DNA of 64,000 nucleotides from assembly GCA_021234155.1 (NCBI GenBank), contig JAJEKV010000064.1:2480001-2544000 (forward strand). Direction: 5' to 3'. Under the pieces are notes generated by a model. It was not told where the DNA came from. It ran no database searches and worked only from the letters and a program-made list of their open reading frames with translations. Position numbers and translations under genes: made by a program. Numbering within the stretch: position 1 is the stretch's first letter; each line of letters begins with the position of its first letter. Below, in pieces: positions 1 through 64,000 of this stretch. This stretch comes from Isoetes taiwanensis (lineage: Eukaryota > Streptophyta > Lycopodiopsida > Isoetales > Isoetaceae).

Positions 1-470
1 CTTAGCGATGTGATAGACAACTCCAGGTCCACATCCGGCATTTGTTTTCTGCTTGCCAATGCTGCCATTGCTTGGATCAGCAAGAAACAAGGGCATGTAT
101 CTCTTTCATCCACTGAAGCAGAGTATGTTGCAGCATCTACAGCAGCCCCTGAGATCATTAGTTTCAAGGACTTTCTTACCGGCATTGGGCAACGCACTCC
201 TGGACTAGCAAGATGCTCATGGATAACAAAGGTGGCATTGATTGGTGCTCCGCTGAAGTTCGACATCCAAAATCTAAGCATATTCCCAAGCATTATCATT
301 TTGTAAGGGACCTTGTGGCTGATAAGCAGGTTCAAATTGAGCATGTTTCTACATGGGACAATACCGCAGATCTCTTGACTAAGCCTTTGGCTCGTGAGCT
401 CTTTGAGCGACATCGACTTGGTATTGGTCTTGATAGATTCCAGATCTCATCTCCAGGAGGAGGAGGTTGA
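1..470 (+). pseudogene. Ty1-copia pol, C-terminal RNase H fragment
   Basis: This is the 3' end of a Ty1-copia polyprotein. The first frame (from about position 10) reads through STSGICF and the RNase H signature SLSSTEAEYVA. The reading then passes, with a frameshift near 213-300, into a second frame carrying DNKG, the HIPKHYHFVRD segment and the closing motif NTADLLTKPL, which is typical of the last residues of copia pol. Translation ends at 470, about 33 bp before the candidate 3' LTR, as expected for a copia element. The window edge cuts the element, so RT and upstream domains are not visible. The frameshift makes this copy non-functional unless it is a sequence error. Family assignment is firm; clade is not determined. 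Confidence 0.9.
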
Positions 471-503
471 GCATGGAGATGGTGACCTCTCATCAAGGAG
501 GAG

Positions 504-840
504 TGTCGAGATATATGATATCGAGATCACCATCTTGCTGCTTGATAGCACTGACAGCACTCAGCACAGAGGTGCTGACTATGTGCTGAATCAGCACTTC
601 ATCAGCACCTACACCAGCCCACCCACTTGCCTTAATTAGCTACGGCACCGACTTGCCTTAATTAGTTACGGCATAATTAGGTGTGGTTGGTAACGGGAGC
701 AGTTATTATCTACTGCCCCTTTTTATATCTTGTATATCGGTATATCTTATTATCTACTCCTCCTTTTTATATCTTGTATAGCTTGCACTCTCGGATATCG
801 GTGTGTCCCCTTCTCTCCCTTTCTTGGTGCAACCTTGACA
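504..840 (+). repeat. Candidate 3' LTR of the copia element
   Basis: A purine-rich tract (AAGGAGGAG, 495-503) precedes TGTCGAGATATATG, which fits a polypurine tract and LTR start. The candidate LTR ends TTGACA at 840, directly where minus-strand copia coding sequence begins, so its right border is marked by interruption of another element. It includes the duplicated phrase TTATATCTTGTATA (721-780). The 5' LTR lies outside the window, so the borders cannot be confirmed by LTR comparison. Confidence 0.5.
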
Positions 841-978
841 CTGGCTTGGTAATATTGAGGTAGATCAATGACCCAACAAGCTGTCTGAAGAGCGTAACAT
901 CACAAGAAGATTCTCGAGAATTCAAAGTAAGTTTATATGGACTAGAAGCATCGGGTGAAAGCATGTTGTAGTGGAACA
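841..978 (-). pseudogene. Ty1-copia RT/RNase H connection fragment
   Basis: On the minus strand this short piece reads YKLTLN, then FRQLVGSLIYLNITKP. This matches the conserved copia segment between RT and RNase H (YRQLVGSLIYLxxTRPD). It stops at the right border of the candidate LTR at 840. The simplest reading is that the plus-strand copia element inserted into an older copia copy in opposite orientation. It is a fragment with no function. Confidence 0.75.
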
Positions 979-1053
979 CCCTGGGTGTCCCCCCTGTCCT
1001 CCTAAAAATGTGGTGGGAGATATCAAATTTGTGGTGCGATTTTAAATGTTTGT

Positions 1054-1239
1054 TTGGCGCCTAGTGATGTACTGCCCGGATTCAATCATTTCCTGAACTG
1101 CAACAACCCGATTCCTACGCCACCCGTCCCATTCCAATTTCCTACGCCACCCGTCCCATTCCAATCTCCACCGAACCGATTTCTAAACCCACGACCCACC
1201 CGCGCCTTTCCCCGAAGCACCGCGGCTATGGCGCTTTAA
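1054..1239 (+). repeat. Short C-rich direct repeat
   Basis: The phrase CCTACGCCACCCGTCCCATT occurs twice, at about 1114 and 1141, followed by further CCACC-rich sequence. The open frame through it is a low-complexity Pro-rich translation and I do not regard it as a gene. Confidence 0.4.
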
Positions 1240-1282
1240 TCCGTTGTGGATCAATCCGGTTCATACCTTCAATCATTTAATT

Positions 1283-1978
1283 TGGAAGCAAATCTGCCAC
1301 AGGTAAGAGAAAGAGAACTCCAGAACAAGAACGGGATCATAAAAGACGCCAAAGGAAAAGACAAAGGGAAGCTAAAGAAGAATTAGCAAAAATTGCAACA
1401 GCAGAGGGAGGATCCACCAGAACGGCCTCTACCAGGCGTCGGATGGTATTAAAATTGTTATCTTCATTTCATAGCACCACTAAAGGCTTGTCTAACAACG
1501 ATAAGAAAGAGGTTTTACTAGATTATCTGCAGGATGACACAATGGACAGCGTACTTGGCGAAGAGCTGAAAGATTTGCAAGCCAAGAGCATTGTGGTCAG
1601 CAACCTCAGGGCTTCCATTCAACTTGTGAAGAAGTCTAACAGCAATGACAGTTTAGCAGCCAAGAGTAGTTGCCTTGCTATGGCCGAAAGCATTAATACC
1701 GAAAGTGCTAATCCTGTCAGTGCTCGGGGTTTTGGTAAACTGCTGGGTGTTCATCCTAGGAATCTTACCAAAGCAAAATTGAAGAGGGAAGAGATAGATT
1801 GCAAAGGGGGGAAATGGGTTTTGTACAAAAGAGTTAGAAGAGCAGGTCATAGAACTTGTGCAGCAATTTTGGACCGAAAAAGTAGGGTCTCTCCAAATGC
1901 AAAGGATGTTAAGTTCAGAAGATTGGAACGAAATGTAAGAGAGGATCATGCCACTCACTATCTGGAAGAATCACAGGT
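1283..1978 (+). CDS. Basic exon of an unrecognised, probably TE-associated protein
   Basis: The frame is open from about 1283, upstream of the first ATG at 1443, to a probable 5' splice site after EESQ (CACAG|GTTATT, 1976-1979). The N-terminal part is strongly basic (KRKRTPEQ, KRRQRKRQREAK), suggesting nuclear localisation or nucleic acid binding. The middle is helical and charged, and the end contains VSPNAKDV and HATHYLEESQ. That ending resembles a pattern I recall from large uncharacterised transposon-borne ORFs of plants and animals; this is inference from memory, not a search. No catalytic motif is visible. The next exon is not found because a minisatellite follows at once. It may be related to the transposase-like remnant at 16.6-17.5 kb. 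Confidence 0.5.
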
Positions 1979-2009
1979 TATTTCATTTCTTCATCTTCAC
2001 CACATTTTT

Positions 2010-2560
2010 TATTGTTAATGTGGTATGTGGTTAGTGATTGCTTGTGATATGTGGTTGCTGTGGTTAGTGATTGCTTGTGGTGTGTGGTGCCTATTAATGC
2101 TGTGATATATGATATGTGCTGCCTAGTGTGGTGAGGCACGTGGTGTGAAATAAATGTTGTCAATATATGCTTTGTGGTGCCTAGTGTGGTGAATAACATG
2201 GTGTAAAATACATGCTGTAATATATGCTATGTGGTGCCTAGTGTGGTGAAAAATATGGTGTAAAATAAATGCTCTAAATATACGCTTTGTGGTGCCTAGT
2301 GTGGTGAATAACATGGTGTAAAATAAATGCTGTAATATATGCTATGTGGTCCCTAGTGTGGTGAATAACATGGTGTGGTGTCTAGTGTGGTGCCAGTGTG
2401 GTGCCTAGTGTGGTGCCTAGTGTGGTGCCTAGTGTGGTTAAAAATATAGTGTAAAATAAATCTTTGTAATATATTCTATGTGGTGCCTAGTGTGGTGAAT
2501 AACGAGGTGTAAGATGAATGTCTGTAATATATGCTATGTTTAATAGAAATCTCACTGTTT
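2010..2560 (+). repeat. Minisatellite, ~60-70 bp degenerate units
   Basis: Tandem units are built from TGTGGTGCCTAGTGTGGTGAA, AACATGGTGTAAAATAAATG and CTGTAATATATGCTATG, repeated at least six times, with an internal run of the short form GTGTGGTGCCTA at 2385-2435. Open frames on the minus strand here are by-products of the repeat. The array starts about 30 bp after the splice donor of the preceding exon, so it could sit in an intron. Confidence 0.85.
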
Positions 2561-4464
2561 AATTGTTGGGGGTGAAAGTGACACACAGAAAAATTACATT
2601 AAGGATGGACAGAATGGGACAGAGAATCATTGGAAATCTGTCACATCAAATGCAAGGTCAATCATTCAAAAGCCGGGTCAAAGGGAAGCATTGGGGAAAA
2701 TCATAAATCTAGTTTTGCATGCGGACATTGGCTTATCACAATCCAGCTATGGCGGAAGAAAAGCGAGAAGGAGAACACGAGCACAAACAATTTCACCGGT
2801 TCAAATGCGATCGCGATCTGGTAGGACCTATCTTGGAGCAAATAAACCCGAGGAACAGGCGGATATTACGGGAGCGGAGGACCCATGAATTCGAGGTATT
2901 CTAGGCTTAAAACATAGGTTAATTCACGATGGGCTTAAAGAATTAGAAGCCAAGGCGGTGATAGGCGTTGCCTTTCTTTGTAGTAGATGTTGTTTTACAC
3001 GGATGATGTTGTTTACAATGCATGATCGGGGAGACTTAGTGAGTGCGGTGAAGCGGGGTTCGGGGGTGGTGTATGATTCTCGAGGATGAGTTCTCAACTC
3101 TCCCCCAGGCTTGAGGAAGAGGATATGTTCATCCAACTAAAGCAGGAAATGATCCATGCTTCAGCCATTAAAAAGTGCTCGACGGGCGGATGCATGGAGA
3201 CACAACAACTGAGACAATACTTTATGAATCGTATCATAAGTGGGGAGCGAAACGAGAAGCTCATGTTTTAGTGTTCTTTGGATTACACCAACTATTCAGC
3301 AGAAACACTTGATGAAGTCTTGAGCGTACTTGGAAGAAGAAGAGTTCTGAGATCTCACAATGAGGATCCGATTGAGGCCCGATGGCGTGTATGTCATCTC
3401 TAATGCATTTTGATAATACTAGAAGCTCGGGGTTATAGTTTTCCCCGATTTTTTTTGCATACTTCATTTCATAAGAAGTATGAACTATTCTAGGGTATGG
3501 TAGATTTCCATATGTATTTTTCTCCCTTTGAAATATAAAAACAACGTTTGCATCACCACTTCACCACGTTTTCACCACGGCTTTCACCACAGATTTCACC
3601 ATAATCGGCCGGGGGCATTGACCATTTTGACCCGGTCAGGAAAATGGAATGGCTCTCAATTCACGATAGTATCTTGACTGATTTTGGTGACAGCAATATA
3701 TGGATCCCAAATTAGGTCCCTGAATTGATATGAAAATATTAGGAAAATCCACTTTCTTTGTGGCAATTGTGTAAAGGGTACTTTTATGAATATAAAAAGT
3801 TTCATTTTGCATTCTCATTTTTATGCTTCTTGATTCAAATTTGTACTTGAATGTTGAATGAATTCCAAGGTATAACTGGATTAAAACTGAATTAAACTTG
3901 CACAAGGCACATTAGACATATGGGTGAGATCAAAGAAAGGCACTAAGGCACTGTGGTATCCATTTTTAGAAACAAAACTGTGGTAAAAGCAATTAGAAAT
4001 TTACACAAGGCACAAATTTACACAAGACACAAAGCCATTATAAACTATTTTCTCGATTAAACAAAAGGCACAAGGCCTGGATTACAGTCGGCACAAGGCC
4101 ATCATATGTTAAAACAGAAGATACCAGAATACTTCAGAATTAGAAATTTACACAAGGTTCAAAAAGGCACAAGGCCATCATATATTCAAAAAGGCACTAA
4201 GGCCATCATATATTACAAAGAGGCACTAAGGCCTGTATCACAAGGGGTGAGTTCACAAGGGGGTGAGATCAAATGAAGGCACTAAGGCCTATATACCATC
4301 TGTTTTTCAAAAAAAAATACAAAGGCACAAAAGGCCTGTAGACTAACTTGATCAAAAGAAAAAAAAAGGTGGCACAGCCGGGACTTCAAGCTTCATCTGT
4401 AAGAAAAAGTGAAGAAAATTAGTTTAGAATACATAAAAGAAAGCAAAAATTTAATGCATGCATG
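2561..4464. other. Spacer without recognisable gene
   Basis: Short open frames occur (for example 2719-2904 plus, with MAEEKREGEHEHKQFHRF), but none has a recognisable domain or clear exon borders. At 3545-3600 there is a small run of TTCACCAC repeats. At 3905-4340 the phrase GGCACAAGGCC or GGCACTAAGGCC recurs many times at irregular spacing, a dispersed minisatellite. Confidence 0.6.
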
Positions 4465-4950
4465 CTACTTACTCTGTAGAACATTTTGGAGTTCCAAAAA
4501 AACTTCATGTTCTTCTTCGTCTTCTACCTCTTCTTCTTCTTCTTCGGTCTGGTCTTCGCTCGATTCGTTATCAGAATCTTGGGAATCAAATTGATCATCA
4601 GAAGAAGCTTCATCAGAGGAATCGAAATTAGAGGAGGATTCCACCTCTTCTGAAAGCTCCGAAAGATCTTCAGAGCTTTCAGAAGAGGTGGAATGAGACT
4701 CAGAGCTCTCAGGCTCAGGGCTCTCGGGTACTGGGCTCTCAGGTTCGGGCTCCAGCAAATGGTAATTTGGCCAAGATCCTATTTCATAACTGGCCATCAC
4801 CTGTGCCAAAGGAATTGAAAGCAGTTTCCGGCGCTTAGGGGAGGGAGAGCGAGAGGGAGAGGGAGAGGCAGAGCTGGAGGGAGAGCGGCAGCGGCAGCGC
4901 TTCGACATTCTGTTGGAAGGAATTGGACGATGCTTCTCCTTCACGACCAT
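4465..4950 (-). CDS. Hypothetical acidic Ser/Glu-rich protein with SR-like start
   Basis: The minus-strand frame encodes 161 residues. Residues ~10-40 are Arg/Ser/Pro-rich (RSPSSSASPSPSRSPSPKRRK), resembling a nuclear SR-type segment. A short ordinary stretch (LAQVMASYEIGSWPNYHLLEP) follows, then ~90 residues dominated by Ser, Glu and Asp with an EEEEEEVEDEEE run. The DNA shows matching AGAGGGAG and CTTCTTCTT simple repeats, so part of the length reflects repeat expansion. A TATA-like element is not obvious. It might be a small nuclear acidic protein, the exon of a transposon-borne gene, or a chance frame through simple sequence. I do not recognise a family. Confidence 0.35.
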   Translation of the reverse strand: MVVKEKHRPIPSNRMSKRCRCRSPSSSASPSPSRSPSPKRRKLLSIPLAQVMASYEIGSWPNYHLLEPEPESPVPESPEPESSESHSTSSESSEDLSELSEEVESSSNFDSSDEASSDDQFDSQDSDNESSEDQTEEEEEEVEDEEEHEVFLELQNVLQSK

Positions 4951-5122
4951 AGCCTATAAAGGCTGGCGTGAAATTAATTTCGTAGGCTACGATTTTAGGA
5001 TTTCGTACCATTAGCATCTTTATTCCTTAAGATTTAGTACCATTAGCATCTTTATTCCTAAAGATTTAGTAGGCAACTAATAATAACCTCGAAAGGACCA
5101 TTATTTTATTTTCTAAAAAACA

Positions 5123-5130
<8 letters not shown>

Positions 5131-5162
<32 letters not shown>
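5131..5162. repeat. (AT)n microsatellite
   Basis: About 15 uninterrupted AT dinucleotides follow an A-rich stretch. It is a simple sequence repeat just upstream of the 218 bp tandem array. Confidence 0.95.
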
Positions 5163-5163
<1 letters not shown>

Positions 5164-5189
5164 ATCCTGAATTGGCCATTCATGAATAG

Positions 5190-6080
5190 CTCCAACGTGC
5201 CACCTACGATGCACCACATGATTCACCACATGATTCACCAAATGCACCACATGATTCACCACATGCACCATTTGCATCACCAAACATGTTGGTCAATGAA
5301 AGTCAAACATGTAACAAAGGTCATGTAAAGGCTCAAGCATGCCAAGGTGGCTCAAATATGCCACCTAGGCTCCAACATGCCAAGGTGGCTCAAACATGCC
5401 ACGTAAGCTCCAACATGCCACCTACGATGCACCACATGATTCACCACATGATTCACCAAATGCACCTCATGATTCACCACATGCACCATTTGCATCACCA
5501 AACATGTTGGTCAATGAAAGTCAAACATGTAACAAAGGTCATGTAAAGGCTCAAGCATGCCAAGGTGGCTCAAATATGCCACCTAGGCTCCAACATGCCA
5601 AGGTGGCTCAAACATGCCACGAAGCTCCAACATGCCACCCACGATGCACCACATGATTCACCACATGATTCACCAAATGCACCTCATGATTCACCACATG
5701 CACCATTTGCATCACCAAACATGTTGGTCAATGAAAGTCAAACATGTAACAAAGGTCATGTAAAGGCTCAAGCATGCCAAGGTGGCTCAAATATGCCACC
5801 TAGGCTCCAACATGCCAAGGTGGCTCAAACATGCCACGTAAGCTCCAACATGCCACCTACGATGCACCACATGATTCACCACATGATTCACCAAATACAC
5901 CTCATGATTCACCACATGCACCATTTGCATCACCAAACATGTTGGTCAATGAAAGTCAAACATGCCACGTAAGCTCCAACATGCCACCTACGATTCACCA
6001 CATGATTCACCACATGGTTCACCAAATGCACCACATGATTCACCACATGCACCATTTGCATCACCACATCTATCACGACA
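5190..6080. repeat. Tandem array, ~218 bp unit, about four copies
   Basis: The marker CATGTTGGTCAATGAAAG recurs at 5285, 5503, 5720 and 5938, giving a period of 217-218 bp. Each unit is itself made of short motifs: CACATGATTCAC repeats, then GCTCAAACATGCCA / GCTCCAACATGCCACC repeats. The fourth unit is partly deleted. Open frames on both strands (His/Met-rich translations) follow from the repeat and are not genes. A related CTCAAACATGCCA array lies at 63265-63605. Confidence 0.9.
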
Positions 6081-7960
6081 TGTAACACCACATTGTCATG
6101 AATCTTTGAATACATCAATTTCTTCCGAGATTTGAACTCCACCAGTGTTGCTCTCGTCAGCCCCGAAAAAAAGTCTATTGTATACAATAGTATACAACAA
6201 TGTACATTAGAGTGTCAATGAAAGAATAGGTTACAAGAATAACCTCTTTGGTTACAATAATACAAACATGTGATTACAAGTAAAGATCTATTGATCCATC
6301 AACCTCGACTTCATTACTACAAAGAACCGTGCTTCACAACATCAATCATCATTTACGGCGTGTCCAACATTTCGCAACTAGAAATTGGTACACCCTGCAA
6401 CAAACATATCGGGCCTCACATTGGATGAGTAATACCTTCAAATTCTGAACTCACCTTGCATTGGGATAGTATGTCCAAGTCTCGACATTCGCAGCCACAA
6501 CTTTCTTTACGAAGACACATATAGCGGGACCACACGACCAAGAATCGACGGTGAGTGGGGAACTTGTAATTTTCTTGTGGCGCAGACTTTTATGGTGCTT
6601 GGGAATTTTGTGTTTGCATCCTCAACAAAACTCATGACAGGCTCGGAGCCCTTGTACATTTCTAATTTAGGTCAAAATGGTACACACCGGCCGACATTTA
6701 ACCGGGTGACCTCCAAGACCTACAATGACATACACCGCCCGGTCTGCTGATAACATCTTTGGCGAGAATGGTACATTCGAAATTGCAAGTTGAGGGTGCA
6801 ACAGTTTGTCCTTTTGAAGCAAGCTCGTTCGACGATAATGTGTAAATGAGCGGATCCATGAAATGGAACCTGTTCCATGTCATGCTTGATGCAGAATTGG
6901 TGCATACACCGCCAAAGTCCAAGGTGCTGGTAAAACAAGATGATTTAAGAAACAAACGAAGACTTCAAATCTGAGTTGTTTATATTAAATTACTAACCTC
7001 ATGAAGAAATGGACTATCCCATCCTTTGAACCAATCCCTACTTTTCTCCAATATTCTGATTGCCTCTTGATCAAGCACAAGAGGCTCTAACATCCTTTAA
7101 ACACTTCAAGTGGCAAGTGTTACGGTAGGATGTGCGCTCTTAACAACTAGGTCCTCGTCTTTGGTGGTGTAAGTTTACATTCAGCAAATGGAAGATCATT
7201 GAAAACCTTGAGGAACATTGAAATAGCCAAGAAATGAACAATTGAAGTAAAACTTTGTTTATATTAAAAAGTCAAGAGAGGTTACATCATATACACAATA
7301 ATACTATTTCTAGGCTTTAGTTCTATGTTTTTTTTCATCATATTAATACAAATTTGACTCGATTGTCAAACATATTCAACATTTTGTTGCTTTTCGACAT
7401 AACTTTGCACATTCCGCCTTCAAAGAACCCCCTCAAGCCAAACCTTTAGATCATTCATGAGGAAATTGCCATCTACTCTGTCGGGGCTCCAAACCATTTG
7501 GACAGATCATGGTGTTTAGCGCATTGAGGTACCCTTTGTATCTCTTTGTCATCAATGAGAAGCACGTTCTCTTTTGTGAAACACGGAAATTCGTCGTAGA
7601 CCTTTTTCGAGGTGCTTCAAAAAAAATTGGCTTTTTTTGTTAAATAAATTTGTGTTGATACGGTGATCCCGACTCCATATGAACTTGAATTTGTCCTTGT
7701 GTTTCATCAATGCTCCCTTAACTATGACTCTCAAGTTTTGAGCCCGCAGGCTGGACCAAAGTGCTATATGAAAATTAAATTTGCACCAATCTATGAACTC
7801 GTGACTGGTCTAGTTACTACCCACTTGGTTACGGTTAAGTGTGATCAACTTAACATCATCTTCTTTGGCAGTGGGTATGGACTCACTCTTGTCATAGCTT
7901 CTACCCGTAACTCCATTGTAGTAAAAACAAAGGGATTGGCTTAACCTTGTAGCCTTATCG
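6081..7960. other. Spacer without recognisable gene
   Basis: I see no domain, exon chain or element border here. Minus-strand frames at 6698-6955 are short and unlike any family I know. The region is AT-rich with several stop-dense stretches, as expected for decayed repeat sequence or long introns. Confidence 0.5.
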
Positions 7961-7969
7961 CATGGGACG

Positions 7970-8075
7970 AGTTGGTGCGGGGCTGGAAACTTCTGCTCAA
8001 ACATTTCTTGGTGCGTGGGGCTGGAAACTTACGCCCGGCATCTATTATTGCGCAGGGATGGAAACTTACGCTTGA
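7970..8075 (+). repeat. Three short direct repeats
   Basis: The phrase GGGCTGGAAACTT (with one variant, GGGATGGAAACTT) occurs three times at roughly 36-40 bp spacing, preceded each time by a GTGCG or GCGC-like stretch. Confidence 0.7.
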
Positions 8076-8254
8076 GAATGTCTTGGAGGTGTCTTTTGCT
8101 TGGAATTACGCTCTTGCTTTTTTCTCCGAGACACTTCCGGCTGCAAAAAATTTAACATGATTCGGTAACTATATGGGTCAAATTAAAAAGAAGACAGGCA
8201 CAAAAGGTTGGAAGTTACCTTGTGACTTACATTCCTAAAACGATTTGTTCGGAT

Positions 8255-8450
8255 CATAACCCGATGCATCTGCTGATTTGGCAGATTGGTGTGGAGCATG
8301 ACTTAATGCATCTGTTGATGCGGAAGATTCTTGTCCGGTTGGAGCACCCCATCGGAGCTTGACTTGATGCACCTCTTGATTTGTTGACATCTACCGATTT
8401 GTCAGAGCTTCCCGTAACCTCGATGCATCTTCCGATTTGCCCGAAGTTTC
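8255..8450 (-). repeat. Degenerate ~40-60 bp repeats
   Basis: GATGCATCTGCTGATTTG and variants recur at about 8263, 8305, 8367 and 8423. The minus-strand translation in one frame gives repeated SADAS, SEDAS and STDA phrases, so this could be a decayed coding repeat, but no protein family is recognised. Confidence 0.45.
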
Positions 8451-8554
8451 TATCTGTGTCTAATGCTTTCGAAGGGGTGCGAGTGTCTTGTCCCCCTAAC
8501 TGACCACATTGTACATCTTCTTTTTTAAAATGGGAGGGTGTTGGGTTTTGTGCC

Positions 8555-8610
8555 GGAACGCCGCATGTAACGCCGCATGCGGCGTTCCCTCTCCCGCATG
8601 CGGGACTATT
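8555..8610. repeat. Palindromic CCGCATGCGG motifs
   Basis: Three copies of a CCGCATG(CGG) motif lie within 50 bp, two of them perfect palindromes (CCGCATGCGG, CCCGCATGCGGG). They could form small hairpins. No function is assigned. Confidence 0.5.
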
Positions 8611-8649
8611 TTGGTCGTATGCCCGTCTATTGTCTTCGTCCATTCATCG

Positions 8650-11600
8650 GATTTGAAATCAAAGACTCTTTCATTTGGCAATGGCACTCTGAGCTCCGCC
8701 GAGATTCTATTTGTTCTTGGTATAAACGTTCTGGAAGAAGGTACACTTTTCATTCATTTTTATTTGTGGCTGATCTTGCAGAATGCAACACTTCTGCAAA
8801 CAAGAGCAAGGCAAACATTCGTACTTAGGGTTTTAAGCGAGTGAAGCAAACGATACATCCTCTTATGGTTTTCTCAAGTTTTTATTTGTAAAGCACCTTC
8901 CTTCTATATCGTTGCTAAAAGCCCAGGTATTCGGTTTGGAGGATCGCCACTATCTAATACAAATTTTCTAATGCCCATTACACTGCTGCATCATTCGGCA
9001 CTGCTGCATCATTCAACACCTCTTTGTTCTACGAGATTGGCCAGGTATTCTGTTCTTCTTTTTCCTTTTTGACGTTTCAAGTGATGATTTGAACTTGCTA
9101 CGAAAAAATATGTTGTTTTTGCAGAAGCAAGAGTAATGCATAATTTTGGGCATGCTGGCTTACATTTTGGAGCCCAGGTATAAATATTGTCAAGGATTCA
9201 AGATGCGGAAGAGGGCAGGAAACATGGGGATGGGGAAGAAGGCAGGGAAGGTCTGCAAGAAGTGTATTCTACAGGGAGTCTTCTGCTCAAGGTTTTGGCC
9301 TGCTGTAAATATATGCCAGCTTATGATGTTAGCTTGCTGGGCACAGACCGCTATCATTTCGATGCAAAGGTATATTTGATGACTGTCTTTTAACGTTTTT
9401 TACACGTTTTTCATCGAATACCTCCATTCCAATGCAAGCATATAGCTGCTTCAAGATACCTGGTGCATGGGAGGGTTTTTGTAAGATGTTGTTTTCATGA
9501 TCCTTCTTTTATTTGTGAAGTTTCGTTGAATGAACTTGCTTATTCTCTTTTTAGGAATTAAAGCGGCATTCTATTCTGGAAGATTCTATTCTGGAAGTTT
9601 TCTTTGCTGCAGGGTAAGCAATACCTGTTGGTGGTATAGGGCAAGATGCAGCAGATTCAACTGGAGTTTTTTTGCTTAAATAGGGATTCTATGTTTCTCC
9701 TCATTTTGTCTTCTTCTAAGGTTTCTGTAAATAGTTCTCTCTTTAAGTTTGCTCTCTCTGGTCAAATGTTCCTTCTCAAAGGCTCCTTTTTTTGTTACCT
9801 GTTATTCCTTTTTTTACTATACGAGGTTCATTTTATGAGCATCCTCTAGAGAACTGTATTGCTAAGGATAGAGCAATGCAGATCAGGCTATGGAGGTACT
9901 ATTTCACTCTTCTCATTGTTTTGTTTTTTCGTCTAATACATGAGAACATGCAAATACAATGACTTCTGAATTTATTGTTTTTTTCCTTTATGTTTACAGA
10001 TAGAATATACACTATTTTTTTCAGCATATTGCACAACTAGACTTTTACATGGAGAGTCATGGCATTGCTTATTATGTATTGTTCCAGAATCGCAAGGTAT
10101 GAATTATTTTTGCTTATGTAAGGTACAAAATGTTTTGTGCTTTTCAAAATTTTAAATTGATCTAGAAACCCTTGCTTGCAATGTTATTCCTGTAGCACAA
10201 ACAATAATTATCTATTGGGAGCAATTTGCAGTGTTTCAGTTTTTCTTTTGTGCTGCATGCTTGAGATGCTCATCATTGCATGTTTAAGAGAAGCAGGACT
10301 TTGAGATAGGGCTTTGACATTTTGTACTTTCTCTTATAGAGCAGACTATACATGTATATTGCTGCGTCTTTGTTTATGCTGTTTTGAATACCATCATTTT
10401 TTGTTGTCCCTTTGTCCATGACTGCAGATGTTGCATATCAATGAAGCATTTATACCAAAGCTGGGAATTTAATGATGTTTCTTCTTTCCCAACCATCCCA
10501 ATGATCAAATTTTTTTAATCCTTGCGGTTGCAGAATTTGTCATCTACTTTGGGATACCATTCATTATGTGAAAGCACATTATTCTGGCAATGTTCAACCA
10601 GCTATTGCTGGCAATTTGCATCATGTGGGCAAAGAAGTCATATAGTGTCTGCCACGCTTTCATACAACTGGTATGCTTTAAGTGGTATGTGCAGTTTTCC
10701 TTTTTCCATTGTTTTATGTATACCAATGAAATTGTTGATGTATGCAAGCTTCTATTGTTAAAACATACACATCAGTGATTTTCTGCTGTCATCATGCCAG
10801 ATCTGATACAACAGGTTTGATGCGGACATCATTGGAATTTTGGCTACATGGACCGTGTATAACATGGATTTGCAGGAGAAAAAAAAATTAGAGATGAAAT
10901 CTGAGAATGGAGCAATGTTCCTACAACATGGGTACAAGCTTAAGGTAACTAACTAGAAAAGCGTTGGGCCCTGTATAGGCAACCATCTGGGTTATCTTTA
11001 ACACCTTTTAATTTATTCTTGCAGTGTGTGGTTCAATTGCCAGTTCAAAAGCTGACTTCAAAGGAAGCGAAAACAGAAGTTATTAAGGTAGATCCAAGGG
11101 GTCCAGAAATGGTATTGCCAAATTGGAAATTGGTCCTCAGACAGAGTGACAGAGCAGGACCATGTATGGGCAATACTGCCAGATGCACTGGAAACCAGGG
11201 TACATGCGTACACTGCAAAGTATGTCATACACATTAACTTATAGGAAAATGATGTTAAAGTTCGTCCAGCTTCTGGCTTCAAAGCTCTACTAACCCATTC
11301 TAATAAATCAAGATGTGCTTCTTCAGCATTTTGTGCTGCCACTTTATCAGTTATGTCGTAGCGAATAGCCTAACCATGAGCAACACCCTTATAAACATAA
11401 ATATTTAATGTTTGTTGGACTACTAAGTTGTATTTCCTGTTAGGATTGCCACCTGCACATGAGAATTTACTCAACCTACTTTTCAAATGTTCTTGCCAGC
11501 ATGATGGAGACAACTTGGCCTCATATGCACAAACATTGCAAAAGCAAAATAGTGCTTTAAACCTCACGCTTCCAATCACAACCTGAGCAATGCCTAGAGC

Positions 11601-12515
11601 AAAATACTGCACTGCATAGGCTGACAAGCGCTCAACCAAGATAAGGGCAGATAAATTGCACATTCAAGGTTCGAGATAATGATAAACATAGATGAGACAT
11701 TAATTTGCAATATTTCAAAAGAGGCTTATAGTGGACTAAAAAGAGGTCTTATAGTGGACTTTCAAAAGGTCTTATAAGTGGACTAAAAAGAGCCAATTTA
11801 CTAAGTCACGTTTAAAGCTTCTTATTGAATGTTTTAGGCTCATGCTCGCATTTATTGGATGCTTTTGTAGCATAAAACTTTTTATATAGATTATTTTAAA
11901 TTGGTCCATATTTTAGACTTGGCTCTCACACAACTTAACTATACAGTATCTTTTGGGCATATCATCAATCACATATGCAAAGCATTATAACCACACACAA
12001 TATCTGAGATTACACAATTTTTGAGATTGGAGTAAGCATACGAGGCATGAACAAAATTTGTAAGGACATATTGTTTGATAGACATATGTATAGATATATG
12101 AATATAAAGCAGTTAGTTGGGGATTTCACAATTACCATTGTACATCCAATTGTCATTGGACCTTCAAACACGGATCAAAGTTCAATGCTAATACATACCA
12201 TATTGACTTATGTATTGCTATGACAAACATCTTCTGTTTAGCATCCACTATTCACTCTCACAACTTCTAAAGCTAGCATGTTTTCCATATGTTTTGTCCA
12301 TCCCCTAGATAGAAATCAATTCAATTCATTTTCAACGTTTTGTTCCTACTTAAATGTAATGAATGTTCTCTCATCCATTTTCCCTCCCAATTCAACATCA
12401 ATTGAAGAAAATATCCCTCACATCTTCACACTTTGATTTATCTACATAGTATACAAGACAAATGTGCACATTTTGTCCCACTTACAGAATCCATCATGCC
12501 TACCCATTCCACACG
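8650..12515. other. AT-rich spacer, possibly intronic
   Basis: The stretch is rich in T tracts and has only short frames, none with a domain I recognise. The right end may be the body of the Helitron-like element whose 3' terminus is at 12527-12556; I could not identify the matching 5' TC end with confidence. At 11725-11790 the phrase AAAAGAGG(C)TTATAGTGGACT is repeated three times. Confidence 0.5.
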
Positions 12516-12526
12516 TCCCGAGCTAA

Positions 12527-12556
12527 TGCCCGGCATCGCCGGGCACACGTTCCTAG
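12527..12556 (+). mobile_element. Helitron-like 3' terminus
   Basis: An 8 bp stem with a 3 nt loop (TGCCCGGC ATC GCCGGGCA, 12527-12545) is followed after 7 nt by CTAG at 12553-12556 and a flanking T. Helitrons end with a GC-rich hairpin shortly before CTRR and insert between A and T. The same geometry is seen at 24542-24570, 48068-48096 and, inverted, at 54075-54103. The 5' end of this element was not identified. Confidence 0.5.
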
Positions 12557-13860
12557 TCTATATCTACAAAGTAGGGATGAAGAAGTAAGCTACATATCCC
12601 AATTGCATCAAACAAGACTTGGTTACCTTTGAGGGTAGAAAATAATTCCCTTTTTGGTGTGCTAGATGGACTCACATAGTCATTGCCACCAGTATGAACA
12701 GTTAGACCTGAATTAGTAAACGGCACCATGCTCTGCAAACCTGGAATTGAATCACAATTGATTGTAACTATGCTTTGGTTTTTTTAACTAAGTTCCAGAC
12801 TTTTTTACTCTCTTTACGATGTTCCTGTTTTTATATATCTAAAGTGTCCCCTAAAATGAGCGAGCGATCTCATCCCAGGGGGCACTTTAGATACACAAAA
12901 CGGGAGAAGCAAAAGAGACTAAGCCAGCCAGGATCTTGTTTTATGTCGGGCTTACTCCCTTTTCGAGTTTCCTGCTTGAGGTATCTAATTCGCCACCTGA
13001 GTGAGCGATGTCATCCTAGGGGGCAAATTAGATACGATAAACAGAAAACGAAGGAGACTAAGCCAGGCTTACTCTCTTTTCGAGCTACCTATAAGTGCTC
13101 ACCTGTAAGTGCCTCAGTAGCTTGAAGTTGCTTTTGATCCTCCCTACTCACACCTAAGGCTTGTACCCATGCTGTAGAAAATTCATGACAGCAATTCTCA
13201 ATGCAACGATGATTACAAAATCTCGCAAAGTGAACGCAAATTTGTCAATGAGAATACAATTATACTAAGCACTTCAGGAATTTTGTTATGAAGTACCTCA
13301 AGAGGCTGAGCAGACATGGAAGATGGTATTGGTGACTGCATTCAGCAATCAAAGTTGGTAGTGGTTTCCCCATCCAGGATCTTGCCACAGAATGGACAGC
13401 CACTACCATAATCTTCAACCTTATCAAGGTGCGGAAGTAGTGGATCCAAGACAAATAAAGGAAGGCGGTCCTTGCAAGGCGAAACCTCTCTAACCTTGGT
13501 TCCGGCACTTTCAATCTTTGTTGTATCCGCTTCCGGCCGGTGCCAGATTAAGCTCCTCGATTTTTGTCCGCTCAAGTTCCGGTAATAGTTCCTTCATTCA
13601 GCCTACGTATCTTGGCATATAGCGAATCACCGTACGCCACGACTTGGTTTATCCTTAATCATTCCTTCCCATTTTTTTAAATCTTTATTCATCTTCGGGC
13701 CCGGAACTCAAGTTCTTTGAACCTTCATTTGTAGCACCTGCGCAGTTTTGATCACAAGTTTGCAACCTTGCCTTACATCTTGAATCACTTCTCGATCTTG
13801 TAGAGTTGATCCATTCTCCCGGTGTCTGTTGAATTCATCCGAAAGTAATCCAAGGTTAGT
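12557..13860. other. Spacer with one imperfect direct repeat
   Basis: Two related segments (about 12850-12930 and 12995-13080) share GAGYGAGCGATSTCATCC, AGGGGGCA, TTAGATAC and GAGACTAAGCCAG at matching spacing, indicating a ~145 bp duplication that has diverged. A minus-strand frame at 13342-13575 contains CPFCGKIL, a possible CxxC zinc-binding pair, but it is too short to assign. Confidence 0.5.
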
Positions 13861-13864
13861 ACCA

Positions 13865-14260
13865 CATGACACAACAGCACCACTTTACACACCACAAATT
13901 CCATCATGACAAACTTTGCACCACAAATAGCGTCATATTCACCACATGTGGTGTGGCATGTGGCACCAAACCGGTGCCACATGCCACACCACATATGGCA
14001 CCACAATGCACCCAAGGCACCACATATGGCAATCCATTACGCCCGCACCACAAATGGCGTCAAAGACACCACATGTGGTGCAAAATGTGGATCCATAGTG
14101 GTGCCACATTAGACACCACATGTGGCACCACAATGCCTGAAGGCACCACATCGTGGCATCCACCACCCCATATATGGCGGATAGCGTGGTGCAATATTTA
14201 GCGCAGTTAGATTGGCACCACATATGGCGGACAATCCACCATTCACAAGTATCACCATAT
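13865..14260. repeat. Minisatellite of CACCACATATGGCA units
   Basis: Irregular tandem copies of CACCACA(TA)TGGC(G/A) with CACCACAATGC and GTGGTGC inverse forms give many small inverted repeats (for example CCACATGTGGTG). Frames on both strands are Cys/His/Trp/Met-rich artefacts of the repeat. It resembles, but is not identical with, the GTGGTGCCTAGTGTGGTG repeat at 2.0-2.5 kb. Confidence 0.8.
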
Positions 14261-14628
14261 CTAACATCACATATGACACTAAGTATAGAAACATATGGAA
14301 GCCAATTCACTATTCGGATAAGGTACCACGTTTGGTACTATATGTGACACTACATATGCTACAAACTACATTATTAACATATAAGCGGCACCATATGACT
14401 GTCACCAGTAACACATTTGGAGCTACATACTACTCGTGGAACTGAAATTATCCACCACAACTCGAAACTAGCAAAGACAAATTTCCTACACATAACTTAC
14501 AACACACCCAAATGAAGAAGTAAGTGGTGTACACGATTGTTCAAGCTTGCTAGACCTTTTTGGAAAATATTGGTTCAATATTAAATTGCATCATATGGTG
14601 GTTCCGGAAGAAGAGGGTTGAAAAGTAC

Positions 14629-14979
14629 CTATTTTTTCAATTGATTTTCCCCCGAGATTCTTCTTCTGACTTGAGGAGGCTTGAATTGTGGCCTAGTCAT
14701 TTCAAGAGAGGAAGCATCATCTGTGGGGGGTTGCTCTGCTTCCTCACTATTTGAAATGATTGCATGCTTCCTCTTACGTTGGGACGGAGAGGCTTGGACC
14801 CCTTTTTCTCTTAACTGTTGCCAGAAACTCAACCAATTTATTTCTTTTCCTTTTGTGTGAAGGTAATACGCAACAGCCATAGTCTGTGAGGCCATGCCTC
14901 CCCAGGCACACTTCACGCCTGTGATTTTTTTGTAAAGGCACATATATTCATTATACCTCTCCTTGCTCATATTCTTCAA
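14629..14979 (-). CDS. Hypothetical basic ORF
   Basis: The minus-strand frame of 116 residues starts MKNMSKERYNEYM, has a middle part with GGMASQTMAVAYYLHTKGK, and a basic, Ser/Pro-containing C-terminus (SPSQRKRKHAIISNS). Composition is that of a real protein segment rather than a repeat artefact, but I recognise no family. A second frame lies just upstream on the same strand (15006-15194, starting MALIIPDLNATGYTYKEMYCKKK), so the two may be exons or frameshifted parts of one gene. They adjoin the decayed copia pol on the same strand but do not resemble copia proteins. Confidence 0.3.
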   Translation of the reverse strand: MKNMSKERYNEYMCLYKKITGVKCAWGGMASQTMAVAYYLHTKGKEINWLSFWQQLREKGVQASPSQRKRKHAIISNSEEAEQPPTDDASSLEMTRPQFKPPQVRRRISGENQLKK

Positions 14980-15219
14980 CCCGCATGATGAAACAAAACA
15001 ATATTCTAAACAACGAGAGAATCATGGGCATCCCCGAATCTAGAATGCAACCCACTGCAAGTGGATTTTCCTAATACTTTCGGGTCCCCAAACAGACTCG
15101 ATTTCTTCTTGTGTGGCGTAATGCTTTTTTTCTTGCAGTACATTTCCTTGTAGGTGTATCCCGTGGCATTCAAGTCCGGTATGATTAGAGCCATTTCGTG
15201 ATCGATCTTCTTGCCAGAA

Positions 15220-15340
15220 ATCAGAAATGGTCTTGCCGGATTAAGGGAGCGTGATCAGAGTTTTTGAGGGTAAATGAAAATTCAGAATCAGAAATGGTCT
15301 TGCCGGATTAAGGGAGCGTGATCAGAGTTTTTGAGGGAAA
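15220..15340. repeat. 68 bp tandem duplication
   Basis: The segment beginning ATCAGAAATGGTCTTGCCGG at 15220 is repeated almost perfectly at 15288, including GGGAGCGTGATCAGAGTTTT. It is a recent local duplication next to the copia fragment. Confidence 0.9.
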
Positions 15341-16565
15341 ATGATCGTGTACGTTGCTGAATAAGCCTGAATAAGACTGAAAGGACAAAATTTTGAATAA
15401 GTAATCATGTGTATTTTTGAAAAAATAACTCCCTCTCCCACTACAAATTCGGTAGTTCCCACCACACTTAGCACCCAAAAATGTGGTGCTAAAATGCACG
15501 TTTTTGTTCCACTACAACATGCTTTCACCCCATCCTTGGTATCTTCCATGTGAAACCGCAGTAATAAATCCTTGATGTATTTCGTTTGAGTGAGGTGAAG
15601 ATATGTAGAGTGCTGCCAAACTTCAATTCCTAAACAAAAATGTAGAAGACCCAAGTCTGTAAGCTCAAATGAATTACCAAGATCAGCCTTTAACTTCCAT
15701 ATTAGCTCTGTAGCATCTCCTGTGATGATAACATCATCGACATATAGAGTAAGAATACATATCCGACCATCATGATGCTTATAATAAAGGCTAGGGTCTT
15801 TATGAGATCTCTGAAATCATGCAGCTAACAGAAATGCATTGATTTTATGATTCCAGCACCTTGGAGCTTGCATCAAACCATATAAGCTTCGTTTGAGCTT
15901 GCAAACTAAGTGTTCTTGTCATTGTTTAATAAAACCAGCAGGCTGTTCCATGTAAATGGTCTCCTTCAAATCTCCATTTAAGAATGCACTCTTAAAGTCC
16001 ATTTGCCATATTGGCCATCCCTTGGCAGCTGCAAAAGCTAAGACTGCACAAATAGTGTCCATCCGAGCCACAGGAGCAAAAACATTGGTATAATCATAGC
16101 CAAACTTTTGATTATAACCTTTTGCTACTAAACGCGCCTTATGCTTAGCTATAGATCCATCTAAATTGAATTTAGTGCGAAAAACCCATTTGCTGCCAAG
16201 GACATTATGGTAGGATGGACGAGAAACCAAATCTCGAGTCTGCTGCTTAACATTGAAATTTCAATTTCCATGGCAGTAATCCATTCTTTATACTTGGCTG
16301 CTTGTTTAAATGTTTGGGGATCTTGATGCTCTTGGTATTTAGCCATCAAAGCGAAATTACATGTAACATTCTCCGGTGGTAAGCCAGCCAATCTCCTAGA
16401 TCTTCTTGGAGATGTCATAGGATCTGGAATAGCAGGAATAGATGCCAAAGAATAGTCAGCATCCAAAGAATTTGAGGAGAAATCACTCTCGTATAGAGGA
16501 AAGGAAACTCCCTGGCCTACAAGTGGAATGCCATGGTGATCATCTTCTCCGAAGATGGACACCAA
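15325..16565 (-). pseudogene. Decayed Ty1-copia pol (integrase tail and RT)
   Basis: Read on the minus strand, the segment begins (16565 leftwards) with an integrase-to-RT linker containing SPRRSRRLAGLPPE and KYKEWITAMEIE. RT proper follows: NVLGSKWVFRTKFNLDGSIA, KHKARLVAKGYNQ, YTNVFAPVARM, then WQMDFKSAFLNGDL. A later part contains LLHFCLGIEVW and YIKDLL. These are in order the conserved blocks of the copia RT domain (RVT_2). The YVDD-equivalent region lies in a gap of broken frames around 15650-15800. At least three frameshifts or stops interrupt the frame. No LTR was identified on either side, so this is a truncated relic. Confidence 0.9.
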
Positions 16566-16579
16566 TGAAGAGCAACGGG

Positions 16580-17540
16580 ATTATATGTTCTCCACCCAAA
16601 GTTCTAAGAAATTTAAAGTGGATTTTATATAGCTCAAAAGCATGTTCTTCTGTAAGAAGAAAAAATCTTATGGATGAACAGAAAATGAGAAGAATTCTAA
16701 GAACTACATGCTGCTCATTGGGCTGCATTAACAAATTCAACATGGCTAAACTTCGTGCAGTTAGAGACAATTATAGCTATGACAATGGCTGACCAGAATG
16801 CCTACTTGGCTTATCATGTTAGACCAGACCGCCACACCTTCTTGCATTATATTTATCGTGAACAAGTGTGCCAGAAATGCTTTATGGTTGTCCATCGTTT
16901 GGGGGCCACTAGAATGTCTCGAATACATAAAAGGCTGGATAAAAACCCTGCAATTGATGATCATTGTGGGCCAAGGCGAGTTATAACAATGCATCCTCTA
17001 GCTGCTGTGTCTTGGATGGAAAAATACTTCAGAGAGACATGTGAAAAGCTGCCTAACAGTAACATGTACCATTTGACAGACAACATCACAGAAAAGGATG
17101 TCTTCCAAGAATACAAAGAGACATGTATTCAGTCACGGCACGTTCTCACACTTCACCAGACTATGGAAAAATGAATTTGGTCTTGTGAAAATTCCCAAAA
17201 GACATAGCCTGTCAGTTTGCTCAACATATGCAGAATTAAAGAGTCAACAAGAATCTGCAAAGACAGAGGTTGAAAGAAGTAAGTTCAAGTTCTTTAATCT
17301 CACGGTTGTTTCCCAGAATTGTTTTGACCTTATTCCTTCTACAGATATTGCGCAGCAGAACCTTGCCAGACATCGTGAACAACAAGCAAGCCGAGAGAAG
17401 AAAGCTTGCCAAGCACAAGAAAAAAGCTCTCGAACGTCCACTGCAATATATATCTGTTGTAATTGATGGAACCCACGAAAATCCTTCGGGGCAGGGGTTT
17501 TTTAATCCTGATGGTAATACATTACTGTCTCTTTGATTGG
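16580..17540 (+). pseudogene. Transposase-like, Cys-rich ORF (broken)
   Basis: The plus strand shows consecutive coding pieces in shifted frames. First comes TTCCSLGCINKFNMAKL (16705-16750), then RPDRHTFLHYIY, REQVCQKCFMVVHRLG and RMSRIHKRLDKN (16820-16950), then SWMEKYFRETCEKLPN and ITEKDVFQEYKE (17010-17120), then LWKNEFGLVKIPK (17160-17200), and finally ARHREQQASREKKA and ISVVIDGT (17370-17475). The order Cys-pair, HTH-like HRLGATRMSRIHKRL, charged coil, then hydrophobic VVIDGT (possible first catalytic Asp) resembles uncharacterised transposon proteins I have seen in plant and animal genomes. Family naming would need a profile search. Confidence 0.45.
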
Positions 17541-17544
17541 ATTC

Positions 17545-18903
17545 CATAGGCCTATTGGCCTCCGTAGACATTTTAGTCCATTCATTACAATTTATTTCAA
17601 TTCTAACAAATTGAGGTTAGGGTTTGGAGAAAAGACTCATGATTATTGAGCTCTCCACAAATTGCAACAGTCTTGAAACTCGATAAGGGATAGCGCACAT
17701 GTAGACATTACTTATTGTTTTAATTTTTTGACTTGCTATTCAACCTGTTGGTGCTTCTCATTTATTGTTTGCGTTGTCTTTTCACAACCTCCATAATTTT
17801 CTAAATTCTTCTATATATGTTTAACAAATCAAGGTTGTTTTCATAACTTTTATACGCATGCTTTCAAAAATTTACAACTCTTACATTCTTTTCTAGCCTT
17901 GTCTTATTTTTTTATCCAGCTTTTTTATGTCTCCCTGCATGATTTCTGTTGTGAGTTGGTCTTGTAATTTCCCTTGCAACCAAACCCTTTTGTTGTTGCA
18001 ATCCTGAAATGATGCCGTAAAACATTAAAAAAACGATAAAAAGATAGTTGATTCCTAAGCCATACCATTGCCAACCATCTTTCCTACCAAATCCAACAGC
18101 CACTCAGGGTTGCATCTGAAAAACAAGGAATAAGACCTACAAATTGGCCATGGACTTGCGGATAAAAATACGAGCTCCTCCCAAATTCTTTACATCTGCC
18201 ATGGTTGCATAACCAAAGGGCAAAAATCCCTATAAAAAATCCCTCAACCACATACTGCCCTAATTCTAGAATGCTAAGTGTATCCCAGAAGTTCAACTCT
18301 AGCGTTCACATACACCAAGGCCAAAATGTTCCATAATGGCAAGTTTTCGAACCAATAGGACTAAACTTTATAAAGTCGGTCTAAACCCTAAATAGATCTT
18401 GTTATTGAATATCCTTACTTGCAAGCTTGGTCATTATACATTGGATTATTAGATTTTTGTTTTTGTATGTTATGGGAGATGTTATTAGCAGGTTTTCCTA
18501 ACCGGAGCTGCCCACTTTCCTGCAATTTTAGCTATGCCACGTGTCGTGCCATGTCATCTAAAACCATTTTGAGCCATCCGATTCTCTAATTTCGATACGG
18601 CCACTGAAATTAGAAAACCCAAGAAATTCTCTGCCGTGCCTCTGGTTTTTTCTTCTTTTCCTCCTTCTGTGCGTGCGACGGGCAGCGTTAGGGCATGGTA
18701 AGGCAGATCCAGGCTATGGCAGATCAACTCGCCTTCTACACGGCATGTTAGGCTACAGAATATTTTTGTTTTCTAGAGTTCTTGAAATGGATTTTGATCC
18801 ACAAACATGGCAGGATCTGGCGGTTTTAGCAGCAACCGGATATGGCAGAGATTTTGGCTAGGGCACAAGATCCGATTTTCTCAGAGCAAATCGACAATCC
18901 TTC
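17545..18903. other. Spacer left of the tandem unit
   Basis: No gene is recognised. The stretch has short frames only and ends at the left border of tandem copy A. Confidence 0.5.
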
Positions 18904-19547
18904 TCTTTTTGTCTCTGGTTTTATTTTTTGTTCTACAGGTTAAAGATTCAGGTAGATTGGGGTTTTCGGCAGAGAAGACCTATCTTGGCTTTGGCAGTGC
19001 CAAATCGGCAGGATTATGGCCGATTTCATCCCTCCATAACTCTGTTTTCTTTTTATTTCACAGGTTAAGCTTCAACCCATTCGTTTTTCAGCCCAGAGCA
19101 GGCCGATTTGATATGCTTGGAGGATTCTGGCTTTTAATTGCTCTTAATCTATCTTAGTTAGGTTTTCAACAAAGAACAGATAATATAGATACTGCATTCA
19201 CAGGAGATGTCGGGAGGATGCAAAACGGCTCTATAGCTAATTCCTTCTCTGTTTTAACATTTTAAGGCAGTAGCCATGGCGGATTCTGTGAGAAAACATG
19301 GTTCAAACAAAGGCCTGAGATCATATCCTTGTTTTCTTTTTGATTCTTTTCATTCATTTACATTTCTTAACGTATCCTGCATTCAACAAGACATAAGTTT
19401 CTTGTTCTAGATTTAAACTTTATGATAGATTTCATAGCATTCAATAAATTTACAAAGATTTCCTTGACCAAATCCCGGTAGAAGACTGGCTTCCACATTA
19501 TCATGCTAATGTGTTTCTTTGCTGTCAAATACATATGCTAGCATAGA

Positions 19548-19605
19548 ATGGAGGAGCTTGGGAAACGTGTGACCACATGGAAACAGCCTGCAACAGCATT
19601 GACGA
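19548..19605 (+). other. Possible small exon in copy A
   Basis: A short frame starting MEELGKRVTTWKQPATALTTR ends at a good 5' splice site (GACAAG|GTACAC). The same sequence is in copy B at about 41810-41868. I do not recognise the protein. Confidence 0.3.
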
Positions 19606-22493
19606 CAAGGTACACTTCTTTATTGATGGGGACAAAAGCTAGTCAACGCCATGTATACGAACTTGATATTCGGGAAATGCGGATAGGGACAAGGGAAATG
19701 CCCTTCTTCGTACTCAAGTTAGATAAAACAATGAACTTAGAGAAATTGTGCTTTGGATTCATTCATACTTGATCTTTGCTTCGAACAATCTTACATTAGA
19801 TCCACACGGCATTGATCCACACTGCAAACCAGGAGAGGCAAAATGGCTCAAAGCTTATACCAATGCAAGGTGTAATCAAAGCCCACCTTGCCATGTTAAA
19901 CTAAGTGTATGCATTGGTTTCTAATGCACTAAACACTGCTTTACTCCAGAGCATAGCTTGCAAAAGTCTAAAGTCCAGTAGTCAGCAGGGGTTTTCGACA
20001 AATAGAACGAAGAAGTTGCTTCATAGGTTCGTTGCTCTATTTTGAAGATTTTATTTGTTTCTTATTCTTATTCACCTTCATTTTTGCCGGATTCGCATGG
20101 AAGCTGCAATTCTTACCTTAGATTTTGCATTGACTAATTATTTTAAGAGAGCAAGGTTAACATAAATTGTTTTCGCAGATCCAATATTTATGTGTAGGCC
20201 TTATCTCTTGCATCTATCCATTGACATCACCGAGGTATTTAAAGTCTGAAGCATTGTCTATAGAGGAGTATTAAAGCGTGAAGTTGGAAGGTAGATTCAA
20301 CAGGTTGATTGGCTTCATCGAAGGTTCTCTCATGGTAATGTGGTCCAGGTCCCATCTCTTGCATCCATTCATCGATATCATCGAGGTATTTATTTAAAGT
20401 TTGAAGCACTGTTTATAAAGAAGTATTAAAGCGTCAAGTTGGAAGGTAGATTCAAGTCTTGTATGGATTTAAATCATTGTTGCTGCTTAAATAACATGTT
20501 GAATAGCTTCATTGAAAGCTGGATGTTCTCATGGTAATGTGCTGTTGTGATGTATCCATCATATTTGTGGTGTCCATTTAATCATGCATAAGGCCTTCAC
20601 CTTTGAAGTCGAACTCTAAAGCATTTGAAACTCATGGGCACAATGAGCATGTTACCGTAGTATTGTGAAAGAGGCGGATAACCAGGTAGAATTTTTGTTG
20701 AATTTCATAAACCAACAAAATTAACACCTTAAGGAACCCTGTTCAATGTGAAACACTGCTTAATCTCTGGTTTTGAGGTTGCATTTGGGGTTTTGGATGG
20801 CATTATTACAGGGCCTCCAAAGTTCTGTCCTGGATGACGTATTCAGATACGGAAAAGATGAGAAAAATGGTTGTCATTGAGCATTTTTGCCATTTGTAAG
20901 AGGCCACTGTTGATGCAAATTCGACATGTTGTTTTAAAGTGAATTACCCGAATCACTTTAAAGACAGCAGAGCTGATCTTACAAACTTGCTAAATATATT
21001 CTATGAAGGATGGATTGTTCGGAGCAAAACAACATATATTGATCAAGTTACTCTATAACAACATTTGTTTATTTGTTTATTTGGTTCCTCCTTTACAGAT
21101 ATCATGTCAATGCTTGCCGTATACATTGAAGATTGAGGAACATCACACATACAACAAGAATATGTGACCATGTTTTATATGCTAAAATAAGACAAACCAT
21201 ATATTAATTTGATAGATGAGTGATGGTGCAATTTTTTTGTGATAATCTGGAGTGCTTACCACAACTTACAATTGGTAGTAGTAATCATGATGTTGTGCAC
21301 ATTAATAGGCCATGTTGATGGAAAATATTGCTATAGATTACCATGTTTATAGCATCATCAAGCAAATGGAATTGAAGATCTCAAGCTAACAGGGCTCACG
21401 CTGCTTATTCACGAATATAACATATAATTTGTAGCAATATTTCCATATTTTCCTCTTGCTCCAAAGCAGTTCCACCACCATGACAAAAAGCTCCTTTAGT
21501 TCATTAGGAAATTGCATGCAAGCAATGAAGAACATTCAAAAGGGGCCTTCTTTTGTAGCAACACATACGTGTAGCTTGTCACGACGATTTTGCCAACTTT
21601 AAATTCAAAACCACGAGAAAAAGTTCACATGTTCTAGCGAGTAGCATGCACAATGGGCTACCCATTGCTCCTATGGTTGTTGCTCCTACCCATTGATTTT
21701 ATGTTGCATCATATTGTCCTTCAGATGGCGGATCCTAGCCTTACCTCTGAAACTATGAGGTGAAGAGTTGTCTGATGAGATAACTATCCTGAATAAGATT
21801 AACAAGGTCTAAATTTGTCCTTCAACGCCATTATTGAGAGCTTTATGTTATATTGCATAATCATTCATTCATATGATGATTCTAAATAGTAATATCTATT
21901 AAGCGTGGAGTTTGACACTGGAAATGTACCTTACAATACCACTGATATTTAAATCCATAGTCAATGCCAACTAATTTATAGCTTCATGTGACGATGTTGT
22001 TGAAACCATATTGAACCATTGGATTGAAAAGTATTCAATTGCATTCGTAAACGGCATCTTTACAAATCACTATGTTAATTAAAGCTCAACACATCCATTA
22101 GGGCATTCATCAATTATTAACGTGTTTTGCTTTAACCATCAATGACATGAGCTAGCTCATGCAATTCATGGTCTGACTTATATATTAATACATAGGTGGA
22201 GTTACATGCATCAAGACGAATATGTGCTCTTGCAATGTAAGAGAAATTTTTCCTTTAATAACCTTGTCTAACCTACACTTAGAGCATTAGGCATACGCAC
22301 ACATGAGATGGGTTGTCCTTCCATTGGTCTTTTCTCCTCGTGTTGTATTTGACAACATCCTAATTTCCTTTGTAACATCATTCCCTCTAACTTTTCTTTT
22401 GCCTCAACCCTGCATTTCCGCTAGTTTTCTTTTATTTGAAAAATAAATAAGAAATTCAAAAAACATTGGCAAGTTCATGAATCTATCTATATA

Positions 22494-24570
22494 TCTCTAA
22501 TATATAATTGTAATATGGAAGGTAAGGGGCCAGCTTAGGCGCTGGTGCCTTTACTGGAAATTTATGATATGAATTGTACACATGTCTACATAAAAAAAGT
22601 TTGGAAGACGGTAGTTTCTTCTGGAGGTTTCGAGTATGGACCTGAAGCTTTCGCCAATTTCTGGAAGTTTCCAGCCTATTATTTCAAGCATTATATATAA
22701 AAGGCAAGGGTCAGATGCTTCGATCAATGCAAGAAGAAGCCAAGAATTTGAAGAGGTTCGGAAAGGAGGCTGAGATTAATTAATATTTGAAGAAGCCGAG
22801 AAGAGGATCTTTGAAAGGAAAGTCGGATCTATAAGAGCGAAGTTCATCTACCAGTAGAAGGCATGCATCGTCGGGCTAGAAACAAGCCACGCTTCTAGGC
22901 ACGAGGTCTGTTCAGGCAAACAAGCCACGCTTCCGACCCACAGGCCCCTTTTCGGCCGAAGATTGATCCAAACCACCTCTTTTCTTCAAACTTTCCTAAA
23001 TCCGACCCTCCGAGCTGCTTGAATGCAAGCTCAAAACCTCATTTCTTCCTTTCTCAATATTCTTAATCCGGCTTCTATCTCTGAAACGCCAGCTATGGCA
23101 TCTTCCGGCTTCTGAAGGCTGGTTTTCATATCTGGATGTTTATCAGTCCTCACCATCGCCGATTCAAGTGAAGAAGCGTCCGCTGCTCCTTCTACTTTCC
23201 AGGTAGCTCTGGATTTGTTTCTTGCTTCAAATCATTGGGTTTTTTTTTTTTGCCATTTCTTTTTCAATTAGCGCTCTTTTTCCTCTTCGAGTAATGCTTC
23301 AATTGTTATAATCCAGATTCATCTCGTCTTTTGCAGCTTTTTGCAATTATTCACGATAAGCTATGAAGTAAGCTTAATCTGGAGCAGTTGATCTATTTTG
23401 GGCATGAATGCAGTGGATGCACTCCGTTTCAAAGGCTTTAGAGCTGCTCTTTATTGGGCAGCAGAACATCTGTCGGTATCCAGGTTCAGATGGAGTCAAA
23501 GATACATTTGAATTCTTATTCTTATTATTGGATCCCTGGTAATGCTTATCGGATGCTGACAAGCACCGAAGGTGGAAATGCAACATAACAGATGGATATG
23601 GGAAGGATTTAAAAGGATAATAGATTAATTCTCATATACTTGGGCCTTACATTTCACTATTGAAGCTGAATTAAGCAACCTATGCTGGTGCAGGGGTCAG
23701 TGTCAATAAGCATGTCCCTTCATCAGACAAGTTTGTGTTTTGTTTGCACACATCTAACGGCTGGAGAAAAAGGAGATGAATTTCGGCGGAATGCAGATGT
23801 GATAGAAATATTGCGTAAAACATACTTTCCTAGCTCATCCAAGTCATCTGAAGTAGGCCTATCTGAAAATTATTGACCACGAATATGTGACTTGAAAAAT
23901 GGTACTATTTTCATAATTGGGGGTTCATTTTGATAATTTCTTCTGTTTTTAAGTGCAGCCAGATTATCTGGTTTAAATTATCGGATTTCTCTACCATATG
24001 AGGAGACAAGAGCCTTGGTAACAAAAGAAGATTGGATTGTACGTTAGATACGTTGATAATAACATTAAAGATTGAACGCTAGTTGACTATCATTAGTCCA
24101 AGTTGACCACTAATAAATCCTAAGCCAAAATCGGAGAAGGTGCAAGATAAATGCTATATCCTTCTAACTAAAGAATAATGGCTAACAATTTATTATTGCC
24201 ATGTCCCAATCTGGCATTGTTATTGTTATTTGCAGATCCGTTCTCCAGCAATGCATACATTTTAAGCTTTGCATTTGCATCAAACTTGCACTCACAAGCA
24301 TTTTTCCTTCTGAAGAAAATTTAGACGCTATTATTCTATTCTATTGCATCATTAATTGATATAGATGCATCATTCAAGCTAAACTTTGCCAACACCTAAA
24401 TGAACGAATCCAATAGCATATACTTGGCAGCCGTTCATTTTTTATCCTTTGTATAGAAATTACGAGAAAAGAGTAAAAATGTTAAATTAATACTGTACGA
24501 TTTTCTCATTGTGTCTAAAACATTTACAGGCTCCCAAATTATGCCCAGCAACGCTGGGCACCATTACTAG
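22494..24570 (+). mobile_element. Candidate non-autonomous Helitron, copy A
   Basis: The proposed 5' end is A|TCTCTAATATATAATTG at 22494. The proposed 3' end is a hairpin TGCCCAGC AAC GCTGGGCA (24542-24560), 6 nt, then CTAG (24567-24570) followed by T. Both borders fit insertion between A and T without target duplication, and there are no terminal inverted repeats. Length is 2,077 bp. It encodes no Rep/helicase, so it would be non-autonomous. It carries a captured gene fragment (see 23694). The last ~35 nt are shared with the inverted terminus at 54075-54120, supporting a common family. The 5' border is less certain than the 3' border. Confidence 0.6.
23694..23910 (+). pseudogene. Captured inositol polyphosphate 5-phosphatase exon
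   Basis: After a 3' splice acceptor (GGTGCAG|GG at 23693) the frame reads GSVSISMSLHQTSLCFVCTH, then LTAGEKGDEFRRNADVIEIL and RKTYFP. This is the conserved core of plant type I inositol polyphosphate 5-phosphatases, enzymes that remove the 5-phosphate from Ins(1,4,5)P3 and related lipids. A further piece in another frame (KIIDHE, ~23868-23885) matches the segment before the WLGDLNYR motif. The catalytic GDLN and downstream SDH-type motifs are absent, so no enzyme can be made. It lies inside the candidate Helitron in the same orientation, which suggests transduplication of a host exon with its intron border. Confidence 0.8.
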
Positions 24571-24576
24571 TTATAT

Positions 24577-24650
24577 TATATTTTCATGATATTATATTTA
24601 TACAAGAATTTAGCGCCGGCGGAGCCAGCGCCCGATGCACCCCAGAGGCA
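24577..24650. repeat. Hairpin-bearing short repeat, copy A
   Basis: Immediately after the Helitron end, a ~75 bp stretch with ATATTTTCATGATATTATAT, ACAAGAATTTAGCGCC and a GC hairpin (24613-24630, stem GCGCCGGC/GCCAGCGC, loop GGA, one mismatch) is also found in copy B (48103-48176) and at 57360-57433. It ends at CACCCCAGAGGC in all three. Confidence 0.75.
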
Positions 24651-26455
24651 TCTGAATGGTTTAGGTAGGCTCTAATCCAACTATCAAGATCAAATCAAGG
24701 TAATTATTGCCTGAGATATATCAATGTCAGTACAGATGCTAAACAATTTAGCTGGTCTGATAATGCAAGCGATACATAATATAGGGGCTAAAAAATTTGT
24801 TCTGACCTCTCACAGCCCTGAGATGCCTCCCCATACCATAAATCTGATACGTAACAATGTGGTTAAAACAGAGGACTATACTTTCTCAACAAAGATGTTG
24901 AAGACTTCAACAAAGCTGTGAAAACCCAGATAGTACAAGAATAGTGATATATGCAAATTCATACAACTACATAGAAGCAGCAGTAAAAAACTCCGAAGCA
25001 TATGTTAAAAAAGCTCCACAATTCCATAATTCAAACCGTAACTTTGGATACAATTATAAAGTTTTGATTCAATTCAGAAAAAAGCTGTTAGCACCTTTTA
25101 GGTTTCTGAAACCGCATTGAATTTAATGCTGGAACTTAAATACACGAGCAAAGTTCGTCTTCTTATATCTGGTGACATATCCAACCTAAAGTAACTATTA
25201 ATTTGACAAATGCTACTATTATTATATGCCGGAAATCAAGTATTTAGATATCTTGGTGAATATAGCAAAAGTATCGCCAAGCTTCCACGTGAAGGACATA
25301 TGTTGTTAGTATCTTTGTTTTCAAGAGCAATGATGGCCTATAGGCAATGCATCAAATGCACAACCATTTTCGGATAATTCTACAAATGGTGTAATAATTT
25401 TACTTTCTTATTTTTCTAGCGTAAGCTAATAATCGATGAAATATATCATCTTTCTTTGTTTCAGCTCAAGCTAATAATTGATGACTATATCTATATCCAA
25501 TCACCGTGTCCTAAGAACACAATTCTTTGTACTTTTAGAACTTAGACATTCAAATGGGACACCAATCAATTCACGGCAATCCTATATGCCAATATTATCC
25601 TGTATGTCACTTGCATAATGGCTTCACTTCTTCGTCCCATTTTATCTCTCTTCCTATGCAAAGGGCAAGAAACCACCAACGAGCCTCATTTACTGACAAT
25701 GATTTAATAGAGACTTAGATAGAATATATCCACTAAGCTACGCAATTGAATGTGGCCTTACTTACCTAGATTTCTTCTAATGTCATATGCCTCCCAATAT
25801 TGTATCCATATCTCTCATGTTTGTATATATATATCTGCACGTGTAAAAGCAGATTACATTCTAGGAGGTCAGAGATGTGACATTCAATCAGGGTGTTGGA
25901 CTAAATGTAATAACAAACCGAACTGGATGTTATAACCATACCTAGATGCCATGTTCGTGGCAATAAAACTCCTTGCAAGCATAATTCAAACCTTAAAATA
26001 TGGCATTCCTTTCTTGTTTCCAATTAAATTGCACCTTGTATAGCCCATCAGTCATACACAAATTTTATATCATGTCGAGGCCTGTGAAAATAGATCAAAT
26101 TTTAGACACAAGCAATATTTTTGCGATTGATCTGATGTATAATGTCATTCTTATCTGGCTACATATTTCATGGGTGCTCCACTAACGTTATTCCTGAGAT
26201 ATCCCTCCACATATAGTGTGTTTGCCTGAAAGAAGGACATTACGATCCTTTGTAACATCAGTCTGGTCCAGTTCAAAGATGGTTGGAGCAAGTGTGATAA
26301 AAATGAAAGACATGTTCATGATAGTAAGGCTCTTAGGAAGCTTTTTGGAGGATATCTTCTATATCCTCTTTTCTTACCTCCACTTCCAAAGCCCCAAAAA
26401 GATATCCTAGGTACTTCAGAAGCTACCAGAATCTCAGGTGCCTCAAAAGCTACCA
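24651..26455. other. Unit interior without recognised gene
   Basis: Short frames are shared with copy B (for example 26000-26185 and 49520-49705, identical 61-residue frames starting MAFLSCFQLNCTLYS), but no domain is recognised. AT-rich and intron-like. Confidence 0.4.
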
Positions 26456-26457
26456 GA

Positions 26458-27365
26458 TTGCTCAAGTATTGTATGCAAGAATCGTGCTGTAGCGGAATAG
26501 GTAAGAATGGAGCAATGATGTCCTTTAGTACCAAAGCTTCTAAGCTGGAACGTATTGCAAAAACAAGTACAGCAGAGCATGTGCTGAGTGAATTAGAAAC
26601 CAAACTCAGTGATGAATCTAGTAATACCATATGTGAGCTGCAAGCAAAGATTACGACTTTAGGCACTAAAATTGAAACAGCAGAGGGCTTAGTAAATGAG
26701 GTAGGGGATAAATTATCTAAAACCGAAAGCAGGGTATCAGAGCTAGAAACAGAACTTCATGCGTCAGGCACAAAGCTTAGGGCCGCTATGGTAACAAAGT
26801 TTGAGGCGAAACTAGCCCAAGAGAAAGAATGTATGTCCACTTTGAAAAATAAGGTTGTGGAGCTAGAAAACTCACTTCAAGCCATTGTTGGAAAAGCTAA
26901 TACAACAGAGCGAAGTGACAGACTTAGAAACCCAACTCTCAAAAGCAGCAGGGCAGTCACGAAATGCAACTTTCGGTTCCCTTGCGGCAGGTGAACAAAA
27001 GATCTCTAAGCTTGAAGAACTGCTGAAAGTATCCTCTCTAAAAGCCGAGGCAGTAGAAAGTAAATTGTGCGAGCTTAAAAAGAGTTACTGAGGAGCACGT
27101 GAAAAAGATCTCTCAAACCTTGAATAAGTTCCTAAAAGAGCCTCCGATAAATCTGATACAACGGAGGCAGAGTTGGCCCAAGCTAAAAACAATGTTTCTT
27201 ACTTGGAAGCTCAAATTGCAGAGTTAAAAACAAAATATGATACAACCCAGAGTAAAGAAGCAGATTTACGTACCAAATTAGCAAAGATAAGGACGAGCTG
27301 TCCGTGTTGGAACTTGAAAAAGCTGATAAATCGGAGGTTAAAGCTGCAGAACTGGAAATAGAGTA
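26458..27365 (+). pseudogene. Coiled-coil protein segment, copy A
   Basis: The main frame (178 residues from 26458) reads as an almost continuous heptad coiled coil: LSELETKLSDESSN, ICELQAKITTLGTKIE, VSELETELHASG, MSTLKNKVVELENSLQ. It then shifts frame near 26905 into LETQLSKAAG, ISKLEELLKVSS and AEAVESKLCELKKSY, and again beyond 27150 (YLEAQIAELKTKYDTTQSKE). The total coil would be about 300 residues, as in plant cytoskeletal or organelle-tethering coiled-coil proteins, but I do not recognise a family. The frameshifts fall at CAG-type sites (for example around 26900-26960), so the gene could be intact in reality. An equivalent lies in copy B at 50030-50885. Confidence 0.55.
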
Positions 27366-28100
27366 ACCGGAACTCTGTACGAATTTCGGAAAGGGCATGT
27401 CCATTTGGCAGTTTAAGAAGATCCAAAATCTCACTCTTTTTTGCTTCTAGAGCTTTCAACGCTTACAAGGCAAATTGCATCAAGAATGTCCAAGGCGTTA
27501 AGCAAGCAATGAAACAGAAAGCGATGAAACAGATCCAAGGCTTGCTCGCCTTTGGCGCTGGACGTCTACCAACCCGGACCTCTGCCAAACAGTTGCAAAT
27601 GTACCTGCAATTTTGCTTCCGCTGCCATGGATCGGCTGGAACGAAAGAAAAGGAAGCGTTCATGCCACTGCCATAGGCCCGAACAATCCCTACCGTCAGG
27701 CACATCCCAGGTGAATCGTTGCCGTCTAATTGTCACTGGGCCTCACAAAAACCCTAAAAAAGCCCAACTGATCGCATCCGCTTACATAGAATATTTCGGG
27801 GCATATTATCCTCAAAACAAATCCAAGCCTTCAAACCGTCACTCTTTTTGTCTCTGATTTTATTTTTTGTTCTACAGGTTAAAGATTCAGGTAGATTGGG
27901 GTTTTCGGCAGAGAAGACCTATCTTGGCTTTGGCAGTGCCAAATCGGCAGGATTATGGCCGATTTCATCCCTCCATAACTCTGTTTTCTTTTTATTTCAC
28001 AGGTTAAGCTTCAACCCATTCGTTTTTCAGCCCAGAGCAGACCGATTTGATATGCTTGGAGGATTCTGGCTTTTAATTGCTCTTAATCTATCTTAGTTAG

Positions 28101-29766
28101 TGTGACGTTCCAGGACAGTATACGGTCCCAGGACGTATACTGTACTGCCCCGTCACGCGTACACGCCACCCCGACTGACGTGTACGCCAACGTGTAGCTA
28201 GGCTAGTAGCCCTAGGGGGCAACGTGCAAGGAGTGTGCATTTATTAATGTGCACATTAAACAATGTGCACATTCACTTAGGTGCACATTTTCCCATATGG
28301 CCACTTCATGCCAAGTGGGCCACACCCATAGGTGCAATTAATGTGCACATCCTCCAATGTACACATTAATGTGGGCACACATTTCCATGTGGGCACATTT
28401 TGCCACCTATCCATTAAAGGCAAGTGGGCCCATTCCCAATTATCCCACATGCCTAAAGGGGATAATTGGAAACCCTAGCCAACCCCTTGTCTATTAAGGG
28501 AGGGAAACCCTAACTTGCCCAATTTTCGTTTCTAGGGTTTTGGAACTCTGTTTTGGCTGCCTCCACAGCCAAAACCGCCTCCCAGACTCTGCCTGAGAGA
28601 ATTGCACCCTTAGTTTCTCTTGATTCGAGCGTTTCAGCAGGATGGTCGAGCTCAGGTCAGGAGGAGTCCCTCAAGGATCGGGGGTATTTAGGCAATTTAA
28701 TAGCTTAAACCCTCCGTTAGCCATCGAATCGGTAGGGTTTAGCCTCTTAAATTGCCCATAGCAGCCCTCTAGATCTCTAGATAGCAGATTCTAACTAAAG
28801 AACCTAACTCTATGATGTAGATTAGATCTAGTTCTTTAGTTCTCTATGAAGTATATGGATGATGTATCTCTATGAACTCCTTGTATTGGGAAGGGGGGTA
28901 GAGACCCAAAGCTTTGTAGTTGATGCTCCTAGAGTAGCCTCTAGCACCTTGTAGATCAGAACATTGTACAAGAACCACACCAGGGTTGTGGGTGAAGGGG
29001 CAGGGACCGGCTAAGAAGGAGGTTCATGTCCCGACTCTTGAGCGATCCCTACGGTGTGTAAGGCCTACCAGGAATCATTGTGACTAGGTCTAATGGGTCA
29101 CCACTGAGTGCGGGTGAGGCATGGACTCGACAGAGTGAAGTGGTGTACACTTTCCAGTGGGGTTCGGTCGAATACACAGGCGGTGGCCCTCTAGTCACCT
29201 TGAGTCGGCATGTAGATCTCTGGAGGGAGTGATCCCTTCTGCCCCATCGGAACCGGGAGGATGAAACCTGTGAATAGCCCTTACGGCTATGCATCCCGCG
29301 GAACTCTGTCCCGACACTTTTCAGCCTACTCACGCAAAGTGTGCACGGGAGGGGCGGATGGAGTGGACAACCCTATGCCATGTTCATATGCCAGCCAAAT
29401 CCATTGCCATGAATTACATGCCCGCAAGGAACTCGGAGGCCCAAGCCGTCCGTCATTCCCTTGAGCCCGAGCCTTGGGTAGAACTCCCCATATGTATTGT
29501 GCTCACCTTGTTTATGCGGTGTATGATGGACCACCCTTCGAGGTGGATATATGCTTATGTTATATAACGACATGTATGTTTACGCTTCGCGACTAGGTAG
29601 GCCCCGAGGGGAGGCGGGGTAAAATGACCCCTTCACTCTTCCCAATGGAACCCGATCCACGGTTGCGGTGTTATGTGGAGGGCCCTCAGATCGGCATGGA
29701 GCCGGTATGGGGATGAACTCTGTTTGTATACGGTGAGTGCACCGTATACGAGTAGGGGACGTCACA
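28101..29766 (+). repeat. 5' LTR of the chromovirus
   Basis: It starts TGTGACGTTCC and ends GACGTCACA, giving short TGTGACG/CGTCACA inverted termini. The U3 part has several copies of TGTGCACATT (28220-28380), a near-palindromic repeat. The first ~95 bp differ strongly from the 3' LTR, whereas much of the interior is nearly identical. A TATA box was not assigned with confidence; R/U5 borders are unknown. Confidence 0.95.
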
Positions 29767-29767
29767 G

Positions 29768-29780
29768 TGGTATCAGAGCC
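29768..29780 (+). promoter_or_regulatory. Primer binding site, tRNA-iMet
   Basis: TGGTATCAGAGCC begins 2 nt after the 5' LTR and is the standard plant initiator-tRNA-Met complement, where minus-strand cDNA synthesis starts. Confidence 0.95.
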
Positions 29781-29973
29781 AAGTTCTTGGTGACCAAGAG
29801 CAAAGCACTGACCATGTTCCCAGTAGTACTAACTTGATAGGATCCTTAAACCTCGAAAAAATGGGAAAATTTTTTTCTCTTTTTTGTAGTTTTGCTAAGC
29901 TAGTAACAGTTAAAATGAATGAAAACGAAAAAAATATTAAGAATTGATGAGCCAACCTTCCAAAAGTAGGGTG

Positions 29974-30040
29974 GTCTCACACGTCGCGCCAGGGCAGATT
30001 TTGAGATTCTCAAAATCGGGCTGGGCGCAACGTGTGAGAC
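29974..30040. promoter_or_regulatory. Nested hairpin repeat H1 (module 1)
   Basis: A 67 bp inverted repeat. Outer arms are GTCTCACACGT...ACGTGTGAGAC, middle arms GCGCC...GGGCGC, inner arms ATTTTGAGA TTC TCAAAAT. The whole can fold on itself in DNA or RNA. It is the first of four copies. Confidence 0.9.
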
Positions 30041-30173
30041 ATTCAGCTTAAACGCTTAAAAAGTCATAAATCACAGTAAAATAACGTGATAAATCTAAAT
30101 TTAAGCTAAGAATCATTAGAATTGGCATGTTACATATTTTAAAAGTACAAAATTTAGTAGTGGGTCCCACCAT

Positions 30174-30238
30174 GTCTCACACGTCGCGCCAGGACAGATT
30201 TTGAGATTCTCAAAATCGGGGTATAGCAAATGTGAGAC
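30174..30238. promoter_or_regulatory. Nested hairpin repeat H2 (module 1)
   Basis: Second copy, starting exactly 200 bp after H1. Its left half equals H1 but the right middle arm has decayed (GGGGTATAGCAAATGTGAGAC), weakening the stem. Confidence 0.9.
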
Positions 30239-30312
30239 CTTGCTTAATTAGGGTTTTAGATGTTTTAAGCAACCCAAAAAGGTAGTTTAAAAGTTGACAT
30301 AAAATTGACCCC

Positions 30313-30320
30313 TATAAATA
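30313..30320 (+). promoter_or_regulatory. TATA box of module 1
   Basis: CCTATAAATAGACC has a canonical plant TATA core, 111 bp before the ATG at 30424. It is followed by a pyrimidine-rich stretch and GTCCTTAG, consistent with an internal Pol II promoter inside the retroelement. Confidence 0.65.
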
Positions 30321-30423
30321 GACCTAGACCCCTCCCATTTCCACGTTCTGTCCTTAGAAAAATTGTTCGTGTCCGCCAAGGCGATCTTCCGGCGCTTAGC
30401 TCCGATCGACGAATCAGCAAGTG

Positions 30424-31700
30424 ATGGCCCGCACGAAACAAACTGCCAGAAAGCCTCGTCGAAGCGATTCATCCAGCGCCAGCGGCTCTGGCCTCTTTCA
30501 GAGAGTCCTTCAAGAGCGCCTTTTCCAGAAGGCGAATCTTCTTCGGCGAAGATACGGGGATCGGATCGGGCGACCCACATGAATCATAGGCGGCGGCCAG
30601 CCCGGACATCATGCATCAAATCCTAGAGGAGATCGCGGTGGAGGAGGAGGAGAGGACCGAGGAGCAACGGGAGCCGAGGGCAGCCAATAGTTGAAGAGCA
30701 GCTCAGGATCGGAGACCCACCTACGGGGAAGAACGAGGGGAGGGAAGAAAGCTGGCCTAACCAACTTAGCCCCCGCAAGAAGCGCAGATCTTGCGCGCTT
30801 CATCCGCAAGTACGAGGCCAAGGAGCGCCGTCGTGAGCAAAGGACGAAGAGTCGGGAAGACGACCCGACCACAGCCAGCGGGCCAAAGAAGAGGAAGGCT
30901 AAAGCCATCAAAGCGGGCAAAAGAAAGGTTGTGAGGGTTGGTAAGCGAGGAACGAGGATCAACATCAACGAACCATCAGGAGAAGAGACCCCGCCTTCTA
31001 CCGACGCGATTGGACGAAGACTACGGCTCGGCATTGAGATGGAGCGAGTTCGTCAAAACCCCCTTTTGTAGAGAAGGAAGTGCCCCAAAGTTAGACAGCA
31101 GTAGCTTTGGTAGTAGCACAGCAGGAGGAGGCCGGACAGGCGGTGAAGCCCCCACCGTTCCCGACGTGGGATAGAGTTAAAGCCCCGCGGCCACAACGGG
31201 AGGCATATGTGATAGACCCCGGCCAAGGTCTATCGAAGAGGATCAGGGAGCACAACACCTACATGGAGAAGTGGGAGGCATACAATGCCTACTACCAAGA
31301 ACACAGGGTGAGAACGATTGAAGGCGGACACCCGACGAGGAGTCAGACCCTGAAGCCCCCTCCACCAAAGCCCAAGCCTCCCAGAGCACCAGGAAAGAAG
31401 CGGGCCGGCAAGAAGAAGTTGGAGAACAGAGCCCTCAAGGAAATCCGGCACTTCGAGGAGAAGTCTGGACTCTTGATCCCCCGGGCACCGTTTCAACGTT
31501 TGGTCCGCGAGGTTACGCAGGAGTATAATACAGACATGCGGGTGACGGATGAGATGCTGTTGTGCTTACAGGAAGCAGCAGAAGCGAAAATAGTGCAGCA
31601 TTTTGAAGATTCGACGGCCTGCACGGTACACGCAAAGAGGGTCACCCTCATGAGGCAGGATATGTATCTTGCCAGGCACATCAAGGGAGAACGCCCTTGA
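30424..31700 (+). CDS. Retroelement-encoded histone H3-like protein (frames broken)
   Basis: The ATG at 30424 opens MARTKQTARKPRRSDSSS, whose first ten residues equal the canonical H3 tail, with K4 and K9 kept and S10 replaced by Pro. This frame closes at 30582. Coding-like sequence continues in other frames: an acidic piece (IMHQILEEIAVEEEERTEEQ, ~30608-30670), a basic piece (30691-31071, with RGGKKAG and KKRKAKAIKAGKRK) and the last frame, 31107-31700. Its ~92 C-terminal residues are an H3 fold: ALKEIRHF (alphaN), APFQRLVREVTQEY (alpha1), TDMR (loop 1), LQEAAEA and HFED (alpha2), HAKRVTLM, then QDMYLARHIKGER. By eye about 47 of 91 residues match H3, with no loop-1 insertion of the CENH3 type. 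A long charged linker (~300 residues) separates tail and fold. Frame breaks may be real decay, introns or sequence errors. Confidence 0.88.
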
Positions 31701-31844
31701 ACTAATTGTAAATAAGGAACAATTTTGTTAATATAAAGAATTTTTGTGTAATTAATGTGTCTGATCTAGCTTAATTAAGTTAAGTTAGAGAATTCTAGTC
31801 TTTTGTTTTAGTTAATTTGGAGCTTTGAGCAAAATTGAGACGAT

Positions 31845-31911
31845 GTCTCACACGTCGCGCCAGGACAGATTTTGAGATTCTCAAAATCGGGTTGGGCGCA
31901 ACGTGTGAGAC
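31845..31911. promoter_or_regulatory. Nested hairpin repeat H3 (module 2)
   Basis: Third copy of the 67 bp inverted repeat, almost identical to H1 and with complete outer, middle and inner arms. It lies about 145 bp after the stop codon of the H3-like frame, past an AT-rich stretch (31705-31790) with AATATAAAG that may serve as the end of transcription unit 1. Confidence 0.9.
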
Positions 31912-32044
31912 CATGCCCAAAAGTGCCCAAAACAGCTCCAAATCGACCAAATAAGGGGTCAATTCTGCCCCTAATCGACGAGTTTAGTGGAATTACGACC
32001 TTAAATCACCCAAATTGATTAAGTCTAGCCCAATTGGGACCCAT

Positions 32045-32110
32045 GTCTCACACGTCGCGGGGACGTAAAAATGAGATTCTCAAAATCGGTCTGGGCGCAA
32101 CGTGTGAGAC
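32045..32110. promoter_or_regulatory. Nested hairpin repeat H4 (module 2)
   Basis: Fourth copy, again exactly 200 bp after the preceding one. The left middle part is altered (GCGGGGACGTAAAAATGAG), while the outer arms and right half are kept. The flank before it (GGGACCCATGTCTCAC) resembles that before H2 (GGGTCCCACCATGTCTCAC), indicating that the whole two-hairpin module was duplicated. Confidence 0.9.
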
Positions 32111-32289
32111 CTCGCATCATTTTCTTCACCAAATGATCTCCAGTTTGCTGCAATAGGTTCATTAGTGTTCTTAGCATGCCTTAAACCAAAAATTAGCCTC
32201 CAAACACTGAATTGCACCTCCTAATAGGTCAGAATCGCCCAACTCCAGTGAATTCTAGGTCATCCAAAAATTAGGGTTTTTCACTTTTC

Positions 32290-32297
32290 TATAAATA
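32290..32297 (+). promoter_or_regulatory. TATA box of module 2
   Basis: TTCTATAAATAGGCC lies 120 bp before an ATGGCC at 32410, mirroring the 111 bp between TATA box and ATGGCC in module 1. Both leaders share AGGCGATCTTCC upstream of the ATG. Confidence 0.65.
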
Positions 32298-32610
32298 GGC
32301 CATCACTTTTCATTGGGCACCCCGCAAGTTTGCTCTCCCCTTTGCTTAGGCGATCTTCCAGCTCCCGAGGCGCTCGCATCCGTTTGATACTCCCTTCCTT
32401 GCTAGATCAATGGCCACCGCCGACTTCACGCCGATGGTACGGTGCCCGGTGCCCATGCTGGCGAGATGTCAATGACATCTTCCAAGTCTTTGGCAAAGAA
32501 ATTGACATCAAGCTACGCTAAATGCAACCCCAAAGATATAGGCAAGTGCTAGCGAGTTTCAAGCTAGGGTAGGACCTTCCCTAGTTCAGGTTCCCCTTGC
32601 ATAGGCTATT

Positions 32611-33912
32611 TTGTCCCCGCCCATCCCTTCAAGCAGCCCAGGGGATGTCCCCAACATCGCCAAGTACCTAACCAACAAAGCGCCAAAGGCTGCCGGACTA
32701 CATGGTCCCCGACAGCCAACGGGACCAAGTACTTCTCCTACACCGGCCTTAGCCATCTTCTTATCCCACCGTGTCGACAACCCAACGGGGCAACCTCTAT
32801 CCCTCCGATGGAGGTGGACCCCATAGCGGTCTGAAGAAGAAGAGCGGATGCTTTGCAATATCGCCAGAGCGAGGAAGCGTAAAACGAGGAAGAAGAGGAG
32901 TCCGACGAAGATAAGTACACGGCAACAAGCACAACAGGAGATGATAAACTTCGAGCAGAGCCGGCAGAACATCAGGGTTGCTCCCCCACTCGGGTTAGGC
33001 ATCACAAGCCTAGCCCCGATCATCATCAACGGAGAGGAATATTTACTCCTCAGCGACATCCAGAACCTTCCCGAGTGCAGGGAGAGGGAGCTCAGATTGG
33101 ATGAACTACTCCACCAGCTACGGCAGTCAGACTTGGACGACTTCATCGTCCGGGGAGCCTCGGACTTTCCGCTTCAAGTGAGGGAAGCCGACACTTATAC
33201 AGGAGAGGCGACTTCAGATATACAGGCCTACAGCAGTATCAGGCAAATGATGGAGGAGCAAGAGCTGCCAACGGAGGAGGAGTTCCTCGCCCTCCAGGAA
33301 CAGATGGGGATCCGTGGGAAGACCACGAGCATTTTAATGCCGAGGCCTTCGACACCACCTCCATCAAGAGGAGAAGGAATCGACCTCAGACGAATCGACA
33401 CCATAATCGAAGACTACAGGGAACTCACCGAGATAGGGGTCGACGAATACGCGGGACGACATAGAACAGGAGGCCAATCCAGCGGAGAAGCTTCAGCGAC
33501 GCACAATGACAGGTCCCTGAGGTACTACCTGCCACTACTGCTAGATGGGAGGATAACGGTAGTACACCGCAAATTCAGCCCCAGGGGCGAGGAAGGAGTG
33601 TTCATGCTGATTGCACTCTCAGGCTTCGGCAGGCATGCTCGAATAGCAGCAAATGTCGACTATGCTGTCCTGGTCAAGAGAGCAATGGCACTTGACCTCT
33701 TCGACTTCGCCATACCACATCGACGTCAGGCGAGATTAGCGGTGGCTGTGGCTCTCACATCCGACCGCAGAGTGGAAGACTTGGCAAGAGCCTTGCAGGG
33801 CGGCTCGTCAGCAAGCGTCTTCAGGAACTTGGGTCATTCGGTAGGAACGGCCCAAGTTAAGAAGTTCCTTGAGGACAACCCGTCTTACCGGCGATTTCAA
33901 GACTACTCTTGA
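32611..33912 (+). CDS. Unknown basic protein of the retroelement's second module
   Basis: The frame from 32611 is interrupted by one TAG at 32824 and otherwise runs to 33912; the part after the stop is 354 residues from ATG 32848. The N-terminal part is Pro/Ser-rich. A strongly basic stretch (RARKRKTRKKRSPTK) resembles a nuclear localisation or nucleic-acid-binding segment. The middle is acidic and helical (LDELLHQLRQSDLDD). The C-terminal ~120 residues look folded (YYLPLLLDGRITVVHRKF, DYAVLVKRAMALDLFDFAIP, KKFLEDNPSYRRF). A shorter frame begins at the module's own ATG (32410, MATADFTPMV) and stops after 21 codons, so an intron or error may lie between. I recognise no domain, and it shows no H3 similarity. 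It ends 360 bp before the first gag-like frame. Confidence 0.7.
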
Positions 33913-34276
33913 TCCCGGAGACTTTTTGTACTAAAATATTACATAATATATGAATACAATCTCTGCTGCACTTTAAATGTTTTGTTGATGTAATTTTGCC
34001 CCACAGCTATACCAACAAACATAAACAATGCAAGAGAACAAGGAAAACTAACCATATAGCCATGAATTACTTGTGTATGCAGTTAGAGGCCTAGGCTCAG
34101 GGGAACGACAACGCCAAGACCTTAGGGAAGAGCAGACCCGCCCAGACCACCCCGGCAAGGAACCTATTTGAAGATATGGAACCCATGACCCGAGAGAGGA
34201 GGAGATATCCCGGATGAGGGGACGGACCTTGAGCAGATAAAGGCTCATTAGCCGCACAAGCGGGGAGCGGGTTTCG

Positions 34277-35718
34277 GTGGGCAATGCTCAATTACCACAA
34301 GCATCAGCTCCGGAAAACAGGAAGGGACAAGAAGAGGAACAAGAGAAGAAGATCCCAGCTTCGGACTCCTCCGACTCAAGCTCAGAGTCGACTTCCGGAC
34401 CCGAGGAAGAAGAAGATCAGGCCCAGGACCTAACAGGACTTAAAGGCAAAGGAACACCGAAGAGGGAAGGCAGAGGAACACCCCGGATGGACAACAAAGA
34501 GACACTGGGGCCTCGACTACCGGAAGAAGGTAGATTCCGTGATTGGGCAATGTATGGAAGGCGGGAATCGAACAGTTCTCTGGGAGAACAAAATGTTTAG
34601 AAGCTAAGCATGGCTGGACGAAATGAGTGAGTACGGCAATGCTTATGGCATGAAGGATAAAGACAAAGGAAGAGTGGCAAATGACCAACTTGAAAGGAGC
34701 CGCACGGATTTGGTGGAAGGGTTATGCAAAGGCACATGGCTTAAGCAGGGATGCTTGTAAGTTCAGAAAGTTTGCTAAAGCCTTCAAGCGCCATTACGTC
34801 CCGAGGGAACATAAGTCTAGTATGATGCAGCAGTTCTACAGGTTGCAGCAAGGCAACAAATCTGTCCAGAAGTATACAGAGGAATTCATGAGGCTGAGGC
34901 TGTATGTGCCGAAATTGGGTGAGAAGCATGCAGTAGAAAGCTATATTGAGGGGCTGAATGAGGAGATCCGCAAGCTTGTGAGGGCAATAAACCCTAAGAC
35001 AGTATCAGAAGCAGAGTCCAAGGCTATAAGCTTGCAAGGGACGGGACCTCAGAATAGCGGGCAGAGGCAGCAGCATTTCCAGGACAAAGGCAAGGCGACA
35101 GGAAGCTATAGCCCTAGAGCAGCCAGTCCAGGTCCAGCTAGAGCCCCATATGGTGGCAACCAGGGGAAACAGCAGGAGAAGAAGCAGGTGTCCTTCAAGG
35201 ACAAGCAGGAGGGGTCAAACTACTCCAAAGCAGTGCGATCCTTTTTGCAGGCGATGCCCAAGGAAAAGAGACAGGAGTGCATAGAAAAGCAGCTTTGCTT
35301 CAGGTGCTTCCAGCCAGGCCATAGGACAGCGAACTGCCCCTACGTCATGAGTGCAGCGTTAGCGGAGTTGGGAGATTGGGACACTCTGTCTGACGACGAC
35401 GGCGAGGAAGCCCGCGACTACATTCAGGGTGAGTGTCATATCTTTGCCGCAATAGATACAGAGCAAGCAGAGAGCCAGTATAAAGTAATTTCCACAGTAG
35501 GGAAGGCCAAGGCCAAGTCCTTCATAGTCTTGATAGACTCGGGAAGTAGCCATAACTTTGCATCCCCCAGAATGGTTCAAATGTTGAAGTTGAAACCACT
35601 AAAGTCAAAGCCAAGGCCCGTTGTCTTAGCAAGTGGTGCGATAAAAGCGATTTGCAGCAAGAGAATTAACCGACATCGACTTGCCGAGGGATTAAGATCC
35701 AGATGGGGGCAGAAGTAA
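34277..35718 (+). CDS. gag: gag-protease of the chromovirus
   Basis: A first frame (34277-34600) is a hydrophilic, acidic Gag N-terminus (DSSDSSSESTSGPEEEEDQ). After a frame change, 34681-35718 carries the retrotransposon Gag domain (LKGAARIWWKGYAKAHG, FRKFAKAFKRHYVP, SVQKYTEEFMRLRLYVPKL, YIEGLNEEIRKLV). A Lys/Gln-rich linker follows, then a CCHC zinc knuckle (CFRCFQPGHRTANC, residues ~205-218) that packages RNA. The aspartic protease begins with the active-site motif VLIDSGSSHNF (residues ~283-293, catalytic Asp at about 35536). The frame breaks at 35718 inside protease; the remainder is in the next ORF. The initiation codon is uncertain because the 5' frames at 34000-34280 are broken. Confidence 0.93.
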
Positions 35719-36137
35719 TGGGCATTGGCAAGTACGACTTGATCATAGGAATGGAGTACCTTGGACCAGCAGGGGCCATTATCGATTGTGGAAAGCGGAA
35801 GGTGACCTTCCCAACACCCGACGGCAAGATCATCGAGATCACAGGTAAAGAAGTTGTTCCCATCATGCAGTGCATGTCTTCTAAGCGGCTGTTCAAGTGC
35901 ATCAAGAGCGAGCAGGTGGCATACATCTTCAAGCTTGAGATTGAGGAGCCAGAATCAGAGGGAAGCAAGGAAGACAGGGTGCTCAGCAAGTTGCCGAAGC
36001 AAATAGCTCAGCTAATCACGGAGTTCCATGATCTCTTTCCAGATGAGATCAAGCAGCTTCCTCCTTATAGGGGAGTCGAGTGTGAGATAGCACTTTCGAA
36101 CAGGGAGCAAAGCCGACAAGCAAGGCTCCACTCATGA
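35703..36137 (+). CDS. pol: Protease C-terminus and linker to RT
   Basis: Another frame continues the polyprotein with [20 protein letters not shown], which contains the I(I/L)GMxWL-type flap and end of gypsy proteases. It then carries a linker ending in [20 protein letters not shown], the usual lead into RT. It overlaps the previous and next frames by a few bases, so only a frameshift separates it from both. This is one polyprotein in the functional element. Confidence 0.9.
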
Positions 36138-37171
36138 CGACGCAGGAGTTGACGGAGCTGAAGAAGCAATTGCAGGAGTTGCTCGACCTAGGTTTCATTA
36201 GACCTAGTGTCTCGCCATTTGGAGCGCCCATTCTCTTTGTAAAGAAGAAGGATGGCAGTTTAAGGATGTGCATAGACTATAGGCAGTTGAACAAGCACAC
36301 CATTAAGAACAAGTATGCGCTCCCCAGATCAGATGACTTGATGGATCAACTCCAAGGTGCAAAGGTCTTCTCCAAAATCGACTTAAGGTTAGGTTATCAT
36401 CAGATTAGGATAAAAGAAGAAGATATCCATAAGACCGCCTTCAGAACGCGGTATGGGCATTATGAGTTCACGGTAATGCCTTTCGGCTTATCAAATGCCC
36501 CCGCGACGTTCATGAGGCTCATGAACGACATCTTTAGGGAGTTTTTAGACACCTTTGTGATTGTATTCTTTGATGACATTTTGGTGTATAGCAGATCCCT
36601 TGAAGAGCACGTACAAGACTTAAGGAGAGTGCTGGAGAAGTTGAAGAGGCACCAGTTGTACGCCAAGTTGTCGAAGTGTCACTTCGCAACGGAGAAGGTG
36701 GAATACCTTGGTCATGTGATCTCAGCAGAAGGAATCTCGACGGATCCTGCCAAGATCGAGGCCGTCATTCAGTGGCCGGCGCCGAAGAATGTGCATGAAG
36801 TCAGAAGTTTTCTAGGCCTAGCAGGGTACTACAGGAAGTTCGTGAAGAACTTCGCTAAGATAGCGGCCCCGTTAACAGACTTGACGAGGGCGGAAAAAGT
36901 GAAAGATTGGGCAGAGCATTGGCACAAGAAAGCCCAAGCAGGGTTTGAATTGTTGAAGGAAGCCTTAACAACCGCCCCAGTCTTAACCCTGCCGGACCCG
37001 GAGAAAGATAAGCTTGTAGCCACAGATGCGAGTAAGATAGCTACAGGTGCAGTGCTCATGCAAGAAGAGTGTGTGGTAGCGTATGATTCCAGGAAGATGA
37101 ACGACGCCGAAACGCGCTACCCGACGCATGATCAAGAATTGCTTGCGGTTGTCGTGGCATTAAGAATTTGA
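36134..37171 (+). CDS. pol: Reverse transcriptase and RNase H
   Basis: RT motifs occur in order: [72 protein letters not shown], then the catalytic FFDDILVYS (about 36565-36592; Asp pair conserved). The thumb/connection has GHVISAEGI and [13 protein letters not shown]. RNase H starts at [19 protein letters not shown] (first catalytic Asp at ~37024) and includes [20 protein letters not shown] (catalytic Glu). The frame breaks at ~37166, after which RNase H continues in other frames (YLFGKEVP, PHLNPRRRRWMEFL, 37180-37330). The enzyme copies element RNA into cDNA. Confidence 0.97.
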
Positions 37172-37330
37172 GGCACTATCTTTTTGGGAAGGAAGTTCCG
37201 GTTGGATATGCACTCACCATGAGCCTCGGTATGTATTCACGCAACCACACCTCAACCCGAGGCGTAGAAGATGGATGGAGTTCCTTGAAGAGTATGACTT
37301 TGATATAGTCTACAAGCGGGGAAGCTCAAT

Positions 37331-38862
37331 GTGGTAGCGGGCACTTTCAAGGCATCCACGACAACTAGAGTGCATTGCAATCCATTTCGGCGCTCTCCGG
37401 CTGACTTTGGTAAGAAGATTGAAGAGTCCTTGCCAACAGATATGGATTTCAAGGAAGTATGGGCAAGCCTCTCTAGGGAGGCTAGAACAGATAAGGAGCG
37501 GGAAGCCTTTAAACATTATAAGAAGGAAGGCAACCTGTTATACCATAAGAACAAGTTGTGCGTACCCGAATCATCAGGTGTAAGGAAATTGATCCTCCAC
37601 GACACGCACAACAGCCCAATAGCTGGCCATGCGGGATTCATGAAAACATATTTCAAAGTCTTGGCGCCTATTATTGGCCAGGAATGAAGAAGCAAGTAGC
37701 TCGCTACATCAGAGAATGCCAATTATGTCAGCAGACGAAGGCAGAGCAGCTTCGAATTCCAGGAGCATTAGAGCCATTGGCGGTGCCAAACGCTAAGTGG
37801 GAGGTGATTAGCATGGACTTCATCACAGGACTCCCAAGGACCGTAAGAGGGAAAGATGCTTTGATGGTAGTAGTCGACAAGTTGTCGAAAATGGCACATT
37901 TTGTGCCTTGCAGGACCACAGATACAGCTATGGATACAGCGAAGCTCTTCACCAAAGAAATTTTCAGACTTCATGGCATGCCAAGGGAGATTATCTCCGA
38001 CAGGGATCCGAAGTTCATGAGTGCCTTCTGGCAAGACCTCTTTACGACAATTCAGACGAAGCTATCCATGAGCACGGCATATCATCCTCAGACGGATGGC
38101 CAAACGGAGCGGACCAACAGGATTTTAGAAGACATGCTACGAAACTATGTCTGGAATAAGCAAGGTATGTGGGAAGAATTTATTCACTTGGTGGAGTTTG
38201 CATACAATAACGGCTATCAGTGCCTAACTCCAGACACTTGGCACAACCCCGTGTCAAAAGTGGAAGTTTCGCAGCAGATGTTGGCCGATATGCAGCAGCT
38301 TGTGGAAGAGGTTCGAGGGTATTTGCTAGCAGCAAGAAGTCGGCAGAAGAGCATCGCCGACAAGCATCGAACAGTAAGGGAGTTCAAAGTTGGAGATGAT
38401 GTTTGGCTCAAGATCAAGGTGAAGCGGTGGCTTCGAATCGGGGAATTGCAAAAGCTTGCTCCAAGGTGGGCTGGACCTTTCAGAATAGTCAAGAGAGTAG
38501 GTAATCAATCCTACAAGCTAGACTTGCCAGCACACCTAAAGATTCATAAGGTCTTCCACGTGAGTTTGTTGAAGAAGCACACTCCAAATCCAGACGAGGT
38601 CTTGGACTCTCCAACATTGTTGGAAATGACGGAGGAGCAGCTGGAAATAGTTCCGGAATTGATTCTTGATAAAGCTTTCAAGAAAACGAGGAGATCAGAA
38701 TTCCTCCAGTATTTGGTCAAGTGGAAACACTTACCAGTGGAAGACGCGACATGGGTACTTAAGAAAGATTTGGTAAAGCAGTACCCACAGTTTATGGAGC
38801 AATGGGACGGCAAGGTCATCTCCGAAGAAATCGGCTCAGGCATGTCGATTTGTGTAGATTAA
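37331..38862 (+). CDS. pol: Integrase with C-terminal chromodomain
   Basis: The zinc-binding HHCC region spans two frames joined near 37680: HDTHNSPIAGHAGF (His pair) then YIRECQLCQQTK (Cys pair). The core has the D,D,E triad: SMDFITGLPRT (~37815), IISDRDPKFMSAFW (~37998) and QTERTNRILEDML (~38107). A short deletion seems present after FAYNNGYQ (38200-38250) compared with usual gypsy integrases. The C-terminus has the GPY/F module (LAPRWAGPFRIVKRVG, YKLDLPAHLKIHKVFHVS) and a chromodomain (LILDKAFKKTRR, FLQYLVKWKHLP, DATWVLKKDLVKQYPQF; ~38660-38800). Chromodomains of this family steer integration towards chromatin with particular H3 methylation. The stop at 38862 is the pol terminus. Confidence 0.96.
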
Positions 38863-39743
38863 TTCTATGTATAGTTTAGATTAATCTACGCATGCAACCT
38901 ATGCTAGGTATGGGTCGCATGCGTTGTGACCGATGATGAGACCACTACGGTGATCTCTAGGGCGTGGTGTAATGTCAAGGTAGGCATGACCGGCGTTTGG
39001 GCAGAAAGTGGAAGGTAGATTAGAAAGTCTACTACGTTCCCCGGAAGTAGGCGACCTCGAGAAAGGAGGTCATGAAGGAATGCACTGATAGGAAAAACAC
39101 CTCTAGCCCCATATATGCTTTGATAGGAGGAATCGGGGCCTTCACGCCCCATATATGGGAAGGACCTATCCCTATTTGGGCAACTAGGGTGTAGGCATGA
39201 GCGGCATATAGGCATATAGTATTTGTCTCCACGGACCATAATGGAAGATTCACCCTCTTCCCCTCGCCGGGAGATTAGCCATGCATCCATGTAGATAGGT
39301 GGGGTGGTCACCATATAACCAAAATTTTATTAATAATTAAAATGGTACTAGCGTAGTGTCGACACATGTAGGCCAATAGGCTCGGGAGGGCAAGGAGGTC
39401 GAGCTCTGAAGACTTGCAACACAAATTTTGTTGGAATGTGTTGCAAGGAATGAAGAATACCTCAGGGCGTTAATTTTAATTTTGATAAACTTAATTGTCA
39501 TGTTAAGTGAATTATTGAGTAACTTTGTTTTAATGATGTTATGAATTGATAAGTTATTTCATAATATAATGGCGTGATAATGTCCTAAAAAAAAAAAATA
39601 ATAATAATAATAATAATATTACCTTAAGGTAATCTTAATAAATGTGTAAGTACTATAGTAGTTATAGCATGTATCAGGTTGATTGCAGGTTAGGATGATC
39701 CCAAGGTGGGGAGACCCACGATCTTTGGGGACGACATCATTTC
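38863..39743 (+). other. Untranslated 3' region of the chromovirus
   Basis: About 880 bp between pol and the polypurine tract have no sense ORF. A 136-residue antisense frame (39314-38904) is open but unlike any known protein. An A-run followed by ATAATAATA (39588-39619) is a simple repeat. A first GGTGGGGAGA copy at 39704-39714 imitates the true polypurine tract 38 bp downstream. Confidence 0.7.
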
Positions 39744-39756
39744 AAGGTGGGGAGAA
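39744..39756 (+). promoter_or_regulatory. Polypurine tract
   Basis: AAGGTGGGGAGAA directly precedes the 3' LTR start (TGTGGCGTTC). This purine tract is the usual plus-strand primer of chromoviruses. Confidence 0.92.
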
Positions 39757-41415
39757 TGTGGCGTTCGGGGCGATTATCACGGTCCGGGGCGTATCTTATC
39801 TTGCCGATCGCAGCGTACCGCGCCACCCGGCCCGGCGGTATGCCAAGCGTGTAGCTAGGCTAGTAGCCCTAGGGGGGCAACGTGCAAGGAGTGTGCATTT
39901 ATTAATGTGCACATTAAACAATGTGCACATTCACTTAGGTGCACATTTTCCCATATGGCCACTTCATGCCAAGTGGGCCACACCCATAGGTGCAATTAAT
40001 GTGCACATCCTCCAATGTACACATTAATGTGGGCACACATTTCCATGTGGGCACATTTTGCCACCTATCCATTAAAGGCAAGTGGGCCCATTCCCAATTA
40101 TCCCACATGCCTAAAGGGGATAATTGGAAACCCTAGCCAACCCCTTGTCTATTAAGGGAGGGAAACCCTAACTTGCCCAATTTTCGTTTCTAGGGTTTTG
40201 GAACTCTGTTTTGGCTGCCTCCACAGCCAAAACCGCCTCCCAGACTCTGCCTGAGAGAACTGTACCCTTAGTTTCTCTTGATTCGAGCGTTTCAGCAGGA
40301 TGGTCGAGCTCAGGTCAGGAGGAGTCCCTCAAGGATCAGGTATTTAGGCAATTTAATAGCTTAAACCCTCTTTTAGCCATCGAATCAGTAGGTTTAGCCT
40401 CTTAAATTGCCCATAGCAGCCCTCTAGATCTCTAGATAGCAGATTCTAACTAAAGAACCTAACTCTATGATGTAGATTAGATCTAGTTCTTTAGTTCTCT
40501 GTGAAGTATATGGATGATGTATCTCTATGAACTCCTTGTATTGGGAAGGGGGGTAGAGACCCAAAGCTTTGTAGTTGATGCTCCTAGAGTAGCCTCTCTA
40601 GCACACTGTAGATTCGGCCTGTGAACCACACCGGGTTGTGGGTGAAGGGGGCCAGACTGGCTAAGAAGGAGGTTCATGTCGACTCTTGAGCGATCCCTCG
40701 GTGTGTAGGGCCTACCGGGGAATCATTGTGACTAGGTCTAATGGCTCACCATCGAGTGCGGGTGAGGCATGGACTCGACACACCCGTGAAGTGGTGTACA
40801 CTTTCCGATGGGGTTGGTCGAATCACAGGCGGTGGCCCTCTAGTCACCTTGAGTCGGCATGTAGATCTGCGGAGGGAGTGATCCTTCACCCCCCATCGGG
40901 CTGGGAGGATGAAACCCGGGAATAGCCCTTACGGCTATGCATCCCGTGAGGGCTCTGATCAGTCCCGACACTTTTCAGCCTACTCGCAAAGTGTGCGCGG
41001 GGAGGCGGATGGAGTGGACAACCCTATGCCATGTTCATATGCCAGCCAAATCCATTGCCATGAATTGCATGCGCAAGGAACTCACGGAGGCCCAAGCCGT
41101 GAGTCATTCCCTTGAGTCGGAGCCTTGGGTAGAACTCCCCATATGTATTGTGCTCACCTTGTTTATGCAGGTATGATGGACCACCCTTCGAGGTGGATAT
41201 ATGCTTATGTTATATACTGACATGTATGTTTACGCTTCATGACTAGGTAGGCCACGAGGGGCGGGGTAAAATGACCCCTTCACTCTTCCCACTTTGGAAC
41301 CGATCCGCGGTTGCGGTGTTATGTGGAGGGCCACATATCGGCATGGAGCTGGTATGGGGGATGAACTCTGTTTGTATCACGGTGAGTGCACCGTATACGA
41401 GTAGGGGACGTCACA
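39757..41415 (+). repeat. 3' LTR of the chromovirus
   Basis: It runs from TGTGGCGTTCGGGG to GACGTCACA and is followed by the target duplication GTTAG. From about 39850 the sequence follows the 5' LTR closely, with differences clustered around CAG/CTG/CCGG sites (for example 40600-40920). The first ~93 bp correspond to 28101-28195 with many changes. Confidence 0.95.
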
Positions 41416-43061
41416 GTTAGGTTTTCAACAAAGAACAGATAATATAGATACTGCATTCACAGGAGATGTCGGGAGGATGCAAAACGGCTCTATAGCTAAT
41501 TCCTTCTCTGTTTTAACATTTTAAGGCAGTAGCCATGGCGGATTTACAGCAGAAAACATGGTTCAGCAAAGGCACAGATCATATCCTTGTTTTCTTTTTC
41601 AGATTCTTTTCATTCATTTACATTTCTTAACGTATCCTGATTCAACAAGACATAAATTCTTTGTTCTAGATTTAAACTTTATGATAGATTTCATAGCATT
41701 CAATAAATTTACAAAGATTTCCTTCAGTCAAATCCCGGTAGAAGACTGGCTTCCACATTATCATGCTAATGTGTTTCTTTGCTGTCAAATACATATGCTA
41801 GCATAGAATGGAGGAGCTTGGGAAACGTGTGACCACATGGAAACAGCCTGCAACAGCATTGACGACAAGGTACACTTCTTTATTGATGGGGACAAAAGCT
41901 AGTCACTGCCATGTACGAACTTGATATTCTGGGAAATGCCAGATAGGGACAAGGGAAATGCCCTTGCTGTACTCAAGTTAGATAAAACAATGAACTTAGA
42001 GAAATTGTGCTTTGGATTCATTCATACTTGATCTTTGCTTCAAACAATCTTACATTAGATCCACACGGCATTGATCCACACTGCAAACCAGGAGAGGCAA
42101 AATGGCTCAAAGCTTATACCAATGCAGGCAGAATCAAAGCCCACCTTGCCATGTTAAATTAAGTGTATGCATTGGTTTCTAATGCACTAAACACTGCTTT
42201 ACTCCAGAGCATAGCTTGCAAAAGTCTAAAGTCCAGTAGACAGCAGGGGTTTTCGACAAATAGAACGAAGAAGTTGCTTCATAGGTTTGTTGCTCTATTT
42301 TGAAGATTTTATTTGTTTCTTATTCTTATTCACCTTCATTTTTGCCGGATTCGCATGGAAGCTGCAATTCTTACCTTAGATTTTGCATTGACTAATTATT
42401 TTAAGAGAGCAAGGTTAACATAAATTGTTTTCGCAGATCCAATATTTATGTGTAGGCCTTATCTCTTGCATCTATCCATTGACATCACCGAGGTATTTAA
42501 AGTCTGAAGCATTGTCTATAGAGGAGTATTGAAGGTAGATTCAACAGGTTGATTGGCTTCATCGAAGGTTCTCTCATGGTAATGTGGTCCAGGTCCCATC
42601 TCTTGCATCCATTCATCGATATCATCGAGGTATCTATTTAAAGTTTGAAGCACTGTTTATAAAGAAGTATTAAAGCGTCAAGTTGGAAGGTAGATTCAAG
42701 TCTTGTATGGATTTAAATCATTGTTGCTGCTTAAATAACATGTTGAATAGCTTCATTGAAAGCTGGATGTTCTCATGGTAATGTGCTGTTGTGATGTATC
42801 CATCATATTTGTGGTGTCCATTTAATCATGCATAAGGCCTTGACCTTTGAAGTCGAACTCTAAAGCATTTGAAACTCCTAGGCACAGCGAGCATGTTACC
42901 ATAGTATTGTGAAAGAGGCAGATAACGAGGTAGAATTTTTGTTGAATTTCATAAACCAACAAAATTAACACCTTAAGGAACCCTGTTCAATGTGAAACAC
43001 TGCTTAATCTCTGGTTTTGAGGTTGCATTTGGGGTTTTGGATGGCATTATTACGGGGCCTC

Positions 43062-43277
43062 CAAAGTTCTATCCTGGATGGCGTATTCAGATACGGAAAA
43101 GATGAGCAAAATGGTTGTCATTGCACTGTTGATGCAAATTCGACATGTTGTTTTAAAGTGAAATTCCCGAATCACTTTAAAGACAGCAGAGCTGATCTTA
43201 CAAACTTGCTAAATATATTCTATGAAGGATGGATTGTTCAGAGCAAAACAACATATATTGATCAAGTTACTCCATAA
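43062..43277 (+). other. Conserved open frame in copy B, broken in copy A
   Basis: The frame reads ILDGVFRYGKDEQNGCHCTV, then CCFKVKFPNHFKDSRADLTN and IFYEGWIVQSKTTYIDQV. It looks like a genuine exon of a globular protein. In copy A (20815-21055) the same region has an extra ~25 bp (GAGCATTTTTGCCATTTG...) and a stop. I cannot assign a family. A GT follows the end in the AT-rich sequence, but no strong splice consensus is seen. Confidence 0.4.
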
Positions 43278-45883
43278 CATTTGTTTATTTATTTCCTCCT
43301 TTACAGATATCATGTCAATGCTTGCCGTATACATTGAAGATTGAGGAACATCACACATACAACAAGAATATGTGACCATGTTTTACATGCTAAAATAAGA
43401 CAAACCATATATTAATTTGATAGATGAGTGATGGTGCAATTCTTTTGTGATAATCCGGAGTGCTTACCACAACTTACAATTGGTAGTAGTAATCATGATG
43501 TTGTGCACATTAATAGGCCATGCTTGTGGAAAATATTGCTATAGATTACCATGTTTATAGCATCATCAAGCAAATGGAATTGAAGATCTCAAGCTAACAG
43601 GGCTCACGCTGCTTATTCAAGAATATAACATATAATTTGTAGCAATATTTCCATATTTTCCTCTTGCTCCAAAGCAGTTCCACCACCATGACAAAAAGCT
43701 CCTTTAGTTCATTAGGAAACTGCATGCAAGCAATGAAGAACATTCAAAAGGGGCCTTCTTTTGTAGCAACACATACGTGTAGCTTGTCACGACGATTTTG
43801 CCAACTTTAAATTCAAAACCACGAGAAAAAGTTCACATGTTCTAGCGAGTAGCATGCACAATGGGCTACCCATTGCTCCTATGGCTGTTGCACCTACCCA
43901 TTGATTTTATGTTGCATCATATTGTCCTTCAGATGGCGGATCCTAGCCTTACCTCTGACACTATGAGGTGAAGAGCTGTCTACAGTAGATAACTATCCTG
44001 AATAAGATTAATAAGGTCTAAATTTGTCCTTCAACGCCATTATTGAGAGCTTTATGTTATATTGCATAATCATTCATTCATATGATGATTCTAAATAGTA
44101 ATATCTATTAAGCGTGGAGTTTGACACTGGAAATGTACCTTACAATACCACTGATATTTAAATCCATAGTCAATGCCAACTAATTTATAGCTTCATGTGA
44201 CGATGTTGTTGAAACCATATTGAACCACTGGATTGAAAAGTATTCAATTGCATTCGTAAACGGCATCTTTACAAATCACTATGTTAATTAAAGCTCAACA
44301 CATCCATTAGGGCATTCATCAATTATTAACGTGTTTTGCTTTAACCATCAATGACATGAGCTAGCTCATGCAATTCATGGTCTGACTTATATATTAATAC
44401 ATAGGTGGAGTTACATGCATCAAGACGAAATTTTTCCTTTAATAACCTCGTCTAACCTACACTTAGAGCATTAGGCATACGTACACATGAGATGGGTTGT
44501 CCTTCCATTGGTCTTTTCTCCTCGTGTTGTATTTGACAACATCCTAATTTCCTTTGTAACATCATTCCCTCTAACTTTTCTTTTGCCTCAACCCTGCATT
44601 TCCGCTAGTTTTCTTTTATTTGAAAAATAAATAAGAAATTCAAAAAACATTGGCAAGTTCATGAATCTATCTATATATCTCTAATATATAATTGTAATAT
44701 GGAAGGTAAGGGGCCAGCTTAGGCGCTGGTGCCTTTACTGGAAATTTATGATATGAATTGTACACATGTCTACATAAAAAAAGTTTGGAAGACGGTAGTT
44801 TCTTCTGGAGGTTTCGAGTATGGACCTGAAGCTTTCGCCAATTTCTGGAAGTTTCCAGCCTATTATTTCAAGCATTATATATAAAGGGCAAGGGTCAGAT
44901 GCTTCGATCAATGCAAGAAGAAGCCAAGAATTCCGAAGAGGTTGCGGAAAGGAGGGTAGAGCCAGATTAATATCGCTGAAGAAGCCGAGAAGAGGATGCT
45001 GAAAGGAAAGTCAGATCTAACAGCGCAACGAAGTTCATCTACCGTAGAAGGCATGCATGCGTCCAGGCTAGAAACAAGCCCTGCTTCTAGGCACAGGTCC
45101 TGTTCCGGCAAACAAGCCCTGCTTCCAGCCACAGGCCCTGCTTTCGGCCAGAAGATTAATCCAGCCACCTCTTTTCTTCAAACTTTCCTAAATCCGACCC
45201 TCTGAGCTGCTTGAATGCAAGCTCAAAACCTCATTTCTTCCTTTCTCAATATTCTTAATCCGGCTTCTATCTCTGAAACGCCAGCTATGGCATCTTCCGG
45301 CTTCTGAAGGCTGGTTTTCATATCTGGATGTTTATCAGTCCTCACCATCGCCGATTCAAGTGAAGAAGCGTCCGCTGCTCCTTCTACTTTCCAGGTAGCT
45401 CTGGATTTGTTTCTTGCTTCAAATCATTGGGTTTTTTTTTTGCCATTTCTTTTTCAATTAGCGCTCTTTTTCCTCTTCGAGTAATGCTTCAATTGTTATA
45501 ATCCAGATTCATCTCGTCTTTTGCAGCTTTTTGCAATTATTCACGATAAGCTATGAAGTAAGCTTAATCTGGAGCAGTTGATCTATTTTGGGCATGAAAG
45601 CAGTGGATGCACTCCGTTTCAAAGGCTTTAGAGCTGCTCTTTATTGGGCAGCAGAACATCTGGCGGTATCCAGGTTCAGATGGAGTCAAAGATACATTTG
45701 AATTCTTATTCTTATTATTGGATCCCTGGTAATGCTTATCGGATGCTGACAAGCACCGAAGGTGGAAATGCAACATAACAGATGGATATGGGAAGGATTT
45801 AAAAGGATAATAGATTAATTCTCATATACTTGGGCCTTACATTTCACCATTGAAGCTGAATTAAGCAACCTATGCTGGTGCAG

Positions 45884-46100
45884 GGGTCAGTGTCAATAAG
45901 CATGTCCCTTCATCAGACAAGTTCGTGTTTTGTTTGCACACATCTAACGGCTGGAGAAAAAGGAGATGAATTTCGGCGGAATGCAGATGTGATAGAAATA
46001 TTGCGTAAAACATACTTTCCTAGTTCATCCAAGTCATCTGAAGTAGGCCTATCTGAAAATTATTGACCACGAATATGTGACTTGAAAAATGGTACTATTT
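45884..46100 (+). pseudogene. Captured inositol polyphosphate 5-phosphatase exon, copy B
   Basis: Same exon as at 23694, following the acceptor GGTGCAG. The frame differs at one residue (TSSCFVC for TSLCFVC). It includes EFRRNADVIEILRKT and lacks the catalytic motifs downstream. It is a duplicate of the captured fragment rather than an independent gene. Confidence 0.8.
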
Positions 46101-46483
46101 TCATAATTGGGGGTTCATTTTGATAATTTCTTCTGTTTTAAGTGCAGCCAGATTATCTGGTTTAAATTATCGGATTTCTCTACCATATGAGAGACAAGAG
46201 CCTTGGTAACAAAAGAAGATTGGATTGTACGTTAGATACGTTGATAATAACATTAAAGATTGAACGCTAGTTGACTATCATTAGTCCAAGTTGACCACTA
46301 ATAAATCCTAAGCCAAAATCGGAGAAGGTGCAAGATAAATGCTATATCCTTCTAACTAAAGAATAATGGCTAACAATTTATTATTGCCATGTCCCAATCT
46401 GGCATTGTTATTGTTATTTGCAGATCCGTTCTCCAGCAATGCATACATTTTAAGCTTTGCATTTGCATCAAACTTGCACTCAC

Positions 46484-47805
46484 GGCTGAAGGGAACGGAA
46501 ACCTGTGCGGCATGGGCGGCAACCTGTGCGGCTAGGGCGGCAAGAAGAGAGAGGGCCGCCCCTCTTTCTCTTCTATTCCGGCACTGCCACATCACCCATA
46601 TTCGAATCCCTTCTCTCTGGTGCTAGCCAGGGTTTGCTTTCTTGGATACAAAACTGTTTTCTTCATCAAAGGCTGCTGATTTCTTGGTTCTTGGGCTGCT
46701 TCAAGGCGGACTCCCTGGTTCTCACAAGATAAAACCACTAACGTGGTTTTTTGTTCTAATGCTTCAGATAAGCATGATGATCTTCTACAAGCATAGTGGA
46801 GATTTACAAGTAAGGTTTCTGCAGTTTTTTAGCAGTATTAGCTTCTTTGTACTTCACAAATGGAATAGGCATCTGGGCCCTTTCTCAGAAGATACATGTT
46901 AGTTAGCACTGAGCCGGCCTAAGAAGCTGCAGGACAGCTTGTTATTCCTTTTTTGTTTGTGGTTGAGCACACCGAAAAAGCACAGACGCTTATAAGGTGG
47001 AACAAAATTGTAGAACCTGCTGAGAGAAGGGGTTTCAGGTTCTTGAGAGATTTAGCAGTGTTACTCTTATTTCAGGTTTTGTTTTCAGATGGTTATTCCC
47101 TTCATCGCACTCTGTTTCCTTGCTAGCGGGAAGAGACAACTCATCTGGTAAAGTATGGTTAAGAGACAGGTATAATGAATTTTTTGTGTTGATGGCGAGT
47201 TCATTTGGAGGCTTCTTGTAGTGCATGAGAATGATGTACAGAACACATGAGCAGATAATCCCCACAATGCAGCATTTCTGTTACTAGGGTCCACTTCTGT
47301 TGGAGGGGCAGCCGATCGTGTAACCCCACAATGTGGCAGTATGCAAAGCTAGGGATTTAAAATGTTCTAACTAGAGCATTTTTAGGTAATTGAAAGGCCC
47401 ATTGATGCTCAAATCTTGATAAGCTTGAGCATACTAAATACTTAAGTCTTTGATGCTTAAGTAACTCAAGTACTAATATGCTTGAGTGGCTGTTGTTTTG
47501 GACAACATGCCTTGATCATCATTAAGGATTGCCTCTGAGGTTACTTCAAAAACAGGTTCTCAAGACAACGATCACATACTTGTTTATTTTCCTACCTCAT
47601 CGGGTGTTGTTACATGTTCTGGGGAGTAACTTGGTATGTAAATTTTCTATTTGTCTCATTAGGAGACTAAATAAGCACGCCAGGGGGAGATGAAGAAGTT
47701 GAGGTGTGAGCTCCTGTAGTAATCTCCTTCTGTGGTGTTGCATGTACTTTTATTACAAAAATTAAAAGTGGCACTTCCTTTTCTCCAAAAAAAAAAAAAA
47801 AAAAA
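46484..47805 (+). mobile_element. Poly(A) retroposon in copy B (1.3 kb)
   Basis: Relative to copy A, 1,335 bp are inserted. The target AACTTGCACTCAC is duplicated on both sides (46471-46483 and 47806-47818), and the insert ends in about 20 A residues (47787-47807). This is the hallmark of LINE-mediated (target-primed) retroposition. The insert begins with a GC-rich stretch (GGCTGAAGGGAACGG, then repeated GCGGCAACCTGTGCGGC) and ends TTTATTACAAAAATTAAAAG, then the A tail. It has no RT domain and no long ORF, so it is either a non-autonomous retroposon, a 5'-truncated LINE part or a processed pseudogene of a non-coding or unrecognised transcript. Confidence 0.92.
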
Positions 47806-48102
47806 AACTTGCACTCACAAGCATTTTTTTTCCTTCTGAAGAAAATTTAGACGCTATTATTCTATTCTATTGCATCATTAATTGATATAGATGCATCATT
47901 CAAGCTAAACTTTGCCAACACCTAAATGAACGAATCCAATAGCATATACTTGGCAGCCGTTCATTTTTTATCCTTTGTATAGAAATTACGAGAAAAGAGT
48001 AAAAATGTTAAATTAATACTGTACGATTTTCTCATTGTGTCTAAAACATTTACAGGCTCCCAAATTATGCCCAGCAACGCTGGGCACCATTACTAGTTAT
48101 AT

Positions 48103-48176
48103 TATATTTTCATGATATTATATTTATACAAGAATTTAGCGCCGGCGGAGCCAGCGCCCGATGCACCCCAGAGGCA
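48103..48176. repeat. Hairpin-bearing short repeat, copy B
   Basis: Duplicate of the 24577-24650 element, with hairpin GCGCCGGC GGA GCCAGCGC at 48139-48157, next to the Helitron end. Confidence 0.75.
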
Positions 48177-50029
48177 TCTGAATGGTTTAGGTAGGCTCTA
48201 ATCCAACTATCAAGATCAAATCAAGGTAATTATTGCCTGAGATATATCAATGTCAGTACAGATGCTAAATAATTTAGCTGGTCTGATAATGCAAGCGATA
48301 CGTAATATAGGGGCTAGAAAATTTGTTCTGACCTCTCACATACGAGATGCCTCCCCATAAACCGCTCTACGTAACAATGTGGTTAAAACAGAGGACTATA
48401 CTTTCTCAACAAAGATGTTGAAGACTTCAACAAAGCAAATTGAAAACCAGACGGTACAAGAATAGTAATATATGCAAATTCATACAACTATATAGAAGCA
48501 AAGATAAAAACTCAAGCATATGTTAAAAAAGCTCCACAATTCCATAATTCAAACCGTAACTTTGGATACAATTATAAAGTTTTGATTCAATTCAGAAAAA
48601 AGCTGTTAGCACCTTTTAGGTTTCTGAAACCGCATTGAATTTAATGCTGGAACTTAAATACACGAGCAAAGTTCGTCTTCTTATATGCAGCTGACATATC
48701 CAACCTAAAGTAACTATTAATTTGACAAATGCTACTATTATTATATGCCAGGAAATCAAGTATTTGATATCTTGGTGAATATAGCAAAAGTATCTGCCAA
48801 GCTTCCACATGAAGGACATATGTTGTTAGTATCTTTGTTTTCAAGAGCAATGATGGCCTATAGGCAATGCATCAAATGCACAACCATTTTCGGATAATTC
48901 TACAAATGGTGTAATAATTTTACTTTCTTATTTTTCTAGCGTAAGCTAATAATCTGATGAAATATATCATCTTTCTTTGTTTCAGCTCAAGCTAATAATT
49001 GATGACTATATCTATATCCAATCACCGTGTCCTAAGAACACAATTACTGTACTTTTAGAACTTCCGACATTCAAATGGGACACCAATCGAATTCACGGCA
49101 ATCCTATATGCCAATATTATCCTGTATGTCACTTGCATAATGGCTTCACTTCTTCGTCCCATTTTATCTCTCTTCCTATGCAAAGGGCAAGAAACCACCA
49201 ACGAGCCTCATTTACTGACAATGATTTAATAGAGACTTAGATAGAATATATCCACTAAGCTACGCAATTGAATGTGGCCTTACTTACCTAGATTTCTTCT
49301 AATGTCATATGCCTCCCAATATTGTATCCATATCTCTCATGTTTGTATATATATATCTGCACGTGTAAAAGCAGATTACATTCCAGGAGGTCAGAGATGT
49401 GACATTCAATCAGGGTGTTGGACTAAATGTAATAACAAACCGAACTGGATGTTAACCATACCTAGATGCCATGTTCGTGGCAATAAAACTCCTTGCAAGC
49501 ATAATTCAAACCTTAAAATATGGCATTCCTTTCTTGTTTCCAATTAAATTGCACCTTGTATAGCCCATCAGTCATACACAAATTTTATATCATGTCGAGG
49601 CCTGTGAAAATAGATCAAATTTTAGACACAAGCAATATTTTTGCGATTGATCTGATGTATAATGTCATTCTTATCTGGCTACATATTTCATGGGTGCTCC
49701 ACTAACGTTATTCCTGAGATATCCCTCCACATATAGTGTGTTTGCCTGAAAGAAGGACATTACGATCCTTTGTAACATCGACCGGTCCGGTTCAAAGATG
49801 GTTGGAGCAAGTGTGATAAAAATGAAAGACATGTTCATGATAGTAAGGCTCTTAGGAAGCTTTTTGGAGGATATCTTCTATATCCTCTTTTCTTACCTCC
49901 ACTTCCAAAGCCCCAAAAAGATATCCTAGGGTACTTCAGAAGCTACCAGAATCTCAGGTGCCTCAAAAGCTACCAGATTGCTCAAGTATTGTATGCAAGA
50001 ATCGTCTTTGAGCGAATAGGTAAGAATGG

Positions 50030-50885
50030 AGCAATGATGTCCTTTAGTACCAAAGCTTCTAAGCTGGAACGTATTGCAAAAACAAGTACAGCAGAGCATG
50101 TGCTAAGTGAATTAGAAACCAAACTCAGTGATGAATCTAGTAATACCATATGTGAGCTGCAAGCAAAGATTACGACTTTAGGCACTAAAATTGAAACAGA
50201 GGGCTTAGTAAATGAGGTAGGGGATAAATTATCTAAAAAACCGAAAGCGGTGGTATCGAGCTAGAAACAGAACTTCATGCGTCGGGCACAAAGCTTAGGG
50301 CAGCTATGGTAACAAAGTTTGAGGCGAAACTAGCCCAAGAGAAAGAATGTATGTCCACTTTGAAAAATAAGGTTGTGGAGCTAGAAAACTCACTTCAAGC
50401 CATTGTTGGAAAAGCTAATACAACAGGCGAAGTGGCAGACTTAGAAACCCAACTCTCAAAAGCAACAAAGCCCGGTTCTGAATGCAACTTCGGTTCCCTT
50501 GCGGCCGGTGAACAAAAGATCTCTAAGCTTGAAGAAGCTGGCGAAAGTATCCTCTCTAAAAGCTGAGACAAGTAGAAAGTAAATTGTGCGAGCTTAAAAA
50601 GAGTTACATGAGCACCTGAGAAAAGATCTCTCGGCTTGAGCGGTTCCTAAAAAGAGCCTCCGATAAATCTGTTACATAAGCGGAGGCGAGAGTTGGCCCA
50701 AGCTAAAAACAATGTTTCTTACTTGGAAGCTCAAATTGCAAGAAAGTTAAAAACAAAATATGATACAACCCGAGTAAAGAAGCGATTTACGTACCAAATT
50801 AGCAAAGATAAGGACGAGCCGTCAGGTGTTGGAACTTGAAAAAGCCGGTAACCGGAGGTTAAAGCTGCAGAAGCTGGAAATAGAG
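50030..50885 (+). pseudogene. Coiled-coil protein segment, copy B
   Basis: This is the counterpart of 26458-27365. The first frame (from 50034) carries ASKLERIAKTSTAEHVLSE and ITTLGTKIE, shifts near 50240, and resumes at 50306 with FEAKLAQEKECMSTLKNKVV. More small indels than in copy A occur near CAG sites (for example 50460-50480, 50520-50640). Read together, the two copies suggest that one intact coiled-coil frame existed before the duplication. Confidence 0.5.
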
Positions 50886-51439
50886 TAACCGGAACTCTGC
50901 ATTGAATTCCGGAAAGGGCATGTCCATTTGGCGGTTTAAGAAGATCCAAAATCTCACTCTTTTTTGCTTCTAGAGCTTTCAACGCTTACAAGGCAAATTG
51001 CATCAAGAATGTCCAAGGCGTTAAGCAAGCAATGAAACAGAAAGCGATGAAACAGATCCAAGGCTTGCTCGCCTTTGGCGGCTGACGCGTCTACCAACCC
51101 GGACCCTCGCCAAGCGATTTGCAAATGTACACGCAATTTTGCTTCACGCCATGGATAAATTTTGGAACGAAAGAAAAGGAAGCGTTCATGCCACTGCCAT
51201 AGGCCCGAACAATCCCTACCGTCAGGCACATCCCAGGCGAATCGTTGCCGTCTAATTGTCACTGGGCCTCACAAAAACCCTAAAAAAGCCCAACCGATCG
51301 CATCCGCTTACATAGAATATTTCGGGGCATATTATCCTCAAAACAAATCCAAGCCTTCAAACCGTCACTCCACCCTCCAACAAGAGGGTTGCCCATAGGG
51401 GGCTACTAGCGAATCTACAGCGGAAGCTCTGGTCATTAA

Positions 51440-51740
51440 ACGCTTCCTAAGACAATGTTACATGATGCTTCTTATAAATGACGTGCTTAAACGCATAGAT
51501 TCGCTATTGAACGCTTAAATAGACGTGCTTAAACGCTGTAGATAGCTTCGCCATATCCATATCTACAGCGATTAAGCACGTCATATTAAATAGCGAATCT
51601 ATTGAACCCTATCTACAGCGGAAGCTATAGATTCTGGCTTAAACGCTTAAATGACGTGCTTAAACGCGTTCTGGCTATTGAACGGTTCCTAAGACAATGT
51701 TACACGATGCTTCTTATAAATGACGTGCTTAAACGCCAAA
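51440..51740. promoter_or_regulatory. Repeat-rich promoter of the subtilase gene
   Basis: GACGTGCTTAAACGC occurs four times directly (51480, 51522, 51653, 51722) and once inverted with a change (GCGATTAAGCACGTC, 51568-51582). A longer ~54 bp block, CGSTTCCTAAGACAATGTTA...GACGTGCTTAAACGC, is present twice (51441-51494 and 51683-51736). GCGAATCTA and ATCTACAGCGGAAGCT are also repeated. The TGACGT cores are typical binding sites of TGA-type bZIP factors; this functional reading is inference. Confidence 0.6.
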
Positions 51741-51747
51741 CGATGAA

Positions 51748-51753
51748 TATAAA
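51748..51753 (+). promoter_or_regulatory. TATA box of the subtilase gene
   Basis: GAATATAAAGG provides a TATAAA core 46 bp before the ATG at 51799 and 12 bp after the last GACGTGCTTAAACGC repeat. The short leader fits an intronless plant gene. Confidence 0.6.
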
Positions 51754-51798
51754 GGCCCAAGAATACTTGTCTTCTTCAGTTCATTCTTCAGTTCAAAA

Positions 51799-54056
51799 AT
51801 GGATACTTCACTGGCTCACGCATCTCTGGCCATCCTTTTTGTTACGATGCTTTCCCTATCTAGCCCAGTTTCCGGACTTAATGATGTCTCTTCTTATATA
51901 GTCCTCATGGATCAGACCAAAATGCCTGCAATTTTTAACCACTATGAAGAGTGGTACTCTAGTCTGACCACCAAATTAACCTATGTCTACAACAACAAAT
52001 TCCAAGGCTTTTCGGGGCAGTTGACAGCGCTCCAAGTGGAAGCTGTACAGAAAATGAACGGATTTGTTGCCATATTTGGAGAAAGGGTGCATCAGTTGCA
52101 TACAACACGCACTCCAGAGTTCTTGTCTCTAAATTCCAGCGCTGGAATTTGGCCAGAGACAGACTATGGAAGCAACGTGATTATTGGGTTTCTGGATACA
52201 GGCATATGGCCAGAGAGTGCAAGCTTCAGAGACACAGGCATAGGCCCAGTACCTACAAAATGGAAAGGGGTATGCGAGGCAGGAGTTGGGTTCAATTCTT
52301 CTCATTGCAACAACAAGCTAATAGGAGCAAGGTACTACTACAGGGGCTATTTGAGTTGCTACGGTGCTCTAAATTGGAGCACAGAATATGATTCTGCAAG
52401 AGATAGCCATGGACACGGTACTCACACTGCTTCAATTGCTGCGGGAAATTATGCTACAAATGCAAGCTTGTTTGGGCTTGCACAAGGCACTGCTAGAGGC
52501 ATGGCCCCAAAAGCCAGAATTGCTGCTTACAAAGTTTGCTGGGAAGAAGGTTGCGCCGATTCTGATATCATTGCAGCCATGGATCAGGCTGTGGCAGATG
52601 GAGTTGACATTATTTCTATGTCCTTAGGATCATCTTATGCCAGTAATTATCAGTCTGATCTAATTGCTATTGGCGCCTTCGCCGCCTCGAAGAATGGCGT
52701 ATTCTTTTCGGCCTCGGCTGGAAATAATGGACCATACAGTTACTCTGTAGTTAATACTGCACCATGGATTACAACTGTTGGAGCATTGACAGGTCGTTTC
52801 CTGCCACTGCTGTGCTTGGAAATGGAGTTACTTTTAAAGGCCAATCTCTGTGCAGTGGAAAAGGTTTAGAAAATGTACAGGCGCCTCTTGTTTACTTGGG
52901 TTTCTGTGGTTCAGAAAGTGTGAACTCTAGTGTGGCAAGTGGTAAGATAGTTGTGTGTGACATTTACTATTCAGTTTTACAAGGAATAAGGGTTTCAAAG
53001 GCAGGAGGAGTTGGCATGATTGTGGTGATGGATTACACCCTTGGCAATAGCACATTTCCTGAAAGCTATACCTTACCTGCAGTTGCAATTACCTACACAG
53101 ATGGTGTTGAGTTGAAGATGTATATTAACTCAACACAAGCTCCTACCTCAACTATCACGCTGTATGGTACATTCCTCGGCGCTAAGCCCGCGCCGCAGGT
53201 GCCTTTCTTCTCTTCCAGGGGTCCTAATAGCATCACCAAAGATGTGCTAAAACCTGATGTCATTGCACCTGGTTTTGACATCCTGGCCTCCTGGTCTGGC
53301 ATTGCATCACCATCAGGTCTGCTTGATGATCCCAGAAGAGTTGAGTATAATATAATCTCAGGAACCTCCATGTCATGCCCTCATGTCAGTGGCATTGCTG
53401 CTCTGTTGAAAGCAGCTCATCCTTCCTGGAGCCCTGCTGCAATCAAATCTGCCATCATGACTACTTCCTACATATCTGATAACATTGGTGGCAATATTTC
53501 TGAGGCAACAACAGGCCAGTTTTCTAGCGTTTTTGCTTATGGATCAGGACATGTGGATCCTCAGAAAGCTCTAAATCCTGGACTTGTCTATGATCTAACA
53601 GAACAAGATTACATCAATTTCCTATGCAGTCACTATACCAGTCAAGACCTGCTAACCATTACTCAGAACTATTCTGTGTCATGTCCTGCAATAGTACCTC
53701 CAGCCCAAGAGTTCAACTACCCATCCTTTACTGCCGTCTTCAACTACAGCTTATTAAATTACAGTGGTGGTGAAGTCTCCACCGCCTTTGGAAGAGTGGT
53801 GACCAATGTGGGAGATGCCAATTCCACTTATACTGCTAGTGTTGTAGCTCCCAATGAATTGAATGTCACGGTTAGCCCTCCTTTGCTTGCATTCACAGAG
53901 CTAAATCAGACCTTGAGCTTTCGTGTCCTGGTGACTGCCCCTGCCTTGGTTGAATGGCACTCTGATTTTAAGAGTGCGGTATTGAGTTGGTCTGATGGGG
54001 TGCACGTAGTCCAAAGCCCAATCACACTCTTGATTTCCTACTACTATTCATCATGA
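51799..54056 (+). CDS. Subtilisin-like serine protease (subtilase), one frameshift
   Basis: A single-exon plant subtilase of about 750 residues. Domain order: a signal peptide (residues 1-~26, LAILFVTMLSLSSPVSG); an I9 propeptide (SYIVLMDQTKMPAIF to VHQLHTTRTPEFLSL); then peptidase S8. Catalytic residues: Asp in IGFLDTGIWPES, His in DSHGHGTHTASIAAG, the oxyanion Asn in FSASAGNNGP, Ser in GTSMSCPHVSGIAALLKAAHP. A PA domain lies between, and a fibronectin-III-like C-terminus ends the protein (FGRVVTNVGDANSTY). Such enzymes are secreted and act in cell wall, defence or development. The frame shifts once at ~52785-52800 (after VGALT, before DRSFPATAVLGNG), exactly at an ACAGG site, so it may be an assembly error. 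Otherwise the gene looks complete. The stop at 54056 is 18 bp from a Helitron end. Confidence 0.95.
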
Positions 54057-54949
54057 TCGTGATATTATATTATACTAGTATGGGTGCCCAGCGTTGCTGG
54101 GCATAAGTTGGGGAGTCTCTAAATGTTTTGGTCATGCATGTTGTTGAATGGTTTTTTGTTGTTAACGAAGAAGTCCATATAAAGTATACTTTGGCACGTG
54201 GCGCAAATGCCAAAACTATAATCATCTACAGGTAATTCCAATGCGGATTGGTAACTCATTTGATGAAATAATATTCGATATTTGTAGTTAGTTTCTAGGC
54301 ATGTACATCAAAGCGGATGAGCATTCCAAGCAGCTAAGGAAATTTAATGTTAATCTATGTTAATGATTCGTGTGCGTCTTAAGTCCCAAGAAATTCAGTT
54401 TCCTTAGAAGATAGTTTGTCTCACAACTATTTAATATTATGACAACCTTTCTAAATTAAAATTGAAATCAAGAAGTTCATATGCACAGATATGAGACATT
54501 GGAAACTTATGCCCATCGATCCTTCAACCTGGAAAAATGCAAAAGATGTGCAGATTTACGTCAATTCTTAAAGAATATCTTAAAATCCCCTGTTGATTAC
54601 AATAACATTTACATTTATTTATGCCCTTCTAGAATTTGATGTAGTCTTGTTTTGTTCAACGTGCATTGTACATAACAATTTGTTTTGACCATTTTACAAA
54701 CATTTGTTTTGAGCAAGCTTAGAAAGGAATATCCTTCTCCAATATTGACATTTGTATTGCGTAATTATTATAATTACTCACCGCACTATAACCTTATTCA
54801 ATGTCATGCCAAACTTGTTTACATAACTATGTTGCACGCTGCTCCCCGGCAGCTCTCCCTATGTTTCCGACTTCTCTCGGGCATTTTAAAAGAAATAACA
54901 TTGCAAAGAAAAACTATGCCGCACCGCTTCACATTAATAACTTTGCTTT

Positions 54950-55062
54950 TTTTACATGAACAATGCTCTCCTTTGGACAACTGCTATTGCATGCAATTCT
55001 TGGCCTTCCCGCTGCCATTCCTTCAAGTGGAACAATGCCAAAGTGCTCATCTTGCCAACAAA
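54950..55062 (-). pseudogene. Captured ALG2-like glycosyltransferase exon
   Basis: The minus-strand frame reads DEHFGIVPLEGMAAGRPRIA then CNSSCPKESIVHV. This is the donor-sugar-binding E(x7)E region of GT4 enzymes and is closest, from memory, to ALG2, the alpha-1,3/1,6-mannosyltransferase of lipid-linked oligosaccharide synthesis at the ER. In ALG2 the last part reads CNSGGPxE; here GG is SC. Only this exon-sized piece is present, so it makes no enzyme. It sits in a candidate Helitron, in the same orientation, as gene-capture fragments do. Confidence 0.75.
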
Positions 55063-55875
55063 CAATGTAAATCTTGTTCATAATAAGCTGGATTTCAAGA
55101 ATATGAGTGAGTCCCAAGACCATTCATCATTTTTTATAAGCGCAAGACAATATGCAAGAAGGTTATTTCTTTGAGAGATTGAACATGAATAAATTAACAT
55201 AACATGCTCATCTATTCCATTTTCGAGAAGCTAGCATTGTAACACTTTGCCAAATTTCTTGTACATAGATTGTATATAAAATTTCCTTATTAGAGTGTAA
55301 GTTGTGGCTATCTAAGTTTATGAAAAACGAATATGACATACCCAGGTTTGTTGATCTCGGGATCATTAACAAACAATCATTAAACACGCCTCATTTATGC
55401 ACCAATGCTCGAGATTTTGTCTCTTAATAGTGTTTGCTCTTTGGTCGACGTTTGAAATCTCGCATAATATATGAACACGATATGCACGATAAAAAGAAAT
55501 ATCGAAACATTAGAAATATTGAGAAACAAAATATTTCCTTTGATGCAAAAACCCCAAGTAAAGAGGAACACGATGAAATGGCCTTGAGTAACCATCCAGG
55601 TCATTTTATAATCCCAAGTATCTACACGCCTTCTTCAACGATCTTTGGATTACGTGCTTCTAAGAGCGCATAGATGAACACAGGATCCTTAAATATTTTG
55701 CATGATTGTAGAGATGAATCATGTAGAAAAGAGTCTAGCCTTACATGTATTAGAGACCCCTGCTGCGTGCTAGATTTGGCAAAAGAAAATGGTCCCTTTA
55801 GCATGTACGGCATCAAAATTGGTTTCCAAGCTTGAACCTGTTTCGTCTATTTGAAATTCTGGTAGCTTCGGTGAT

Positions 55876-56246
55876 GATAAAACGCACGAGTGCCCTTTGT
55901 GAGTAATATAATGCAGCATATGGCGGTGGCATTGCATTATGTGATCTCTGTCTTGTAAGTAGAGCAGGGCACCGGTCTGCAGCAGTAATCTGATGCATGA
56001 ATTTTCGTAAATGTAAAAGAAAGGAGGAGGGTTTGTACCTTGATTGAGATAGAAGCGCCAAGCTCATATGGCGTCAAATGAAGTTCATAAGCTAGCCAAT
56101 CATGTAAGAAGAGCAATCAAGGAGATAGATCAAAAGGGTGATAAACCGCCTGGAGTGCCCCTTTGTGAGTAATATAGTGCAAAGATATGGCGGTGGCATT
56201 GCATTATGTGATCTCTGTCTTGTAAGTAGAGCAAGCACCACGGTCT
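55876..56246. repeat. ~100 bp direct duplication
   Basis: The block from GAGTGCCC(C)TTTGTGAGTAA to GTAAGTAGAGCA occurs at 55888-55967 and again at 56153-56233 with only a few changes, including ATGGCGGTGGCATTGCATTA. The two copies are ~265 bp apart. Confidence 0.85.
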
Positions 56247-56929
56247 GCTAGAATACGGTGCAAGAACCCATTATCTTGCATCGTAGAAAGAAGGGTTTGC
56301 CTTTGCTATTGTATCTCTTGCATCAAGCGCCGCAACATGTAAGCTCCTGTAATTTTCGGCATCTAGTGTATAAATCTCGCTAAGCCCGTCAAAAGTCTAC
56401 GGGTCGATTATGCGGTGAAGCTAGGAACGATGCCAAATGTGTTCATCACCTCATCAAAGCTAGCAAAGGAAGTGCTGAAAACCGACAATATTCGGCGTCA
56501 AGGCCTCCAACCCAATTCTCCAAAATCATGATAGCCACGGGGCCACGACATGGTGTGGATACAGATGGGCGAGAAATGGCGGGAAAATCAAAAGATCTGG
56601 CAACCAAGGCTGGCGTGCGCAAGCGGCTGAAAGCGGTTCAAGCATATCCGAAAGCACAACATCGCCAGTTGATCCACACCCTCAATTCCCGCCCAAACAT
56701 TCTACCCCGTTGTCCTAGGTTTTCCCTTGGGCACCGGCTCGCCGTGGGCCGCCATAGCCACAAAAAACGAACAGAACCCTAATACGTCCAAACCTTTTTT
56801 TTTTTGCTTTTTTTTAGCTAACTAAAAGGCTTTGACGTGACATCATCTACACCGTTGGGTAGATTAATCCGGACCGCCCAATTTAGGGCACGGTTCACTA
56901 CTTACACCAAAACATTATAATATAAGATT

Positions 56930-57000
56930 TACATGGTACGACCATATCATATGATTTCATATGGTACGACCATATGATATGATATCATATGTATTATTAT
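56930..57000. repeat. AT-rich palindromic repeats
   Basis: CATGGTACGACCATATCATATGA and its variants occur twice, and CATATGATATGATATCATATG forms a near-perfect palindrome. It directly adjoins the proposed 5' end of the minus-strand Helitron. Confidence 0.7.
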
Positions 57001-57359
57001 ATTATTATCCTCCTATATATAAAATTACTAGCTGCCTTTTTGGAATTATATATATCTATCTTTCCGGCATAAAATTAGTGTAATTTTTAGTTTTTGGAAT
57101 TAGTGAGTTTTTAGAATTGTTTTTCCGGCAGCTTTAGTCTGCTATATTTTAGTTTTGATGTTGAACAAGTACAGTTGGGGTTGCACCGATTTCTTCATGT
57201 TACAGTTCAGAGATGCACCAGTTCTTAGTTCTTGGCACAATATTCTAACGGCCGGAATATTTTGTAGCGTTGCTTCCAGGTCTGAGTTTGATAAGATGTC
57301 TGCTTCTTGACAAATTTTTCTTCTGTATTGGCTTGAAAGCCAGGAATTTTATTATATAA

Positions 57360-57433
57360 TATTATTATATTTTCATGACATTATATTTATACAAGAATTT
57401 AGCGCCAGCGGAGCCGGCGCCCTACGCACCCCA
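57360..57433. repeat. Hairpin-bearing short repeat, third copy
   Basis: It shares TATATTTTCATGA, ATTATATTTATACAAGAATT and a GC hairpin (GCGCCAGC GGA GCCGGCGC, 57402-57420) with 24577-24650. Flanks differ, so the ~75 bp element has moved or been copied on its own. Confidence 0.7.
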
Positions 57434-59202
57434 GAGGCTAAAGCCAAGTGTGCGACGTGTAGAGGGAGCATCGATCCCCATGTATCAAGATATATCTTGC
57501 TTGATTTTTTCTTTGCCAGATTGTCGTCGCCCATGAATCTGGCTCCAATTCCTCTATTATGATCCTAATTAAGTAACTGGTCAATTGTTTGGGCAATCTC
57601 CTAGGCAAACTCTCGTTCAAGTTCTGGTGAAACATTTGCCAAATCTGTGGTTGGTTGTTATGATAGTAAATCAGTATGTTATGCATGGTATTATCAGACT
57701 CTACTACATGCACTAGATAATTGGATAGTGCCATAATTATTAGCATAGATGCAAATGGTATCGTTTATAAAGATAGTTACTTTAAACTCTTGTGCACATA
57801 GGCACTTACTAAAAACCACCAACCAGTGGCGGCGAAGGCCTCCACGACAAATTCTTGTAATACTAAAGCCAAAATAAGATGATAGTTTGTGCGCAATCTT
57901 GGCCATTGAAGTTTTTTAATTTATTTTAATCCTTTGATTTATCGGTTTATTTTGCGCCCATGTAATTGGATGTCATTGGGAAACCTCAATCGGGAAAAAC
58001 TCAAATCAGGAGATGATTTTGTAATATTTATCTTCGTTGGCACTAGACTCAATGAAGCAATGGGAAAGCCTTATTGAAGTCTTTTTCTAGCAAATACATG
58101 TCACTGCATTCTTCTTGGTCAAGACATCAAGAACCAATTATGGAACAAAAGCATGTAAAATGATTCTTTGTCATGACCTATCAGTATTTTGAAGTTAGAA
58201 GATCTGTTTGCTGTTTTGATTTGCCCTTTTTCATTCTATCATATCCACTTTAATGTTGTCTATTCATTCAACTAATTTTCATATGTGATATGCACTATAC
58301 AGAGGCCTAATTTTGATGGGAGCTCGCAATCAAAGGTAAAAGAAGAAGGGAGACCTTTCTTATTCGCCCCCCCCCCCCCCCTGGGCACTTTATACAGACT
58401 AATACCACATATCTTGATAATTACACATCAGCAGCAATGTTTGGCTGGCGGGCGGATTTTTTAGCGCCGTCTTTTTTTGGCCCTCTTTTTTTTTTTGCGC
58501 AACAGCCTAACCCTGGGTGTCACTTTATCTCGAAGCCTAGGCTATCCACCTGGCTTAAATTATGAGTTGAGCTTTTCTTACATCATTGGATCATAATCTA
58601 TGTCAATGGACGGCAGAGAAAAATATCCATTTGATGCCTCTTGAAGAACGTCGCGGCACGGCCGGCATGTTTGGTTTGCTTTCTTCTCAGTGAATTCAAT
58701 ACTCTGAGATCAGATTCAACTCCAACAGATCCATATCTCCCATTTGCAAGCATTTTCATGCCCTAGCCCTTTTTGTTCTTCTTTCTTACGGTATTCCCGT
58801 TATAGCCATAGGCAAAAATCTCATCGAAATCTTGGCACATCACATCGTGGAGATATGCATTGCGATGCTTCTGCAGCGTAATGCACGACGATGAAACAAC
58901 TTTCTCAGGTGGATGCACTCTTATCAGGTACATTTTCTCGGGTAGATGCAATCTTATCAGGTACACTTTCTCTTATTAGCTTTCTCAGGTACACTTTTAT
59001 CTCTTTCCTTTTTTCTTACCCGTTCTTATGCATTCATTTCTTTTGAAGAATTCTGCCAAATATGCATTATTACTGGATGAGTTCTCCAAAACTGTATTCC
59101 AACTAGAGTTCATGCGACGTAATACTGCAATCGAATTTTTTTTGTTAAAGGGAAGTCGTACCCTTCAGAATGGGATGATCGCATTATGGAACTGATTTTT
59201 GT
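57434..59202. other. Spacer without recognised gene
   Basis: Two overlapping minus-strand frames (57438-57906) contain ordinary-looking sequence (FHQNLNESLPRRLPKQL) but no known domain. A run of 14 C residues lies at about 58368-58381. At 58895-58990 the phrase TTTCTCAGGT(R)GATGCA, with TCTTATCAGGTACA, is repeated three times. Confidence 0.45.
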
Positions 59203-59216
59203 GATTGCTTCATTTC

Positions 59217-59220
59217 TTTT

Positions 59221-59251
<31 letters not shown>

Positions 59252-60700
59252 GAAGGCACGGTAGATTTTGTATTCATTCATATGATATAAAGTTACAGCA
59301 CATACATGATTCCATAAGAATCATATTGGAAGAATTCCAGCACATAAAAAAACCCTGAATATCTAGGGGGAACCCAGAAGATCCAGGGAAAAATAAGAAA
59401 CTACTAACATAAAGTAGAATGAATGGACAAGTTAAGTACTACCAATGGAGTCATTCAACATCTTCTTCGGCTTCAACATACTATAGTGGTAAACCATCCT
59501 TCTTCTGCTAAAACTAATTACTATAGGAACCTCTCCATGGTTTCCAACAACCCGATCCATTTGTTAGCCCAATCATGTAGCAACCACCGTTACCCTTAAT
59601 GGCCACATATAGATTAAGCCCAAGAAAGATTTTCAGCGTCCTTTGCAAACTGGAAGAGTAAAACATGAACCAAAATCTGGAGGAAATAGAAAAAGGACAT
59701 CTAGACAAATAATTACCCAAGTCTTATGCCTGAAGACGAACATTCCCATTATAAAGGCAGTGCAATCTCCTAGCTCGCCATAAATCTGAATCCAATGAAT
59801 ACCAACTAGACCATAGCCCAGCCCTAAAAATGTGATCCGAAAGATGGTGCATTGTTGGAGATGCCTCTAGATCATCATGTTCACTTACAAGTAAGAATTC
59901 AGTAGCTATCCATCCACAAACCCTCCATCAGAAAATGAAATCCAAGGTCTCCCGCCACTTGAATTTCAAGTCTTCGGATCTAGTAAACTGATCACAGCTG
60001 CTAGGATACATAAAAATCTCCACATATACATAGAATATATGGATGGAAGCAACAATAAAATTAGAATAGGCTGCCACACTATTCTTAAAGCTGCCACAGG
60101 CTTTTAAAGTTCTAATTCTTTGTAACCAAATGACCTCCTGATCATCCAAAATTCCTTAAATTGATGGAAAAATTACAGAGACTTCAAACAATCATCTTGA
60201 AGCTGGTTAGACTTAGAATAAGCCCAACCCACTAGACTACTCTCCAGAGCCCAGCCTTAAATTATAAATTGTGAGAAGACACCTAATATGCCAACAAGTC
60301 TTGAAATCTGACTAATCAATCTGCCATAGCTACATAAAGGATCAGAACTTGTTGTCTCCATCTTCCTATTCTATGTACATTCTGCCAGCAAGACGTGGAA
60401 AAGGAAGGAAGGTTCCTGCCAGATTATTAGGATGAAATAAGGATCACCTGGATGAAGCCACGATCCTTGTTGCTCAAAATCAAAGCAGGAGAAATCCCTT
60501 CGGCTGGCTCCAATTGAGTCGTTGCTGCCCTTACCCATCCCTCCACCATCCAAAAAGAACATGGCGATCTCCTCTGGCATGGCCGAATGTGGGCAGGCAG
60601 GGCCGGATGGGCATGTACGGCCGTAGGGCAAAGCCCTAAGCGGCCAAGCGGTGCGCCAGTTCCAAGAACTCTGTCTTCATAATATTGTTTTACGGGTATC
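59217..60700 (-). mobile_element. Poly(A) retroposon, minus strand (1.5 kb)
   Basis: A run of ~30 T residues (59217-59251) is the poly(A) tail of a minus-strand insert. The target GATTGCTTCATTTC (14 bp) is duplicated at 59203-59216 and 60701-60714. Minus-strand frames are short (for example 60711-60427, with CSFWMVEGWVRAATTQLEP; and 60149-59928) and lack RT motifs. The 3' end before the A tail reads AATGAATACAAAATCTACCG. It is probably a truncated or non-autonomous LINE-type element and is unlike the retroposon at 46.5 kb in sequence. Confidence 0.9.
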
Positions 60701-60714
60701 GATTGCTTCATTTC

Positions 60715-61036
60715 ACTGTGGCAAACAATGAAGATTCTAGAATGCTATAGAGGTTTGTGGTGCAAATATTTACTTTTTTATGGAAGCATAGGTTTGGAGC
60801 TATTTAAAAAGAGCCAGCAAACTGAAAAACGTGTTTGCTGAAAATTGTGTGCATAATTGTTCGTGTACTTGTGCTCTGAGCACAGATATGTAGCAGGATT
60901 TCTTCCACGTGCGATCTATACATCTAGAAAATCAACATCTGGCACTGGTTTAACAGCTTCAGTTGTGAAGGAGCCAGAGACCGGCAAATTATGTTGAGGT
61001 TGCAAACTTTGCATTTAATGCAATGCTAGTTGTTTG
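60715..61036. other. Short spacer
   Basis: Nothing recognised between the retroposon and the copia 5' LTR. Confidence 0.5.
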
Positions 61037-61324
61037 TGTTAGAATTCAAGCTGTACATTTAGAGTACATTGATGTACATTAGATACATTGATGTACATTA
61101 GAGTATATTAGTACATCATGTACATCTCTGGCCTTTGGCCTTCTGTTTCCGGCTGTTGGCCTTTCAGTGCCATTCATTCCATGTACTTATATATTACAAG
61201 CTAATACATAGAACATTCAGATTGTTCCTATTCTATTCCTATTGTCTCTTCCATTCTTGCTTTCGCTTTGGCTCACTCTGTGCTATAGGTTTGTATTAAT
61301 CCATAGCTGATACATTTTCCAACA
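61037..61324 (+). repeat. 5' LTR of a copia element
   Basis: It begins TGTTAGAATTCAAGC and ends TTTTCCAACA (TG...CA), and is followed directly by a PBS. ACATTGATGTACATTAGA is repeated at 61066-61095. No 3' LTR is seen in the window. Confidence 0.75.
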
Positions 61325-61337
61325 TGATATCAGAGCC
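61325..61337 (+). promoter_or_regulatory. Primer binding site, tRNA-iMet type
   Basis: TGATATCAGAGCC directly follows the LTR; it differs from the standard TGGTATCAGAGCC at one base. Confidence 0.8.
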
Positions 61338-61346
61338 TATTGGCAT

Positions 61347-62440
61347 GTGAAGGGAAGTTTGACAATAGAGGAACTTGGGAGAACAATTCTGGAAGAATAC
61401 TTATCTGAGCAGGAGAAGGTCATGGAGACCAGATCTGTATCAGCAATTCTGAAGCCACCTATGTTTGATGGCAAAGGGTTTCAAGGCTGGAAGAAATCCA
61501 TGAAGTTATATCTAATGACAGAGGATGTCTGGGATATAGTGAATGGGTCTGAAACTAAACCAAAGAATGCGCTGGGACAGCTGCTCAAATCAAGCTTCAA
61601 AAGGATTGGCAGCGCCGTGATAATAGAGCAATGGCTTGCATATGTATGTGTCTTTCCAGAGCCATAGTCATGCAAGTAGATGTGGATCAGGGCAGCTATT
61701 CTCTTTGGATTTGGCTTGAAGATAAGTATGGCACCAAAACAGAAGGTGGAGTTATGCATTTGTATACACAGATTAGGAATTGCAAGTATGTGGAAGGAGC
61801 TGATCTGAATACACACATAAATCAAATGAAGGAGATGTTTGATATATTGGCAGCAGCAGATTCCAAGTATGCAGTTCCAGAGGGGCAATAAAAGCTCCAG
61901 TTATATGCTTCTCTTCCCAATTCATGGGAAAACTTTGTTGATTTCTTGACAACTCAAAGTAGTCTTTCATGGGATGATGTCGTCTCTAAGCTTTTGCAGA
62001 AAGAGATGCGCTTGAAAGACAAAGTGGAGGATTCCAAGCCATCACAAGCCATGCTTGCACGGGGGAGGCAAGATAAGAAGCCTCATTATAAAAAGCAATC
62101 AGATGAGAAGGTGGAGGGATCAAAAGGAGCACGTCGTAAGAAAGTTTATGCCAAGAGAGGGCAATGCAGGAACTGCCTTGAATATGGCCATTATGCAGCC
62201 GATTGTCCGGAGGGAAAGAACAAATCAGAAAAAGCACACCTAGTTGAAGCACAAGTCATCAAAGGAGAGGCTTCTCTTGTGATACAATCAGATAAGAGTC
62301 TCAGAATTAAAGGGGAGGCTTCTGTTGTGGAAACGAGTGCATGTACTACTGCTGGAAGGAAGGTTCTTACAGTGGATTCTGCATGCACATCAGTGATGTT
62401 GAAGGATAGGGATCACAACCACCCCAATTCTGGATCCACA
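61347..62440 (+). pseudogene. gag: Ty1-copia gag (broken)
   Basis: The first frame (from 61347) includes the copia Gag N-terminus: PPMFDGKGFQGWKKSMKLYL and EDVWDIVNGSE. The second frame (from 61631) continues with WLEDKYGTK, NTHINQMKEMFDILA and, after one stop at 61889, LSWDDVVSKLLQKEMRLKD. A CCHC zinc knuckle (CRNCLEYGHYAADC, ~62164-62205) follows. These are the UBN2/gag-pre-integrase features of plant copia elements. The sequence loses similarity after about 62400 and runs into a T-rich repeat, so protease, integrase and RT are missing. Confidence 0.88.
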
Positions 62441-62529
62441 CCTAAAAACAACAGTAACAAAAAGACCACATGTCGTTGTTCCAAAAAATCTACATGTGGT
62501 TATGTGGAGGTGTGGTTTATTAAGGAGGC

Positions 62530-63170
62530 GGTGTAGTTTTTTTTATGGAGCTATAGTTTTTTTTTTTTGAATGTGGTCTTTTTTTGAGGTGTCATTTTTT
62601 TAAAAGAAGTGTTGCTTATTTTTTTGAGGGGGTGTTGTTTTTAAGAAGGTGTTGTTTTTTGAGGTGTAGTTTATAACTAGATGTAGTTTTAAGTAGTCAT
62701 TTTTTATGGAAGTATAGTTTTTTTAATGTGGTTTATAAGGAGGTATAGTTTTTAAGTGGTTGTTTTTTAGGAAGTATGGTTTTCTGAAGTGGTATAATTT
62801 TTTTCAATCGAGGTGTTGTTTTTTGAGGTGTCGTTTATAAGTGGGTGTAGTTTTTAAATAGCTGTTTTTTAAAGAAGTAAGGTTTTTTGAAGTGTGGTTT
62901 ATAAGCGGGAAGTATGGTTTTTTGAAGTGGTGTAGTTTATAACTAGGTGTAGTTTTTAAGCAGCTATTTTTAAGGAAGTATGATTTTTTTAGGTGTGGTT
63001 TATATAACTAGGTGTAGTTTTTAAGTAGCTGTTTTTTAAAGTAAGTGTGGTTTTTTGAGGTGTGGTTTTTAAGTGGCTATTTTTTACAGAAGTGTGGTTT
63101 TCTGAAGTGGTGTAGTTTTTATGTAGCTATTTCTTAAGGAAGTATGGTTTTTTTTAGGCTATTTCTTCAA
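62530..63170. repeat. T/G-rich minisatellite
   Basis: Degenerate units of about 30-60 bp built from GGTGTGGTTTATAA, GTAGTTTTTAAGTGGCTGTTTTTTA and AGGAAGTATGGTTTTTTGA repeat at least eight times. The strand is nearly free of C. It begins where the copia gag ends. Confidence 0.85.
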
Positions 63171-63264
63171 CAAAGCACCACCACCTGGAATATTGTTTGT
63201 GTGCTCAACTTTGGGAATGTATTGTATTGTTTTACATTCGTGAAAAATAACTTCAACGGTTAGA

Positions 63265-63605
63265 TCCAACATGGCTCAAACCTGCCACGTGGGCTCCAAC
63301 ATGCCAATTAGGTGCCAACATGCCAAGGTGGCTCAAGCATGCCACCTGGGCACCAACATGCCACCTAGGCTCAAACATGCCAAGGTGGCTCAAATATGCC
63401 ATGCGGGCCCCTATATGCCACCTATAGGCTCCAACATGCCATGTAGGCTCCAACATGCCACCTAGGCTCCAACATGACACCTAGGCTCAAACATGCCACA
63501 TGGGCTTCATGCCAACATGTCAAGGTGGCTCAAACATGCCATGTGGGCTCCAACATGCCACCTAAGCTCCTGCCTGCCAAGCTGGCTCAAGCATGCCGCC
63601 TAGGT
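63265..63605. repeat. CTCAAACATGCCA tandem array
   Basis: Irregular ~19-40 bp units of GGCTC(C/A)AACATGCCA(C/A) with ACCTAGG or AGGTGG joins repeat about 15 times. This is the same short motif as inside the 218 bp units at 5.2-6.1 kb. Open frames here are artefacts. Confidence 0.9.
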
Positions 63606-64000
63606 TACTTGAACGACGGATTCAATGGTCGGATAGGAGAACCGAACTCCGAGAGGGGGGGCATTGGCATTCGGCCTTCCGGAGGAGCGCTGGCAGGAAA
63701 GGCCACTTGTGGCAAGAGGAGCAGTCCATAGCGTGAACCCGCTCTGACCGGTAGGTTCCCTCACGTGGCCCACTGTTAGGTGGAAACTTCGTAGAACATG
63801 CAGCAGGGGAAGAACATGCAGAGCGATGTAGCAGGGGAAGTACATGCCAGCGATGCAGCAACAGTAGAGCGATGCAGCAGTAGAGCGATGTCGGCGTGAC
63901 ATTCCTCCCTTTTATGACCTTCAATCATCTCCGCGATCGTCTCCATGTGCTTCCCCATTTTTATAATCCAAAGGAGCCGCCCCAAACCCCTAATGTTAGC
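63606..64000. other. Window end, no gene recognised
   Basis: Contains a short repeat (AGCGATGYAGCAGGGGAAG and AGCGATGCAGCAGTAGA, 63820-63890). The minus-strand frames have no known domain. Confidence 0.5.

Follow-up and report, generated by a model that had tools for sequence, protein, structure and literature searches.

Organization of the element

The window, a 64,000-nucleotide stretch of the Isoetes taiwanensis genome (contig JAJEKV010000064.1, positions 2,480,001 to 2,544,000), contains a 13.3-kb chromovirus, a Ty3/gypsy LTR retrotransposon, with two accessory genes (ORF1 and ORF2) between the primer-binding site and gag. The features are listed below by window position. Fractions of copies refer to the copies of the element described later.

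28157..29768, plus strand: 5′ LTR, borders approximate (about 15 nt), 93.15% identical to 39813-41417
29768..29780, plus strand: primer-binding site TGGTATCAGAGCC, read directly in the sequence
29974..30040, no strand: palindrome 1, 67 nt, upstream of ORF1 (DNA fold -28.2 kcal/mol, z -10.65)
30174..30240, no strand: palindrome 2, 200 nt from palindrome 1 and partly decayed (left arm in 18/20 copies)
30313..30320, plus strand: TATAAATA box (TATA box), 111 nt before the ORF1 ATG (20/20 copies)
30424..30582, plus strand: ORF1 start, H3 tail MARTKQTARK followed by PRRSDSSSASGSG; the frame ends at 30582 in the window copy
30691..31071, plus strand: ORF1 middle, linker with the basic stretch KKRKAKAIKAGKRKVVRVGKR; in a different frame and broken in the window copy
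31107..31700, plus strand: C-terminal part of ORF1, pre-core region and H3 core (Pfam and PDB matches)
31422..31697, plus strand: histone H3 core, equivalent to H3 residues 44-135 (alignments to H3)
31845..31911, no strand: palindrome 3, upstream of ORF2 (left arm in 20/20 copies)
32044..32110, no strand: palindrome 4, about 200 nt from palindrome 3 (left arm in 18/20 copies)
32290..32297, plus strand: TATAAATA box before ORF2 (17/20 copies)
32410..33912, plus strand: ORF2, second accessory ORF; 5′ part broken in the window, open from 32848
34681..35718, plus strand: gag with zinc knuckle and start of protease (Retrotrans_gag E 1.2e-17)
36134..37171, plus strand: reverse transcriptase (RT)/RNase H (RVT_1 E 4.5e-40)
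37558..38862, plus strand: integrase with C-terminal chromodomain at about 38650-38808 (Chromo E 3.3e-10)
39813..41417, plus strand: 3′ LTR (LTR-LTR match)

The LTR pair, primer-binding site, gag, protease, RT/RNase H and integrase with chromodomain were found in the order that defines a chromovirus; the protease and zinc-knuckle Pfam matches were under the curated cut-offs. The two LTRs differ by a K2P distance of 0.059 over 1588 sites. The TGGTATCAGAGCC motif was present, with at most two substitutions, in four of five other copies examined. A matching target-site duplication was looked for and none was seen in the flanking sequence inspected. Since the element is bounded by LTRs and encodes gag-pol, it is not a hAT transposon carrying an H3-like (H3L) gene. 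In the alignment, the integrase chromodomain looks like the plant type, in which the first and third cage residues are missing. Its best PDB matches were Chd1 chromodomains, and HP1-type entries ranked lower.

ORF1 as a histone H3 variant

The frame at 31107-31700 had been read in the first-pass annotation as a histone H3 fold. It is a real open frame of 197 amino acids that stops immediately after ...KGERP, and a profile search with it returned PF00125 (Histone) at E 5.8e-26 (91.6 bits against a cut-off of 26.4), a value that excludes a chance match. In a PDB search with the same frame, the best 60 of 179 matches were all H3 (best E 8.7e-28). The gap-free alignment and the identity of about one half that had been estimated by eye were borne out: the three PDB alignments inspected have no gap in the core, which is 52% identical to plant H3.3. 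The H3-H3 interface is formed by C110, H113, D123, L126 and I130. The first three, which had been reported as kept, are present in all 35 cores examined, as are L126 and I130. Residues R69, R72, R116 and T118 are likewise kept in 35/35 cores and R83 in 34/35. Other DNA-contact residues are lost, by R63P and F84V in 35/35 cores each and by K122Q in 33/35; counting any replacement, K122 is changed in 34/35.

The extent of the gene had to be revised. The H3 core frame was placed correctly, but ORF1 is longer, about 400-440 residues, and starts at 30424 with an exact H3 tail. The stretch MARTKQTARK contains residues 1-9 of mature H3 unaltered, and it is for this tip only that the protein has an H3 tail. 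A long acidic and basic linker replaces residues 10 to about 43 and leads into the diverged H3 core. The acidic segments of the linker, counted in one copy, carry a net charge of -13 over each of two stretches. The window copy of ORF1 is broken because its tail, middle and core lie in different frames, the core frame being open only from about 31089.

CENH3 (CENP-A) has a longer loop 1 and has lost the canonical tail tip. In the alignments inspected the ORF1 core has no loop-1 insertion relative to H3, and the tail tip is canonical; a centromeric variant was rejected. An ordinary host H3 gene was rejected as well, 15 such genes at 96-98% identity having been found separately. It is near certain that the ORF1 product is a true histone H3 variant.

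ORF1 copies are numerous and in register

The genome assembly (1,658,258,908 bases in 1110 contigs, 1.66 Gb) was searched with the window frame, and 150 of 11,247 first-look candidates were scored. All 150 matches cover at least residues 15-191 of the 197, so that other copies do carry the H3 segment. The window matched at 100% identity and the others at 79-93%; 129 of the 150 were without an internal stop, as counted by eye.

Forty copies, ranked by ORF1 similarity, were fetched. Tail and core lie in a single open frame of 398-439 residues in 30 of them; among these 30, L011 and L012 have shifted stretches and one copy runs past the usual stop. The tail reads exactly MARTKQTARK in 30 of the 40 and MARTKQTTRK in two. 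It is altered in L009, L011, L018, L022 and L035, is cut by the edge of the piece in L030 (matching from T3 onward) and lies outside the fetched piece in L047. In L037 the end of another ORF1 is followed by an ORF1 without a tail, as in a rearranged or partly tandem copy.

In 14 of 20 long copies the ORF1 core is followed by ORF2, gag and RT in the right order; 12 of the 14 have nearly the spacing of the window, and L017 and L023 have a shifted spacing. Downstream parts are inverted, shifted or incomplete in L010, L011, L019 and L020, and ORF2 and gag were not found in the long copies L013 and L024.

An independent choice of copies was made with the RT, for which 117 of 36,595 candidates were scored. 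With the window included, 35 of these 117 are preceded, on the same strand, by one of the 150 scored ORF1 matches at a distance of 2-30 kb. The distance between RT and ORF1 is within 5.4 kb in 28 of the 35 and 4.9-5.1 kb in 23; the seven farther ORF1 matches may belong to neighbouring elements. From the remaining 82 RT matches the expected place was fetched for 20, and an ORF1 relative was present in 17. ORF1 was not found there in L056, L057 and L067. In L056 it was apparently lost through the joining of one of the palindromes before ORF1 with one of those before ORF2.

Many copies carry the H3 gene at the same place between the primer-binding site and gag, and a one-off insertion of a host pseudogene was rejected on account of these copies in register. 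Neither outcome that would have refuted the first-pass annotation, the absence of a histone profile match or of other copies with the segment, was obtained.

The H3 tail tip and core are under purifying selection

Ratios of dN to dS were obtained from pooled Nei-Gojobori counts with a codon bootstrap over 28 open copies, L011 and L012 being excluded. ORF1 is under purifying selection, and the degree of constraint differs along the protein. H3 residues 1-9 gave a dN/dS of 0.011 (bootstrap 0-0.032), a value for copies picked with the motif MAR.K, by which A1, R2 and K4 are fixed by choice. The count of 30 exact tails among 40 fetched copies is independent of this motif. With L011 included (mean over pairs, L012 still excluded) the tail value is 0.075. 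The tail tip varies at silent positions, R2 being written with four codons, A7 with four alanine codons and R8 with three. Residues 10-39 gave 0.361 (0.226-0.540), the whole linker 0.216, the pre-core region 0.114 and the core 0.046 (0.025-0.075). Among the 28 copies dS was about 0.4-0.6, and about 0.6 for the core. At the position of S10, all 30 open ORFs from Isoetes have P.

In copies chosen by RT (n=16) the core dN/dS was 0.184 (0.139-0.225) from the 51 of 120 pairs that were usable, the other 69 being saturated or having too few common codons. The RT itself gave 0.037 in 11 RT-chosen copies, the window included. With each gene judged in the copies chosen by that gene (0.046 for the H3 core, 0.037 for the RT), the core is about as constrained as the RT. 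Ratios of 0.44-0.53 for ORF2, gag and RT in the ORF1-chosen copies are inflated by frameshifts and were set aside.

The first-pass annotation had proposed that H3 was captured long ago and kept as an accessory ORF. Its status as an accessory ORF under purifying selection stands, and an old capture would fit the divergence. The unchanged tail tip, kept by natural selection, suggests that the element manipulates host chromatin from within.

In the copies L050-L078, silent-site divergence ranges from 0.46 to saturation in ORF1, as against 0.24-0.55 in the RT of the same copies. This difference suggests shuffling of modules between elements, to which the choice of copies by RT may add.

Upstream elements and the second accessory ORF

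Upstream of ORF1 and of ORF2 alike, the window has a pair of 67-nt palindromes, spaced by about 200 nt, and a TATAAATA box. Palindrome 1, the outer one of the ORF1 pair, falls outside the pieces fetched from other copies; the other three palindromes and both boxes recur there as listed above. The box of ORF1 lies 104-113 nt before the ATG in all copies in which both were found. These cassettes suggest that ORF1 and ORF2 may have an expression separate from that of gag-pol.

ORF2 encodes 508 amino acids in the sole fetched copy that is open from its ATG, and it contains an acidic stretch. Searches of ORF2 against Pfam and NCBIfam gave no match, and its AlphaFold model has a pLDDT of 35.9. Among 8000 candidates scored, the sole relative was P0241, a 501-residue protein on a 2-kb contig of 'lgn' source, 47% identical over 99%.

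A second H3-bearing family and relatives in databases

When the genome was searched with an ordinary H3 (150 scored of 9,022 candidates), the host genes were followed by 135 cores at 71-86% identity, many of them in frames longer than 400 residues. Six copies of such a family (family B, L090-L096) were fetched. Their frames span 463-494 residues before choice of a start codon, and an H3 core about 80% identical to plant H3 is joined to an N-terminal domain of unrelated sequence. The ARTKQTARK tail was absent from all six copies, and neither the palindromes of the window nor TATAAATA were found in the fetched pieces. Downstream of one family B copy lie a weak relative of ORF2 (24%, E 2.7e-8), gag (52%) and integrase (84% over 129 residues), with no RT match. 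H3 is thus carried by two or more chromovirus families of this genome, family B being judged from what surrounds that one copy.

In trees, the family of the window (family A) and family B each form a supported group of their own (100/100 and 99/97). Family A stands on a long branch apart from H3, family B and the database family described below, in trees for which the bootstrap had not settled. The last residue P (family A and five of six family B cores), the common position and the weak ORF2 match speak for a possible single capture of H3 in families A and B; the trees do not show it.

A database search was made with the linker of P0085 only, a protein with the same tail-linker-core layout. 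It gave 1242 clusters, of which 120 were listed, all from ENA. Among these 120 proteins (P0085 and P0122-P0240) the tail pattern is present in 98 and reads exactly MARTKQTARK in 45; the residue after K9 in the 98 is N in 88, K in 7 and D in 3, and never S. Tail and core are both complete in 27 of the 124 database-family proteins examined, and seven cores that were compared are 80-90% identical to plant H3.3. By eye, the tail variants in this family, such as MAC., MAH. and MARM, resemble the products of CpG decay in a methylated repeat. Our guess, based on their number, is that these proteins belong to a mobile element.

Searched against the Isoetes genome, the linker of P0085 gave no distinct signal: the 132 scored matches are carried by the histone core and extend in some cases weakly into the preceding region. 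A scan of viral contigs with P0085 found no relative. Kinship between the linkers of Isoetes ORF1 and the database family is unsupported because the core alone aligned when the profiles were compared. The motif LCLQEA, which ORF1 has in common with the database family, was dropped as evidence since it is not universal in family A.

Relation to known elements and histone carriers

Selfish or viral DNA encoding histones is known from DNA viruses, namely the giant viruses and, for H4, a bracovirus. To our knowledge, none of these carriers is a retroelement.

The first-pass annotation had stated that no retrotransposon was known to carry a histone. In the literature searched, a body in which subscription papers and preprints are mostly outside coverage, no histone-bearing LTR retrotransposon was found. 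The statement is qualified by the hAT DNA transposons of Pyrenophora tritici-repentis and other Dothideomycetes, which carry an H3-like gene, H3L (PMC3538342, PMC6710886). In P. tritici-repentis 26 nearly identical copies are reported, and in Pseudocercospora fijiensis RIP has inactivated hundreds (PMC3538342, PMC6710886); all 26 proteins are reported to have insertions in the N-terminal tail (PMC3538342). This H3-like gene is the nearest precedent in the accessible sources. As described there, it shares with ORF1 its place in a mobile element, its amplification and the tail insertion (PMC3538342). Unlike the fungal DNA transposon, the Isoetes element is a plant LTR retrotransposon. Its ORF1 is deeply diverged (dS about 0.6 to saturation), under purifying selection and provided with the exact ARTKQTARK tip, and the element has a TATA box at a fixed distance and a second accessory ORF, features that set it apart from the H3L transposons as reported.

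Captured genes of other kinds are described in the accessible portions of several reports. Gypsy elements of Phalaenopsis orchids have an ORF for an AlkB-like m6A demethylase; like the Isoetes element they are plant Ty3/gypsy elements with a captured host-type regulatory gene, but the product is an RNA demethylase and not a histone (PMC9289625). A screen of LTR elements in 121 angiosperm genomes gave 15 extra domains, with no histone named in the text available (PMC9289625). LTR retrotransposons of bdelloid rotifers likewise have captured accessory ORFs and modular exchange; their ORF3s, unlike ORF1, are of Env-like, esterase and exonuclease types (PMC5408684). Plant chromoviruses with a group II chromodomain, whose hosts include a lycophyte, have the same LTRs, gag-pol order and integrase chromodomain, but the portion of the report available mentions no H3 ORF (PMC3350952). 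Mobile elements with captured genes are thus known, one earlier case being H3, and H3 in an LTR retrotransposon is very surprising.

Possible role of the element-encoded H3

Plants silence retrotransposons largely via DNA methylation and H3K9 methylation. The best explanation for the observations, one to which we give slightly less than an even chance, is that the element encodes an H3 variant that enters the H3 chemistry of the host and disturbs K9-based silencing at the element. The ORF1 protein would be made from its own promoter, would pair with host H4 through the kept H3 surfaces, and would enter nucleosomes or the free H3-H4 pool. There the variant would present K4 and K9 to the writers and readers of the host, without the usual S10, K14, K27 and K36 sites and with some DNA contacts of the core lost (R63P, F84V, K122Q). 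We hypothesize, for the step from an H3 variant to anti-silencing, that it would occupy or divert the H3K9 silencing machinery and loosen the chromatin at element copies, and the element would stay expressed. If this is true, an H3 made by the element, with the K4/K9 tip retained and the remainder of the tail gone, would act as a direct molecular weapon in the silencing conflict.

The protein may instead form no nucleosomes and act in soluble form, holding H4 or histone chaperones while free ARTKQTARK tails titrate the K4/K9 enzymes and readers. The strongest constraint falls on the tail tip, the linker has acidic segments and three DNA contacts (R63P, F84V, K122Q) are lost in 35, 35 and 33 of 35 cores, all of which would suit such a decoy. 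A pure decoy would need none of the DNA contacts that are kept (R69, R72, R116 and T118 in every core, R83 in all but one), and the strong constraint on the core also argues against it. We consider this reading unlikely, with roughly one chance in its favour for every four against.

Still less probable, in our estimate, is that the H3 variant marks chromatin for recognition by the integrase complex (through the chromodomain, gag or ORF2) and steers new copies to tolerant sites. The element does have an integrase chromodomain, and the promoter cassettes of its two accessory genes match, and targeting by a chromodomain has been shown for some LTR elements, MAGGY being the example given in the available text (PMC3350952). 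This reading is weakened because the chromodomain seems to be of the plant type, in which, as described there, the first cage aromatic is missing and usually the third as well (PMC3350952); the rank of Chd1 above HP1-type chromodomains among its PDB matches also speaks against it.

It is improbable that the histone serves to condense element cDNA in the virus-like particle or pre-integration complex. The basic stretches and a core with several DNA-contact residues kept would fit such packaging, but it leaves the exact K4/K9 tail conservation (dN/dS 0.011) unexplained, and ORF1 is preceded by a TATA box separate from gag. Transposons in general often carry captured genes that have no function, and the window copy is broken, but a functionless H3 gene copied along as a passenger, or a one-off pseudogene insertion, is very improbable in view of the many copies at the same place, dN/dS far under 1 in copies chosen by ORF1 or by RT, and the second family with an H3 core.

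Disturbance of K9-based silencing by an element-encoded H3, the reading that we prefer, has a bolder form, which is possible though we would sooner doubt it than accept it. A retrotransposon lineage would have its own histone-variant system, in which an H3 with the K4/K9 tip and without the S10 switch, made from a private promoter alongside a second accessory protein, would be deposited at element copies and give rise to chromatin on which normal host silencing fails. Two families that look unrelated would then have lost S10 in a convergent escape from the phospho-switch.

Isoetes ORF1 would also be a natural experiment on the required content of the H3 tail, and diverged H3 variants under selection can help to find the truly required H3 residues. 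ORF1 also provides a case on which to test if plant retroelements can use chromatin proteins as effectors.

Other sequences in the window

The element is flanked by the two parts of a duplicated segment, 19156-27844 and 41415-51370, which are about 96% identical, and its 3′ end falls on a duplication border. A tandem repeat with a unit of about 218 nt and copies about 98.8% identical occupies 5188-5964. Two overlapping frames at 51799-54056, divided by a frame change, resemble by eye a subtilisin-type protease. A frame at 61946-62536 has, by eye, an apparent CCHC zinc knuckle and is perhaps a gag remnant of another retroelement.
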